52,708 nucleotides of DNA from Bacteroidales bacterium (GTDB lineage Bacteria; Bacteroidota; Bacteroidia; Bacteroidales; UBA932), in assembly GCA_017400135.1 (NCBI GenBank), contig JAFPVJ010000016.1:1-52708 (forward strand). Direction: 5' to 3'. This document shows positions 1 to 52,708 of this stretch, piece by piece. The translations under genes were made by a program, and so were the position numbers. The notes under the pieces are model-generated. The model saw only the letters and a list, made by a program, of their open reading frames with translations, made no database searches and had not been told where the DNA came from. Numbering within the stretch: position 1 is the first letter of the stretch; every line of letters starts with the position of its first letter.

Positions 1-461
1 ACGTGTTCAACGTCCTGTTGCAAGTCCTGGACGACGGCCGCCTGACCGACAACAAGGGCCGGACGGTGGACTTCAAGAACACCATCCTGATCATGACCTC
101 CAACGCGAAGGAAGAGGAGTTGAAGATGACGATGCGGCCGGAGTTCTTGAACCGTATCGACGAGATCATCACCTTCGACCAGTTGTCCCGCGACAATATC
201 CGGGAGATCGTCCGCATCCAGATGGGCATCCTCCAGAGTATGCTGGACAAGGAGGGCGTGACGCTCACCTGGACGCCCGCTTTCGAGGACTACATGACCG
301 AGAATGGCTACGACCCCGACTACGGCGCCCGCCCGGTGAAGCGGCTGATCCAGCGAGAACTGGTCAACCAGCTGGCCACGGCCATCCTGGACGGCTCCGT
401 CCGCAAGGATTCCGCCATCGTCGCCGACGCCGCCGATGGCAAGGTACTGTTGCGGAACTAA
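1..461 (+). CDS. clpB: ClpB disaggregase, C-terminal part (5' end outside window)
   Basis: This is the end of the second AAA+ module of ClpB, the cytosolic hexameric ATPase that works with DnaK to dissolve protein aggregates. Visible are VFNVLLQVLDDGRLTDNKGR, the sensor-1 stretch IMTSN, the arginine-finger segment RPEFLNRIDEII and the C-terminal small domain with GYDPDYGARPVKRLIQ (sensor 2). The reading frame is already open at base 1, so the start lies upstream. Between IMTSN and RPEFLNR only 10 residues remain, where ClpB proteins as I recall them have about 30 to 37, so two helices between sensor 1 and the arginine finger look deleted. The gene converges on murQ, whose stop codon overlaps this one. 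Assignment to ClpB rather than ClpC rests on the DNKGRTVDFKNT wording and the C-terminal domain. Confidence 0.93.
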   Translation, partial: VFNVLLQVLDDGRLTDNKGRTVDFKNTILIMTSNAKEEELKMTMRPEFLNRIDEIITFDQLSRDNIREIVRIQMGILQSMLDKEGVTLTWTPAFEDYMTENGYDPDYGARPVKRLIQRELVNQLATAILDGSVRKDSAIVADAADGKVLLRN

Positions 462-1264
462 ACCTTGAGACTGTCCACAGCGGCCCGGACCGATCCGTAT
501 TGCAGGAGAAGGTTCCGGGCTGCTTCGTAATCATCCATTCCCGTTTCGTTGAGAATCATACGGGTGCCGCGGTCCACGAGCTTGGCATTGGTGAGTTGCA
601 TGTCCACCATGCGATTGCCCTTGACGTGCCCGAGATGGATCATCACGGCCGTGGAGATCATGTTCAGAATCAGTTTGGCGGCAGTGCCGGACTTCATCCG
701 GGTGCTTCCGGTAACGAATTCCGGGCCTACGACGGCTTCGATCGGAATTTCGGCCACCAGACCCGCCAGCGAGCCTTCGTTGCAAGAGACACAGGCCGTG
801 AGCAAGCCCGCCTCGCGCGCCTTTCTCAAAGCCCCGACCACGTAAGGGGCGCCGCCCGAAGCGGAGATCCCCACCACCGTATCTTCCGGCGTAGGATGAA
901 AGCGAAGAACATCCTTCCATCCCTGTTCCGGGTCATCCTCGGCCCCTTCCACCGCCTCCCGGAGCGCGCCGTCGCCGCCCGCGATGATCCCGATGAACTT
1001 GTCGTGGACGCCGTAGGTCGGCGGGATTTCAGAGGCATCCGTGACTCCCAGCCTTCCGCTGGTCCCGGCACCCAGATAGAAAACCCGTCCGCCCCGCTTC
1101 ATCCGTTCCACGATACCGTCCACCAGCGCTTCGATCCGGGGAATGCACTTCCCTACCGCAACGGGCACCGTGACGTCCTCCGCATTGATAGCCAGGAGGA
1201 TGTCGGTCGTGGACATCGTCTCCAGATGGTCGTAAGAAGAAGGTTTTTCCGTATTTACTATCAT
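458..1264 (-). CDS. murQ: N-acetylmuramic acid 6-phosphate etherase MurQ
   Basis: Cytosolic enzyme that cleaves the D-lactyl ether of MurNAc-6-phosphate to give GlcNAc-6-phosphate, a step in cell-wall sugar recycling. The 268-residue product has the SIS-domain phosphosugar loop GAGTSGRLGVTDASEIPPTY near residues 66-85 (including the glutamate expected as general acid), a second glutamate in GAEDDPEQG, the ISASGGAPYV loop and the family signature GSTRMKSGTAAKLILNM near residue 187. Length is at the short end of the usual 270-300. It stands alone, convergent with clpB. A TAGTTTTG box (plus-strand 1282-1289) precedes the start, but no well-spaced -33 element was found. Confidence 0.95.
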   Translation of the reverse strand: MIVNTEKPSSYDHLETMSTTDILLAINAEDVTVPVAVGKCIPRIEALVDGIVERMKRGGRVFYLGAGTSGRLGVTDASEIPPTYGVHDKFIGIIAGGDGALREAVEGAEDDPEQGWKDVLRFHPTPEDTVVGISASGGAPYVVGALRKAREAGLLTACVSCNEGSLAGLVAEIPIEAVVGPEFVTGSTRMKSGTAAKLILNMISTAVMIHLGHVKGNRMVDMQLTNAKLVDRGTRMILNETGMDDYEAARNLLLQYGSVRAAVDSLKV

Positions 1265-1325
1265 TCTATTGTCTTTTTCCGCAAAACTACGAAATTAATC
1301 CAACTTCTTTGGTAACTTTATGCAC

Positions 1326-2444
1326 ATGAAAAGAATCCTTCACGCCCTGGCGATCCTGATCGCCCTGACCCTGGCCGTGAGCGCACCGGCCAAAGACCGC
1401 AAGAAACAACCCGCCCCGGTGGAAAAACCGCAAAGGGAATACCCCACCCTACAATTCCGCGCGGACAGCAGTTTCCGTCTCCTCCAGCTCACGGACCTGC
1501 ATCTGCGGGACAAGTTTCCGGACGAGGAAACCAAGGTTTATGAGGTAATCCGCGGCCTCGTGGCCCTGGAGAACCCGGACCTGATCGTCATTACCGGCGA
1601 CATCGTCACCTTCGGAAAGGGCGAGCCGGTGCTGCGGCGGCTGGTTCCCTTCCTCGACAGCCTGGGGGTGCCCTGGGTCGTAGTCTATGGCAACCATGAC
1701 GCCGAGAGCGGGATGGACCGTCCTTTCATGTCGGGCCTGTATGCCGAAGGCCGGAACACCCTCAACCGCCTCAATGACAAGGGGGAACTCGCAGACCTCG
1801 AACTCCCCATCCTCTCCTGCTCGGGCGACCTGACTCCCGGTGCGGCGCCCTTCTACCTCTTCTGCATGGATTCGAATGACTATGTCTTCATGGAAGGCAA
1901 GCGGTATTATTCCTGGTTCACCCGCGACCAGATCCAGTGGCTGCTCGACTGCTGCAAGGCCCGCACGGCGGAAGACGGGAAGGTCGCTCCCTCCCTCGCC
2001 TTCTTCCACATCGAACTGCTGGAATACATCGACGCCTGGGTCTCGCGCGACAACCCCCGCTGGCGGCAGTTTGACGCGGAGCACACCGAAGGCGCCCGGG
2101 GCGAGAACAACGGCGGCGGCGCGTTCAATTCGGGTATGTTCGCCGCGATGTACGAATCCGGCAGCGTGATTGGGACCTCGTGCGGACACGCGCACGACAG
2201 CGATTACATCGCCATCTATCATGGTATCGCCCTGACGTACGGGCGCTACTCCGGAGGCAACACCGTCTACAACCACCTGCCTCCGGGCGGGCGGATGTTC
2301 GTGCTCCGCGAAGGGCAGAAGGGCTTCGAGACCTGGATCCGGGAATACGACGGCCGCGTCGTGCGCCACGTCCGCTTCGACGGCGAGAAGTTGAAGCGCG
2401 CACCCGGCAGGGGCTTGCCTTTCGGCAGCTGGACCGAATTCTAG
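1326..2444 (+). CDS. secreted calcineurin-like metallophosphoesterase
   Basis: Exported phosphoesterase with a binuclear metal site; the substrate cannot be read from sequence. The ATG at 1326 gives a clean signal peptide (KRILHALAILIALTLAVSAPA); an ATG two codons earlier (1320) would add only MH. The motifs appear in family order: LTDLHL (DxH), ITGDIV (GDxx), YGNHDAE (GNHD) and, late, SCGHAHDSDY (GHxH). The layout resembles the DevR/CpdA-like purple phosphatases common in Bacteroidales rather than a cyclic-nucleotide phosphodiesterase. It heads a tight three-gene run, 6 nt upstream of a GH37-like gene, which suggests use together with sugar release outside the cytoplasm. Confidence 0.9.
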   Translation: MKRILHALAILIALTLAVSAPAKDRKKQPAPVEKPQREYPTLQFRADSSFRLLQLTDLHLRDKFPDEETKVYEVIRGLVALENPDLIVITGDIVTFGKGEPVLRRLVPFLDSLGVPWVVVYGNHDAESGMDRPFMSGLYAEGRNTLNRLNDKGELADLELPILSCSGDLTPGAAPFYLFCMDSNDYVFMEGKRYYSWFTRDQIQWLLDCCKARTAEDGKVAPSLAFFHIELLEYIDAWVSRDNPRWRQFDAEHTEGARGENNGGGAFNSGMFAAMYESGSVIGTSCGHAHDSDYIAIYHGIALTYGRYSGGNTVYNHLPPGGRMFVLREGQKGFETWIREYDGRVVRHVRFDGEKLKRAPGRGLPFGSWTEF

Positions 2445-2450
2445 CCGCCC

Positions 2451-3731
2451 ATGAAACAGACCGCCCTCCTCCTGCTCATCCTCCTCGCCATTCCAGCGCA
2501 AGCCGGGGAAAAGGAGACCCGCGCCTTCATCCGCGATTCCTGGGAAAAGAGCATCCGCTTCCTCCCGGACGACGCCGGGAGCCACATCGGAATGCCCCAG
2601 CCCTACACGGTTCCGAGCGTGAGCGGGGGCTTCCAGGAGCTGTATTACTGGGACCTCTTCTTCACCAACGAGGGCCTGCTCATCGACGGTCTCGTGGACC
2701 AGGCGCGCATGAACACGGAGAACCTCGCCTGGATGGTGGAACGCTTCGGCAAGATCCTCAACGGCAGCAACACCTTCTACCTCAACCGGTCCCAACCGCC
2801 CGTATTCTCCCTGATGGTGCGGCAAATCTACGAGGCAACCGGGGACCTGGACTGGCTGAAGCGTGTCCTGCCCTCCCTGGAAAAGGAATACGCTTTCTGG
2901 ATGCGCGATCGGATGACGCCCTGCGGGCTGAACCACGACAGCAATGAAGCCTCCGACCAGGAAAAGATGGACTTCCTGCGCCTGGTCAAGAGGCGTTTCG
3001 GAGAAGGATTCACGCTGGATGGTTGCTCCCGCGAGGATTCCCTGCGGGTGGGTTCGCACTACATCTCCGAGGCGGAGTGCTGGGACTTCACACCCCGCTT
3101 CAAGGGCGAATGCGAGAACTACTGCCCGGTGGACCTGAACGCCCTGCTTTATATTTATGAGAAGAACTTCGCGCACTTCGCCCGGATCCTGGGCGACCGG
3201 AGCGCCGTTCGCCGGTGGAACAAGGCGGCCCGGCACCGCAGGCATTTGATGCGCAAGTATTTCCGAAACCCGGCCGACGGGATCTGGTACGACTATGATT
3301 ATGTGACCGGAGAACGGGGGGATGTGGTTTCCGCCGCCCAGTTCTTCCTGCTGATGGGCGGGGCCGTATCGCGCCGGGACGCCCGCGGAATCGTGCGGTC
3401 CCTGGACGTCCTGGAATATCCCCACGGCGTCTCCGCCTGCGAAAAGGGGGACTACCCCTTCGTGTACCAGTGGTCTTACCCCAACGGCTGGGCGCCGCTG
3501 CAGTTTGTGACCGTGCGCGGCCTCGACCGCTATGGCTACCGGGAAGACGCCCGCCGCATCGCCCGGCACTACGTGGACCTGCTGACGGACAGCTACGACA
3601 AGACGGGGACTCTCTGGGAGAAATACAACGTCGATGAAGGCAACCTCAATGTCGGAGACGAATACAAGATGCCCACGATGCTCGGCTGGACCGCCGGGTC
3701 CTACGTGTGGCTGACGGAATATCTGAAATGA
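2451..3731 (+). CDS. periplasmic GH37 trehalase-like glycosidase
   Basis: Probable alpha,alpha-trehalase family enzyme hydrolysing trehalose or a related glucoside in the periplasm. A signal peptide (KQTALLLLILLAIPAQAG) precedes an (alpha/alpha)6 barrel. Both GH37 signatures are present: SGGFQELYYWDLFF at 58-71 and QWSYPNGWAP at 340-349. AECWDFTPRF near 208-217 supplies the expected catalytic aspartate (D212), and LWEKYN near 388-393 matches the segment holding the catalytic glutamate (E390). At 426 residues it is shorter than the roughly 550-residue E. coli TreA, losing N-terminal and inter-helix loops, so the substrate may differ. Its stop overlaps the next gene's ATG at 3728 (ATGA), implying translational coupling. 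Confidence 0.88.
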   Translation: MKQTALLLLILLAIPAQAGEKETRAFIRDSWEKSIRFLPDDAGSHIGMPQPYTVPSVSGGFQELYYWDLFFTNEGLLIDGLVDQARMNTENLAWMVERFGKILNGSNTFYLNRSQPPVFSLMVRQIYEATGDLDWLKRVLPSLEKEYAFWMRDRMTPCGLNHDSNEASDQEKMDFLRLVKRRFGEGFTLDGCSREDSLRVGSHYISEAECWDFTPRFKGECENYCPVDLNALLYIYEKNFAHFARILGDRSAVRRWNKAARHRRHLMRKYFRNPADGIWYDYDYVTGERGDVVSAAQFFLLMGGAVSRRDARGIVRSLDVLEYPHGVSACEKGDYPFVYQWSYPNGWAPLQFVTVRGLDRYGYREDARRIARHYVDLLTDSYDKTGTLWEKYNVDEGNLNVGDEYKMPTMLGWTAGSYVWLTEYLK

Positions 3732-5179
3732 ATATAGTAATGAAAAGAATCGCTCTCGTGGCCGCGTGCCTGCTCTGGTTCGCGTCGACCGCTCCGCTTA
3801 CCGCCCAGGACAGGAAGGCTTATCCGGAAGACAACGGCAAGGCGCTGGTCAATCCCGGGATGGGCTGGATGCTGTTTTACTATTCCAACGTCCTGGAAAA
3901 CTACGGCTCGAAACTGGCGCCTTCCGACATTGTGGAGGACTTCCCCGGCATGAGCACCGTGTTCCTCCGCCTGCCCTGGAGTTTCCTGGAGCCGGAGAAG
4001 GGCAAATTCAACTGGGAGATTATCGACACGCCGGCGCAGCGCTGGCTGGAGAAGGGCCGGCAGGTCGCGTTCTGCATCACCGCCACGGAGAACTGGACGC
4101 GGCAGGGCACGCCCCAGTGGGTGTTCGACGAGGGAGCGAAATACTATGAGATCGGCGGATTCACGGAAGTCGATTATGACGATCCCGTTTTCCTGGACGC
4201 CGTGGAGCATCTGGTCGAAAAGATGGCCGAGCGTTACGACGGCGATCCGGCGGTCGCTTTCTTTGCGATCGGCGCCTACGGCATGTGGGGCGAGGGGCAC
4301 ACGGTCCGCACCACCCCGACCCACGGACGCACCTGGGGCTTTGAGAGCCAGAAAAGGATCATCGACATCTACACCCGCCATTTCAAAAAGACCCAGCTCT
4401 GCATTTCGGACGATTATGCCGGGCATAATGACCGGCGGGCCCGTTTTCCCATCACCGATTATGCCAAGTCCCAGGGTGTGACGATCAAGGACGACAGCAT
4501 CTTGGTGATGAATCCGCCGGACTCTTGGTACCACGGCGGAATGGCCCAGCTATTCTGGCCGGAATTGCCCGTCATCCTGGAGCACGAGCACTACGGCATC
4601 AGCATGAAGTTCAAGGCGTGGGATCCCGAACTCCTGCTCAAGGCCGTGGAAGAATACCACGCCTCCCTGCTCTCGATCCACTGGTGGCCGCGGGAATTGC
4701 TGGAGGCCAACAGGGACGTCATTGACCGTATCAACCGGAGAATCGGATACCGGATCAACCTTACGGAAGCCGAGTGGCCTTCGGAAATCCGCCTGAACGA
4801 GCCCTTCCACATCAAGAGCGCCTGGAAGAACCAGGGTGTCGCCCCCTGCTACGGCGGCGGTTATCCCTGTTTCACCATCAAGGACAAGAAGGGGGGCATC
4901 CTCGCCGTGCTCGTCGATACCGAATTCAATGTGAAAGACCTGGGGGTCGACGCCCCAGGCGAAGGCGTTCCTTTCCGGCGGGACCTGGAATTTACAGTCG
5001 CACGGGTTTTCACCGATTCATTCGGTTCGTTTTCCCGGGCCTGTCCTACCGGCAAGGCAGAATTGTATTTCTCCGTAGGCACGGCCTACGGCTCCCCCAC
5101 CATCGCCCTGCCCTACAAAGGCAACGACGGTCACAAACGTTACTATCTGGGAGAAATCACCCTCGCTCCGGCCCAATAG
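3728..5179 (+). CDS. exported DUF4832-type protein, putative glycoside hydrolase
   Basis: Secreted protein of the DUF4874/DUF4832 group, whose N-terminal part is a TIM barrel resembling GH42-like enzymes and whose C-terminal part is a beta-sandwich; activity is not established. The ATG at 3728 overlaps the previous stop; the ATG at 3740 (MKRIALVAACLLWF) gives a better signal peptide and is an alternative start. Visible are NPGMGW near the mature N terminus, LPWSFLEPEKGKFNW typical of glycosidase barrels, IGAYGMWGEGH with a candidate acid/base glutamate, and a C-terminal sandwich beginning near WPSEIRLNEPFHIKSAWKN. Genomic company with a trehalase-like enzyme and a phosphoesterase supports a carbohydrate role. 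Confidence 0.78.
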   Translation: MNIVMKRIALVAACLLWFASTAPLTAQDRKAYPEDNGKALVNPGMGWMLFYYSNVLENYGSKLAPSDIVEDFPGMSTVFLRLPWSFLEPEKGKFNWEIIDTPAQRWLEKGRQVAFCITATENWTRQGTPQWVFDEGAKYYEIGGFTEVDYDDPVFLDAVEHLVEKMAERYDGDPAVAFFAIGAYGMWGEGHTVRTTPTHGRTWGFESQKRIIDIYTRHFKKTQLCISDDYAGHNDRRARFPITDYAKSQGVTIKDDSILVMNPPDSWYHGGMAQLFWPELPVILEHEHYGISMKFKAWDPELLLKAVEEYHASLLSIHWWPRELLEANRDVIDRINRRIGYRINLTEAEWPSEIRLNEPFHIKSAWKNQGVAPCYGGGYPCFTIKDKKGGILAVLVDTEFNVKDLGVDAPGEGVPFRRDLEFTVARVFTDSFGSFSRACPTGKAELYFSVGTAYGSPTIALPYKGNDGHKRYYLGEITLAPAQ

Positions 5180-5187
5180 GGTGCGGG

Positions 5188-5364
5188 TTAGTTTGGCAGG
5201 TTCTTCCCGGAAAAACGGAAGACGCATCCATCCTCGTGCTTCTTGCCGTTGAGTTTCCAACTTCGGTTGCATTTGATCGAGGGCCATTCCCGATGGTCGG
5301 AGCAATGGTAGTGGATCACGTCTTCGCTGCCGTCCGGCCAATGCAGGAGAATGTCTTCATCCAT
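5188..5364 (-). other. doubtful 58-aa reading frame or gene remnant
   Basis: Between the end of the DUF4832 gene and the 5452 promoter the minus strand holds an ATG-started 58-codon frame with coding-like GC-rich third positions and a Trp/His/Cys-rich product (for example HWPDGSEDVIHYHC). It ends 8 nt from the convergent plus-strand stop. A separate 16-codon frame starting at 5404 begins like a signal peptide (MKKILGCAWILSIL) and terminates at 5354-5356 in another phase, so a single-base shift could once have joined the two. No homologue is recognised and no promoter box was found. It may be a small secreted protein broken by a frameshift, or chance. Confidence 0.35.
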
Positions 5365-5451
5365 GAAGGATGGACAGGATCCATGCGCAACCTAGTATCT
5401 TTTTCATTTTGGGGACTTTTTGTAAAGAAAGTGAAAAAAAGTGTAAAATAA

Positions 5452-5483
5452 TTTGGTTTATAAAATAAACTACTTTATATTTG
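5452..5483 (+). promoter_or_regulatory. Bacteroidetes-type promoter for the membrane protein/regulator pair
   Basis: TTTG at 5452-5455 and TATATTTG at 5476-5483 match the TTTG / TAnnTTTG elements recognised by the Bacteroidetes primary sigma factor, with a 20-nt spacer. Transcription should start near 5490, giving a leader of about 68 nt before the ATG at 5558. The region is AT-rich against a GC-rich background. Confidence 0.7.
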
Positions 5484-5557
5484 CACCAGAGTTCAACGCT
5501 GAACCGGTGCGCAACGGAACGGAGGAGAACCATAACAACTATTAAAAAGGTACAAAA

Positions 5558-6178
5558 ATGGAAAACAATTTCTCTGCTGAAAACAGCCTCCGTCTTATTA
5601 CGGAGACCATCGAGCGCAGTCGTCGCGCAGTCGCGAAGAACGCGGGCAAACCGCTCATCCTCTGGGGTGCGCTGGTATCTATCACGGCTTTTGTCATCTG
5701 GATTCTCTGGTCGAAGACCGGCAGCCCGGCCTGGAACTTCCTCTGGTTTGCGATGTCGGTTATCGGCTTCCTGGGCAATCGTTATCTGGATCGGGACAAG
5801 GAAAAGGTTCCTGCCACCGAAGTCACCCGCTTGATCGGTAAGATCTGGATGTGGTTCGGCATTCTTTCCACGGGCTTTTTCGCCCTTGTGTGGGCTGCCT
5901 GGGGCATCCGTTGCGCCGTGGGAATCGAAGGCCCGCTGAACGTCGATCTGACGATGATCATCCTGATGATGATGGGTCTCTGCGGTGCTATTTCGGGCTC
6001 GGTGCTCAAACTCAAGTCCGTCACCATTCCGGTCGTCATCGCCTTGGCCCTTGCCGCAACCTTCCTGATGGTGATGCCCTCCGGCTCGCCCGTCCGGATC
6101 CTGTCGTTCGTCATCCTGGGCGTCCTCGCCCTGATCGTTCCCGGTGTCATCCTGCAGAAAAACGAAAAAAAGCAATAA
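5558..6178 (+). CDS. six-helix inner-membrane protein of unknown function
   Basis: A 206-residue integral membrane protein without a cleavable signal. A short cytosolic amphipathic N terminus (residues 1-30, containing IERSRRAVAKNAGKP) is followed by about six hydrophobic segments starting near LILWGALVSITAFVIWIL and ending near ILSFVILGVLALIVPGVIL, then a charged tail QKNEKKQ. No catalytic motif is evident. It lies 3 nt upstream of a winged-helix regulator gene under a strong promoter. Such membrane-protein/HTH pairs are common in Bacteroidales and usually suggest a small autoregulated envelope or stress unit; the actual role is unknown. Confidence 0.8.
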   Translation: MENNFSAENSLRLITETIERSRRAVAKNAGKPLILWGALVSITAFVIWILWSKTGSPAWNFLWFAMSVIGFLGNRYLDRDKEKVPATEVTRLIGKIWMWFGILSTGFFALVWAAWGIRCAVGIEGPLNVDLTMIILMMMGLCGAISGSVLKLKSVTIPVVIALALAATFLMVMPSGSPVRILSFVILGVLALIVPGVILQKNEKKQ

Positions 6179-6181
6179 GCC

Positions 6182-6481
6182 ATGCCTGACAATTCTTTCA
6201 AACCGCTCGATCCCCTGCTTCATTCGGAGCTTCGTCTGGCGGTGATGTCAATCCTCATCGGCGTGGACAGTGCAGACTTCGTCTACCTGAAATCGGAGAC
6301 AGGCGCGACATCGGGCAACTTGAGCGTACAGCTCGACAAGTTGCAGCAGGCGGGTTACATCGAAGTGAAAAAGGGCTTCAAGGGCAAGATGCCGCAGACA
6401 GTCTGCAGCATCACCGACCGCGGGAGAGATGCCTTTGCCTCATACGTCGAGGCGCTGCGAAGTTACTTTCCCACCCAATAA
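6182..6481 (+). CDS. winged-helix transcriptional regulator (PF13601-like)
   Basis: A 99-residue single-domain DNA-binding protein. The pattern LDPLLHSELRLAVMSIL, then a helix-turn-helix with TSGNLSVQLDKLQQAGYIEV as recognition helix, then the wing FKGKMPQTVCSITDRGRDAF, matches the HTH_34 (PF13601) winged-helix family, which are dimeric MarR/PadR-like regulators. It follows the membrane protein gene by 3 nt and is followed by a strong terminator, so the two form one unit. It likely controls its own operon from the 5452 promoter, though no operator palindrome was identified. Confidence 0.88.
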   Translation: MPDNSFKPLDPLLHSELRLAVMSILIGVDSADFVYLKSETGATSGNLSVQLDKLQQAGYIEVKKGFKGKMPQTVCSITDRGRDAFASYVEALRSYFPTQ

Positions 6482-6486
6482 TATCG

Positions 6487-6520
6487 AAAAAGCCTCAGTC
6501 CGGACGACTGAGGCTTTTTT
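6487..6520 (+). terminator. intrinsic terminator, probably bidirectional
   Basis: A perfect 10-bp stem (agcctcagtc at 6491-6500, gactgaggct at 6506-6515) with a 5-nt loop is followed by T5 on the plus strand and preceded by A5, which becomes a U tract for minus-strand transcripts. It ends the regulator operon and can also stop read-through from the tRNA-Gly gene coming from the right. Confidence 0.9.
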
Positions 6521-6522
6521 GG

Positions 6523-6595
6523 AGCGGAAAACGGGATTCGGACCCGCGACCTCAACCTTGGCAAGGTTGCGCTCTACCAACTGAGCTATTTCCGC
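6523..6595 (-). tRNA. tRNA-Gly (anticodon GCC)
   Basis: Minus-strand cloverleaf of 73 nt without encoded CCA. Acceptor GCGGAAA pairs with TTTCCGC, the D arm contains GCTCAGTTGGTAGAGC, the anticodon stem CAACC/GGTTG encloses loop TTGCCAA with anticodon GCC, and the discriminator is T. The T stem GCGGG/CCCGT encloses loop TCCGAAT, so position 55, nearly always U (pseudouridine), is C here. All stems otherwise pair well. Confidence 0.95.
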
Positions 6596-6654
6596 GTTGG
6601 GATTACAAAGGTAGTCACAATTTCCATTATTGCAAATTTTTTCTCCGTTTTTTA

Positions 6655-8031
6655 TCACCGCGCCCAGAGCCGGTCGGCGAAATCCAGCATCCAGGTCCAG
6701 TCTATGGCCGAAATGCCGTGCTGCTGGTCCCGGCGCACGTAACCGATGACCGGGCCCACGGCCGACAGATCATAGTCCGCGGGCCAACTCACCCCACGGG
6801 GCAAAGCGGGCTGCCGTAGGAACTTCCAGACCGGAGCTGCCGCCTGCAGCGACAGGAATTCGCCCTTGGTGTCGAACCATCCCCCGTCGAAACCCTCCAC
6901 CAGCAGCGCCCGGGGCGCGATGCAACTCAGCAGCAGATGCTGGTCGAAGGGCATCTCATCCGTGTGTCCGGCGTACTTGTCATACGCCCGGCAGTACCAG
7001 TGCCGGAAAGCGGCGACCTCTGTCGATATCGTTTCTCCGAAATTGCGCTTGGCCAGCGGCACGCCGCCACCGCCCGTCTGCACCGGAACGACCAGCGGGA
7101 AGCGTTCGTCGAAGGCGCCAGCGATCAGGGCCGCCTTCGCCAGTCGCGAACAACCGGTCAGCACCACGCGGGAAGCATCCAGCTGCGGATCCCGTTCGAT
7201 CCAATCCATGCCGCGCATCAGTCCCCAGGCCCAGGCGTTCAGCGAAGTCGTATTGTCGTCACGCGAAGGGTCCCTCGGACCCCAGAGATCGAATACGCCC
7301 GTATAGGCGAAACGGTCTTGCAGGATCACACCTTCCCCGTCAACTTCCTGCGGATCGGGATCCGGAGAAATCTCGCAGTAGCAGGCCGTCATCACGGCAT
7401 ACCCGCGCGAGACCAGCATACCCACGGGATACACATAGCGGTCCCCGTCGCGGTTGTAGCGCCCCCGCGTCTGGGCGGAAGCCCGGTTGCCGTCGCGCCC
7501 GTTCTTTTCCCGCATCCAGGCATCCGTGACCAGGATTTCCTCGTCGAAAAGGAATTCGTGGTTGCCGCCGTAATTGAGCAGCAGGATCACGGGGACGGGA
7601 CCGGAGACATGATCGGGCGTCACGATCAGCCAGTCGATCTTCGGGCCGGTCTTGTCGGGCCGGAACCACATCCGAATCTGCCGGCGTGTGCCAAAGCCGG
7701 CGAGTGTCGGTCCCTCCTCCACCACCTCGGTATAGATCTCCGAAGCGGGTGGCATCTGGCCATACATCTCCCGTTGGAAAATGTCCAGGATCTCCTGCCG
7801 GCGGGCCGGCCATTGCTTTCTGCTCCGGACCTCGCGTCCGTTGGCGAAGCGCAGCGGATCCTCCAGCGTATACGGCAGGACCGCATCTTCATCATAATTG
7901 ACACTTTTGCGCGCTTCGGCCTGCGCGGCCTTCTGCTCCGCCGCCGTCCAGACTGACTGAGCGGAAGCCATCGGGGCCAGCCCCGAAAGCGTCAGGACGG
8001 CCGCAGTGGCTAACAGTTTGACTTTCATCAT
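6655..8031 (-). CDS. secreted CE15-type glucuronoyl esterase-like hydrolase
   Basis: Exported alpha/beta hydrolase resembling carbohydrate esterase family 15, enzymes that split ester links between lignin alcohols and 4-O-methylglucuronic acid of xylan. A signal peptide (KLLATAAVLTLSGLAPMASAQ) leads a 458-residue chain. The nucleophile elbow GCSRLAKAAL at 293-302 places serine 295 in the family's GCSRxGK context, with A replacing the usual G. A late QQHGISAIDW (436-445) supplies the catalytic histidine. The strand that carries an acidic residue in an ESG motif in fungal members reads PVQTGGGG here (316-323), so the triad acid must come from elsewhere or activity is altered. It is the last gene of a five-to-six-gene minus-strand run, 1 nt after an esterase lipoprotein. 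Confidence 0.85.
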   Translation of the reverse strand: MMKVKLLATAAVLTLSGLAPMASAQSVWTAAEQKAAQAEARKSVNYDEDAVLPYTLEDPLRFANGREVRSRKQWPARRQEILDIFQREMYGQMPPASEIYTEVVEEGPTLAGFGTRRQIRMWFRPDKTGPKIDWLIVTPDHVSGPVPVILLLNYGGNHEFLFDEEILVTDAWMREKNGRDGNRASAQTRGRYNRDGDRYVYPVGMLVSRGYAVMTACYCEISPDPDPQEVDGEGVILQDRFAYTGVFDLWGPRDPSRDDNTTSLNAWAWGLMRGMDWIERDPQLDASRVVLTGCSRLAKAALIAGAFDERFPLVVPVQTGGGGVPLAKRNFGETISTEVAAFRHWYCRAYDKYAGHTDEMPFDQHLLLSCIAPRALLVEGFDGGWFDTKGEFLSLQAAAPVWKFLRQPALPRGVSWPADYDLSAVGPVIGYVRRDQQHGISAIDWTWMLDFADRLWAR

Positions 8032-8032
8032 A

Positions 8033-9190
8033 TCAATTCAAGCTTACTTCGATGCAGCAGGGGAAGGAATAGGAAAGGTCGTTACGGGTAAAGAGCGTCG
8101 AGCGGCGCAGAGCATCAGAGGGCGTCACCGTCCCCTCGAAGAGCGTCTTTCCGTCGTGCACGATCACGACCGGCTTCGACAGGTCGACCATCTTCTCATT
8201 CAGGAAAACACGCACTTTGGAATAGTCGCACTCTCCGATGGTGACCATGTTGCCCTCGATTTCCGCACGAAGGACCATGCCCTTCTTTGCCTCGCCCTTA
8301 GGGATGCCCAGCCAGTAGAAGTACTCTTTCATCTCATCCCCCTGGCACCAGACAACCCGCTTGGGATAGGGGTTGCGCACATATTTCGCCATCCACGGGA
8401 CGGCCGCAGCGTCCACACCGTCCATCCAGTGCGGTTTGCCGGCCACGATATGTCCTTCGTGGACATAGCCTTCGGGATCCGCCGCCTGCAGGGCGTCCAT
8501 CTCCGCGATACGCTCCGCGCACACCTTGTTGCGGTCGTAAGCACTGTCTTCACCCCCGCACCAGATCATGAAGGGAAGGTTGCGCAGGCTCAGCAGGGAC
8601 ACGTCGCCCGGGTGGCCGGCCATCATCGAAGCCGCCGCCCAGTGGTCCGCCATGCGCGGAGCCTCCCGCCACACGCCGTCTCCGCCGGCGGAATAACCCA
8701 TCAGATATACCTTGTCCGGATTGACGTTCAGGTAGGCGACCGCCATCTGGATGATGGCCTCATAGAAGGCATCCGACTCAGGGCGGAAATGCAGGTCCCA
8801 AGTGTTCGTGATGGCGCGCGGGCAGAGGTACACACCCTCTTCCGGCTTGTACAGTCTCTTCTGATTGTCCCATTGCTGGTCATTCAGTTCCGCCGGTGCA
8901 CCGCCGCCCCCGTGCAGGGAAATGTACAGGGACCGGCCGTCCGCAGGCTGCTCGCCATAGACCGTCCACCAGATAGGCATCGTATTGGTGCCGATGACCA
9001 GTTTCTTCTCTTTGTAGCCTTCCGCGAGAGCCGTCCGCACGGAATCCCGCCACTGCTCCTCCAACGGGCTCAGCGTACGGTAGAATGTCACTTTTTCTTC
9101 GTCCGAAGAAGTCGGGCCCTGCCCTGCCGGCTGCTTACATCCCGCCACTAGAGCCAGGACCGCCAGGAATTTCAGTAAATTCACGTTCAT
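8033..9190 (-). CDS. lipoprotein alpha/beta hydrolase (esterase-like)
   Basis: Probable periplasmic or outer-membrane lipoprotein esterase. The ATG at 9190 gives NVNLLKFLAVLALVAGC, a signal with lipobox LVAGC; ATGs at 9196 and further upstream only lengthen the overlap with the preceding gene. Features of the fold are LHGGGGAPAELN (oxyanion region), GYSAGGDGVW (nucleophile GxSxGG) and a C-terminal beta-sandwich-like segment. The layout resembles feruloyl-esterase/PHB-depolymerase-like enzymes from polysaccharide-degrading Bacteroidetes. The 5' 56 nt overlap the 3' end of the OPA transporter gene, so expression is probably coupled to it. Substrate is unknown; the neighbouring CE15-like and GH65 genes suggest plant-glycan debris. 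Confidence 0.82.
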   Translation of the reverse strand: MNVNLLKFLAVLALVAGCKQPAGQGPTSSDEEKVTFYRTLSPLEEQWRDSVRTALAEGYKEKKLVIGTNTMPIWWTVYGEQPADGRSLYISLHGGGGAPAELNDQQWDNQKRLYKPEEGVYLCPRAITNTWDLHFRPESDAFYEAIIQMAVAYLNVNPDKVYLMGYSAGGDGVWREAPRMADHWAAASMMAGHPGDVSLLSLRNLPFMIWCGGEDSAYDRNKVCAERIAEMDALQAADPEGYVHEGHIVAGKPHWMDGVDAAAVPWMAKYVRNPYPKRVVWCQGDEMKEYFYWLGIPKGEAKKGMVLRAEIEGNMVTIGECDYSKVRVFLNEKMVDLSKPVVIVHDGKTLFEGTVTPSDALRRSTLFTRNDLSYSFPCCIEVSLN

Positions 9191-10559
9191 ATTCATGTTT
9201 TCTTGGATAGCCATCTTCCGGAGCATTCCAAAAGAGGGCCTGGATAATCGTTCCCAATACGCCGATGGACAGCGTCACGACAAAGACGGCGTCCCAGCCC
9301 AGACGGGGATTGTCGGCCAGCAGGCCGAAGCCAAAACCGGACAGGACGGTCGCCACGTATGCGATGATGCCGACGAATCCGTTCGAGGAAGCCGCAGCTT
9401 TCTTGGTCGCATACTTGGAGGCGCCGATTCCGCAGAGGCCGGAGACCCCGTACACGAAGAAGGCGCTCAGGATGATCAGCACGGCGTTCCACACCCAGGA
9501 GGCACCCGCAGGAAGCCGCCAGAACAGGAAGAGGCAGATCGTAGAGAGGATGGTGCAGAGCGCCCCGCAACGGAACACCCGATGGTGGAACACCTTGTCG
9601 GTCAACCAGCCTGCGATAGCGGAACCCAGCACGCCTCCGATCAGTTCGGAACCCGCCACGATGCTGGCCGCCAGTCCGATTTCCAGTCCCCGGTACTGCG
9701 TCAGGATCGTGGTGCCCCAGTCCAGGATCGCCAGACGGATCACATACACGTTGAAATTGGTCAGACCGGACACCCACACGTAGGGGTTGCGATAGACCAT
9801 GTGCCGGGCGAAACGGCGGAACTCCGGGCCGGTCATTTCTCGCTCTGTCTCCGCTTCCGCCTCACTGATCTCGCCATTTTCGATTCTCTCCAACTCCTCC
9901 ACTTCCGGAAATCCCAAGTCGGACGGCGTCTCCCGCAGGCCGAAGTAAGTGATGATGGCCCCGACGAACGCAATCGCCGCCGGAATGACGAAACACAGAT
10001 TCCAGGCGCTGTAGCCGAAACGCGACAACAGCCAGCCGCATAGGGCCACGACGGCTCCGGCGCCCAGGGAATGGGATGCGTTCCAGAGGCTCTGCTTGGT
10101 CGCCAGTTCCTTCGGCCGGAACCAGTGCGCCATCAGGCTGGAGACCGGCGGATAGCCCATCCCGTGGACATAGCCGTTGAGGACCCACAGCGAGCCGATC
10201 AGATAGACCAGCCCGACCGTCGCCTTCCCTTCAGCGTCCAGCAGATGCAGGAAACCGTTGAACTTGGGAGAAAAACTGATCAGCAGGCTGATGGCACACG
10301 ACAGCAGCAGGCCAAGGGTCATCATCCGGCGCTTGTTGGCCCGGTCGGCAATGATGCCGTTGACGAAACGGCTGATGCCGTACACGATGCCGTTGGCCGT
10401 CAGGAAAGCACCCAGCTGGGCTTTGCTCAGGCCCAGGGTCGCTTCCATGGCCGGAATGGCCGTACTGAAATTCTTCCTCAGGAAATAATAGCAGGCATAA
10501 CCGATCATCAGCACGATCAGCGTCCGCCATTGCCAGTATTGGAAAGATTTCTGTTTCAT
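9135..10559 (-). CDS. MFS transporter, organophosphate:phosphate antiporter (OPA) type
   Basis: A 12-helix inner-membrane carrier of 474 residues, closest in style to GlpT/UhpT/UhpC. The N terminus reads YWQWRTLIVLMIGYACYYFLRKNF, with the conserved GYxxYYxxRKNF pattern of that family. FVNGIIADRANKRRMM is the MFS loop 2-3 motif, and VHGMGYPPVSSLMAHWF fits the substrate-pathway helix of OPA carriers. Its likely cargo is a sugar phosphate or polyol phosphate, but since the neighbours are periplasmic glycosidases and esterases it may carry an uncharged or acidic sugar. The start codon overlaps the GH65 stop by 4 nt (ATGA). The hydrophilic C-terminal tail (HEYEREFTEIPGGPGSSGGM) is the part overlapped by the next gene. 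Confidence 0.9.
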   Translation of the reverse strand: MKQKSFQYWQWRTLIVLMIGYACYYFLRKNFSTAIPAMEATLGLSKAQLGAFLTANGIVYGISRFVNGIIADRANKRRMMTLGLLLSCAISLLISFSPKFNGFLHLLDAEGKATVGLVYLIGSLWVLNGYVHGMGYPPVSSLMAHWFRPKELATKQSLWNASHSLGAGAVVALCGWLLSRFGYSAWNLCFVIPAAIAFVGAIITYFGLRETPSDLGFPEVEELERIENGEISEAEAETEREMTGPEFRRFARHMVYRNPYVWVSGLTNFNVYVIRLAILDWGTTILTQYRGLEIGLAASIVAGSELIGGVLGSAIAGWLTDKVFHHRVFRCGALCTILSTICLFLFWRLPAGASWVWNAVLIILSAFFVYGVSGLCGIGASKYATKKAAASSNGFVGIIAYVATVLSGFGFGLLADNPRLGWDAVFVVTLSIGVLGTIIQALFWNAPEDGYPRKHEYEREFTEIPGGPGSSGGM

Positions 10560-12643
10560 TTTCCCTTGTTGGTATAGGTTCTACGCTCCGGACCCACGCC
10601 GATGACGGAGATGCTCTTCCAGTGTGGAGGCAGGGCGGCCGGCAACTGGACGATACCGTCGTCCGTCAATTCCAGGCCGCAGAAGCCGTTGATGAAAAGC
10701 TGCAGGAAGCCGCCCAGACCTGTCATGAAACAGGTGTCGCCGTGGCCGGCGGTTTCGCTGAAAGCGAGGAATGGACCGTGGAGGTGACCCTCCAGGCCCT
10801 TCTGATACAGTTGCCAGGCTTTCTCGCCCTCCCCCAGCCGGGCCCACTGCAGGGCCAGGATGGCCTGGGACATTGCCGGACCGTGCGGATGGATACGGGG
10901 TTCGTAGTATTCCAGATCGCGCCGAATTGCAGAAGGATCCGTCACGACCTGCAGGGGATAAGCCAGCAGATTGACATCCGCCTGCTTGACCGTACGTCCG
11001 TCGTAGCCCTCATACTCGTCCGTGACGCCATCTTCCCGCGTCAACAGACACAACGCCGAGGCGACGGTTTCCCACTCCTTCACATCAAATCCGGCGGGGG
11101 CTGCGGCAACGGCGGCACGCAAAGCAACTTTCGCCGAAGCATTCGTGAACGCATTATCCGTCACGTGGTGCGCAAACTCATCCGCCCCCACGACGCCCCG
11201 GATCGAGCAAGAACCGTCGGCGTTCCATTCCACCCGGCTCACCCAGAAATCAGCCACCGCCTTCAGCAGCGGCCATCCTTCTGACGCGAGCCATTCGCGA
11301 TCCCCCGTCATCCGGTAATAATTCCAGACCCCGATCGCCACATCCGACGAGATATGGTGCTCGAAGGTCCCGGTCAGCGCGTTGGTCGGGCACGATTCGT
11401 CCCCCGTGTCATCGCTTTCCCAAGGGAACATCGCCCCCCGGTAGCCGTAGCACGCCGCTTTCCACAGAGCGCCCGGAAGCAGGCGGGTGCGATAATCCAC
11501 TATCGAGCGCGCGATGCCTTCATTCAGGAACAACATCGGCGGATACATCCATAGTTCGGAATCCCAGAAGATATGGCCGCAATACTCGCGGTCCGAAAGC
11601 CCGAAGGGCGGAATGCTTGCCACCCGTCCCTCCCGGGCATTGGAATACAGTTGGAACAGCGCCGCCCGCGCAAAGGCCTGCGCCTCAGGGTCGCCTTCGA
11701 TCCTGATATCACCCTGCCAGAGTTCGTCCCAGAGCGCCTCATGACGCGCCACCAGGCGCTCGACCCCCTCGCCCAACCCATAGATCACGAAACGCTCCGC
11801 CTCGTTCCAGGGGTCGGCGAAATCCGTCCCGGGAACCAGGCTGCCCAGGATATGGAAGCGCAGCGTCTCCCCCGCCCTGAGCAAAGTATCGGAAGGCATC
11901 GTGCCCCCTTCCGTGAACGTCGCCGCAGCCGCGCACAGCAGCACGCCCCGCTGCGGCGTTTCGCCCCGCAGACGACGGATCTGAAAGCGCGCCTCTTCGA
12001 TGGGCTGCGTGATGACACTGGAATCCAGCTGAACGAAAGACCGGGGCAGCGTAATCCTCCCCTCCACGCCCAGCCTCACATCCCGCAGCGCCCGGACCTC
12101 CACGCTGGCCAGTCCAACGTACGGGAGCTCGCGCAAAGCCCGCAACTCCCAGTTCACCACCGCCTTGCCTCCAACGGTAAACCGGTCTCCGAACCACGCC
12201 CGACGCATATCCAGCGTCTGCACCCGGTCCGTAACCGTGGAATCCGACACCGCCATCCCGTCCACGCTGAGATTCAGCCCGAAAGGATTCGGTCCCGTCG
12301 CAATCCGACTCACCCCGTGACGCCGATGCCCGTCATACACGTTCGACAGCATCAAGCTCTTGATGCTCATCGGCGCCTTCCCCGGCATCAATCCGAGGCA
12401 CCCGTTCGCCACCGGCACGCTGAAATACCGCCCGGAGAAATCCTCGCAGGTCAGCTGCCAGTCAGGGCGGCTGTCGCAGGGGTCGGGTGTGCCAGGGCAT
12501 TCGCGGATGCATTCCCCGACAGGGTTCTTTCCTGCATCCGAGAGTGCCCTGGGATGCCCGAGCCCTGCCCTTGCAGGAAGCGCAAATAACAGCAGGCAGC
12601 CGATCAAGCTGCCTGCCCTGAAATGATGAACGCTTTTGCGCAT
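10556..12643 (-). CDS. exported GH65-family glycosidase
   Basis: Family GH65 enzyme (trehalose/kojibiose/maltose phosphorylases, acid trehalases, glucosylgalactosyl-hydroxylysine glucosidases). Signatures: HIFWDSELWMYP at 357-368, GYRGAMFPWES at 400-410, GVVGADEFAHHVTDNAFTN at 483-501 with E489 as expected general acid, and KQADVNLLAYPL at 553-564. A signal peptide (SLIGCLLLFALPARAG) implies export, which favours a hydrolase over a phosphorylase, since GH65 phosphorylases are cytosolic. Between signal and domain lies an odd segment, residues 29-56, encoded by an imperfect 27-bp inverted repeat (12485-12559), and a perfect 9-bp hairpin sits within the signal-peptide codons. The gene starts 3 nt after the pheS stop. 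Confidence 0.88.
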   Translation of the reverse strand: MRKSVHHFRAGSLIGCLLLFALPARAGLGHPRALSDAGKNPVGECIRECPGTPDPCDSRPDWQLTCEDFSGRYFSVPVANGCLGLMPGKAPMSIKSLMLSNVYDGHRRHGVSRIATGPNPFGLNLSVDGMAVSDSTVTDRVQTLDMRRAWFGDRFTVGGKAVVNWELRALRELPYVGLASVEVRALRDVRLGVEGRITLPRSFVQLDSSVITQPIEEARFQIRRLRGETPQRGVLLCAAAATFTEGGTMPSDTLLRAGETLRFHILGSLVPGTDFADPWNEAERFVIYGLGEGVERLVARHEALWDELWQGDIRIEGDPEAQAFARAALFQLYSNAREGRVASIPPFGLSDREYCGHIFWDSELWMYPPMLFLNEGIARSIVDYRTRLLPGALWKAACYGYRGAMFPWESDDTGDESCPTNALTGTFEHHISSDVAIGVWNYYRMTGDREWLASEGWPLLKAVADFWVSRVEWNADGSCSIRGVVGADEFAHHVTDNAFTNASAKVALRAAVAAAPAGFDVKEWETVASALCLLTREDGVTDEYEGYDGRTVKQADVNLLAYPLQVVTDPSAIRRDLEYYEPRIHPHGPAMSQAILALQWARLGEGEKAWQLYQKGLEGHLHGPFLAFSETAGHGDTCFMTGLGGFLQLFINGFCGLELTDDGIVQLPAALPPHWKSISVIGVGPERRTYTNKGK
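12485..12559. repeat. imperfect inverted repeat inside the 5' part of the GH65 gene
   Basis: Arms of 27 nt at 12485-12511 and 12533-12559 match at about 21 positions, with a 21-nt spacer. Because of the symmetry both strands encode CIRECPG. The repeat occupies the codons between signal peptide and catalytic domain, a place where the family needs no sequence, which suggests a small palindromic insertion. Confidence 0.75.
12592..12616. repeat. perfect 9-bp hairpin in the GH65 signal-peptide codons
   Basis: gcaggcagc (12592-12600) and gctgcctgc (12608-12616) flank a 7-nt loop, 25 nt downstream of the GH65 start codon on the minus strand. In mRNA this makes a stable stem close to the initiation region and just after the pheS stop, so it could damp translation of GH65 relative to pheS. 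Function is inferred only from position. Confidence 0.6.
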
Positions 12644-12646
12644 AGC

Positions 12647-13684
12647 CTAAACCTCCGGCGCCGTCCTGAACTCACTCAGGAACCGCATGTCATTCTCGAA
12701 ATAATGCCGCAGGTCATTCACCTGCCACTTCAGCATCGCGATCCGCTCCAGCCCCATGCCGAACGCGAAACCGCTGTACTTCTTCGAATCGATTCCCGAC
12801 GCCTCCAGCACGTTCGGATCCACCATGCCGGCGCCCAGGATCTCCAGCCAACCCGTGCCCTTGCATACGTTGCAACCCTTGCCCTTGCAGATGTTGCAAC
12901 TCACATCCACTTCCGTGGACGGCTCCGTAAACGGGAAATACGACGGCCTCATCCGGATCTGCGTCTCGGGACCGAACATCTCGCGGGCAAACAGCAGCAG
13001 CGCCTGCTTCAGGTCGGCGAACGTCACGTTCTCGTCGATGTACAGACCCTCGATCTGGTGGAAAATGCAATGCGCGCGGGCGCTGATCGCCTCGTTGCGG
13101 AACACGCGGCCCGGGCACACGACGCGGATGGGCAGCGGCATTTTCTCCATCGTGCGCACCTGCACGCTGGACGTATGCGTCCGGAGCAGGAGCGGGTTCA
13201 GATGGCCGGCCGACACGAAGAACGTGTCCTGCATGTCGCGCGCCGGATGATTCGGAGGGAAATTGAGCGCCTCGAACACGTGGTAGTCGTCCTCAATCTC
13301 AGGACCCTCGGCCACGTCATAGCCAAACTTGCGGAAGATGTCCACGATCTGCTGCCGAACGATGGAAACGGGATGACGGGAACCCAGCTCAAACGGGTCG
13401 CCCGGCATCGAAAGATCCTGCTTAGGACCTTCTTCGGCGGCTTCTCCGCCAACGCTTTCCTTCAACTGCTCGATCTTGGCTGTCGCGGACTGCTTCAGGT
13501 CGTTCAGCGCCTTGCCGAATTCCTTCTTGAATTCCTTGTCCAGCTCGCGGAACTCGTCGAACAGACGCGTCACTTCGCCCTTCTTGCCCAGGAAACGGAT
13601 CCGGGCCTCCTCGACCTCCTTCTGGGTCTTGCACTTCAGTTCGTTCAACTCGGCGACAATGCGCTCGATATCCTCTCTTTTCAT
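12647..13684 (-). CDS. pheS: phenylalanine-tRNA ligase alpha subunit
   Basis: Catalytic subunit of the cytosolic PheST tetramer that charges tRNA-Phe. The 345-residue chain has the N-terminal coiled-coil for tRNA binding (residues 1-90), class II motif 2 around VVCPGRVFRNEAISARAHC with HQIEGLYIDE, and motif 3 FGMGLERIAMLKW near the C terminus. The insert NICKGKGCNVCKGTGW (four cysteines) is the Cys-rich stretch usual in Bacteroidetes PheS. Length is normal. It lies 8 nt after a small periplasmic-protein gene and 3 nt before a secreted GH65 gene, unusual company for a housekeeping gene. pheT is not in the window. Confidence 0.97.
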   Translation of the reverse strand: MKREDIERIVAELNELKCKTQKEVEEARIRFLGKKGEVTRLFDEFRELDKEFKKEFGKALNDLKQSATAKIEQLKESVGGEAAEEGPKQDLSMPGDPFELGSRHPVSIVRQQIVDIFRKFGYDVAEGPEIEDDYHVFEALNFPPNHPARDMQDTFFVSAGHLNPLLLRTHTSSVQVRTMEKMPLPIRVVCPGRVFRNEAISARAHCIFHQIEGLYIDENVTFADLKQALLLFAREMFGPETQIRMRPSYFPFTEPSTEVDVSCNICKGKGCNVCKGTGWLEILGAGMVDPNVLEASGIDSKKYSGFAFGMGLERIAMLKWQVNDLRHYFENDMRFLSEFRTAPEV

Positions 13685-13692
13685 TCTGTGAA

Positions 13693-14121
13693 TTATTTTT
13701 TCTTCTGTTCTGCAGCCAGCGCCTTCTCCGCCCGCTTGTCGCGCGCCTTCTTGGCCTTCGAGGCTCCGCTCTTCAGGTACTTGACCCGCTGCTCTTCGTT
13801 CAGGATACGGAGATAGGACTGATAGATCGCCTCAAACCATTTATCCTGCGTCGTCATATAGGCCGTGGGATTGGACACCTTGGACTGGCGCAGCACATCG
13901 ATCTCCGCTGCCATCGCCTTGTAGTCGTGGGTAAGCGTCGAGTCGATCATGAAAATCTGCCAGTCGGCCAGGTCCAGGACCGTGGTCTGACGCTCGATTT
14001 CCTTGTCGATGGCCTCGTACAGGGCTTTTTCCTGCTCCTCCTTGCTTTGGGGGGACTGGGCGAAAAGAGGGAGCATTGCCAAAGTACAAATCGCGGCCAT
14101 CAGCACGAACAACCTTTTCAT
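13693..14121 (-). CDS. small periplasmic helical protein of unknown function
   Basis: A 142-residue exported protein: signal peptide RLFVLMAAICTLAMLPLFAQ, then mostly helical charged sequence with VLDLADWQIFMIDSTLTHDY, a central MTTQDKWFEAIYQSYLRILNEEQRVKYLK stretch (broken here only for description) and a Lys/Ala-rich tail. The central part resembles the Spy/CpxP or DUF-type helical proteins in which a helix pair ends with LTxEQ-like wording (NEEQRVKY), but the family cannot be named. It heads the pheS operon behind a promoter at 14168-14198, 8 nt upstream of pheS. Confidence 0.75.
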   Translation of the reverse strand: MKRLFVLMAAICTLAMLPLFAQSPQSKEEQEKALYEAIDKEIERQTTVLDLADWQIFMIDSTLTHDYKAMAAEIDVLRQSKVSNPTAYMTTQDKWFEAIYQSYLRILNEEQRVKYLKSGASKAKKARDKRAEKALAAEQKKK

Positions 14122-14137
14122 ACTCTTAATTTTTTTT

Positions 14138-14145
14138 TAGCTTTG
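14138..14145 (+). promoter_or_regulatory. -7 box for the C69 dipeptidase gene
   Basis: TAGCTTTG fits TAnnTTTG and points rightwards; start of transcription near 14152 would give a leader of about 58 nt before the ATG at 14210. No clear TTG at -33 was found because the upstream region is a T tract. Confidence 0.45.
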
Positions 14146-14167
14146 TATCCTACGTGCGGATAACTCG

Positions 14168-14198
14168 CAAAATTAAACAAATAAAGCCAAAACAACAA
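14168..14198 (-). promoter_or_regulatory. promoter of the pheS operon
   Basis: On the minus strand TTG (14198-14196) is followed after 20 nt by TAATTTTG (14175-14168), the Bacteroidetes promoter pattern. Transcription should start near 14161, about 40 nt before the ATG at 14121. It overlaps the divergent promoter region of the dipeptidase gene. Confidence 0.6.
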
Positions 14199-14209
14199 CA
14201 TCATAACCC

Positions 14210-15937
14210 ATGAGAAGAAATCTGATCCTCTGCCTGATGCTCTGCGTCCCGGCGATCTTCCTTACCAGCAAATCCAATGCCTGCACGAACGTGCTCGTCA
14301 CGAAAGGGGCCAGCAAGGACGGCTCCTGCATGGTTTCATACGCCGCCGACTCCCATTGGCTTTTCGGGGAACTCTATTTCCACAAGGCCTCGAAATGGGC
14401 GCCCGGCGCAATGCTCAAGATCACGGAATGGGACACCTACAAGCCCCTGGGCGAAATCCCGCAGGTCGCCTGCACCTACCAGACCCTGGGCAACATGAAC
14501 GAGCATCAGCTCATCATCGGCGAAACGACCTACGGCGGACGCGAGGAACTGGCGGATCCGGCCGGCATCATGGACTACGGATCCCTGATCTATATCACCC
14601 TGCAGCGGGCCCGGACGGCACGGGAAGCCATCGAGACCATCGTCTCCCTGGCGAATGAGTTCGGCTATCCTTCCGAAGGCGAAAGTTTCTCCATCGCAGA
14701 CCCCAACGAGGTCTGGGTGATGGACCTGATCGGCAAGGGAAAGGATGACAAGGGCATCGTCTGGGTGGCGCGCCGCGTGCCGGACGGCTATATCTGCGCC
14801 CACGCTAACCAGTCCCGGATCACGCGTTTCCCCCAGGACGATCCGGACAACTGCCTCTTCGCTCCGGATGTGATCTCCTTCGCGCGCAAGATGGGATGGT
14901 TCGACGGTGAGGATGCCGACTTCTCCTTCCGCGATGCTTATAATCCGCTCGACTTCGGCGGCGCACGGGCCTGCGACGCCCGCGTCTGGAGCGCCTTCAA
15001 CATCCTTTGTGACGGACAGTTTACCTATATGGACGCAGACGGCAAGGAAGTGACGGCGCCCGCCACCGACTGGCTCGACTATGCGATGGGGTATGACCTG
15101 AACGGCGAAATGCCGCTCTTCGTCAAACCCTCCCGGGGAATCAGCGTCAAGGATGTGGCGGACGTGATGCGCGACCACTTCGAGGGCACCCCGATGGACA
15201 TGCGCATCGATGCCGGTGCGGGCGGCAACGCCCTCCCCTACCGCTGGCGCCCGATGCATTTCAAGTATGACGGCAAGGAATACCTCAACGAGCGGGCCAT
15301 CGCCACGCAGCAGACCGGCTTCTGGTTCGTCGCCCAGGCCCGCGGCTGGCTGCCCGACGAGATCGGAGGCCTCGACTGGTTCGGCTGCGACGATGCCGCA
15401 ACTTCCTACCTGACACCGATTTACGCATCCACCAACGAAGTCCCCGACTGCTTCCGCGTCGGCAACGGCGACCTGCTGCACTATTCCCCGACCGCTTCTT
15501 TCTGGATCAACAACCGCGTTGCGAACGCCTGCTATAAGATGTACGACCGGATGGAGCCCGTCGTGCGCAAGGCGATCGATGATTTCGAGAACGCCCAGAT
15601 GGAAGCCGTCGCCGCAGAGGATGCCAGGATGCTTTCCATTTATAACAAGAACGCAAAGCGTCCCGGCGGCAAGCGCGCCATCCGCAAGATCCGCCGCGAA
15701 CTGACGAAATTCTCCGTGGAGACCGCCCAGAAGCAATTCAACGACTGGGTGAAAATGGAGGAACTGCTGCTCGTCAAGTTCATCGACGGCAACATCAAGG
15801 CCCAGGGCGACGACGGAGAATTCCTCCACAGCCAGTACCACGCCGGCTCCCCCGAAAAACTCGAGCAGCCCGGCTATACGGAGAAATGGAAGGAAGCCGC
15901 CGCCAAAGACAACGGCAAGATCCTGGAGGTCAGGTAA
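14210..15937 (+). CDS. exported C69-family dipeptidase
   Basis: Ntn-hydrolase dipeptidase (PF03577, peptidase family C69). The signal peptide ends at SNA and exposes Cys25 (NAC-TNVLVTKGAS), the expected N-terminal nucleophile generated by processing. Downstream are GETTYGGREEL, the IADPNEVWVMDLIGKG strand pair and CAHANQSRIT, all usual in the family. At 575 residues it is longer than lactobacillar PepD (about 470), with a helical C-terminal extension as in Bacteroidetes members. It probably releases dipeptides in the periplasm. It stands alone; its stop codon is immediately adjacent to the convergent dnaE stop, with no terminator between them. Confidence 0.92.
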   Translation: MRRNLILCLMLCVPAIFLTSKSNACTNVLVTKGASKDGSCMVSYAADSHWLFGELYFHKASKWAPGAMLKITEWDTYKPLGEIPQVACTYQTLGNMNEHQLIIGETTYGGREELADPAGIMDYGSLIYITLQRARTAREAIETIVSLANEFGYPSEGESFSIADPNEVWVMDLIGKGKDDKGIVWVARRVPDGYICAHANQSRITRFPQDDPDNCLFAPDVISFARKMGWFDGEDADFSFRDAYNPLDFGGARACDARVWSAFNILCDGQFTYMDADGKEVTAPATDWLDYAMGYDLNGEMPLFVKPSRGISVKDVADVMRDHFEGTPMDMRIDAGAGGNALPYRWRPMHFKYDGKEYLNERAIATQQTGFWFVAQARGWLPDEIGGLDWFGCDDAATSYLTPIYASTNEVPDCFRVGNGDLLHYSPTASFWINNRVANACYKMYDRMEPVVRKAIDDFENAQMEAVAAEDARMLSIYNKNAKRPGGKRAIRKIRRELTKFSVETAQKQFNDWVKMEELLLVKFIDGNIKAQGDDGEFLHSQYHAGSPEKLEQPGYTEKWKEAAAKDNGKILEVR

Positions 15938-18900
15938 TTATTTCCTGCCGAGCTTATAACTGAACCCACTGCGCTCGAGTTCGTTGATGAAGTCGGTACA
16001 GACATGCACCTTGTACTTCTTCGACCTGAACTCGATCTTGTAGTCGAGCTTCGGATCGATGATATAGAGTTTCAGCGGAGTCTCTCCCTTGTACGTCTTC
16101 AGCAGGCGAACCAGTTCCTTCCTGAAGGCAGGATCCACCTGGGCTGCCATGACCGTCAGCGTAATGGAGGAGAAGGCCTCTTCCGAAACGTTGCCCAGCA
16201 GCGCCACGTCACTCACCTTAAAGTCGTACGGGACCGTCTTGCCCTGCGCCCGCTCCTCCGCCTTCAACGCAAACTTTTCCCGGATTTCTCCCTTCACCAG
16301 GACACTCGTGTGCATCTGGATCTTCGGGCGGAACGCCTCATAATCCTTGCTGAACAGCGACAGCTCGTACGGACCGCTGAAATCCTCCAGCGTGACCCGG
16401 CCATACGGCTTCCCAACGCGGTTCGTCAGATCCTTCACGTCCGTCACGATGCCCGCATAGGCCACCTTCCGCGGTTTCTTCAGCCGGTCACACTCCTCGA
16501 TCAGCGTCTCCAACCCCAGCAACTCGCCCGTAGTGAACTGCTCGATCTCAAAGCGATAACGGTCCAGCGGATGAGATGAAATATACGTCCCGACCAGCTC
16601 CTTTTCCTTCTGCAGCAAAGTCAGCACATTCTCCTCCTCCGGCGCGGCAGGCATCTGCGGCCGCACCGGCTTCATCTCCTCCACGTCACCGAACAGGGAG
16701 CACGACGCATCCACCGTGTCCCGGCGGTACAGGTCCGCGTAACGTGCCAGCTCGTCGATGAACAATTCCCCGCTCGCGCCCGGCAGGAAGAACTGCGTCC
16801 GCTTGTAGCCGAACGAATCCAGCGCCCCCGCATATACCAGGCACTCCAGCGCCCGGCGGTTGATCACCGGCACCCGCTCCACGAAATCGTACACGTCCTT
16901 GAACTCTCCGTGGGCCGCACGCTCCGACAGGATCATGTCCACCACATTGGAACCGAAACCCTTGATGCCGCCCAGGCCGAAACGGATGTCTCCCTTCTTG
17001 TTGACCGAGAAATGCGACACCGACTCGTTGACATCGGGCGTCAGGACATTGATCTTGTGCGACATGCAGTCGCCCATGATCTTCTTGATTTCGTCGGCCT
17101 TGTCCAGGTTGCAGCTCAGGTTGGCCGCAAAGAACTCGCTGGGATAGTGGCACTTCAGCCAGGCCGTCTGATAGCTGATCCAGGCATAGCATGTCGCGTG
17201 GGACTTGTTGAATGCATACTGCGCAAACTTCTCCCAGTCTTTCCAGATCTTGTCCAGCGTCTTCTCAGGATGGCCGTTCGCCATTCCCTGCTTCATGAAC
17301 TTGTCCTTCAGTTCCATCATCACGGCGATCTGCTTCTTGCCCATCGCCTTGCGGAGCTTGTCCGCCTCGCCCTTGGTGAAAGACGCCAGCTTGCGGGACA
17401 GCAGCATCACCTGCTCCTGGTAGACCGTCACGCCGTACGTCTCCGCCAGATACTCTTCCATCTCCGGCAGGTCGTACTCGATAGGCTTGACCCCCTGTTT
17501 GCGGTCGACGAAATCCGGGATGTAATCCATCGGACCCGGCCGGTACAGGGCGTTCATAGCAATCAGGTCCTCGAAACGCTCCGGATGCAGGCGCATGAGC
17601 CAGCGCTTCATGCCGGGCGATTCAAACTGGAAAATGATCGTCGTGTCACCCCGGCCATACAACTCGTAAGTAGGCTTGTCGTCGATCGGGATCGCCTCGA
17701 TGTCGATTTCCTTGCCGCAGGACCGCTGGATGTTATTCAGTGTCTCGTGGATGATCGAAAGGGTGTTGAGCCCCAGGAAATCCATCTTCAGCATACCCAC
17801 GTCCTCGATGTAGTGACCGTCGTACTGCGAGGTCCACACATCTTCCCCCGTCGAAGGATCCTTGGACAGGCAGATCGGAATGTAATCCATCAGGTTGCCC
17901 CGGCCGATGATGGTCGCGCACGCGTGCTGGCCGACCTGCCGGACGCTCCCCTCCAGCTGGCGGGCATATTCGAGCACCTCCTTGTTGATCTCGGTGCCGC
18001 TCTCCAGTTCTTTCTTGAACTCCGGGACCAGGCGGAAACAGTTCTCCAGGGTAATCTTGACATCCTCGTCCTCCAAACCCCGCTGGAACGTACGTCTCTC
18101 CCGTTTCTTCTCCCCGGGATGGTCCGGATCATCCACCTCCACTTCCTTCTCGAAGGCCTTGAAACCGCTCTTGAGCTCATCCAGCTTGGGATTGTAGGGA
18201 TATTCCTTCTCCACGCGCTCGCTCAGACGGTCCGGAACCATTTTCGAAAGACGGGCGCTCTCCTCGATCGAAACGTTGCTGATACGGGCCACGTCCTTGA
18301 TGGCGCTCTTGGCCGCCATCGTGCCGAAGGTGATTACACGCGAAACATGGTCGGCACCGTAGCGGTCCTCGACATACTTATGAGCCTTGGCCAGGTCCTC
18401 GAAATCCACGTCGATATCCGGCATCGAGATGCGGTCCGGGTTGAGGAAACGCTCGAACAGGAGATTGTAGCGGATTGGATCCAGGTTGGTGATCTTCAGA
18501 CAGTAAGCGACGACGGAGCCAGCCGCCGAACCACGACCCGGGCCGACCAGGGAACCCATCGCGCGCGCCGCGGCGATATAATCCTGCACGATCAGGAAGT
18601 AATCCGGGAAGCCCATGCGGCAGATGGTCTTCAACTCGAAGTCGATCCGCTCTTCCTGCTCGGGAGTCAGCGTCTCACCGTAGCGCTGGCGCGCCCCTTC
18701 GTAGGTGAGATAGCACAGATAAGCCACGGACTGGCAGAAGTCTTCGCCGCGCTCGTTCCCGTTCTTGTCGCAACGACCCTCGTCGATGACGGATTTGTAC
18801 TTCTCCAGCCACGCATCGATATCCCGCAGGAAATCCGCCGGCGGATCGAATTTGGGCAGCACGTGGTCCCGGTCGATCTTGTAGCGCTCGATCTTGTCCG

Positions 18901-19732
18901 CCACCTCCAGGGTGTTGGCCAGCACTTCCGGATGGTCCGGGAACAGGGCCGCCATCTCCTCCTCACTCTTGAGATACTCCTGCTGCGTGTAGCGCAGGCG
19001 GGCGGGGTCATCGACCAGAGCGTTTGTCGTCAGGCAGATCAGCCGGTCGTGGGCCGGACCGTCCTCTTTCCGGATGAAATGCACGTCATTGGTCGCCAGG
19101 ACCTTGACGCCCATTTCGGCCGCCAGTTCGAAGATTCCGGCGTTGGACACCAACTGGTGCTCGTATACATCCATCGGTCCGCCCGGCACCTCGGTCTTGT
19201 GGAGCTGGACCTCCAGGTAATAATCCTCCCCGAAGACATCCTTGTGCCATTGGATGGCCTTGCGGGCCCCCTCCATGTCTCCGGCGACCAGCGCCCGCGG
19301 GATCTCTCCCGCCAGACAGGCAGAGCAGCAGACCAGGCCGTCGTGATACTTCTCTATGATTTCGTGCGTCACGCGAGGCTTGTCATAGTACTTGCCCTCG
19401 ATGTGGCCGATCGAGACGATCTTGGACAGATTGCGGTAACCCTCGTAGTTTTTGGCCAGAAGGATGAGGTGGTAGTATTTGCGGTGGTCGCTGTCCTTCA
19501 GACGGTGGTCATAGTGCTGGGTCACATAGACCTCGCAGCCGATGATGGGCTTGATGTCGGGATACTTGCCTGCCACCTTGAAGAATTCCTTAACCCCGTA
19601 CATATTGCCGTGGTCGGTGATGGCGAGGGCCGGCATCCCCAGCTGGGACGCACGCTTGAAGAGTTTCGGGATGGCGGAAAAGCCATCCAGGATCGAATAC
19701 TGGGTATGGACGTGTAGATGGACGAACGACAT
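15938..19732 (-). CDS. dnaE: DNA polymerase III alpha subunit
   Basis: Replicative polymerase of 1264 residues. The order is PHP domain (FVHLHVHTQYSILDG at the N terminus, AITDHGNMYG), palm with catalytic aspartates in PDIDVDFED (about 432-442) and VGPGRGSAAGSVVAYCL, fingers/thumb with KSHATCYAWISYQTAWLK, helix-hairpin-helix VINRRALECLVYAGALDSF, and OB fold AYAGIVTDVKDLTNR. PHP histidines and acids are visible, so a metal-dependent proofreading activity in this domain is possible. The start is fixed by the conserved N terminus. A TAACTTTG box ends only 5 nt upstream of the ATG, suggesting a leaderless or nearly leaderless mRNA. Confidence 0.98.
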   Translation of the reverse strand: MSFVHLHVHTQYSILDGFSAIPKLFKRASQLGMPALAITDHGNMYGVKEFFKVAGKYPDIKPIIGCEVYVTQHYDHRLKDSDHRKYYHLILLAKNYEGYRNLSKIVSIGHIEGKYYDKPRVTHEIIEKYHDGLVCCSACLAGEIPRALVAGDMEGARKAIQWHKDVFGEDYYLEVQLHKTEVPGGPMDVYEHQLVSNAGIFELAAEMGVKVLATNDVHFIRKEDGPAHDRLICLTTNALVDDPARLRYTQQEYLKSEEEMAALFPDHPEVLANTLEVADKIERYKIDRDHVLPKFDPPADFLRDIDAWLEKYKSVIDEGRCDKNGNERGEDFCQSVAYLCYLTYEGARQRYGETLTPEQEERIDFELKTICRMGFPDYFLIVQDYIAAARAMGSLVGPGRGSAAGSVVAYCLKITNLDPIRYNLLFERFLNPDRISMPDIDVDFEDLAKAHKYVEDRYGADHVSRVITFGTMAAKSAIKDVARISNVSIEESARLSKMVPDRLSERVEKEYPYNPKLDELKSGFKAFEKEVEVDDPDHPGEKKRERRTFQRGLEDEDVKITLENCFRLVPEFKKELESGTEINKEVLEYARQLEGSVRQVGQHACATIIGRGNLMDYIPICLSKDPSTGEDVWTSQYDGHYIEDVGMLKMDFLGLNTLSIIHETLNNIQRSCGKEIDIEAIPIDDKPTYELYGRGDTTIIFQFESPGMKRWLMRLHPERFEDLIAMNALYRPGPMDYIPDFVDRKQGVKPIEYDLPEMEEYLAETYGVTVYQEQVMLLSRKLASFTKGEADKLRKAMGKKQIAVMMELKDKFMKQGMANGHPEKTLDKIWKDWEKFAQYAFNKSHATCYAWISYQTAWLKCHYPSEFFAANLSCNLDKADEIKKIMGDCMSHKINVLTPDVNESVSHFSVNKKGDIRFGLGGIKGFGSNVVDMILSERAAHGEFKDVYDFVERVPVINRRALECLVYAGALDSFGYKRTQFFLPGASGELFIDELARYADLYRRDTVDASCSLFGDVEEMKPVRPQMPAAPEEENVLTLLQKEKELVGTYISSHPLDRYRFEIEQFTTGELLGLETLIEECDRLKKPRKVAYAGIVTDVKDLTNRVGKPYGRVTLEDFSGPYELSLFSKDYEAFRPKIQMHTSVLVKGEIREKFALKAEERAQGKTVPYDFKVSDVALLGNVSEEAFSSITLTVMAAQVDPAFRKELVRLLKTYKGETPLKLYIIDPKLDYKIEFRSKKYKVHVCTDFINELERSGFSYKLGRK

Positions 19733-19736
19733 ACCA

Positions 19737-19744
19737 CAAAGTTA
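19737..19744 (-). promoter_or_regulatory. -7 promoter box abutting the dnaE start codon
   Basis: TAACTTTG on the minus strand ends 4 nt before the ATG at 19732. With transcription starting 4-7 nt after the box, the mRNA would begin at or within the start codon. No TTG is present at -33, where the secDF terminator stem lies. Confidence 0.45.
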
Positions 19745-19745
19745 T

Positions 19746-19780
19746 AAAAAAGCCCGGCTTCCCGAAAGGGAAACCGGACT
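19746..19780 (-). terminator. intrinsic terminator of secDF
   Basis: On the minus strand agtccggtttccc pairs with gggaagccgggct (one or two wobble/mismatch positions) around a 4-nt loop, followed by T6. It lies 23 nt after the secDF stop and directly before the dnaE promoter box. Confidence 0.85.
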
Positions 19781-19802
19781 GATTTATCAACAATTTTCAA
19801 GC

Positions 19803-22800
19803 TTATTTCTTGATGGCCTTCTTAGCGGCTGCCTTGGCGTTCACGCGCTTGGTCACGTCGTACATCACGGGGGTACCGATCATGATGGAAGCGTAGGTTC
19901 CGATCAGGATACCGAGGATGAGGGCGACGGCCAGACCGCGGATGGACTCACCGCCGAAGATCGCGATGGCGAGCATCGGGAGGAGGGTCGACACGGAGGT
20001 GTTGACCGTACGGGTCAGGGTCGCGTTGAGGGACCGGTTGACGGTATCCTTGAAGTCGTCGTTCGGATGGAGGCCGAGGTTCTCACGGATACGGTCGAAG
20101 ATAACCACGTTATCATTGATGGCGTAACCGATGATCGTCAGGATAGCGGCGATGAAGGTCTGGTCCACATCCAGGTTGAACGGCAGGATGCCGGAGAAGA
20201 TGGAGAAGAAACCGATGACGATCAGGGCCGTATGGGCCAGGGAAACGACACCGCCCAGACCCCAGGTCCACTTCCGGAAGCGGATGGCGATATAGGCGAA
20301 GATGACCAGCAGGGCAAGGAGGACGCTGATGACGGCGGAACGCTTGATGTCGTTCGCGATCGTGGCGCCGACCTTGTCGGAGGAGATGATACCGTTCGGG
20401 TTCTCCAGCGTGGAGGTGAACTGCTGCTGGGAGACCGGCTCCTTGAAGAAGTCCTTCAGGGCCTCATAGAGCATGCCTTCGATCTCGGCATCGACCTCGG
20501 AAGCGTCATTATCGAACTTGTAGGAGGTCGTGACCTTCATCTGGCTCTCGCCGCCGAACTGTTTGACCTCGGCGGAAGAGTTGCTGACGGACTCGTCGGC
20601 GGCGGCTGCGGCGTTGAACACGTCGAGCACCTTCGCACGGACATCCTCAGCCGTGACGGGCTGGTCGAAGCGGACGACGTAGGTACGGCCGCCGGTGAAG
20701 TCGACACCATAGGTGAAGCCCTTGGTGAAGATGGAGACCAGGGAGATGAGGATCAGGGCGCCGGAAATGATGTAGGACCACTTGCGGCCGCCGAGGAAGT
20801 CGATGTGCGTGTTCTTCAGGAAGTTCGCCGTGAACTTGTTCTCGAAGGTGACGTTCTTGCCCTTCTTGATCCGGTCGTCGATGATCAGACGGGAGACGAA
20901 GATGGACGTCAGGACGGAGGTGATGATACCGATGACGAGGGTCGTAGCGAAGCCCTTGACAGGGCCGGAGCCGAAGAAGAAGAGGACGAGACCCGTCAGG
21001 AGGGTGGTCACCTGGCCGTCGATGATGGCGGAGTAAGCGTTGTGGTAACCGTCGGCGACGGCCTTGCTCAGGCCCTTGCCAGCCTTGAGTTCTTCCTTGA
21101 TACGCTCATAAATGATAACGTTGGCATCCACGGCCATACCCAGGGTCAGGATCAAACCCGCGATACCCGGGAGGGTCAGGACGGCGCCGAAGGAGGCGAG
21201 CGTACCGAAGAGCAGCAGGACGTTGGTCAACAGGGCGACGTCGGCGATGAGACCGGCACCCTGGTAGAAGAACACCATATAAATCAGAACCAGCAGGAAG
21301 GCGATCAGGAAGGAAATCAAACCGCTCCTGATGGACTCGGCACCGAGGGTCGGGCCGACGACCTGCTCCTGGACGATCGACGCCGGGGCGGGCAGCTTAC
21401 CGGACTTGAGGACGTTGGTGAGGTCAGTGGCCTCCTCGACGTCGAAATTGCCGGTGATGGAAGAGTTACCGCCGGTGATTTCGCTGTTGACGACAGGATA
21501 GGAATAGACCGTACCGTCGAGCACGATGGCGATCTGACGGCCGATGTTCTCCTTGGTCAGGCGGGCCCAGACATTGGCGCCTTCGGCGTTCATGGTCATG
21601 GAGACACCGGGCTGTCCGCCGCGCTGCTGGCCGTTGTAGTCCACGCGGGCGTCGGTCACGACGCCGCCGTCGAGCGGAGCCTTGCCGTCACGGGAAGAGG
21701 CCTTGATCGCGATGAGCTCGTAGATGTTGGCACCCTTGACATACTCGGTGGGCTTGACGGACCACATGGGCTTGAACTCAGCCGGGAAGATGTCGGCAAT
21801 CTCGGGCATCTCGAGGTAACGCATCACCTTGTCCATGTCGATCGCATTGGCGAAACCGATGCAGGCGCTGGTGTTCATCTGGGAAGGGGAAAGGATCGCG
21901 AAGAGCGGGTTGGCCTTGCGATAGTTCTCCGCCTCGGCAGACTCGTTCTGATGCTCGGCGAGGACCTCGTCCACGACGGAACCCTCGGCGGGAGCGGCCT
22001 CCGTCTCGGCGGCGGGCTCCTCATCGGCAGCCAGCAGCTCGGCCAGACGGTGGTTGGCCTCAACCATGTAAGGGTAGATCTCGGCGAAGGTGAAGGTGGT
22101 CCAGAACTCGAGGGAAGCGGTGCCCTGCAGGAGGTTACGCACACGCTCCGGCTCCTTGACGCCCGGGAGTTCGACCAGGATGCGGCCGCTGTTGCCCAGA
22201 CGCTGGATCGAAGGCTGGGTCACACCGAAACGGTCGATACGGTTGCGCAGGACGTTGAAGGAGTTCGCCACGGCGCTCTCGGCCTCAGACTTGATGACGG
22301 AAAGGACCTCCTCGTCGGTGGACTCGGGCTTGATCCGGTCGCGCATCTCGTAGGTACCGAAGATCTGGGCGAGACGCTGTCCGCCGGAGACCTCTTTCCA
22401 CGCCTCACCGAAGAGGGTGATGAAGTCGGACTGGGAGTTGACGCTGCGCTCCTTGGCCAGGTCGATGGCCTGCAGGAACTCGGGGGTCTGGTTGTTCTCG
22501 GAGAGAGCCTTGACCAGGTCGGCGAGCTGCACCTGCAGCATCACGTTCATACCGCCCTTGAGGTCCAGACCGAGGTTGATCTCCTTAGCCTTGACATCCT
22601 TGAATGTATAACCGAAATAGACCTTTTTCGCAGAAATGGAGTCCGTGTACCAGCGGGTCTGCTCGGCCCGGATGGAATCGAGGACATGAGCCTGGTCTGC
22701 GACGGCGATCTGGTCAAATGCCGGGGAATTCTGGAATGCGGCAGCTACGTTCTCCGCATACTTGACAGCCTTCTTCTCCTGGAGACGGGTCACCAGCGTG

Positions 22801-22871
22801 AAGGAAAGCTGCCACAAGCAGGCCAAGGCCAACAAGATGGCGACAAGCCTGATAGCACCTTTACTTTGCAT
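19803..22871 (-). CDS. secDF: fused protein translocase subunits SecD-SecF
   Basis: Inner-membrane protein of 1022 residues that uses proton flow to pull proteins from SecYEG into the periplasm. The first transmembrane helix (LVAILLALACLWQLSFTLV) is followed by GLDLKGGMNVMLQV (SecD signature), the large periplasmic P1 region, five helices with VALLTNVLLLFGTLASFGAVLTLPGI and AVDANVIIYERIKEELKAGK, then the SecF half with YGVDFTGGRTYVVRF, GYAINDNVVIFDRIREN and TRTVNTSVSTLLPMLAI. A fused SecDF is usual in Bacteroidetes. Single gene, own promoter and terminator. The complementary strand has an accidental very long open frame, which is not a gene. Confidence 0.98.
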   Translation of the reverse strand: MQSKGAIRLVAILLALACLWQLSFTLVTRLQEKKAVKYAENVAAAFQNSPAFDQIAVADQAHVLDSIRAEQTRWYTDSISAKKVYFGYTFKDVKAKEINLGLDLKGGMNVMLQVQLADLVKALSENNQTPEFLQAIDLAKERSVNSQSDFITLFGEAWKEVSGGQRLAQIFGTYEMRDRIKPESTDEEVLSVIKSEAESAVANSFNVLRNRIDRFGVTQPSIQRLGNSGRILVELPGVKEPERVRNLLQGTASLEFWTTFTFAEIYPYMVEANHRLAELLAADEEPAAETEAAPAEGSVVDEVLAEHQNESAEAENYRKANPLFAILSPSQMNTSACIGFANAIDMDKVMRYLEMPEIADIFPAEFKPMWSVKPTEYVKGANIYELIAIKASSRDGKAPLDGGVVTDARVDYNGQQRGGQPGVSMTMNAEGANVWARLTKENIGRQIAIVLDGTVYSYPVVNSEITGGNSSITGNFDVEEATDLTNVLKSGKLPAPASIVQEQVVGPTLGAESIRSGLISFLIAFLLVLIYMVFFYQGAGLIADVALLTNVLLLFGTLASFGAVLTLPGIAGLILTLGMAVDANVIIYERIKEELKAGKGLSKAVADGYHNAYSAIIDGQVTTLLTGLVLFFFGSGPVKGFATTLVIGIITSVLTSIFVSRLIIDDRIKKGKNVTFENKFTANFLKNTHIDFLGGRKWSYIISGALILISLVSIFTKGFTYGVDFTGGRTYVVRFDQPVTAEDVRAKVLDVFNAAAAADESVSNSSAEVKQFGGESQMKVTTSYKFDNDASEVDAEIEGMLYEALKDFFKEPVSQQQFTSTLENPNGIISSDKVGATIANDIKRSAVISVLLALLVIFAYIAIRFRKWTWGLGGVVSLAHTALIVIGFFSIFSGILPFNLDVDQTFIAAILTIIGYAINDNVVIFDRIRENLGLHPNDDFKDTVNRSLNATLTRTVNTSVSTLLPMLAIAIFGGESIRGLAVALILGILIGTYASIMIGTPVMYDVTKRVNAKAAAKKAIKK

Positions 22872-22940
22872 ACTGTTGTTTGTTAATATTTGTTATCGTT
22901 TCAAATCTTTCACTTTTGCCCAGTTAGGCAAAATAGACCG

Positions 22941-22948
22941 CAAAATTA
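22941..22948 (-). promoter_or_regulatory. -7 box upstream of secDF
   Basis: TAATTTTG on the minus strand fits TAnnTTTG and would start transcription near 22935, about 64 nt before the secDF ATG. A CTTTG at 22968-22964 is nearer than the usual -33 spacing, so the call is tentative. Confidence 0.4.
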
Positions 22949-22990
22949 CTATTTTTTTCGGTACAAAGAAATTTTATACCACTATTTTCT

Positions 22991-22998
22991 TAATTTTG
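22991..22998 (+). promoter_or_regulatory. -7 box upstream of the PD40/SPOR gene
   Basis: TAATTTTG fits TAnnTTTG; transcription near 23004 would leave a leader of only about 9 nt before the ATG at 23013. The -33 region lacks a clear TTG. Confidence 0.45.
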
Positions 22999-23012
22999 CA
23001 CCTGCAAGACAC

Positions 23013-24854
23013 ATGAAAACCCGGGTAACACGCAGAAATCTCCTCGCCGTCGCGGCCGCGCTCCTTTGCGCCGGGACGGGCTTGCGGGCCGGCGTCCCGC
23101 CCCAGTCCGACTCGCTCCGGAGGGCCTACGACTTCAAGGGAGCCGTAGCCTGGTGCGAGCGGATGATGGAGGTCGTCGACTCCACCCGCCTTGGAGATTG
23201 GGAACAGGAACTCATCCTCTCCCAGAACGGTCTCAGCATGACCCGCTACTGCAGCCGCCCCGAAGTCGTGGCCCGCTACCGCTTCTCCCTGGACGACTTT
23301 TTCCTCTTCTATCCCCTGGAGAACCGCGCCTGGCGCAGCGTTCCCAACCAGTTGGACTCCCTCGCGGAAGAAGGGCTGGTCCGGGCGATGTATGTTCCGC
23401 AGGACGCGACGGACATCTATTATTCCGCCCGGGATGCGGACGGCATCCGCAACCTGTACCACACCGCCCTGGGCGATTCGACCTGGTCCGTTCCCCAGCT
23501 GATCAACGAGGATCTCACCTCTTCTTCGGATGAGATCTATCCCTTCGTGACGCCGGACGGCAAGACGCTCTATTTCGCGTCCAAGGGCCTGTACGGTATG
23601 GGCGGATATGACCTGTACGTCTCCCAATGGAACGAGAACGCCCGCGACTGGGACGCCCCGGTCAACCTGGGCTTCCCCTATTCCTCACCCTACGACGACT
23701 TCCTGCTGGCTCCCAGCGAAGATGGCCAGTATACCGTGTTCGCTTCCAACCGCGGCTGCCCGGCCGACAGCGTGTGGGTGTATGTGCTGGCTTTCGACAG
23801 CATGCCGGTACGCACCGAAATCGGAACCGTGGATGCGCTCAAGGCCCTCTGCGCCCTGACGCCGCAGGATGACCGGCAGGAGAGCGCCGGTCCCGCGATT
23901 CAAGGCATCCCCGAGGACGAGAACACCCGCCGCTATGTCGCCGCAATGGACAAGGTCCGCCTCATCCGCGACTCGATCGCCCGCTTCAACGCCGGGCTTG
24001 ACCGCCTGCGTGACCAGTTGAAAGAAGAGACGGACGCGACCCGGGCCGCGCAGGTCCGGGAAGAAATCCTCTCCTGTGAAATCGCCCTTCCGGCGCACCA
24101 GAAACGGCTTTCGGCCGCCCTCAAGGAGCTCCAGCAGATCGAAATGGACTTCCTCTCCAACGGCATCGTCATCGACCCGGACAAACTCCGGGCGGAAGCG
24201 GACCGGGAGATGGTCGGCACCCCCTCCCACTATGTCTTTTCCAAGAATGAGCCGGGACCGGCGCTGGATCTCGTCGTCGAGAAGCCCGCTCCCCGTTTCG
24301 ACTATTCCTTCAAGATCCTGGATGTCGGTCAGTTCGCCGAAGACAACACCCTGCCCGATGGCCTGGTCTACCAGATCCAGATGTTCGCATCCAACCGGAA
24401 GGCGACGGAACGCGAGTTGAAGGGCCTGAGTCCCGTTTTCGCCCGCGCGGCGAGCGGCGGCAAGACGGCCTATTCGGTCGGTGTGTTCCGGACTTACGCC
24501 GACGCCCTGTCCCGCCTCAACAAGGTCAAGAGCCGTGGATTCAAGGGTGCGGCGATCGTCGCCTTCCAGGATGGCAAGATGATTACCGTCCCCGCCGCCC
24601 GCAAACTGGAATCCGCCGGTCCTTCCCTCTTCAAGGTCCGGATCTGGCCCGAGGATGGCGCGAGCCTGTCCGATGCCGCGCGGGACGCCATCCACGCCTG
24701 CACCGACAAGGATATCATCCGGGCGAAAGAAGGCGCGGCCATCGTTTACGAGGTCGGACCCTTTGACGACCGGGCGGAATGCACCCTGCTCGTCACGGCC
24801 CTCAAGGAGGCCGGCGTGGACAATGTCAGCATCTCCGCCGCGGACGGAAAATAG
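23013..24854 (+). CDS. exported PD40 beta-propeller protein with SPOR domain
   Basis: Periplasmic envelope protein of 613 residues. The ATG at 23013 follows a promoter box and yields a signal peptide (RRNLLAVAAALLCAGTGLRAG); a further open stretch upstream is not expected to be translated. The middle has WD40-like PD40 repeats (DEIYPFVTPDGKTLYFASKG, then SPYDDFLLAPSEDGQYTVFA), as in TolB and gliding/OmpA-linked proteins. Then comes a coiled-coil (about 310-400) and two C-terminal SPOR-like units (LVYQIQMFASNRKATERELK; FKVRIWPEDGASLSDAAR), which bind denuded peptidoglycan at division sites. No OmpA domain is present. The role is likely cell-wall or division related; this is inference from domains. 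Confidence 0.85.
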   Translation: MKTRVTRRNLLAVAAALLCAGTGLRAGVPPQSDSLRRAYDFKGAVAWCERMMEVVDSTRLGDWEQELILSQNGLSMTRYCSRPEVVARYRFSLDDFFLFYPLENRAWRSVPNQLDSLAEEGLVRAMYVPQDATDIYYSARDADGIRNLYHTALGDSTWSVPQLINEDLTSSSDEIYPFVTPDGKTLYFASKGLYGMGGYDLYVSQWNENARDWDAPVNLGFPYSSPYDDFLLAPSEDGQYTVFASNRGCPADSVWVYVLAFDSMPVRTEIGTVDALKALCALTPQDDRQESAGPAIQGIPEDENTRRYVAAMDKVRLIRDSIARFNAGLDRLRDQLKEETDATRAAQVREEILSCEIALPAHQKRLSAALKELQQIEMDFLSNGIVIDPDKLRAEADREMVGTPSHYVFSKNEPGPALDLVVEKPAPRFDYSFKILDVGQFAEDNTLPDGLVYQIQMFASNRKATERELKGLSPVFARAASGGKTAYSVGVFRTYADALSRLNKVKSRGFKGAAIVAFQDGKMITVPAARKLESAGPSLFKVRIWPEDGASLSDAARDAIHACTDKDIIRAKEGAAIVYEVGPFDDRAECTLLVTALKEAGVDNVSISAADGK

Positions 24855-24855
24855 C

Positions 24856-24886
24856 TTGTCTTTTCAAGGGGAAAATCCTATCTTTG
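24856..24886 (+). promoter_or_regulatory. promoter of the EF-hand/Ala-Lys-rich protein gene
   Basis: TTG (24856-24858), 20 nt, TATCTTTG (24879-24886): a full match to the Bacteroidetes promoter. Start near 24893 gives a leader of about 34 nt. Confidence 0.75.
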
Positions 24887-24926
24887 TCCTTGCTTGTTTG
24901 CAATAACCCATTAAAAGCATACCATT

Positions 24927-25280
24927 ATGAGCGAAGAGAATGTAAAAAACCCTATGGATCTCAACGGAGATGGCAAGGTGACCCTCGGTGAAAGGGTAAA
25001 GTACGCCGCCGACAAGGCCGGCGAGAAGATCGACCAGGCAATGGACCAGATCAAGGCGGAAGCCAAGGAAACCGCAGCCGAAGCCAAGGAAATGTACGCC
25101 AAGGCCGAAGAAAAGGCGAAGGGCGCCTATGCCAAGGCGGCCTGCAAGGCCAAGGCGGGTGCAGCCAAGGCGGCCGAGCGGGCAAAAGTTGCCTACGCCG
25201 AAGCCAAGCAAGACGTCGCCGAAGCAGCCGAAAAGGCCAAGGCGAAATTCCAGGAGAGAAAAGATAAGAAGGAGGCCTAG
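24927..25280 (+). CDS. 117-aa EF-hand loop plus Ala/Lys-rich helical protein
   Basis: No named family is recognised. Residues 11-22 (DLNGDGKVTLGE) form a textbook EF-hand/dockerin calcium loop with ligands at positions 1, 3, 5 and 12. The remainder (about 25-117) is one long amphipathic, highly charged helix rich in Ala, Lys and Glu with 11-residue-like periodicity (AEAKEMYAKAEEKAKGAYAK), resembling LEA-type, YtxH-like or histone-H1-like tails. There is no signal peptide or membrane segment, so it should be cytosolic. It has its own strong promoter and an intrinsic terminator that includes its stop codon. High expression and a stress or nucleoid role are guesses. Confidence 0.8.
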   Translation: MSEENVKNPMDLNGDGKVTLGERVKYAADKAGEKIDQAMDQIKAEAKETAAEAKEMYAKAEEKAKGAYAKAACKAKAGAAKAAERAKVAYAEAKQDVAEAAEKAKAKFQERKDKKEA

Positions 25281-25294
25281 TGCCTCCCTTTTTT
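25271..25294 (+). terminator. intrinsic terminator spanning a stop codon
   Basis: ggaggc (25271-25276) pairs with gcctcc (25282-25287) around a 5-nt loop that contains the TAG stop of the 117-aa gene, followed by cttttttc. The transporter ATG follows at 25301, so that gene depends on read-through or a separate, unseen promoter. Confidence 0.8.
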
Positions 25295-25300
25295 CTGCCT

Positions 25301-26983
25301 ATGCGGGACCTGTTCCTAGGCACCGGCATCGCACACAGCGTCCTCCTGTTCGCCGTCGTGATCGCGTCCGGCCTCTGGCTGGGCCGTTTCAAGGTCAAGG
25401 GCGTTTCGATCGGTTCGACCTGGATTCTCTTCCTGGGAATCCTGGCCAGTCATTTCGGGCTTCTGGTAGACCCGACCGTGCTTGCCTTCATGAAAGATTT
25501 CGGCCTGATCCTGTTCGTTTTTTCGATCGGATTGCAGGTCGGTCCCGGTTTTTTCCATTCCTTCCGCTCCAGCGGCATCAAACTTAATCTCCTGGCCACG
25601 GGCTTGGTCCTGCTGGCCGTCCTGACGACGCTTGCCATCCACTGGATCACCGGTGAGGAACTCGGCACGATGGTGGGTGTCATGTCGGGCGCCGTCACCA
25701 ATACTCCCGGCCTCGGCGCCGCGCAGCAGACCCTCTCCAACGTCCTTCTCGCAGAGGGCGCCGCCCCGGAAATGGCAGCCCTCGACGCCGCCTCCCTGGC
25801 TTCTTCCTACGCCATCGCCTATCCGCTCGGCGTGCTGGGCGTCATTCTCGTCCTCATCCTTCTCAAGCCCCTTTTCAAGATCGATCTCAAGAAGGAAAAA
25901 GCCCGGGATGCCGAAGACGACACGGCCGACGCGATGGCACGCCGGATGCACTGCGAGGTGGAGAATCCCGCCATTTTCGGCAAAACCCTGAGAGAGGTGA
26001 TGCAAGGACGGGGGGACGATTTCGTGGTCACCCGCCTGATGCGGGACGGCGAGATCGTAATTCCCCACTCCGAAACGATCCTGCAGCAGGGCGACAAGGT
26101 CCTGATCGTGACCACCCAGTCCCACGTGGATGCCATCCGCATCATCTTCGGGGAAGAAGTGCCGCTCCACCTGAAAGACTGGCAGGACCATCAGGTCAAC
26201 CTTGTCAGCAAGCGTCTGACGGTATCCCGTCCCAAGATCAACGGCAAGACCCTGAAGGACCTCAATTTCCGCGCGAAATACGGCGTACAGGTTTCCCGCA
26301 TCCTGCGTACGGGGGTGGAACTCGTGGCCCGTCCGGACATCTTCCTCCAGACCGGAGACATCCTCCAGGTTCTCGGCACGGAAGAGGGCGTCCGGCGTGT
26401 CGAGGAAACGGTCGGCAACAATCCCGACACCCTCCGTCGCCCCAACCTCGTATTCATTTTCTTCGGCATCGCCCTGGGCGTACTATTCGGCTCCATTCCC
26501 ATCCATTTCCCCGGTATCCCGCAGCCGGTCAAGCTCGGACTGGCCGGCGGTCCGCTGATCGTCGCCATCATACTGGGCGCCTTCGGTCCCCGCTGGGGCA
26601 TCAGCACCTTTACGACCGTCAGCGCCAACATGATGATACGCGAGATCGGCATCAGCTTTTTCCTTGCAGCGGTCGGACTCGGCGCCGGACAGACCTTCGT
26701 CTCCTCGTTGATGGCCGGCGGCTGGTGGTGGATCCTGTACGGCTTCCTGATCACGGTACTGCCCTGCCTGCTGATCGCCGTCATCGCCCGCCTGTGCAAA
26801 GTCAATTTCTTCCAGATTTGCGGCCTGGTCGCCGGCGGAATGACAAATCCCGCATCCCTGGCCTTCGCACAGGACGCCTTTGGCTCCGACTCCGTCTCCG
26901 TCCATTATGCGACGGTCTACCCGCTGACGATGTTCCTGCGGGTGCTCGCCGCCCAGCTGCTGATCCTCGTGGCCTTCACCTGA
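25301..26983 (+). CDS. AspT/YidE-type transporter with two RCK_C domains
   Basis: Inner-membrane carrier of the aspartate:alanine exchanger (AAE) family. The layout is symmetric: five or six helices starting VLLFAVVIASGLWLGRFKVKG with the GLILFVFSIGLQVGPGFF motif and VMSGAVTNTPGLGAAQQTL, two cytosolic TrkA-C (RCK_C) domains (about 215-285 and 295-370), then helices with FFLAAVGLGAGQTFV and LVAGGMTNPASLAFAQD. ATG 25301 is preferred; GTG 25280, overlapping the previous stop, would add seven residues and lies within the terminator loop. The substrate in this subfamily (YidE/YbjL) is not known. RCK_C domains suggest gating by a small ligand. Confidence 0.9.
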   Translation: MRDLFLGTGIAHSVLLFAVVIASGLWLGRFKVKGVSIGSTWILFLGILASHFGLLVDPTVLAFMKDFGLILFVFSIGLQVGPGFFHSFRSSGIKLNLLATGLVLLAVLTTLAIHWITGEELGTMVGVMSGAVTNTPGLGAAQQTLSNVLLAEGAAPEMAALDAASLASSYAIAYPLGVLGVILVLILLKPLFKIDLKKEKARDAEDDTADAMARRMHCEVENPAIFGKTLREVMQGRGDDFVVTRLMRDGEIVIPHSETILQQGDKVLIVTTQSHVDAIRIIFGEEVPLHLKDWQDHQVNLVSKRLTVSRPKINGKTLKDLNFRAKYGVQVSRILRTGVELVARPDIFLQTGDILQVLGTEEGVRRVEETVGNNPDTLRRPNLVFIFFGIALGVLFGSIPIHFPGIPQPVKLGLAGGPLIVAIILGAFGPRWGISTFTTVSANMMIREIGISFFLAAVGLGAGQTFVSSLMAGGWWWILYGFLITVLPCLLIAVIARLCKVNFFQICGLVAGGMTNPASLAFAQDAFGSDSVSVHYATVYPLTMFLRVLAAQLLILVAFT

Positions 26984-27052
26984 CGGGCCGCCGAATTGCT
27001 TTTTAACTGACAATTTGCGATATTTGCCGCACGTTTGCGCAACGATTTGATT

Positions 27053-28645
27053 ATGAAGAAATATTTGCTTCCCCTCCTTTGTCTGGCCGTGGCGGCCGGA
27101 TGTTCCTCCAAGGGTGACCCGGTGCAGGAACAGTTGGATGAGTTTGCTCCCATCCAGATCGGTTCCTCTTTCTTCGAGGGCATTTCCGACAATGGCCGCG
27201 AGGTCCTCAATTACTTCAAGCAGGCCTCCGCGGAAGTGGACAACATCTACTGGGACCAGAGTTTCGGTGACAGGAAAGAACTGGACAAGCTTTCCCGCCT
27301 CCAGCGTGAATGGGCCGAGGTCAACTACGGCCCCTGGAACCGCACCGACGGCCAGGCATTCGCCGAAGGCTGGACGGCCCGCCCGCTCGGCGCCAACTTC
27401 TACCCCGCCGACATGAGCGAGGAGGAGTTCCTCGCCTGCGAGGACCCCGAGAAGGAGAATCCCTACACGCTGCTCCGCCGGGACGCAGAGGGCAATCTCG
27501 TGACCGTCTGGTACCACGACGCCTACAAGGACCGGATCGAAAAGATCAAGTCCTACCTGACTGCAGCGGCCAACTATACGATCAAGCCCAGTGTGCGCGA
27601 GTATCTCCTGGCCAGGATCGAGGCCCTTCAGACCGACGATTACTACAAGAGTAACCTGATCTGGCTCGGGATGCAGGACAGCAAGATGGATCTCATACTC
27701 GGTCCCGCCGAGACGGAAGACGACCGCCTGCGCGGTGTCAAGACTTCATACGAATCATACGTCCTGCTCAAGGACCTGGAGCTCACCGCCACGATCAACA
27801 CCCTCGCGGAACGCATCCCCGCTTTCCAGGCGGAACTCCCCTGCGATGCGCAGTACAAGGCCTTCGAGCCGGGAGCGGGATCCACGATCTATGCGTACGA
27901 CATGGTCTACGCTGCCGGTGCTGCCAACGCCGGCGTCAAGAAAATCGCCGTCAACCGTCCGTACGATCTGCGTGTCCAGGCCGAACAGGGCACCCGCACC
28001 GCCGTGCTGAACAACGTCATCCATTCGAAATATCTCAAGATCATCCTGCCCGCAGGACGTCTGCTGCTGACCCGCGACCAGAGCGCCAACCTGAGCGGAA
28101 AGGCCTTCTTCTGGAACACCGTGATGCGCGAGATCGCACACGGCATCGGTGTCAAGGAAACGGTCTCCGGCAAAGGCACCGTCACCGAGGCCCTCGGCGA
28201 TGAGGCGTTGACGGTTGAAAAGGTCAAGGACAACGCCCTCGGCCTTTACCTCAACCTTCAGGCCATCGCCGCCGGGCAGACCGACCCGACCGTGCGCCGC
28301 GAGGATGCCCTGGCGACCTTCGTCGTCTCCACCATCCGCTCCGCCCGCTTCGGCGAAGCCACTGCCCTGGGCCGCGGCAACATCATCCTCTACAACTTCC
28401 TCAAGGAGAAAGAGGCCTTCAGCATCGACCGCAGCGGCCATTACCTGGTGGATTTCGACAAGGCGGAACAAGCCGTCACCGAACTGGCTTCCCGTGTCCT
28501 GACGATCCAGGGCGAAGGCGACAGCGCCGCCGCCCACCAGCTCATCGAGACCTACGGCACCCCGTCCGAGTCTCTGCTGCTGGATTTCGCCGCTATGAAA
28601 CGCGCCCGCATCCCGGTGGACGTCCGCTTCCAGTTTGTCTGGTAG
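27053..28645 (+). CDS. M49-like lipoprotein, zinc site lost (probable pseudo-peptidase)
   Basis: Lipoprotein (LLCLAVAAGC lipobox) of 530 residues related to the dipeptidyl-peptidase III (M49) fold common in Bacteroidetes. The helix that should read HExxH reads MREIAHGIG (R359, E360, H363), and the second motif, usually EExxAD before LGLY, reads VEKVKDNALGLY (E389, K390), so two of three zinc ligands are replaced by basic residues. Each change is one transition from a canonical codon (CGC for CAC, AAG for GAG). The rest of the chain is intact with normal codon use. The ATG at 27053 is chosen for its signal peptide. It follows the transporter by 69 nt and ends with a terminator at 28675. A non-catalytic binding role is inferred. 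Confidence 0.8.
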   Translation: MKKYLLPLLCLAVAAGCSSKGDPVQEQLDEFAPIQIGSSFFEGISDNGREVLNYFKQASAEVDNIYWDQSFGDRKELDKLSRLQREWAEVNYGPWNRTDGQAFAEGWTARPLGANFYPADMSEEEFLACEDPEKENPYTLLRRDAEGNLVTVWYHDAYKDRIEKIKSYLTAAANYTIKPSVREYLLARIEALQTDDYYKSNLIWLGMQDSKMDLILGPAETEDDRLRGVKTSYESYVLLKDLELTATINTLAERIPAFQAELPCDAQYKAFEPGAGSTIYAYDMVYAAGAANAGVKKIAVNRPYDLRVQAEQGTRTAVLNNVIHSKYLKIILPAGRLLLTRDQSANLSGKAFFWNTVMREIAHGIGVKETVSGKGTVTEALGDEALTVEKVKDNALGLYLNLQAIAAGQTDPTVRREDALATFVVSTIRSARFGEATALGRGNIILYNFLKEKEAFSIDRSGHYLVDFDKAEQAVTELASRVLTIQGEGDSAAAHQLIETYGTPSESLLLDFAAMKRARIPVDVRFQFVW

Positions 28646-28674
28646 AGGCGACGACTGGGTTTCGAAATTGTTTC

Positions 28675-28702
28675 AGCCGCCCTTCGTCGGGGCGGCTTTT
28701 TC
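28675..28702 (+). terminator. intrinsic terminator of the M49-like gene
   Basis: agccgccc (28675-28682) pairs perfectly with gggcggct (28690-28697) around a 7-nt loop, followed by T4-5. It separates the M49-like gene from the recombinase gene. Confidence 0.88.
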
Positions 28703-28734
28703 GTTTGACAATCATCTTAATTAATCATAACACT

Positions 28735-29664
28735 ATGACTATGAACCAGAAAACCTTCAAGGAAGTCTCGGATCTCTGGAAACGGGACAAGAAACAGTAC
28801 GTGAAAGAATCCAGCTATTCCACCTACGTACTATTGTTGAACAAGCATCTCCTGCCTGCCTTCGGCGATTCGACGGAGGTCACGGAGAGCGAAGTGCAGG
28901 TTTTCGCGCTGCGCAAACTGGACGAAGGACTCAGTATCAAGAGCGTCCGCGAATTGGTGCTGATCCTCAAGATGGTGGTCCGTTTCGGGGCAAAGGCCGG
29001 CTGCTGGCCGGTCCCCGACTGGAACATCCGCTATCCCACGGAACAGGCGGCGCCGGACCTCGAGGTGCTCAACCGGCAGGACCAGCGGCGCATCCTGTCC
29101 CACATCAAGGACCATTTCACCTGTCGGAACCTCGGCATCTACATCTGCCTGGCGGCCGGACTGCGCATCGGAGAAGTCTGCGCCCTGCAGTGGCAGGATC
29201 TCGACATGGTCGACGAAGTCATCCGCGTCCGCAAGACGCTCGGCCGGGTCTACCAGCCCGACGGCACGAACCATCACTCTCGCCTGGTCCTGGGCCAGCC
29301 CAAGACCGTCAATGCCGTCCGGGAAGTCCCGATGTCCCGGGAGATGATCCGGCTGGTCCGCCCCCTCACACGGGTGGTCAATCCGGAATTTTTCCTGCTG
29401 AGCAACGACAAAAAGCCCCTCGAACCCAAGACCTACCGGAGCTATTACAAACGATTCATGTCAGACCTGGGTGTCTCCGACCTGAAATTCCACGGCCTTC
29501 GGCACAGTTTCGCCACGCGTTGCATCGAAAGCGGCTGCGATTACAAGACCGTCAGCGTCCTGCTGGGGCACGCCAACATCGGCACGACCCTCAACCTTTA
29601 CGTCCACCCCAACCTGGACCAGAAGAAGAAGTGTATCGAAAAGGTTTTCCGGCATTTGGGGTAG
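28735..29664 (+). CDS. tyrosine recombinase (orphan, XerC/D-like)
   Basis: Site-specific recombinase of 309 residues. N-terminal SAM-like core-binding domain (residues 1-110), then the catalytic domain with arginine in AAGLRIGEVCALQW, HxxR box HGLRHSFATRC, second histidine in LLGHANIGTTLNLYVHP and the tyrosine in NLYVHP. All catalytic residues are in place. The ATG at 28735 or 28741 is likely. There are no other mobile-element genes around, so it could act as a shufflon or promoter-inversion enzyme, as is common in Bacteroidales, or be a domesticated relic. It is directly followed by the promoter of a large surface-protein operon, but I found no convincing inverted repeats around that promoter. 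Confidence 0.92.
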   Translation: MTMNQKTFKEVSDLWKRDKKQYVKESSYSTYVLLLNKHLLPAFGDSTEVTESEVQVFALRKLDEGLSIKSVRELVLILKMVVRFGAKAGCWPVPDWNIRYPTEQAAPDLEVLNRQDQRRILSHIKDHFTCRNLGIYICLAAGLRIGEVCALQWQDLDMVDEVIRVRKTLGRVYQPDGTNHHSRLVLGQPKTVNAVREVPMSREMIRLVRPLTRVVNPEFFLLSNDKKPLEPKTYRSYYKRFMSDLGVSDLKFHGLRHSFATRCIESGCDYKTVSVLLGHANIGTTLNLYVHPNLDQKKKCIEKVFRHLG

Positions 29665-29672
29665 CTTCCGTA

Positions 29673-29704
29673 TTGGATTATCCTTCGGATTTTTCGTAAA
29701 TTTG
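29673..29704 (+). promoter_or_regulatory. promoter of the surface-lipoprotein operon
   Basis: TTG (29673-29675), 21 nt, TAAATTTG (29697-29704). Start near 29711 leaves about 22 nt before the ATG at 29733. A short ATCC-TTC-GGAT hairpin within the spacer followed by T5 may also weakly end the recombinase transcript. Confidence 0.7.
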
Positions 29705-29732
29705 GAAGAATATACCTTTCTTACACGCTGAG

Positions 29733-32700
29733 ATGAAAAAACTCTTGCTTCTTGCCCTCTTCGGACTTCTGATCGCGTCCTGCGAGCCCAAAGACCCGAA
29801 AGAGGAAACCTTCGCCGTCACATCGGTTTCCCTGAGCCAGGCGACGGCGGAAATGATTCCCGGGGAAACCGCCCAGCTCATCGCGACGGTCCTGCCCGCC
29901 AACGCCACCGACAAATCCGTCAACTGGGCTTCGTCCAAGCAGTCGGTCGCCACCGTCTCCAATTCCGGACTCGTAACGGCCCTGGCGGAAGGTTCCACGA
30001 CCATCACGGCCTCCTGCGGCGGCAAATCGGCCACCTGCCAGGTGACCGTGAGCAAAGGGATCGTGGCCGTCAGCGGCGTGACGCTGGACCAAACGGATCT
30101 CAACCTGGCCGTCGGAGATGAAGCGCTGCTCAAAGCGACCGTTTCCCCGGATGACGCGACCGACCGGGCCGTCACATGGTCAAGTTCCAATTCCGGCATC
30201 GTCACCGTGGACCAGGGAGGACGCGTCAAAGCCATCGCGGAAGGATCCGCCACCATTACGGCGGCCGCCGGTGGCAAGACGGCCAGTTGCAAGATCAGCG
30301 TCTTGCGCGGGATTGTCCCTGTCGCTTCCGTTGCTCTGGACCGCATCTCCGTTACTTTGGAAGAGAACCAAACCACGACCCTCATAGCCACCGTCAGCCC
30401 GGCCGACGCCACAGACAAGACCGTCACCTGGTCCACCTCCGACGCCTCCGTCGCAACGGTCGGACAAGACGGTCTCGTGACTGCGGTCAAGCAGGGCGCC
30501 ACGACCATTACCGCAAAGGCAGGCAGCCAGACAGCTACCTGCAAGGTAACCGTCAAGAAGAAAGTCATCCCTGTCGCAGCCGTCTCCATCAGCCGGACCA
30601 GTCTGAATATGGTTAAAGGACAGACGGAAACCCTCACGGCCACCGTCAGTCCGGAAGACGCAACGGACAAGACTGTCACCTGGAGCAGCTCCGACGCCAC
30701 CATCGTCAGCGTAGACCAGACCGGAAAAATGACCGCTCTCCAGGGCGGCAGCGCCACCGTCATGGCCAAGGCCGGCGACCAATCGGCCACCTGCTCCGTC
30801 ACCGTGACCGTACCCGTGCAGAGCCTCACCCTCGACCGGGTCACCGTCACGCTGGAGGAGAAGCAGACCACGACGCTCGTCGCCACCGTCAGCCCCTCGG
30901 ATGCGACTGATAAGACCGTCACCTGGACCTCGTCCGACGAGACCGTCGCCAGCGTCGACCAGAACGGCAAGGTGACGGCCCTTCACGTGGGCATGGCCAA
31001 TATAGTGGCCCGGGCCGGGGAGAAAACGGCCGTCTGCAACGTGACCGTCACCCAGGAAGTGATCCCCGTGAAGTCCGTGGGCCTGAACAAGACCCGCCTG
31101 AACCTGACGGTCGGCGCCGTCGAGCAGCTGACTGCCACCGTCAACCCGGACAACGCGACTGACAAGACGATCACGTGGACCAGTTCCGATGCCACCATCG
31201 TGAGTGTCGATCCGAGCGGCAAGGTAAAGGCCCTCAAGGGCGGCACCGCCACGATTACCGCGGCCGCCGGAGACAAGTCGGCCACGGCTTTCGTGGATGT
31301 CCTGGAAGTGACGCCCGGATCCGTGGAGATAGAAGGGAAGGGAGGAAAGTTCGATGTCAGCGTCATTACCACTCGGTCCTATCACATCAGCTCCAAGCCA
31401 GACTGGGTCCAGGAGGTTTCGGTGGAGAAGCAAGTCCACCATTTCGAAGTTCCGACCAACGATTCGGACCAGGAACGGAGCGGCGTCATCTCCATCTGCG
31501 ACGACGAGGGGACCTGCCTCGCCTGTTTGGTCAAGCAGGCTGGTTTCCGACAGTTGGAGGTCGATCTTGACGAATTGTTCTTTGATCTGAACGGAGGCCG
31601 GGAGGAAGTGAAGGTATCTTCCACGATGAACTGGACCGTCTCTTCCAGCGAGAGCTGGTGTTCGGTTTCCCCCTCCAGCGGCTCCCACGACGGAGCATTC
31701 AGTGTCACGGTGGGAGAATACCGGGTACAGGGCACGCGCCAGGCGACCCTGACGGTGCGGGCCGGCGACCTGGTCCAGACCATTCGTGTCGAGCAGGACG
31801 GTATCATTCCGTTCTCTCTCTCTCCCACTTCCGTGGAATTCGGAGACATGGGCGGGACTTTCGAGATAAAGGTCAGGACCTCTTCCGGCTATCACCTGAG
31901 CGGCATGCCGGACTGGATCACCGAAAAGTCCGTCCATAACAAGACCCATGTCTTCCAGGTGGCCGCCAACCCTACAGACCAGGAACGCAGCGGTGTCGTC
32001 TCCTTCTGCGACGATGAAGGAACCTGCCTGTCCTGTCTTGTCCGTCAGGCGCCGCACATCTTTGGTCCCGACGAAGTGGACTGGAGCAGAGAGTTCTATC
32101 ACCGATCTCTGTACCTGCGCTTTACCGCCACTTGGTGTGGCTATTGTCCCCGGATGGCCTCTGCCATCAAAAAGGCCCAGGCTCAAATCCCTGGAAAACT
32201 GGAAGCCGTCAGCCTGCACGGGAGCGGCAGTTCGCTGTATTTCTCTCCCACAGGAACACTGGAGAACCAGTTCGGCATCAGCGGATACCCGGCCGGCATT
32301 TTAGACTGTCGGAGACAAATCCCAAATTACAACGACATCTCCGTGACCGCGTCGGTCACCGTGGATGCCGTTCGGCAGAGGGAATCTTCCCTGCCCACCG
32401 TGACCACGGCAGGTTGGAAATCCACCTTGTCGGGACAGACTCTCTCTCTGGAGACTTATCTCTTCTTCAAGGAAGCCGGCAACTACAAAGTGACCGTACT
32501 GCTCGTGGAAGATGGCATTGTCGCCAAGCAGACGGATTACGACAACGGCGACCAGAACAATTACCGCCACGACGGCGTGGCTCGGGTTGCCGTGAGCAAC
32601 ATCGCAGGAGAGTCGGTCTCCATTTCCTCCGCCCGGACGAGACTTGTCCGGAATTACTCGGTCAACATCCCGTCCTCCTATGTCAAGGATAACCTGAGAA

Positions 32701-32885
32701 TCCTGGTATACATCCAGCGCGCATACGGCAACGGCGTAAACAAGATCGACAGCTCCGACTTCAATGGTTATTTCGTTGACAACTGCGTTTCCGGCAAGGC
32801 CGGATCTACCATGCGCCCTCCCGTGATATCTTCTGCGGGAGGAGGCAATGAGGATGTCACGGATGGAAAACCCATAAACTGGTAA
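29733..32885 (+). CDS. surface lipoprotein: six Big_2, three BACON-like, Omp28/thioredoxin-like domain
   Basis: A 1050-residue lipoprotein (LLIASC, Cys17). Six Ig-like Big_2 repeats of about 83 residues span 27-524, each with a VSPxDATDKTVTWSSSD-type core. Three BACON-like domains follow (525-603, 604-690, 691-775); the first and third are near copies, each with CDDEGTCLxCLV, giving a CxxC in the domain's last strand. The C terminus (776-1050) is an Omp28-type domain with a thioredoxin active-site pattern RFTATWCGYCPRM (C802, C805). The tandem Ig domains suggest a stalk holding the redox domain away from the cell, a reading based on architecture only. First gene of a six-gene run; the next gene is 4 nt away. 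Confidence 0.88.
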   Translation: MKKLLLLALFGLLIASCEPKDPKEETFAVTSVSLSQATAEMIPGETAQLIATVLPANATDKSVNWASSKQSVATVSNSGLVTALAEGSTTITASCGGKSATCQVTVSKGIVAVSGVTLDQTDLNLAVGDEALLKATVSPDDATDRAVTWSSSNSGIVTVDQGGRVKAIAEGSATITAAAGGKTASCKISVLRGIVPVASVALDRISVTLEENQTTTLIATVSPADATDKTVTWSTSDASVATVGQDGLVTAVKQGATTITAKAGSQTATCKVTVKKKVIPVAAVSISRTSLNMVKGQTETLTATVSPEDATDKTVTWSSSDATIVSVDQTGKMTALQGGSATVMAKAGDQSATCSVTVTVPVQSLTLDRVTVTLEEKQTTTLVATVSPSDATDKTVTWTSSDETVASVDQNGKVTALHVGMANIVARAGEKTAVCNVTVTQEVIPVKSVGLNKTRLNLTVGAVEQLTATVNPDNATDKTITWTSSDATIVSVDPSGKVKALKGGTATITAAAGDKSATAFVDVLEVTPGSVEIEGKGGKFDVSVITTRSYHISSKPDWVQEVSVEKQVHHFEVPTNDSDQERSGVISICDDEGTCLACLVKQAGFRQLEVDLDELFFDLNGGREEVKVSSTMNWTVSSSESWCSVSPSSGSHDGAFSVTVGEYRVQGTRQATLTVRAGDLVQTIRVEQDGIIPFSLSPTSVEFGDMGGTFEIKVRTSSGYHLSGMPDWITEKSVHNKTHVFQVAANPTDQERSGVVSFCDDEGTCLSCLVRQAPHIFGPDEVDWSREFYHRSLYLRFTATWCGYCPRMASAIKKAQAQIPGKLEAVSLHGSGSSLYFSPTGTLENQFGISGYPAGILDCRRQIPNYNDISVTASVTVDAVRQRESSLPTVTTAGWKSTLSGQTLSLETYLFFKEAGNYKVTVLLVEDGIVAKQTDYDNGDQNNYRHDGVARVAVSNIAGESVSISSARTRLVRNYSVNIPSSYVKDNLRILVYIQRAYGNGVNKIDSSDFNGYFVDNCVSGKAGSTMRPPVISSAGGGNEDVTDGKPINW

Positions 32886-32889
32886 GGCT

Positions 32890-35800
32890 ATGAAAAAACT
32901 TCACTATCTGACACTTGCGGTCCTGGCCTCTGTTTTCTCCGCCTGCCAGATCGGTCCCGAAGAGCCCGAAGCGCTGTTCGCTTCGCAGGAAACGCTTCTG
33001 AAGGCCGTCATCGAGTCCCAGGCCTCTACTCGGACAGGCCTTGGTCCCGCCGAAGAGGGCGTCTCCGAAGTCCAATGGAAATTCGGGGACCAGATTGGTG
33101 TATTTACCGACACCGATGACCAACTCCACCCGTTCACTTTGACGGGAGGCGTCGGGAGCCGCACTGCGACTTTCTCAGGATACGGTAGCGGAAACAACTA
33201 CCTTGCCGTCTATCCCTACAGCGACGGACTGGTCCGGAACGGGGAGACCGTACAGCTGGATTTGCCTGTTGAACAAGATTATGCGGAAGGAAGCTTCGGC
33301 AACGGAGCCTATCCCATGGTCGCCGTGAGCAACTTCTCGGAACTTCCTTTCGTGGGTCTCGCTTCGATTCTCAAGATTTCCCTGAAAGGACGCCAAAGCG
33401 TCACCCGCATCGTCTTCCGGTCCAACGATCCCTCCGTAAAGGTCAGCGGACCCGCCACCGTTTCCCTGGCTCAACCGGCCGAGCCTGTCCTGACGATGAG
33501 CAGCAAGGGCGCCGACAGTGTCATTCTCAATGTCGGAAGCGCTGCGCTGGATCCGGTTACGGAGAAAGCGTTTTTCCTGACCCTGCCCGCCCAAACTTAC
33601 AAAGGCGGGTTCATCGTCCGCATCTACACGCCGACCGGCTACATGGACAAGCGCTACGACTCGGATTTCAAGATGGAACGCGCTCAAATCCACGCGGCCA
33701 CGCCTGTCATGCTCAAACTGGACTATGGCGCAGAGCCCAGCGAAGTGCTGGACGGCGCCGGAACCCAGAAGGATCCGTTCCAGATTTCTTCCCTGGGCGA
33801 CATTCTGCTGCTGCAGGGCCGCGTCAACACCGAGGGAGCAACCATCCAGAATGCCGATGGCGTAGAGGCGATTGCCAGCAGTGCCAGTTTCGTGCTGACC
33901 TCGGATCTGGACCTGAGTCCGCTATGCGGCCGTTCGAAAGGCAAGAGTTGGACTCCGATTGGAGATATGTCTACCAATGAGAACTGGGTATTCACGGGTA
34001 CGTTCGACGGCGGAGGACACGTCATCACTGGATTGTATATCGAGGAAAGTAAGTCTCAACAAGGTTTTTTCGGCAACCTGCAGGGGACTGTCCGCAACCT
34101 GACCGTCCACGGGACGGTGACCGGAAGGAATTATTGCGGCATACTGGCCGGATATGTCCGGTCCGCTCTCGTCGAAAACTGCACATCCAAAGGTTCCGTG
34201 ACTTCCGACAGCGAAACGGGAGGCTTGCTGGGATATGTAAATTACGCCACCCTGAATTATTGCCGGAACGAAGCCGAAGTCAACGGCGGATGGGCGACTG
34301 GCGGCATCATGGGTTACGCCGATTTCTGTCCCGCCATCTCCCACTGCACCAACGATGGAACAGTCCATGGCCAACAGTCCTGCGGAGGAATCGCGGGATA
34401 CATGAACGGCGCCAAGATCTTTGACTGCACCAATACCGGTTCCGTGACCGGGAGCAGCCTCTATGCCGGGGGTATCGGCGGCTATCTCTGGCAAGGCAGT
34501 AAAATCTACAACTGCAGCAACTACGGACCGGTGAAAGCTAAAGACTACGCAGGAGGTCTCGCCGGTTTCGTGTCTTGCGATGCGACACTCTATCAAGGTC
34601 CGGCCACCGTCGCTAACTGCCTTAGCCTGGGCAAAGTCGAAATCACCAACGGGCAATATGCCGGAAGCCTGGCCGCTTATATCGGCAAGGGGGAGTACGA
34701 AACCCTCTCTCCGAGCGAGTCCGAAACCAGCGCCTGGGTAAAAAACAGTTACTGGCAGCCCAGTCTCTGCGGAGACCTTCCTGCCACCGGCGGCGGGACT
34801 GGCATCGCCGACGGCAATTTCGCCTTGACGGAAGCCCAGATGAAAGGAACACCCTGCGACGTCATACTCTACAACGCAGCAGACGGGACCGGATACAACC
34901 GGCTCATCGACGCACTCAATGCCGGCGCCGTACAGTGGAGCAAGAACACGCCCGTGTTGGGAGGAGATACCCGGGACCATTTCCCGATCTCCGGCTGGGA
35001 ATACAAATCTTCCAATTCCTATCCCGTCCAAACTGACCTGGAGGCGCAGATGCCCGGTCAGGCCAAACCGGTTTTCCTGTTGTCCGAGAAGACCTTCGAA
35101 TGCAACGTCAAAGGCGGAACCTTCCAGGTGGAGGTAACCTCCAGCCAGGGTTATACGGTCGGAAGGTCGGTCGACTGGATCACGGAGGAATCCGTGCAGA
35201 CACCGGACGGACGGCCGCATACCCATATCCATACATTCAAGGTGGCTGTCAACCGTTCCAGTCAGGCAAGAAACACGGTCATCTACTTCACGAATGAAGC
35301 AGGCACGGTCCTGAATTTCAAGGTCAGCCAGAAGGCCCCGTTCCTGACCGTCTCCATGACGGAAGCCATATTCACGGAAGATGGAGGCTCCAAGCGGATT
35401 ATCGTCAGCTCCAGTCTTGACTGGACCGTGACATCTTCGTCCGACTGGTTCCGGGTCGCACCGAAATCCGGAGAGGGAGACGGCGCCCTTTCTGTCATCG
35501 TCGAACCCAACCGGCAAGTCACGGCCCGCAGCTCTTCCTTCACGGTCGCGGCTAGGGACGGCTCTTTCACCCACGTAATCTCGGTCATCCAATCGGGAAA
35601 GACTGCCAGCGACGGAACCGAGATGTGGAAAGAAAAGCCCTTCTATCACAAGTCGCTGGCCATGCGCTTCACGGCGACCTGGTGCAGTTGGTGTCCTTAT
35701 ATGAACGCCGCCATTACCCGGGCCCAGGAACTGTATCCGGACAAAATCTTGCATCTGGCGCTGCACAGCGGAGGAAGCGACCTGGAGTTCGGCCCGGCCT

Positions 35801-36426
35801 CCACGCTGATGAGCCTGTACCGGACCAATGCCTTCCCGACCGGCATCGTGGACGGACGCATCAACGTGCCCAACAGTACCGATACCGACGGAGCCGCCGC
35901 ACAATTCATTGACGTCAGCAAGGAGACGGAAAGCACATACGGTACGGTTTCCGGCATGGCTGTCCGCTCCGTCTGTTCCGGGCAACTGGTGACCATTGAT
36001 GTCGACGCTTACTTCAAGGTGGCCGGAGAGTACAAGATGACCGTTCTCCTGGTCGAAGACGGCATCATCCACGAACAGACGAACGGCGGTACGAATTACC
36101 GGCACGACCACGTGGCCCGGGTGAGCGCCACCGACATCACGGGAGATGCGTTCACGATCGGGAGCGACCTGACCAAGCGTGCCTTCCATTTCTCCGTCGC
36201 AGTTCCCGAGGAGGACAAGATTGAGAACATGCGCGTGGTCGCCTATATCCAAAAGACCTTCGGTTCCGCTCCCAAGATCCAGTCCGATGATTATGGCGAC
36301 TACTATGTCGACAACTGTGTCGACGCTCCTGTCGGCGGCTCGGTCAAACTGGCCTTGGTCGGCGGAGGCGGCGGAGACAGCGGCGGAGGCAATGAGGAAA
36401 TCATTCCCGGTGATGAAATCAAATAA
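32890..36426 (+). CDS. surface lipoprotein: fimbrillin-like, GLUG repeats, BACON, Omp28/thioredoxin-like domain
   Basis: A 1178-residue lipoprotein (SVFSAC, Cys19). The N-terminal 275 residues resemble a fimbrillin/Mfa-like module (STRTGLG, WKFGDQIGVF, YLAVYPYS). Residues about 285-600 hold GLUG-type repeats (GGLLGYV, GGIMGYA, GGIAGYM, GGIGGYL, GGLAGFV), as in adhesins. Two BACON domains follow (about 728-816 and 817-903), and an Omp28 domain with TATWCSWCPYM (C932, C935) closes the chain before a Gly-rich tail (GGGGGDSGGGNEE). Its BACON lacks the cysteines seen in the upstream protein. The stop overlaps the next gene's first possible ATG (36426). Shares N-terminal and C-terminal modules with its neighbours, so the operon grew by duplication and domain shuffling. 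Confidence 0.87.
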   Translation: MKKLHYLTLAVLASVFSACQIGPEEPEALFASQETLLKAVIESQASTRTGLGPAEEGVSEVQWKFGDQIGVFTDTDDQLHPFTLTGGVGSRTATFSGYGSGNNYLAVYPYSDGLVRNGETVQLDLPVEQDYAEGSFGNGAYPMVAVSNFSELPFVGLASILKISLKGRQSVTRIVFRSNDPSVKVSGPATVSLAQPAEPVLTMSSKGADSVILNVGSAALDPVTEKAFFLTLPAQTYKGGFIVRIYTPTGYMDKRYDSDFKMERAQIHAATPVMLKLDYGAEPSEVLDGAGTQKDPFQISSLGDILLLQGRVNTEGATIQNADGVEAIASSASFVLTSDLDLSPLCGRSKGKSWTPIGDMSTNENWVFTGTFDGGGHVITGLYIEESKSQQGFFGNLQGTVRNLTVHGTVTGRNYCGILAGYVRSALVENCTSKGSVTSDSETGGLLGYVNYATLNYCRNEAEVNGGWATGGIMGYADFCPAISHCTNDGTVHGQQSCGGIAGYMNGAKIFDCTNTGSVTGSSLYAGGIGGYLWQGSKIYNCSNYGPVKAKDYAGGLAGFVSCDATLYQGPATVANCLSLGKVEITNGQYAGSLAAYIGKGEYETLSPSESETSAWVKNSYWQPSLCGDLPATGGGTGIADGNFALTEAQMKGTPCDVILYNAADGTGYNRLIDALNAGAVQWSKNTPVLGGDTRDHFPISGWEYKSSNSYPVQTDLEAQMPGQAKPVFLLSEKTFECNVKGGTFQVEVTSSQGYTVGRSVDWITEESVQTPDGRPHTHIHTFKVAVNRSSQARNTVIYFTNEAGTVLNFKVSQKAPFLTVSMTEAIFTEDGGSKRIIVSSSLDWTVTSSSDWFRVAPKSGEGDGALSVIVEPNRQVTARSSSFTVAARDGSFTHVISVIQSGKTASDGTEMWKEKPFYHKSLAMRFTATWCSWCPYMNAAITRAQELYPDKILHLALHSGGSDLEFGPASTLMSLYRTNAFPTGIVDGRINVPNSTDTDGAAAQFIDVSKETESTYGTVSGMAVRSVCSGQLVTIDVDAYFKVAGEYKMTVLLVEDGIIHEQTNGGTNYRHDHVARVSATDITGDAFTIGSDLTKRAFHFSVAVPEEDKIENMRVVAYIQKTFGSAPKIQSDDYGDYYVDNCVDAPVGGSVKLALVGGGGGDSGGGNEEIIPGDEIK

Positions 36427-36440
36427 TGGAGGAACTGATC

Positions 36441-39400
36441 ATGAAAAAACAAGCAACCCTTTCCCTTTTCAGCCTTTTCCTCCTGATGTCCGTCTTTGGC
36501 TGCCAGCAGATCGAACCGCAGGAAGAACCCGTCACCGCGACAAATTTCCTGACCGCCATCGTGGAGCACGACACGGAGACCCGCTCTCAATTGGGGGTTA
36601 CGGAAGACAACAAGTATTTCGCATTCTGGACCGCCAAGGATGAACTGGCCGTCTATGTCGACGATCTCCGCAATCCGGATAAATATATCCTTTCGGAAGG
36701 CGCCGGCACCCAAACCGGTACGTTCGCCGGCACAATATCGGGTCTGCACTACATTGCCCTGTATCCTTATTCGGACAGGGGGCCGGACGGCGTATGCGAC
36801 AAGGTCCTGGACTTGATCCTTCCTTCGGAGCAATCTTACTCCCCCGATTCTTTCGGTGAGGGCGCATTCCCGATGCTGGCCGTGAGCGAAGGCTCCAAAC
36901 TCATTTTCAAGAACCTGTGCGCCGCCCTGAAGATTTCCCTGACCGGAAGCGGAGCCGTCAAGACTATCCGCTTTACGGCCAACGACTCCAAGATGGCGGT
37001 CAGCGGCCCGGCGACGGTCCGGACCGACTTCGCCGAGGCGCCGGAACTCGTGATGAAAGAAGGCGGATCGCCCTCCGTTACCCTGGACTGCGAATATGTG
37101 CAGCTCTCCGAAGACAAGGCCTGTGACTTTTTCCTGGCGATTCCGGCAGGCAATTACCGGGGCGGTTTCACCCTCGAGATAGAAACCTTCTCCGGAACGT
37201 TCACGCGCACCATCACCTCCGACGTGACCTTCCTTCGCTCACAGTTCCGCTACATCGCACCGTTCCGCTGCGAAGCCGACGGAACCATCGATCCGGACGA
37301 CATCCCGCACAATCAGATCTGGTACATCACGTCCACCAACCGGTCTTTCAGTTTCTCCGATGATAAATTTGACCGGAAAATCCTGTCCAACATCTACTCG
37401 GGAGGCAAAGGAGTGATCACCTTCGACGGACCCGTGACGAAGATCGGCGACTATGCTTTCTGGGGAAATGTGTTTACCGGGGTTGCCCTGCCCAACTCGA
37501 TCGAGTCCATCGGTGACCAGGTATTCTCCAACACAAGCATCAGTTCATTCCATACACCGGCACGGCTTTCGTCCGTCGGCAACTACATCTTCTCCAATAA
37601 CAGTCGGTTGACTCGCATATACGGTCCCTTGGCCTCGTCCGACGAACGGGCCCTCATCCTGCCGGACGGCACGCTGGTCGCCTATGCGTACGGTACCCTG
37701 GAATCAACGCTGAAGATTCCGGAAAGAACGACAGCCCTCGCACCCTCTGTTTTCGAATCGAAGGATCAACTCCAGGAGGTTATTTTGCCGGAGGGTCTCC
37801 TCTCTGTCAAAGAAAACTGCTTCAGCCAGTGCTCCAACCTTGAGACAGTGACCTTCCCCGAGAGTGTCATCCAGGTTGGAGAAGGCGCCTTCTACAACTG
37901 TACCCGACTCCGGGAACTCAAGGGAAGCAACGATCATATCCCGGACGGACATGCCTTTGTCAATTCGGACGGGGAGATGACGGTCTTTGCCGGAGCCGGA
38001 GTTCAAGATTATGTCCTGCCGGAAACGGTCAAGACGTTCAGCTCGACGACGTTCCGTTACAATCCGTCGCTGCACAGTCTTACCTTCCCGACCCTGTCGT
38101 TCTCAAGGGTTTGGGTGACAAACTATTTCATCGGCTGTGACAACCTGGAGTATTTCTACGGAGAGGGAACCACGGACGACCATCATGCACTGATCATCTG
38201 GGGCAATTATCTGTTCGCCGTCACCAATGTCCTTCCGACACGGTATATCTTCCCCGAAGGATATGGCATAACCCGAACGGGCGGAGACCTGTTTTTCGGA
38301 AACACAACCACGGAACACATTTCCCTGCCGGATGACATGCTTTCCACCGGCAATTATCTGTTCTCTAACATGAAGCGCCTGAAGTCGGTGAGGATGCCGG
38401 CCAGTCTGCTCGTCATGGAAAACGATGCCTTTTACCAGACTACGACCCTGGACACGCTGTACATGCGTTCCTTCACGCCACCCACCTACACGGAATATGT
38501 GCAAGGTTTCGACCATGACGGACTGGTCATCTATGTTCCGGAAGGTTCCGAAGAACTGTACAAATCGGCGGAGACCTGGTCCAAGTATGCCCCATACATC
38601 CAGGGATACCACTACGACGACCTCGAAGATCCCGATTACTACATTTCCTCGGACTATAGTCAGGATGGCGCGGTGACTACGCTCCAAAAAGCCACCGATG
38701 GCCGGGGCATCGACATCGTGCTGCTGGGAGACGGTTTCTCGGACCGCCAGATTGCCGATGGTACCTACCGTTCTGTCATGAACAAGATGGCCGATGCATT
38801 CTTCTCGGAAGAGCCATACAAGACCTGTCGCGGGTTGTTTAACGTCTATGCCGTCACCGTCGTCTCCGCCAGCGAAGGTTATGAGCATCCCGGGCAGAAG
38901 CTCGGAGGCTGGTTCGGTGACGGGACCTCCGTGGGCGGCAGCGACGCACAGTGTGAAAGCTATGCCAAGAGGGTCCTTCCGGACGAGAGGATGGACGATG
39001 CGCTCATCGTAGTGGCAATGAATTCCACAAGATACGGCGGGACCTGCTATATGTACAATCCTTCCGGCGGAGATTATGGCAGCGGTTTGAGTGTCGCATA
39101 CTTCCCGGTCGGCGAGACGGACGAGGGACTGGCCCGACTGGTCCACCACGAGGCTGGCGGTCACGGATTCGCCAAACTGGGCGATGAGTACGCCTACGAA
39201 AACAACGGGACCATTCCGAAGAATGAGATCAGCGCCCGGGAGGTCAATATGCCGTATGGCTGGTGGAAGAACTGTGACTTCACGGACGACCCGAGTTTAG
39301 TGAAATGGTGCCATTTCCTCGCAGATACCCGCTATCAATATGACGGCCTGGGTTGCTTTGAAGGTGGGTTTACCTATTGGAAAGGCGTCTGGCGACCGAC

Positions 39401-39683
39401 ACTGAACAGCATCATGCGCGACAACACCGGCGGCTTCAACGCCCCGTCGCGCGAAGCCATCTGGTACCGCATCCACAAACTGGCTTACGGAAGCGGTTGG
39501 AATTACAATTACGAGGAATTCGTAGCTTACGACACCATCAACCGCAAGACCTCGGCCTCTACCTCTTCGGTCCAGCGTAACAAGGTCGAGCGGACCTATC
39601 CTCCCACCGCCCCGCCGGTGGTCCTCAACCGGCGATGGAACGAACCCGCCCTTGATTCCGCACCACAAAGCATTTCCCGATGA
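36441..39683 (+). CDS. surface lipoprotein: fimbrillin-like, leucine-rich repeats, M64 metallopeptidase
   Basis: A 1080-residue lipoprotein (LLMSVFGC). The ATG at 36441 starts the signal peptide directly; the ATG at 36426, overlapping the previous stop, adds MEELI. The N-terminal 270 residues match the fimbrillin-like module of the upstream gene (TRSQLG, HYIALYPYSD, SFGEGAFPM). The middle holds BspA-type LRR_5 repeats (KIGDYAFWGN, SIGDQVFSN, LQEVILPEGLLSVKENCF). The C-terminal 330 residues are a peptidase family M64 domain (IgA-peptidase type) with HHEAGGHGFAKLGDEY, containing the zinc motif HExxGH plus the DEY extension. It is probably displayed at the surface and could cut host or dietary glycoproteins; the substrate is unknown. 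Its TGA overlaps the next ATG (ATGA). Confidence 0.9.
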   Translation: MKKQATLSLFSLFLLMSVFGCQQIEPQEEPVTATNFLTAIVEHDTETRSQLGVTEDNKYFAFWTAKDELAVYVDDLRNPDKYILSEGAGTQTGTFAGTISGLHYIALYPYSDRGPDGVCDKVLDLILPSEQSYSPDSFGEGAFPMLAVSEGSKLIFKNLCAALKISLTGSGAVKTIRFTANDSKMAVSGPATVRTDFAEAPELVMKEGGSPSVTLDCEYVQLSEDKACDFFLAIPAGNYRGGFTLEIETFSGTFTRTITSDVTFLRSQFRYIAPFRCEADGTIDPDDIPHNQIWYITSTNRSFSFSDDKFDRKILSNIYSGGKGVITFDGPVTKIGDYAFWGNVFTGVALPNSIESIGDQVFSNTSISSFHTPARLSSVGNYIFSNNSRLTRIYGPLASSDERALILPDGTLVAYAYGTLESTLKIPERTTALAPSVFESKDQLQEVILPEGLLSVKENCFSQCSNLETVTFPESVIQVGEGAFYNCTRLRELKGSNDHIPDGHAFVNSDGEMTVFAGAGVQDYVLPETVKTFSSTTFRYNPSLHSLTFPTLSFSRVWVTNYFIGCDNLEYFYGEGTTDDHHALIIWGNYLFAVTNVLPTRYIFPEGYGITRTGGDLFFGNTTTEHISLPDDMLSTGNYLFSNMKRLKSVRMPASLLVMENDAFYQTTTLDTLYMRSFTPPTYTEYVQGFDHDGLVIYVPEGSEELYKSAETWSKYAPYIQGYHYDDLEDPDYYISSDYSQDGAVTTLQKATDGRGIDIVLLGDGFSDRQIADGTYRSVMNKMADAFFSEEPYKTCRGLFNVYAVTVVSASEGYEHPGQKLGGWFGDGTSVGGSDAQCESYAKRVLPDERMDDALIVVAMNSTRYGGTCYMYNPSGGDYGSGLSVAYFPVGETDEGLARLVHHEAGGHGFAKLGDEYAYENNGTIPKNEISAREVNMPYGWWKNCDFTDDPSLVKWCHFLADTRYQYDGLGCFEGGFTYWKGVWRPTLNSIMRDNTGGFNAPSREAIWYRIHKLAYGSGWNYNYEEFVAYDTINRKTSASTSSVQRNKVERTYPPTAPPVVLNRRWNEPALDSAPQSISR

Positions 39684-41089
39684 ACCGCCTGCGCCCCCTT
39701 CTCTTTCTCCTCCTTGCACTGCCACCCCTCCGGGCGGCGGCGCAGGAGTGGGGAAGCGTGTCGGGGGGCCTGGAGTCCAATTCGGTATGGTCCGTAGACG
39801 GAAGTTTCCGGTCCAACAATTACCTGAAACTGGACTATGTCAAGGGGCGTTTTTCGGCCGGCATCCAGGGGGAATACTACCCCGAACCTCTGCTGGGCTA
39901 CGACCTCAACCTCAAGGGCATCGGGCTCCCGGGCAAGTACATCGCCTGGACGGAAAAGAACTGGAGTCTGACGGCGGGCGATTTCTATGACCAGTTCGGC
40001 TCCGGCATCCTCCTCCGCAGCTGGGAGGACCGGGACCTGGGCTGGAACAACTCGATCGGCGGCGGCCGTTTCACCTGGAACAGCGCGAATGAACTGCTGT
40101 CGATGAAAGTCCTGGGCGGATTTACCCGCCGCTACCTGTGCTATTCTTCCGACCGACTGGCCGGCGCCGGACTGACGCTGCGTCCCCTCGAGGGTTTCAG
40201 CCTGGAAGGCAACGCCGTGGTCCGCCACGACGGCGTGACACCCGCACAAGGGTCCTGGTCCGTCCTCTCTTCATACGAGGCCGGGGGCTTCAACGCCCGC
40301 GCCGAATGGGTCGGGAAGCCGGGAGGTAACGCGCAGCTCCTGGAACTGGGCTACGCCGCGGGTCATTTCTCCTCGGCTCTGACGATGCGCCGGCTCGACC
40401 GGATGGCGGACCCGATGGGAATGAACTACCTCCCCTCCCTCTGCCTGGAGCAAACCTACGCCCTGGCCAGTCTCAACCCCTACACGACTTTCGCCGCCGG
40501 CGAACTGGGCGGAGCGGCCGACCTCTTTTACCGCCACGGGACCTGGAAGTTCCACGCCAACGGATCCATGATCTACGCCCTCCCCTCCGCCCTGCAGAAC
40601 CACGACGTCCTGCGCCTGGCCTACCGGGACATCAACCTCGAGGTGGAAAAGCGCTGGAACAAGCGGCTGAAGACGGTCGCCTTCGTCAGCATCCAGGAGA
40701 ATTCACCGACCCACGGAGAGCGGAAAGCCACCAACGCCCAGAACGCTTTCGTCCTGGACGGCGTGTACAAGACCGCGCGCAAACTCTCGCTGCGGATGCA
40801 GCTGCAATATCTCTATTCCCGGGAACTGACGAAAGACTGGATGGCCGCGCTCCTGGAGGTTTCCTCCACCACGGGCTGGAGCATTCACGTTCAGGACCTG
40901 TACAACCACGGTTCCACCGGGGAACACTATTATGACGCCGGCGTCTCCTGGACGAAGGGCGGGCTCAAGCTGGACCTTTCATACGGTCATCAGCGCGCCG
41001 GCCTGGTCTGCTCGGGCGGCGTGTGCCGCTGGCAGCCGGAATACACGGGCGGCATGCTGCGCCTGGTCTATCAATTTGCGACAAGATGA
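39680..41089 (+). CDS. DUF6029-family outer-membrane beta-barrel
   Basis: A 469-residue outer-membrane protein: signal peptide RLRPLLFLLLALPPLRAAAQ followed by alternating amphipathic strands throughout (for example LKLDYVKGRFSAGIQGEYY, FHANGSMIYAL) and an aromatic-ended last strand MLRLVYQFATR. This matches the DUF6029 family, which in Bacteroidales typically lies beside Omp28 and thioredoxin genes. SAGDFYDQFGSG-type wording (TAGDFYDQFGSGILL) near residue 95 is characteristic. No plug or TonB box is seen. Overlaps of 4 nt with both neighbours imply coupled translation. A role in placing or servicing the Omp28 lipoproteins is a hypothesis from context. Confidence 0.85.
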   Translation: MNRLRPLLFLLLALPPLRAAAQEWGSVSGGLESNSVWSVDGSFRSNNYLKLDYVKGRFSAGIQGEYYPEPLLGYDLNLKGIGLPGKYIAWTEKNWSLTAGDFYDQFGSGILLRSWEDRDLGWNNSIGGGRFTWNSANELLSMKVLGGFTRRYLCYSSDRLAGAGLTLRPLEGFSLEGNAVVRHDGVTPAQGSWSVLSSYEAGGFNARAEWVGKPGGNAQLLELGYAAGHFSSALTMRRLDRMADPMGMNYLPSLCLEQTYALASLNPYTTFAAGELGGAADLFYRHGTWKFHANGSMIYALPSALQNHDVLRLAYRDINLEVEKRWNKRLKTVAFVSIQENSPTHGERKATNAQNAFVLDGVYKTARKLSLRMQLQYLYSRELTKDWMAALLEVSSTTGWSIHVQDLYNHGSTGEHYYDAGVSWTKGGLKLDLSYGHQRAGLVCSGGVCRWQPEYTGGMLRLVYQFATR

Positions 41090-41883
41090 AAAAGTATTTT
41101 TGCATACTGGCTCTGACGATGTGCTGGGCCTGCGTGGGACAGGTGGATGACCCGGAAGATCCGGACATCCCGGAAAACGTGGATCCCGGAGGAGCGTCCG
41201 AGGGCACCCGTTTCTTTCACCGCGTTCTGGCGCTGGACTTCACCGGTGCCTGGTGCCAGTATTGCCCAAACATGGCCGTTGCCATCCAGAGGGCCCAGGA
41301 AGAGCGCCCGGGACGCATCGTAGACATTGCCGTCCATTATGGAGATGCGATTTCCCCGCCCGTTTCCGATGTCCTCGTACAGCGGTTCGCCGTCAACGCC
41401 TTCCCGACCGCTGTGCTGGATCTGAAGCCGTCTACCCGATTCTCCCAGCAGGACGCAGCCCGTTTCACGGCCTACGTGGACGAGACGGTTCCTTCCGAAA
41501 CCTGCGGCATCGCATTCGAGAGTTCCGTCCGGGACGGCACCCTGACCCTTACGCTCACCCTCAAGGCTGTCGCCGAGGGATCTTATTCGGCTGCGGCCGC
41601 GCTGGTGGAGGACGGCCTCATCACGAGCCAGACCGGCGCCAGCGACCGCTATGTCAACCGTTCCGTGCTGCGGAAGTTCCTCGGCGAGGGTGGGATGGAT
41701 GGCACAATCATTGGAACGTTGAAAGCGGGGGAAGAGCGCACCCTCTCCCTGACGACCCAGGTTCAGGAGCCGTACGACAAACAACGCATCGTCGCCTACA
41801 TCCTGGTGGACTGCAAGGTCATCAATGTGCGCGATGGTTCCCTCAACGAAAAAAAGGATTATGACTATGAGACGGATTCTTAG
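41086..41883 (+). CDS. Omp28-like lipoprotein with thioredoxin-type CxxC
   Basis: A 265-residue lipoprotein consisting of little more than the Omp28 domain that ends the two large upstream proteins. The ATG at 41086 overlaps the beta-barrel stop (ATGA) and starts a signal peptide ending ALTMCWAC. Residues 50-62 (LDFTGAWCQYCPN) hold the CxxC (C57, C60). NAFPTAVLDL gives the cis-proline loop region of a thioredoxin fold, and VEDGLITSQTG is shared with the paralogues. A further C-terminal beta-rich part follows. It may be the free-standing version of the redox module. The next gene starts inside its last codons. Confidence 0.88.
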   Translation: MKKYFCILALTMCWACVGQVDDPEDPDIPENVDPGGASEGTRFFHRVLALDFTGAWCQYCPNMAVAIQRAQEERPGRIVDIAVHYGDAISPPVSDVLVQRFAVNAFPTAVLDLKPSTRFSQQDAARFTAYVDETVPSETCGIAFESSVRDGTLTLTLTLKAVAEGSYSAAAALVEDGLITSQTGASDRYVNRSVLRKFLGEGGMDGTIIGTLKAGEERTLSLTTQVQEPYDKQRIVAYILVDCKVINVRDGSLNEKKDYDYETDS

Positions 41884-42352
41884 CTTGCTTTGCCTGGCGC
41901 TGTGCGCCGGCTCTCTTGCCTTTGCCCAGAACGGATCGAAGGTCGAACTCCAAACTCTTGACGGAGGAAAGACCACGCCGGCCGAATGGGTGGACGGCCA
42001 AACCCCTTACGTCGTGTCTTTCTGGTTCGTCAGATGCCGGTTCTGTCTCGAGGAAATGGATGCGGTCAGCGAAGTCTTCGAAGAGTGGCAAGAAGAGAAA
42101 CCCTTCCGTTTCTATGCGGTGTGTACGGACGACAGCCGTTCCCTGGCCCGCGCCAAGGCTCTGATCAAGAGCCGCGGCTGGGACGGATTCCGCTTCGTCT
42201 TCGATGTCAACCGGGAACTGACCCGTGCGATGAACGTCACCTCCTGTCCCTACGTCTTTCTCTATGACAAAGACGGGAAACTGGTCTACTCCCACCTGGG
42301 CTATACGCCCGGCGACGAAGAAATCCTTTTCGAAAAAATCAAAGCCCTCTGA
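41861..42352 (+). CDS. periplasmic TlpA-like thioredoxin
   Basis: A 163-residue thiol-disulfide oxidoreductase. ATGs at 41861 and 41867 both fit; each starts inside the Omp28 gene. Signal peptide RRILSLLCLALCAGSLAFAQ, then a thioredoxin fold with VSFWFVRCRFCLEEM (C59, C62; CRFC instead of the usual CPPC/CxPC), and SCPYVFLYD as the cis-proline loop, followed by GKLVYSHLGYTPG. It is probably periplasmic and soluble. As last gene of the run it could reduce or recharge the CxxC sites of the three Omp28-domain lipoproteins. Its stop is directly adjacent to the convergent M6 peptidase stop. Confidence 0.9.
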   Translation: MTMRRILSLLCLALCAGSLAFAQNGSKVELQTLDGGKTTPAEWVDGQTPYVVSFWFVRCRFCLEEMDAVSEVFEEWQEEKPFRFYAVCTDDSRSLARAKALIKSRGWDGFRFVFDVNRELTRAMNVTSCPYVFLYDKDGKLVYSHLGYTPGDEEILFEKIKAL

Positions 42353-44107
42353 TCACAAGACCTCCAGTTCCAGGAGAATCTTCTTGGTGTTGCCGGGACG
42401 GGTCTTGAAACTGGCTTCGAGACTGTGGCTACCGGCCGGCAGAGTGACGGATTCGCCGCTGATAGGTTCGCCGTCCAAGGTCCACTGCACAGCCGAAGCC
42501 GGGGCCTTGTCGCCCGTTGCCGTGACAAGCGAGAGCGGGAAGTTGTCTCCTGCGTGATATTCCCCTTCGCCCGGGTCCGCGATGTAACAATATCCCGTCG
42601 CATCCATCGTCCGGGCATCTTTCAGATACCAGGAGGCACGGCCGTCGGCATAGCTGATTCCGTCCAGGAACCAGTCTGAGATCACATCGTTCCAGTCTGT
42701 CGGGAGGTAGCGCGTCGCTCCGCCCTGCGGGAAAAACAAATCCTTTTGTTCCCCTGTGAACAGTGCCGTGGAACTGGGATCGGCGGCGGGAACGATATAG
42801 CAGCAGGGATGGACGGCGTAGTTGTTGACGGAGTTATCCTCCCAGGTCTCAAGGGCCGTCAAGCCGTCAAAGATGACCCGGGACGAGCGGTCCACGTGAT
42901 AGACCAGCAGGCCTTCCGGAATCGGAGCGTCCCAACGCTCTCCCCCGCGCACCTCGAAGAGGAAGTATTCCCCGGGGGTGGAAGTCGGGAGCTTGCGGGC
43001 CGTATAGGAAGATGCGCCCGGACGGTTGACGGCGGACAGGTTGTATGGCCCGGTCGCCGTGAATTCCGGGATCTCGGGCAGCCAGCCGATTTCCCAGAGC
43101 TCCTCCGCATTGAGATACGGCGGCGTGTTGCTGCCGTCATTGTATCCGCCTCCGCTCATCAGGTCCACGTCGTATGTACAGGCGCTTTCTCCGTTATCCT
43201 CATAGTCTTCGTCGTAGAAGTCCGGCAGGCCGAGGGTGTGGGCGAATTCGTGACAGGTCGGGCCGATCCGGCACAGTTTCTTGCCACTGCTTCCATCGAA
43301 TTCGGACGTGCAGAAATAGTCCTCGATACGGACACCGTCGTAGATCGCACTGTCACGGGCCAGATCGCTGTCAGAAAGGCACCAGGCGTGGGACCAGATG
43401 CACTTTGTGGTGCCTGTCTGGGCTTCATCGTAGCCGGCGTAGTAATAAAGGATGAAGTCGACGATACCGTCGCCGTCGTTGTCATAGCGCGAGAAATCGG
43501 TCTCGCCATCCAGTTTCTTGACGGCATGGACCAGCGCCATCTCCGGACGCAGGTCGTAGCCATATCTGTCATTGGCCCCATAATAGGCCGCCGTTGTATC
43601 CAACTTGACCGGGCCGAGCACTTCGAACGCGGGCGTGAAGACACCCAGGGAATTTTCCTTGTAATAATCCAGGACGGATCCCGTGGCTCCGTTGGCGGAA
43701 TAGCCCTCCTTGTTGAGCAGTGCGTCGAATTCAGCTGCAGTCTTGGTGAATGGCTTGTCCTTGAAGCCGATCAGGATCACCGGGATACGGGGCGAACCGA
43801 CATGGGCTTCCGCGCGGGCGGCCAGGCGACGGCGACGGTTGGCAACATTACGCCTTTGCGCAGCCATCCGGCGGGTCTTTTGAGGAGACACGGTCGCGGA
43901 AATCCTCCAGAAACCGTCTTCTCCCTGCACAAGGACATTACCCCGTCCGTCGGTCACCCAATGTCCGAATTCATCTCCGTGGAGATAGATCTCAATCGTG
44001 CTGCCGTCCGGCTGGGTTTGGACGATTCGTCCCTTGTAGGCAGGGCCGGCAGTAAGAGTCCAAAAAGCGGCAAAGGCCAGAATGAGCGAGAGTATTGTCT
44101 TTTTCAT
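42353..44107 (-). CDS. secreted M6-family metallopeptidase
   Basis: A 584-residue exported zinc peptidase of the immune-inhibitor-A (M6) type. The ATG at 44107 starts KKTILSLILAFAAFWTLTAG; upstream in-frame ATG 44134 would overlap the preceding gene. A propeptide-like region (to about 110) is rich in Arg (NVANRRRRLAARAEAH), a possible processing site. The catalytic core has YDNDGDGIVDFILYYYAGYDE, GPTCHEFAHTLGLPDFYD (HExxH with the downstream GLPDxYD) and a Met-turn-like VDLMSGGG. A C-terminal beta domain (about 500-584) resembles an Ig-like fold. It lies 4 nt after a fimbrillin-like lipoprotein gene. Confidence 0.92.
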   Translation of the reverse strand: MKKTILSLILAFAAFWTLTAGPAYKGRIVQTQPDGSTIEIYLHGDEFGHWVTDGRGNVLVQGEDGFWRISATVSPQKTRRMAAQRRNVANRRRRLAARAEAHVGSPRIPVILIGFKDKPFTKTAAEFDALLNKEGYSANGATGSVLDYYKENSLGVFTPAFEVLGPVKLDTTAAYYGANDRYGYDLRPEMALVHAVKKLDGETDFSRYDNDGDGIVDFILYYYAGYDEAQTGTTKCIWSHAWCLSDSDLARDSAIYDGVRIEDYFCTSEFDGSSGKKLCRIGPTCHEFAHTLGLPDFYDEDYEDNGESACTYDVDLMSGGGYNDGSNTPPYLNAEELWEIGWLPEIPEFTATGPYNLSAVNRPGASSYTARKLPTSTPGEYFLFEVRGGERWDAPIPEGLLVYHVDRSSRVIFDGLTALETWEDNSVNNYAVHPCCYIVPAADPSSTALFTGEQKDLFFPQGGATRYLPTDWNDVISDWFLDGISYADGRASWYLKDARTMDATGYCYIADPGEGEYHAGDNFPLSLVTATGDKAPASAVQWTLDGEPISGESVTLPAGSHSLEASFKTRPGNTKKILLELEVL

Positions 44108-44111
44108 AGCC

Positions 44112-45797
44112 TTACTTCTTGATGATGAAACCATTGCCGTTCCCGTCGGAGAGCCAGACCCTGGACCCGTCCACGCGAAGGACCTTTACGAGAAAATGCC
44201 GCTCTTCGATGACCGCGCCCCGGATTTCCCGGCAGATGAGCGTGAAGCCGTCCCCGACGAGCGGGTTGGTCGGAATATCGTCCATCTCCAGGACGGATGC
44301 GGCCGCGGGTGAGAGGATGGCAAAGGTCAGGTTGTTGCCGTTGTATTCACGGGAGATCTGATCCGAGCCGGCGACGAACAGGCGTTCCGTCCCGTTCAGG
44401 TAAGCTCCGTATTCCGTCTTGTCCAGCACCGGATCGTCATCATAAATGTTTCCGTTCAGGACGGTCTTGCGGTAGATGGACATCAGAGACGTCTGGTTGA
44501 CGGTCGCAGAAGACCTGTAAGTGGCAAAGAGCAGGTTGGACGAACTCGTGTGGTTATACTTCATGATACGCTTTTCGCTGCCGTCCTTATAGGTCGCGGC
44601 AATCGTAGCAGTGCCGTCCGAAGCGATGGAGATGGACCAGTTGGAAAGATCCTGGGGGGAAGTGCCGGTGGTGGTGAGCAGGTAATTCTTGCTGCCTTCC
44701 TTCGTATAGAGATATTGGCCGCCGGGATGGGTCAGGAAGTTCCAGGCGCCGGCCTTACCGCCCAGGGTGAAGTGCTGTACGGTAGAGCCCACCGACTCGA
44801 TCTGACGGTTCTGGACGGTGATGGCGACCGCGCTGCGGTTGTTGCTTTTCTGGGAGCCGATGGCGTAGGTCCCCTCGGCGTTGAGAAGAAGGATCTCGTC
44901 CCCGGCCGCCAGGGTCGAGGCGTCGGTCACGAGGGTATAGATTTCGCCGGAGGCGGAAGGCTGGATGCCGGAGAAATCCACGGAGAAGGACGCGACGCGC
45001 CCGGGCTTGAAGCTGCGACTCTCATGGAGAGTAACCTGCTTTTCGTAAGTCCCCTTGTCCGTACTGACGATAACCTTCAGCGTGGCGCCGGAAACATCGC
45101 CGGGGGCGCAGGCAAACCAGACGTTCTCGGTTTCGGAGGTCTGGAGCACCAGCGTCGAAGATGCTTCGCAGGGAGTCAAAGAGCCGTCGGAGTAATACCA
45201 GCTGCCGGCCAGGGGGGTCGTACAGGACAGCGTGACGGCGCTAACCGTCAGGTCTGAGGGCAGGTTGAGCAGGGTCAGCCGACCGTAGGAAGTGACATGG
45301 TTGAAACGCACGTCAAGCTGGGTCGGAATCGTTTCGAGCGCTCCGGTCGTGGCCGCCAGGATCTGAGCGGCTTCGTCCGGGGAGTTCCGGGTCGGGGTCT
45401 GCACCGCCGGGATGCGGATCTGCCAGGCAGTGCGGGAGAGGCTCATGGTCTCCACGGCGCTGCCGGGTGTGACGATGAGGAAACGGTACGCATCAGCCTG
45501 GGCGCCAGTCGTATATTCGAATTGCGCCGAGCGGTAGTCTGCCGCCGGAACGACTTTCGCCGCTTTCGGGGCGCCATAATTGAGGGAAACGGAGACGGCC
45601 GTATCACGGTCGGTCCATCGGGTCGGGTACAGTCCGTTCTCCCCCGGTTCGAAAGCCGTACGGGTCTCGGAGGCCGGCATTTCAGCCCGGAACAGGACGG
45701 TCCGTTCCGCCGGATTCAGGGACTCGGTCTCTTCCTGGACGGCGCAGGCAGTCGCCAGGCCCGCCACGAGCAATAGATAAAGGATTCTCTTTCTCAT
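44112..45797 (-). CDS. fimbrillin-like lipoprotein
   Basis: A 561-residue lipoprotein (LLLVAGLATAC, Cys18) with fimbrillin/Mfa-like features: the post-lipobox ETRTAFEPGENGLYPTRWTDRD pattern (shown in part: ETRTAFEPGE, WTDRDTAVSV), a two-lobe beta-rich N-terminal part (to about 275), then a second beta-rich region with ILLLNAEGTYAIGSQKSNN and a C-terminal strand FLVKVLRVDGSRVWLSDGNG. Whether it polymerises into a fimbria or stays as a surface lipoprotein cannot be said. It sits between a 54-residue peptide gene (3 nt upstream) and the M6 peptidase gene, forming a three-gene minus-strand operon convergent with the Omp28 cluster. Confidence 0.8.
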   Translation of the reverse strand: MRKRILYLLLVAGLATACAVQEETESLNPAERTVLFRAEMPASETRTAFEPGENGLYPTRWTDRDTAVSVSLNYGAPKAAKVVPAADYRSAQFEYTTGAQADAYRFLIVTPGSAVETMSLSRTAWQIRIPAVQTPTRNSPDEAAQILAATTGALETIPTQLDVRFNHVTSYGRLTLLNLPSDLTVSAVTLSCTTPLAGSWYYSDGSLTPCEASSTLVLQTSETENVWFACAPGDVSGATLKVIVSTDKGTYEKQVTLHESRSFKPGRVASFSVDFSGIQPSASGEIYTLVTDASTLAAGDEILLLNAEGTYAIGSQKSNNRSAVAITVQNRQIESVGSTVQHFTLGGKAGAWNFLTHPGGQYLYTKEGSKNYLLTTTGTSPQDLSNWSISIASDGTATIAATYKDGSEKRIMKYNHTSSSNLLFATYRSSATVNQTSLMSIYRKTVLNGNIYDDDPVLDKTEYGAYLNGTERLFVAGSDQISREYNGNNLTFAILSPAAASVLEMDDIPTNPLVGDGFTLICREIRGAVIEERHFLVKVLRVDGSRVWLSDGNGNGFIIKK

Positions 45798-45800
45798 GGC

Positions 45801-45965
45801 TCAATAGACATCCTGACCCCATTCCTCATCATCCGAGCCGCCTTCCAGCTGGGATGTCTCCAGAATGGATTGTTCAACAATGAAATACAATGATTCCGCC
45901 AGCGGGGAAAGATATGTCTCCGCCAGGGCCGGTTTTTTCCTGTTTTGGGTTTCTACCTTTAACAT
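45801..45965 (-). CDS. 54-aa peptide, Bacteroidales YxxP/EGG type
   Basis: A 54-codon frame starting at ATG 45965: MLKVETQNRKKPALAETYLS begins it and SQLEGGSDDEEWGQDVY ends it. The arrangement (short basic start, YLSP, hydrophobic middle, ILETSxLEGG, acidic Trp-containing end) resembles the many short peptides found ahead of surface-protein genes in Bacteroidales. It ends 3 nt before the fimbrillin-like gene, and a TACCTTTG box (45980-45973) lies just upstream, so it is the first gene of the operon with an almost leaderless mRNA. There is no signal peptide. Function is unknown; it could be a leader peptide or a secreted, processed peptide. Confidence 0.65.
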   Translation of the reverse strand: MLKVETQNRKKPALAETYLSPLAESLYFIVEQSILETSQLEGGSDDEEWGQDVY

Positions 45966-45972
45966 AGGGGGA

Positions 45973-45980
45973 CAAAGGTA
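45973..45980 (-). promoter_or_regulatory. -7 box of the peptide/fimbrillin/M6 operon
   Basis: TACCTTTG on the minus strand fits TAnnTTTG and ends 7 nt before the ATG at 45965, so transcription would begin almost at the start codon. No TTG at -33 was seen. Confidence 0.4.
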
Positions 45981-46010
45981 GCAAAATCCGTCGGTATTTA
46001 AAAATCGGGG

Positions 46011-46634
46011 CTAGCGCCGGTCATCGATCGTGGCGTCCGGGAACTCGGCGGCGTTGAACGTCACCTGGCTGTCCGTGACGCCAAGGGCCAGGGAGTGCAT
46101 CTTGATGGAAACGCCCATCATACTGGTGCTCAGGCTTATCGGGAGGTAGGTTCCCTTGGCGACAACCAGGTCGATCGTCTTCGGAGCGTCCTTGTCCTTG
46201 TTGGTCTTCTGTTTTTTGCAGCGGATGGTCCAGGCCTGGGGCGTTTCGCTTGCGATCGACACGTCGTAGCCATCGGCAATGTCGTCAAACATCTCCATGT
46301 TGTCCGTCGATCCGGCGGTTGTCTTCGGATCCAGTTTCTGGATGATCACCTCCTGAGTCTTGGTGTTGTATTCCCATTGGTTTTCCTTGTCGACCCAGGT
46401 AATGATGTCGATGCCGGCCACCGCCGCTTCCATGCGGGCCTTGTCTCCCAGGGCATACATCTTGGTGGACAGGGTTCCCACGATCGGGACCTTGACATCG
46501 ACGACCATCGAGAGGCCTTCCTTCTCGTGCTTGTCCATTTCTTCCCCCATGCGGGTGATGACCTCCTCCGGCGTCTGGCCAAAGGCCATCGCGGCCGTCA
46601 GCGCAGCTAGGATTGTCAGAATCGTCTTTTTCAT
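46011..46634 (-). CDS. LolA-like periplasmic protein
   Basis: A 207-residue exported protein: signal peptide KKTILTILAALTAAMAFGQ, then an open half-barrel pattern typical of LolA/LolB-fold proteins: EEMDKHEKEGLSMVVDVKV, MYALGDKARMEA, TWVDKENQWEYNTKTQEV, late SSTSMMGVSIKMHS-like strand (STSMMGVSIKMHSLALGV) and VTFNAAEFPDATIDDRR at the end. Such proteins in Bacteroidetes are annotated as outer-membrane lipoprotein carrier-like, but this one is short of the hallmarks needed to call it LolA itself. It likely binds a lipid or lipoprotein moiety in the periplasm. It lies 44 nt after the lactonase gene and may share its transcript. Confidence 0.75.
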   Translation of the reverse strand: MKKTILTILAALTAAMAFGQTPEEVITRMGEEMDKHEKEGLSMVVDVKVPIVGTLSTKMYALGDKARMEAAVAGIDIITWVDKENQWEYNTKTQEVIIQKLDPKTTAGSTDNMEMFDDIADGYDVSIASETPQAWTIRCKKQKTNKDKDAPKTIDLVVAKGTYLPISLSTSMMGVSIKMHSLALGVTDSQVTFNAAEFPDATIDDRR

Positions 46635-46678
46635 ATTGTTTCTTTTTCGTTGCTATTCCATAAAAAACGTGCCGAGTT

Positions 46679-47818
46679 TCAGAGAAACTGCACGCAGACC
46701 GGGGCGCCGACCTCGATGCGCCGGTCGGTGAGGGTGAGCGCGCCTGTTGTCGGGTCTATGGTGTAGATTTCAATGTGGTTGTCATCGCGGCACGCGCAGA
46801 GCAGGAAACGGCCGTCCGGAGAAATGGCGAAGTTGCGCGGGTGGGTCCCTGTCGGCTGGAATCCGGCCCGTTTCACCTTTCCCGTCCGGGGGTTCACGGA
46901 GAAAATGGCGATACCGTCCTGCCGGAGCCTGTGGCTCGTATAGAGGAAGCGCCCGTCCGGAGAGAGGTGGATGTCCGCGCTGCCATGACCTTTTCCCTTA
47001 TAGGCCGTGAGGGTCTGGATGGGCTTAAGGGCCCCGTCGGCATAGCGGAACACAACGAGTTTGTCGCCAAGCTCGCAGAGGAGGTAGGCAAAGCGTCCGT
47101 CGGCGCTGAATGTCAGGTGGCGCGGGCCGTAGGGTCTTTTGCCGAAGAGCCGCCTCCAGAGTTTTTTCTCTTTATGCTGCCAGGCCGTCTGGACGTCCGA
47201 AAGAGGGAAGATGGCCGTCCCGCAGTCGAAGCGAAGGACGCAGTCGCGCCCGAGATCGGTCGCGAAAATGTATTTTCCGTCCGGGGAAAGGGCGGCGCAA
47301 TGCATGTGGGCCGGATCTCCCTCTTCCTGATAACCGAACACCTGCGACAGGCCATTGATGCAGCCCTCGCCGTCCAGGCAGAAGGCCGCCAGAGTCCCGC
47401 CACTGTAGTTGGAACTGATGAGGGCGTCGCCGGTGCAGAGAAGGTTGCAGGGGTCCTCGCCGCTGACGACAGACTTGGGAAGAACGATACGCTCGAGGAG
47501 CGTGAGGGTGTTCGCCGCGGCCGGAGTCCGGGTCGAGTCGGAACCGATCCCGTAGGTGCTGACGCCCTGCCGCCCGTCATTGTATTCATTGACCGAGTAG
47601 GCCTTGGTGCCTCCGGGTGCTGCGATCACAAAGGAAGGGTTGCCGGCGGGCGCAACGGACAGAAGGTCGGTCTCGGCGGTCTGCGGGTCAAAAGAATACA
47701 GATAGACGCCTTCGGCCGTCGTGCCTTCCGTATAGGTCCCGACCAGGATACGCAGGTCTTGGGCCCGGACGGCCCAGCAAGAAAGCAGCAGGGAGAGTAA
47801 AAGGGCAGTATGTTTCAT
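46679..47818 (-). CDS. exported 6-phosphogluconolactonase-like seven-bladed propeller
   Basis: A 379-residue beta-propeller of the lactonase family (PF10282; YbhE type). Residues after the signal peptide (KHTALLLSLLLSCWAVRAQ) read LRILVGTYTEGTTAEGVYLY, the classic first blade. Later come DPAHMHCAALSPDGKYIFAT, YGPRHLTFSADGRFAYLLCE, GHGSADIHLSPDGRFLYTSH and GTHPRNFAISPDGRFLLCAC, the regular blades with the conserved His and Arg residues. Cytosolic YbhE hydrolyses 6-phosphogluconolactone, but the signal peptide puts this one in the envelope, so its substrate is probably another lactone. ATG 47827 is an alternative start three codons upstream. It lies 15 nt downstream of a Gfo/Idh/MocA gene. Confidence 0.88.
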   Translation of the reverse strand: MKHTALLLSLLLSCWAVRAQDLRILVGTYTEGTTAEGVYLYSFDPQTAETDLLSVAPAGNPSFVIAAPGGTKAYSVNEYNDGRQGVSTYGIGSDSTRTPAAANTLTLLERIVLPKSVVSGEDPCNLLCTGDALISSNYSGGTLAAFCLDGEGCINGLSQVFGYQEEGDPAHMHCAALSPDGKYIFATDLGRDCVLRFDCGTAIFPLSDVQTAWQHKEKKLWRRLFGKRPYGPRHLTFSADGRFAYLLCELGDKLVVFRYADGALKPIQTLTAYKGKGHGSADIHLSPDGRFLYTSHRLRQDGIAIFSVNPRTGKVKRAGFQPTGTHPRNFAISPDGRFLLCACRDDNHIEIYTIDPTTGALTLTDRRIEVGAPVCVQFL

Positions 47819-47833
47819 AAGTATCACTCCTTC

Positions 47834-49066
47834 TTATCCCCAATATTTATATTGAGGTATTTTCAGCCACTCGCCGTCTCTCATGGCTGATTCGTGGGCC
47901 ACGATGCCGCCAACCGTCATGTTCAGGGCCATGGCAACATCAACCAACGGCTTGCGGTCTTCCAGGATAGCGGAAATGAACTCATCCGTCAAGCGCCCAT
48001 GGGAACCGCCATGGCCGCCACCTTTCACTCCCGGAGGCAATGTGGGTCGTCTCAAATCAGGCAATTCTTGTTCGATGCCGACATATTTGTCATAGTAGGA
48101 GCCTTTCGTGCCGCGCACGCGTCCCGTTTCAGAGCCATAACCGGATCCCTGGGTGTCCGACGACCTTCCCATGCGGGCAATGCCTCCGCCGCTTGTGCGG
48201 TAGAGTGAGATTTCCGTTGCAAACGGGTTGTTATACTGATTATGAAGGTATCGTTCCATCTTTGACGGGATGCCCAGACACGAGACTTCCAGGAAACTGC
48301 CGTTCGTCACGCCCACATAGTAAGCGTCGGAATGGGTCGGATACCATTGCTCCGGGAGCCCGTGGCGCCAGTTGTTGAAGGAGTCGATCCCATCCTTGGA
48401 GTAATGCCAGTATTCGCCTTCGGCGTACAGGATTTCTCCCAGGCATCCTGCTTCATACAGCGTCCGCATCGCATACAGGTTACTGCGATACATGGAAGTT
48501 TCGAACATCATGTATTTCAGCCCGCTCCGCTTCACCGCCTCATACAGGCGGTCCGCATCTTCCAGGGAACCCAATACGGCCGGAACGGCACAGGCGACAT
48601 GTTTTCCGTGATTCAGGGCTTCGATGACGTGACGGGCATGGCTGGGGGCATCCGTCGCGATAAACACAGCCTCGATCGAATCGTCCTTTACCAGTTCCTC
48701 CAGGGAAGGATAGGTCTTGTTGCAGCCCGTCACCCGGGCCAGTTCGGCACAACGTTCCGGAATCAGGTCACTCACGGCCACGACCTCGACGTTCGGATGA
48801 TTCTGGAACCCGAATGCGGCAGAGAATTTACATACGCCGTAGCCGATCAGTCCGACACGGACCTTCCGGTCCGATTTCGGCACCCAGGGAATGCCATTGT
48901 CCTCGGCATCCGTTTCGGAAAAACCTTGGATATTTGGTGTGATGGTTTTCACGACTGCCCTGTTACAGGACGTTGGGAAACCGATCAGTCCGGCTCCGAC
49001 TCCAAGACCGGCAATCTTTAGGAAATCACGACGGTTGAACAGTGAATGAACGGGCTCTGTATCCAT
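47834..49066 (-). CDS. Tat-exported Gfo/Idh/MocA-family oxidoreductase
   Basis: A 410-residue NAD(P)-dependent oxidoreductase-like protein. The N terminus has a twin-arginine signal (NRRDFLKIAGLGVGAGLIGF) ending in a possible lipobox-like SC. The Rossmann part reads VRVGLIGYGVCKF, then VVAVSDLIPERC, and AVFIATDAPSHARHVIEALN with the loop GKHVACAVPAV where EKP is usual, so the lysine is absent. The C-terminal domain ends with GGSHGRLTDEFISAILEDRKPLVD, typical of GH109-like and Planctomycetes/Bacteroidetes family members. It may remodel glycosides by oxidation/elimination in the periplasm; the missing EKP lysine makes a non-standard reaction possible. It has a well-formed promoter at 49088-49118. 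Confidence 0.9.
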   Translation of the reverse strand: MDTEPVHSLFNRRDFLKIAGLGVGAGLIGFPTSCNRAVVKTITPNIQGFSETDAEDNGIPWVPKSDRKVRVGLIGYGVCKFSAAFGFQNHPNVEVVAVSDLIPERCAELARVTGCNKTYPSLEELVKDDSIEAVFIATDAPSHARHVIEALNHGKHVACAVPAVLGSLEDADRLYEAVKRSGLKYMMFETSMYRSNLYAMRTLYEAGCLGEILYAEGEYWHYSKDGIDSFNNWRHGLPEQWYPTHSDAYYVGVTNGSFLEVSCLGIPSKMERYLHNQYNNPFATEISLYRTSGGGIARMGRSSDTQGSGYGSETGRVRGTKGSYYDKYVGIEQELPDLRRPTLPPGVKGGGHGGSHGRLTDEFISAILEDRKPLVDVAMALNMTVGGIVAHESAMRDGEWLKIPQYKYWG

Positions 49067-49087
49067 ATTTTCAGTTTATTTCAATTT

Positions 49088-49118
49088 CAAAGTTAAATAA
49101 TGGGTTACAATAATCCAA
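49088..49118 (-). promoter_or_regulatory. promoter of the oxidoreductase/lactonase transcript
   Basis: On the minus strand TTG (49118-49116), 20 nt, TAACTTTG (49095-49088). Start near 49081 leaves about 15 nt before the ATG at 49066. The box overlaps the decayed membrane-protein fragment on the other strand. Confidence 0.72.
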
Positions 49119-49301
49119 CCCGGTACCTTCATTTGCTTTATCGTCGTCATCTTCTGGACGACCATCGAGGTCTTCGCCCGCAACGGTCTCTTTACCGAGT
49201 TTTGGGTGGATCCGCTCGGCCACGTGCCGGAAATGGTCAGCATCCTCGTGACGTTCCTGCTGCTCGGCGCATTCCTGATCATCCGGAGCCGCAAGCGATT
49301 A
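49101..49301 (+). pseudogene. C-terminal-type fragment of an integral membrane protein
   Basis: A plus-strand frame opens right after a TAA at 49098 with no start codon and reads like coding sequence (GC-rich third positions) through two membrane helices: GTFICFIVVIFWTTIEVFAR and, after GLFTEFWVDPLGHVPEMV, SILVTFLLLGAFLIIRSRKR. It then runs without a stop into the antisense of the ZIP transporter gene, whose 3' end is at 49299. No gene encodes the rest, so this is probably what remains of an inner-membrane protein gene deleted or overwritten at both ends. The family is not recognised. The minus-strand alternative frame here is low-complexity and not convincing. Confidence 0.6.
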
Positions 49302-50066
49302 TCCCAAGGTGACATCCAGTACCATCATCAAGGCGAATCCGAGGGCAAAACCAACGGTACCGATGTTGGAGTGCTTGCCCTGGGAATAATCGGGAACCAA
49401 TTCTTCAACTACTACGTACAGCATGGCGCCGGCGGCGAAGGCCAGCAAATACGGCATAATGCCCAAGATGGAAGTGGCCAGAAGAAGGACCAAAACTCCA
49501 CCGACAGGCTCTACGATCCCGCTTAATGCGCCAATGCCAAAGGCCCTCCATCGGGAATTGCCTTCAGCCCTGAGCGGCATGGAGATAATGGCCCCTTCGG
49601 GGACATTCTGAATGGCAATGCCAAGAGAAAGCGCCAGTGCACCGGCCATGTTGAAATCGGCCGTCAAGGCGCCCGCAATGGCCACGCCAACAGCCATTCC
49701 CTCCGGGAAGTTATGGATGGTGACAGCCAGCGCCAGTTTTGCCGTACGCGACAATCGGCTCTTCGGGCCCTCCGTACTTCCGGATGGATGGATATGCGGA
49801 GTGATGTGATCGATCAGCAGCAGGAAAGCGAATCCTGCCAGCAGGCCGATGGTCGGCGGCACGACGGCCGCCGCGCCCTCCCCCATTTCGATGGCCGGAA
49901 TGATCAGCGACCATACGGAAGCCGCCACCATCACACCGGAGGCGAACCCGAGCAGAACTTTCTGCAGCATCACCGGCATCTCCCGCTTCAGGAAGAACAC
50001 GAATGCCGATCCCAAGGCGGTCCCCAGAAAAGGGATCATCAGTGCAGTAAAAACCTCGCTACTCAT
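49299..50066 (-). CDS. ZIP-family divalent metal transporter
   Basis: Inner-membrane carrier of 255 residues, eight helices, ZupT/GufA type, importing zinc or related divalent ions. Two ZIP motifs are clear: LAVTIHNFPEGMAVGVAIAG in helix 4 and LGIAIQNVPEGAIISMPL in helix 5, each with its metal-binding His/Asn and Glu; a His-containing loop DHITPHIHPSG lies between helices 3 and 4. The end GFALGFALMMVLDVTLG is typical. The ATG at 50066 is chosen; an earlier ATG at 50108 would overlap the upstream lipoprotein gene. It lies 4 nt downstream of that gene and is probably cotranscribed. Confidence 0.93.
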   Translation of the reverse strand: MSSEVFTALMIPFLGTALGSAFVFFLKREMPVMLQKVLLGFASGVMVAASVWSLIIPAIEMGEGAAAVVPPTIGLLAGFAFLLLIDHITPHIHPSGSTEGPKSRLSRTAKLALAVTIHNFPEGMAVGVAIAGALTADFNMAGALALSLGIAIQNVPEGAIISMPLRAEGNSRWRAFGIGALSGIVEPVGGVLVLLLATSILGIMPYLLAFAAGAMLYVVVEELVPDYSQGKHSNIGTVGFALGFALMMVLDVTLG

Positions 50067-50070
50067 CCGT

Positions 50071-50505
50071 CTATCTGTACCGACGGAACGAGTAAATGGT
50101 CTTGACACCCATGGATTCTTTCTGGATGACCAATTTCGTTCTTGTCATTTCAAGGATATTGTATGTTCCTGACAGACGCATTTCATATTGGAGACCTTCC
50201 GTGAGCCAGAGAGTTTTCGTAAAACCGATCTGCTTCTTTGTCGCGTTGTAAGAAAACTGGGAGCCATCGACATCAACGTCCTTGAGGTCGAGCTGCGTAA
50301 AACTGCCTTTCTTGGCGAGGGCGATGCGGGGTTCGCTCAGGGAAAGGTAGAAATGGACACCGGAGTAATCGACCTGATTCTTGGAATCAAGTGCCCAGAT
50401 ACCATAGATAGATCCGGTGAGATCACCGGTATGACGGACGTTTGACACTCCGCAGGAGGTCAAAGCCAGGCAGGCGATAACTGCCGCAAATAACAACTTC
50501 TTCAT
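50071..50505 (-). CDS. small lipoprotein, lipocalin-like
   Basis: A 144-residue lipoprotein: KKLLFAAVIACLALTSC (lipobox LTSC), then about eight beta strands starting GSIYGIWALDSKNQ, a pattern resembling lipocalin-like DUF (GxWxL) domains, with LTEGLQYEMRLSGTYNILEM and LVIQKESMGVKTIYSF late. The GxW motif in the first strand supports a small ligand-binding barrel at the envelope. Close pairing with the ZIP gene (4 nt) hints at a part in metal uptake, without direct evidence. A TAACTTTG box at 50553-50546 (minus) may be its promoter, though no TTG is at -33. Confidence 0.7.
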   Translation of the reverse strand: MKKLLFAAVIACLALTSCGVSNVRHTGDLTGSIYGIWALDSKNQVDYSGVHFYLSLSEPRIALAKKGSFTQLDLKDVDVDGSQFSYNATKKQIGFTKTLWLTEGLQYEMRLSGTYNILEMTRTKLVIQKESMGVKTIYSFRRYR

Positions 50506-50610
50506 AGTACAAATAGTATATTGGTTGATTTCCGATTTATAGAAACAAAGTTATGAAGAATTTCTGATAGGAGCACTTGAAAGCGAGCTTTCCAGGGCCC
50601 CTTCCCATAA

Positions 50611-50637
50611 CAAAAATGCCGCACCTTGCGGTGCGGC
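50611..50637 (-). terminator. intrinsic terminator without its gene (displaced tRNA terminator)
   Basis: gccgcacc (50618-50625) and ggtgcggc (50630-50637) form a perfect 8-bp stem with loop TTGC; read on the minus strand it is followed by ATTTTTG. No gene on that strand ends here; instead it lies 23 nt beyond the 3' end of the tRNA remnant at 50661-50678, consistent with the terminator of the tRNA that was cut off by integration. Confidence 0.8.
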
Positions 50638-50660
50638 ACCTGCCTGTAGATTGCGTTGCG

Positions 50661-50678
50661 CGGAGAGGACGAGAATCG
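50661..50678 (-). other. attachment-site core: 18-bp tRNA 3' end
   Basis: On the minus strand the sequence reads as tRNA positions 56-73: CGATT (T-loop half), CTCGT (T stem 3' strand), CCTCTCC (acceptor 3' strand) and discriminator G. The upstream bases do not fit T54-T55 or the matching 5' strands, and no GGAGAGG acceptor lies within 120 nt, so it is only a fragment. Acceptor GGAGAGG with G73 suggests tRNA-Ser. It separates chromosome (left) from the integrated element (right). Confidence 0.7.
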
Positions 50679-50708
50679 TAAACCAAGTACGAACCCCTTC
50701 ACAAACCC

Positions 50709-50739
50709 TTGCAGGAATGCTTTCTATTGCGTATCTTTG
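50709..50739 (+). promoter_or_regulatory. promoter of the integrase gene
   Basis: TTG (50709-50711), 20 nt, TATCTTTG (50732-50739). Start near 50746 yields a leader of about 64 nt that contains the tandem 11-bp repeats. Confidence 0.75.
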
Positions 50740-50764
50740 CAAACGGGTTCGCTCACCTTTGAGC

Positions 50765-50786
50765 ATTTTTGGGCCATTTTTGGGCC
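50765..50786 (+). repeat. two tandem copies of ATTTTTGGGCC
   Basis: An 11-bp unit is repeated exactly at 50765-50775 and 50776-50786, one helical turn apart, in the integrase leader. Spacing and place suit paired arm-type binding sites for the integrase or an excisionase, or an autoregulatory operator. An AAGGAG Shine-Dalgarno-like sequence (50799-50804) follows, 5 nt before the ATG, which is unusual in this phylum. Confidence 0.65.
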
Positions 50787-50809
50787 ACGATTTTTAACAA
50801 GGAGACGCC

Positions 50810-52174
50810 ATGAAGATCAAGAGAAATGTCAGTTTCAAGCTGAGGGCTTACGGAAAGAACAACGACCTTTTCCAGATTAGGCTCCGCACCACGTTCAATT
50901 CCCAGCGGCTGGACCTCAAGACCGGTTGCCAGATCAATAAGAAATCTGCCTGGGACGAAGAAGCAGAACTGGTCAAGACGGGCTACAAAGGCCCAAAGGG
51001 TGAGACGGCCCTGTCCATCAACAACGAACTCCGGAACATCAAGGACCAGATGGAGTCCACATTCAAGTTCTTTGAGGCCATCGATCAAATCCCCACCCCT
51101 TCCCAGCTTCAGAAGAAGTATGAGGACCGGCTGAACGGATCTGTTCCCCAAAAGCCAGCCCCGGAGCCCAAGAAGGTTCGCAAGCCCAAGGAACACGACT
51201 TCTTTAAGGTCTATGATATGTTCTTGAAAGAATGCGGCGAGAAGAACGCCTGGACGGAAGCCACCTTCGAGAAGATGGAGGCGATGCGCGTCGATCTGAC
51301 CACCTTCAAGAAGAACATCAAGTTCTCCGATCTGACGGAGACCACCTTGACGGAGTTCGTCGCATATATGCGCGACAGCAAGAAGCTTCGCACTCCCCGG
51401 AAAAAGAAGGGAGAAAGAGATGATTATGACCAGGAGGATCTGGTGGGTCTGAAGAACTCCACCATCGAAAAGAAGCTGGGTTACCTCCGCTGGTTCCTGA
51501 ACTGGGCAACCGACCGGGGATACAACACCAACCTTGACTATAAGAAGTTCCATCCGACCCTGAAGATGACGCAGCGGAAGGTCATCTATCTCACCAAGGA
51601 GGAAATCGCTCGCGTCCGCGATCTGGAGCTCTCGGAGGCCCAGGCCTACCTGGATCCCATCCGGGACATCTTCCTGTTCTGCTGCTTCTCCGGCCTCCGC
51701 CACTCCGACGTCAACAACCTCCGCCGCAGCGACATCAAGGGCGACCACATCGAGGTCACGACCGTCAAGACGGCGGACAGCATCTCCATTGAACTGAACA
51801 AGGTTACCAGGGATATTCTGGAGAAATACAAGGATACCCCCTTCAAGGACAACAAGGCCCTGCCGAACTACACCAACCAGGCGATGAACCGCGACATCAA
51901 GGAGCTGTGCAAGCTGGCCGGTATCAATGAGGAGATCCGCGTCACCACCTACAAAGGAAACGTCCGCACTGACAAGATCCAGCCTAAGTGGGAACTGGTC
52001 GGTACCCACACCGGCCGCCGCACCTTTATCGTCAACGCCCTCTCCCTCGGCATCACCCCGAACATCGTGATGAAATGGACCGGCCATTCCGACTACAAAG
52101 CCATGAAGCCCTACATCGACATCGTGGACTCCATCAAGGCGAGTTCGATGACGAAGTTTGATGGGTTGATATAG
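50810..52174 (+). CDS. element integrase, tyrosine recombinase with arm-binding domain
   Basis: A 454-residue phage/ICE-type integrase. Domains: N-terminal arm-DNA-binding beta region (residues 1-95, KIKRNVSFKLRAYGKNNDLF), SAM-like core-binding domain (about 125-215, with KVYDMFLKECGEKNAWTEAT), and catalytic domain with arginine in CFSGLRHSDVNNL, the HxxR-type box GTHTGRRTFIVNA, histidine in KWTGHSDYKAMKPYID and tyrosine in KPYIDIV. Arm-binding plus SAM_5 is the usual architecture of integrases in Bacteroidales mobile elements. Lys-rich, with a strong SD-like site at 50799, unlike the host genes. It is transcribed away from the attachment core. Confidence 0.95.
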   Translation: MKIKRNVSFKLRAYGKNNDLFQIRLRTTFNSQRLDLKTGCQINKKSAWDEEAELVKTGYKGPKGETALSINNELRNIKDQMESTFKFFEAIDQIPTPSQLQKKYEDRLNGSVPQKPAPEPKKVRKPKEHDFFKVYDMFLKECGEKNAWTEATFEKMEAMRVDLTTFKKNIKFSDLTETTLTEFVAYMRDSKKLRTPRKKKGERDDYDQEDLVGLKNSTIEKKLGYLRWFLNWATDRGYNTNLDYKKFHPTLKMTQRKVIYLTKEEIARVRDLELSEAQAYLDPIRDIFLFCCFSGLRHSDVNNLRRSDIKGDHIEVTTVKTADSISIELNKVTRDILEKYKDTPFKDNKALPNYTNQAMNRDIKELCKLAGINEEIRVTTYKGNVRTDKIQPKWELVGTHTGRRTFIVNALSLGITPNIVMKWTGHSDYKAMKPYIDIVDSIKASSMTKFDGLI

Positions 52175-52191
52175 AATTGTTTGCCGAATTG

Positions 52192-52223
52192 TTTGGAATT
52201 ATGCTTCATAAACATTATGTTTG
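52192..52223 (+). promoter_or_regulatory. promoter of the ATPase gene
   Basis: TTTG (52192-52195), 20 nt, TATGTTTG (52216-52223). Start near 52230 leaves about 16 nt before the ATG at 52246. AT-rich region following the integrase stop. Confidence 0.75.
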
Positions 52224-52245
52224 CAGAGCATAATAATTGACAGAA

Positions 52246-52708
52246 ATGAGATTCGTTGACAGAGAGAAAGAAATCGCGCGTCTTCAGCAGCTGCTGAAAG
52301 GCGATTCTCCGTATTTCGTTATCATTCGGGGACGACGCAGAATCGGCAAATCGACTCTGATCGGGAAAGTGCTATGCGAGAAAGATATCTATTATGAGGC
52401 AGACAGGACGGACCCGGTAAACCAGATGGCGGAACTGTCCCGTATGGTAGCTCATGTTATTCCAGGGTTTGATGATGCCGTGTATAAAGATTGGCGGGCA
52501 TTACTCTCTGCCATAAATCATCGTGTGACAGAAAGGATAACCCTCTGCCTTGATGAGTTTCCGTACCTTGCAGAAGGGACGCCTTCACTGCCGTCCATTA
52601 TCCAGGGTCTTTTGGACTCGGATACGGACAAACTGAAATACAACCTGATTCTGTGTGGATCTTCCCAGCAGATGATGTACAACCTCACCCACGACGAGTC
52701 TTCTCCGC
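52246..52708 (+). CDS. P-loop ATPase of the archaeal ATPase/DUF234 type, N-terminal part (3' end outside window)
   Basis: The frame starts at ATG 52246 (MRFVDREKEIARLQQLLKGD) and is open to the window end, 154 codons. Walker A is GRRRIGKST near residues 29-37 and Walker B is ITLCLDEFPYLA near 98-109, followed by the sensor-1-like strand YNLILCGSSQQMM. This is the PF01637 ATPase family (often with a C-terminal DUF234 nuclease-like domain), common as cargo in Bacteroidales accessory regions and linked by some to toxin or defence functions, without proof. It has its own promoter and lower GC than the host genes, as expected for element cargo. Confidence 0.9.
   Translation, partial: MRFVDREKEIARLQQLLKGDSPYFVIIRGRRRIGKSTLIGKVLCEKDIYYEADRTDPVNQMAELSRMVAHVIPGFDDAVYKDWRALLSAINHRVTERITLCLDEFPYLAEGTPSLPSIIQGLLDSDTDKLKYNLILCGSSQQMMYNLTHDESSP

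Follow-up and report, generated by a model that had tools for sequence, protein, structure and literature searches.

Thioredoxin-fold proteins at bacterial surfaces

It is an open question how thiol chemistry could let Gram-negative bacteria supply reducing equivalents beyond the outer membrane, and to our knowledge the known conduits through this membrane use hemes. Among the closest described systems are the Etrx1/Etrx2-CcdA-SpMsrAB2 pathways of Streptococcus pneumoniae, in which surface thioredoxin-fold lipoproteins act extracellularly within a CcdA-Etrx electron pathway, as the locus analysed here might; unlike it, the Etrx pathways as reported have no outer membrane and no barrel, and their partner is a methionine sulfoxide reductase (PMC3914529). 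HBP35 of Porphyromonas gingivalis is described as hemin-binding and secreted via Por/T9SS, which sets it apart from the proteins of our locus (PMC2907840; PDB 5y1a). Protein 00502 of Paraprevotella clara, annotated as Omp28-related like three products described below, is reported as a T9SS-dependent surface protein, again unlike the present case. It recruits trypsin, whose autolysis it promotes; the main text on it mentions neither thioredoxin nor disulfide (PMC9477747). The Omp28 of Brucella, which dominates the literature on this name, is an unrelated protein.

A six-gene locus with four CxxC products

We analysed a 52,708-nucleotide stretch of a Bacteroidales bacterium (contig JAFPVJ010000016.1), hereafter the window, in which six genes, P1 to P6, form one run on the + strand at 29733-42352. 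P1 and P2 are separated by 4 nt, and the starts of P4, P5 and P6 overlap the preceding gene by 4, 4 and 17 nt. The earlier note's account of a compact run with overlaps or short gaps was borne out, except that the P2/P3 junction is a 14 nt gap if P3 starts at 36441, or a 1 nt overlap if it starts at ATG 36426. Thioredoxin-type CxxC motifs were located in four of the six products (P1, P2, P5 and P6), all as previously listed. Lipoboxes with acidic residues after the cysteine were judged by eye in P1, P2, P3 and P5, which are candidate surface lipoproteins.

P1 (29733-32885) is a lipoprotein (LIASC-EPKDPKEE) with, by Pfam, six Big_2 and two BACON domains and a C-terminal thioredoxin/Omp28 domain, whose CGYC (residues 802-805) lies at 32136-32147. 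P2 (32890-36426; FSAC-QIGPEE) carries GLUG, two BACON domains and a C-terminal thioredoxin/Omp28 domain with CSWC (residues 932-935) at 35683-35694. The view of these domains as tips of large adhesin-like lipoproteins thus stood for Big_2/BACON in P1 and GLUG/BACON in P2; the fimbrillin assigned to P2 did not, as Pfam returned no such family for it at E <= 0.01. P5 (41086-41883; CWAC-VGQVDDPED) consists, by Pfam and a structure model, of a thioredoxin domain plus beta-sandwich (Omp28), with CQYC (residues 57-60) at 41254-41265. All three Omp28 matches of the source assembly in the Pfam search fall in this locus.

Omp28 (PF11551) scores were 92.5, 92.0 and 61.1 bits for P1, P2 and P5 (cut-off 34.9), and those for lipoprot_Omp28 (NF033782) were 58.3, 48.4 and 50.4 bits, below its cut-off of 150; judged by these scores, the three are relatives of that subfamily and not members. 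Across 74 Omp28 domains, the CxxC cysteines were the only invariant columns, and the domain model adopted a predicted thioredoxin fold closest to HBP35, whose insulin reduction is reported to require both cysteines (PMC2907840). For these reasons the Omp28 CxxC pairs look catalytic.

P3 (36441-39683, or from ATG 36426) is a lipoprotein (VFGC) with BspA-type LRR_5 repeats and a Peptidase_M64 domain (HEAGGH; PF09471, 65 bits, cut-off 26). It had been proposed that M64 cuts substrates opened by the thioredoxins. None of the 160 loci examined from other genomes (60 of them shorter than 5 kb) contained a match to the P3 domain, and M64 is widespread, occurring in 215 of 295 genomes of the order. 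M64 was thus rejected as a part of the module, and P3 appears from these searches to be a local accessory outside it.

A promoter-like site of Bacteroidota type lies upstream of P1 at 29673-29704 on the + strand, with TTG at 29673, a 21 nt spacer and TAAATTTG at 29697-29704, by match to what we take to be the Bacteroidota consensus. This site is weak taken alone because the loose pattern recurs across the whole window, with seven + matches (some overlapping) and four - matches. One such site does precede P1, as had been noted, and its being the sole promoter is not demonstrable. An invertible promoter under the upstream tyrosine recombinase was discarded: the sole 12-nt inverted repeat has arms 883 nt apart, both within the recombinase frame.

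A conserved module of TlpA-like protein, DUF6029 barrel and surface thioredoxin

P4 (39680-41089) matched DUF6029 (PF19494) at 374.2 bits (cut-off 27) over profile positions 8-538 of 538, and its model (pLDDT 94.5) predicts a 24-strand outer-membrane barrel. Near the C-terminus it carries a Cx4C pair, a feature that we defined here as a mark of DUF6029: C444-S-G-G-V-C449 at 41009-41026, in the last hairpin on the extracellular side of the predicted barrel. Cx4C was present in every examined DUF6029 copy with an intact C-terminus. This invariant pair, which the earlier note overlooked, is what ties the barrel to the thioredoxins.

FimD/PapC ushers are 24-strand barrels whose partners differ from those of DUF6029. 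The FimD/PapC usher pore was the best structural match of the P4 model, at about 10% identity across the alignment, and Foldseek with the barrel returned many porins and usher entries. Since VIA structure-comparison rows within 1 Z were treated as tied, usher and OccK are not separable for this model; barrel size is shared with the usher, and this is no evidence of function.

Among 80 named DUF6029 loci from across the Bacteroidota, a TlpA gene was found in 74 and Omp28 in 76. These are six-frame recounts, with L161 removed as its sole TlpA-type neighbour scored below 100 bits; an automatic ORF count, which misses genes under antisense frames, gave TlpA adjoining 71 and Omp28 near 74 of 84 barrel copies. 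Long antisense frames in GC-rich genomes hide neighbour genes, and the source window and L084 were affected. For eight of the 80 loci, the sequence retrieved contained no TlpA or no Omp28; these include L097 and L160, the latter being the sole Ignavibacteria locus. In the 295 genomes of the order, DUF6029 and Omp28 occurred jointly in 158, DUF6029 only in 6, Omp28 only in 16 and neither in 115; both were absent from G008 and G224, of the source genome's family. The neighbourhood is kept well beyond Bacteroidales, as a conserved Bacteroidota module made up of a dedicated TlpA-like gene, DUF6029 and a gene for a surface thioredoxin. Literature searches found no published description of it. Omp28 without DUF6029 occurred in 19 genomes across both samples, and only 2 of these hold a dedicated TlpA, which indicates that some Omp28 proteins function without the DUF6029/TlpA pair.

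In distant loci without Omp28, lipobox-bearing or T9SS-tailed thioredoxins of CPHC type take its place, and in several f142 loci both kinds accompany the same barrel. Por_Secre_tail was found on 12 of 120 Omp28-type matches. T9SS dependence of the module was rejected, as six DUF6029-positive genomes of the order sample, the source genome included, had no match to SprA_N. This single T9SS marker also gave no match in G008, G126 and G224 alongside the source genome (G000, 88.6% complete).

A possible thiol relay across the outer membrane

A barrel with an invariant cysteine pair, accompanied by periplasmic and surface thioredoxins, suggests that reducing power is passed to the cell surface. We read P4-P5-P6 as one copy of the module, whose most likely role is to carry it across the outer membrane, and give this reading about an even chance. 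Inner-membrane DsbD would reduce the dedicated periplasmic P6, and P6 would reduce the barrel, in which the Cx4C hairpin, placed either outside or within the lumen, would serve as shuttle disulfide. The barrel would in turn reduce the CxxC of surface thioredoxins, with the Omp28 domain alone (P5) or as the tip of large lipoproteins (P1, P2) as acceptor. Proteins of the surface or outside the cell would then be the ones whose disulfides these thioredoxins reduce or isomerise. The computations show the three thiol proteins with their conservation, co-occurrence and linkage, together with the predicted thioredoxin fold and the side of the predicted barrel that bears Cx4C. The contacts, the reductive direction, the electron flow, the route from P6 to Cx4C and the substrates are all putative. 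Counting against such a relay are the modelled position of Cx4C on the outer side, with P6 being periplasmic, the Omp28-only genomes, the eight incomplete loci, the absence of both families from 115 genomes and from the family members G008 and G224, and the CRFC of P6 in place of CxPC. Of the redox relay in the earlier note, the gene neighbourhood and catalytic-looking CxxC motifs held, the M64 role fell away, action on host or dietary proteins stays hypothetical, and Cx4C is the missing element.

P6 (41867-42352) is a dedicated TlpA-like periplasmic thioredoxin (Redoxin/AhpC-TSA) with CRFC (residues 57-60) at 42035-42046 and H-x-GYxPG near the C-terminus. It scored 45.1 bits against Pfam Redoxin (cut-off 26.6), and 30.6 bits against the TlpA/ResA family PRK03147, below the cut-off of 170. 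CxPC is typical of reductive TlpA/ResA proteins, and 70 dedicated TlpA proteins mostly had it (CKPC 33, CVPC 15, CGPC 11), from which P6 departs. DsbD_TM matched once in the source genome, at 79.6 bits in a frame of 627 aa, so that a CcdA/DsbD donor, as in Etrx-type pathways, is present. The mostly CxPC motifs and this DsbD speak against an oxidative module, supplied from outside, that makes or shuffles disulfides in surface proteins; we hold this to be very improbable, even though PMC2907840 cites earlier work in which a dsbA mutant of E. coli was complemented by a plasmid with hbp35.

The main rival to the relay, rather unlikely in our judgement, is that DUF6029 is an export or maturation platform threading or inserting surface thioredoxins through the outer membrane, while TlpA keeps thioredoxin or barrel cysteines reduced until export is done. 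The surface partners bear exit signals of two other recognisable kinds, either a lipobox or a tail for T9SS; T9SS cargo should need no second exporter, and an exporter does not require an invariant Cx4C. Cx4C might instead be a structural disulfide, as a tight hairpin disulfide can be, of a barrel with a different job such as polysaccharide export, with the adjoining thioredoxins as folding helpers. By HHpred, a resemblance to DUF6029 has been reported for some Wzi-type barrels that lie close to genes for polysaccharide export, and a potential role in polysaccharide secretion has been suggested (PMC9603273). We find this quite improbable: folding helpers need no surface-export signals, nor is there a need for distant lineages to swap them for other surface thioredoxins, and a barrel with multiple Omp28 copies or giant adhesin fusions beside it does not give the picture of a barrel and its chaperones. 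LptD is likewise an outer-membrane barrel with cysteines that matter to the periplasmic Dsb machinery; its disulfides serve assembly, unlike the proposed DUF6029 relay to surface thioredoxins.

With confidence just short of even, we propose more broadly that DUF6029 is the first outer-membrane thiol-reducing conductor, a 24-strand barrel whose Cx4C would pass electrons of the dedicated periplasmic TlpA to interchangeable surface thioredoxins for general extracellular disulfide reduction in Bacteroidota. The module offers the DUF6029 and Omp28 families a testable common function with the exact cysteines named. It also offers a testable mechanism behind what Omp28-related proteins do at the surface, trypsin autolysis on Paraprevotella being one example. 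In a side scan for other UxxC/CxxU frames, seven were found, among which only L215 (same gene as L225) was read as thioredoxin-like; the bacterial SECIS hairpin for the Sec candidate gave z -1.07.

The six-gene operon and its flanks

Gene calls placed six genes, P1 to P6, at 29733-42352 on the plus strand of the window. The window makes up contig 13 of an assembly totalling 2.31 Mb (88.6% complete), whose relatives place it in the Bacteroidota. Pfam searches described P1 as a giant lipoprotein carrying Big_2 (six) and BACON (two) domains and Omp28 at its end, P2 as another giant lipoprotein with GLUG and BACON domains and likewise a terminal Omp28, P3 as a BspA-repeat M64 peptidase lipoprotein, P4 as a DUF6029 protein, P5 as a short Omp28 lipoprotein and P6 as a Redoxin/AhpC-type thioredoxin. 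These results confirmed the six genes and domains of the barrel and thioredoxin set proposed in the earlier note, which had, however, overlooked a cysteine pair of the barrel itself (C444 and C449 of P4, hereafter Cx4C). All three Omp28 matches found by profile search in this incomplete assembly fall inside the operon. Judged by eye, P1, P2, P3 and P5 carry a lipobox followed by acidic residues, and P6 has a plain signal peptide. P1 and P2 bear the same thioredoxin/Omp28 head at the tip of long adhesin-like stalks. In two near relatives, a gene directly ahead of TlpA and the barrel encodes a shorter P1-like protein, of 456 aa in L084 (BACON-Omp28 by Pfam) and of 544 aa in L085 (the best P1 match); compared with these, the longer stalks suggest that in the window organism the same active site reaches farther out from the cell.

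A tyrosine recombinase gene (28705-29664, plus strand, as the operon) ends 68 nt before the operon, and only one inverted repeat, weak and 12 nt long, was found around it. Upstream of the recombinase, 27035-28645 encodes a lipoprotein-like protein with a weak M49 peptidase match (21.5 bits). On the other side, a convergent gene (42353-44134, minus strand) with a HEFAH motif resembles by eye an M6-type secreted metallopeptidase, and another lipoprotein-like gene lies beyond it.

Conservation of the module in relatives

A scan of named genomes gave at least 572 stretches encoding relatives, and the best 80 were retained as named loci, spanning Bacteroidales, Flavobacteriaceae, Chitinophagaceae and one Ignavibacteria bacterium among others. 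In a six-frame recount, frames of at least 100 bits were present for TlpA in 74 of the 80 loci, for Omp28 in 76 and for both in 72, and the distance to the barrel gene was at most 1 kb for TlpA in 73 loci and at most 3 kb for Omp28 in 76; the neighbourhood, whose conservation the earlier note had put up for checking, is thus kept in relatives. Within the fetched stretches, TlpA at this threshold was not found in L097, L122, L152, L160, L161 and L163, nor an Omp28-type frame in L122, L123, L131 and L160; the L152 and L163 stretches start almost at the barrel gene, that of L122 stops right after it, and L160, the Ignavibacteria locus, had neither frame. The commonest gene order was TlpA, DUF6029, Omp28; in Flavobacteriia Omp28 was mostly upstream and divergent, and the window has DUF6029, Omp28, TlpA. 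Four loci (L086, L100, L104 and L109) hold two DUF6029 copies with two large lipoprotein-looking proteins between them, TlpA adjoining the first copy and Omp28 the second; one of the two between-copy proteins scanned from L086 contains DUF4988.

Of the 295 genomes sampled from the order, 158 carried both DUF6029 and Omp28, 6 had DUF6029 alone, 16 Omp28 alone and 115 neither (Fisher p ~1e-55, relatedness ignored). The DUF6029-only genomes all had weak matches (E 7.5e-22 to 2.2e-7), and in 6 of the 158 the DUF6029 match was weak or partial only. In the phylum sample (n = 198), where we classed matches of at least 66 bits as strong, 39 genomes carried a strong DUF6029, accompanied by Omp28 in 38 and lying no more than 6 kb from a listed Omp28 match in 34; Omp28 without a strong DUF6029 was seen in three. 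In the one strong-match genome without Pfam Omp28 (G417), a custom profile detected an Omp28-like CPPC protein adjoining the barrel (L172). Pfam Omp28 was not found in the 17 genomes of this sample with a weak DUF6029 match. Within the window's family, G126 carries DUF6029, Omp28 and the dedicated TlpA, whereas G008 (same genus as the window) and G224 had none of the three, indicating a patchy presence. SprA_N, one T9SS marker, gave no match in 4/4 genomes of this family.

A profile built from 27 module TlpAs was run on hand-chosen genomes, 20 with and 10 without DUF6029. Scores were 181-231 bits in 20/20 of the former, partly by construction for the window and probably G283 (L159), which belong to the profile, and nothing exceeded 77 bits in 10/10 of the latter; other matches listed in DUF6029-bearing genomes reached at most 83 bits. 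Eighteen of the 20 had the match at the barrel locus itself; G113 and G213 kept it, but elsewhere. Among 19 genomes with Omp28 and no strong DUF6029, two gave matches (214 and 127 bits), and the rest stayed at or below 69 bits. One of the two, G192, has a stretch that ends 156 bases past TlpA, and its barrel gene may therefore have dropped out in assembly. Since the profile tracks DUF6029 and Omp28-only genomes mostly lack TlpA, the sequence comparison indicates that barrel and dedicated TlpA are a tight pair, and that Omp28 can exist without both.

The Cx4C pair and exchangeable surface thioredoxins

C444 and C449 were invariant on alignment with 16 relatives, in a C-x-GG-x-C motif directly ahead of the last strand, and were among 18 invariant columns of 80 aligned sequences (79 of 83 extracted frames plus the window). 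Cx4C was present in 84/84 DUF6029 copies from the 80 named loci, in 72/72 from other fetched loci (a set repeating some of the same genomes), in 40/40 fetched phylum-sample loci including the most distant family (56 genomes had a DUF6029 match), and in 8 of the 9 weak homologues retrieved for the order (the remaining one is truncated at a contig end). The pair resembles the Ero1 shuttle disulfide.

Omp28 was not recognised at loci of f142, a distant family of the phylum sample, and at several order loci where the barrel retains Cx4C (CTSGIC and the like). The barrel's neighbours there are thioredoxins of the Redoxin/AhpC type whose motif is CPHC-like; f142 has one bearing a lipobox and another bearing a T9SS tail. 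TlpA was kept in f142 and at 8 of the 9 Omp28-less order loci, the exception being the 3.2 kb contig L233. All nine f142 CPHC-type proteins scanned matched Redoxin/AhpC-TSA and four matched Por_Secre_tail, the T9SS cargo tail. The named loci gave 120 Omp28-type hits, a few of which are other thioredoxin proteins, e.g. DsbD in L098; of these hits, 112 matched Pfam Omp28 and 12 Por_Secre_tail; the NCBI tail model likewise matched 12. What is constant at barrel loci is the thioredoxin chemistry and, likely, its place at the surface, not the protein family.

One such replacement, in G216, reads U-S-S-C after a lipobox, an in-frame TGA standing at the position of the first catalytic Cys of its relatives. 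This candidate selenoprotein, a redoxin (L225:5829-6428, minus strand), lies near the DUF6029/TlpA pair; its genome has a SelB match of 368.6 bits (cut-off 242.25), and the NCBI model collection includes one named Omp28-related selenoprotein. Selenium at the catalytic site would fit redox catalysis.

A putative thiol relay through the barrel

A thiol relay running through the DUF6029 barrel is the most likely reading and the one we favour, because both flanking partners are thioredoxins, Cx4C is invariant on the barrel, and the surface thioredoxins can be swapped for others with other exit signals. The main rival is that the barrel serves as a platform for export or maturation. Geometry is the weak point of the relay, as Cx4C lies outside in the barrel model and P6 is inside; the hairpin and long loops might fold into the barrel lumen, P6 might reach far into a wide pore and dock there, or the go-between might be a small thiol.

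A literature search, with subscription journals mostly outside its coverage, found no description of the TlpA/DUF6029/surface-thioredoxin module as a system. Among the papers covered, DUF6029 was mentioned in one, PMC9603273, which suggests a polysaccharide role for it. PMC9477747 deals with an Omp28-related protein, and its main text contains neither 'thioredoxin' nor 'disulfide'. The preprint PMC13404670 links Muribaculaceae surface thioredoxins to HBP35, oxidative stress and iron, and does not contain Omp28 or TlpA.

In the favoured thiol relay, DsbD would supply the reducing power carried through the barrel. A profile search gave one DsbD_TM match in the window's genome, and in an Alistipes MAG a DsbD gene (L098:2087-4042) precedes the TlpA/DUF6029/Omp28 module by ~3.5 kb.
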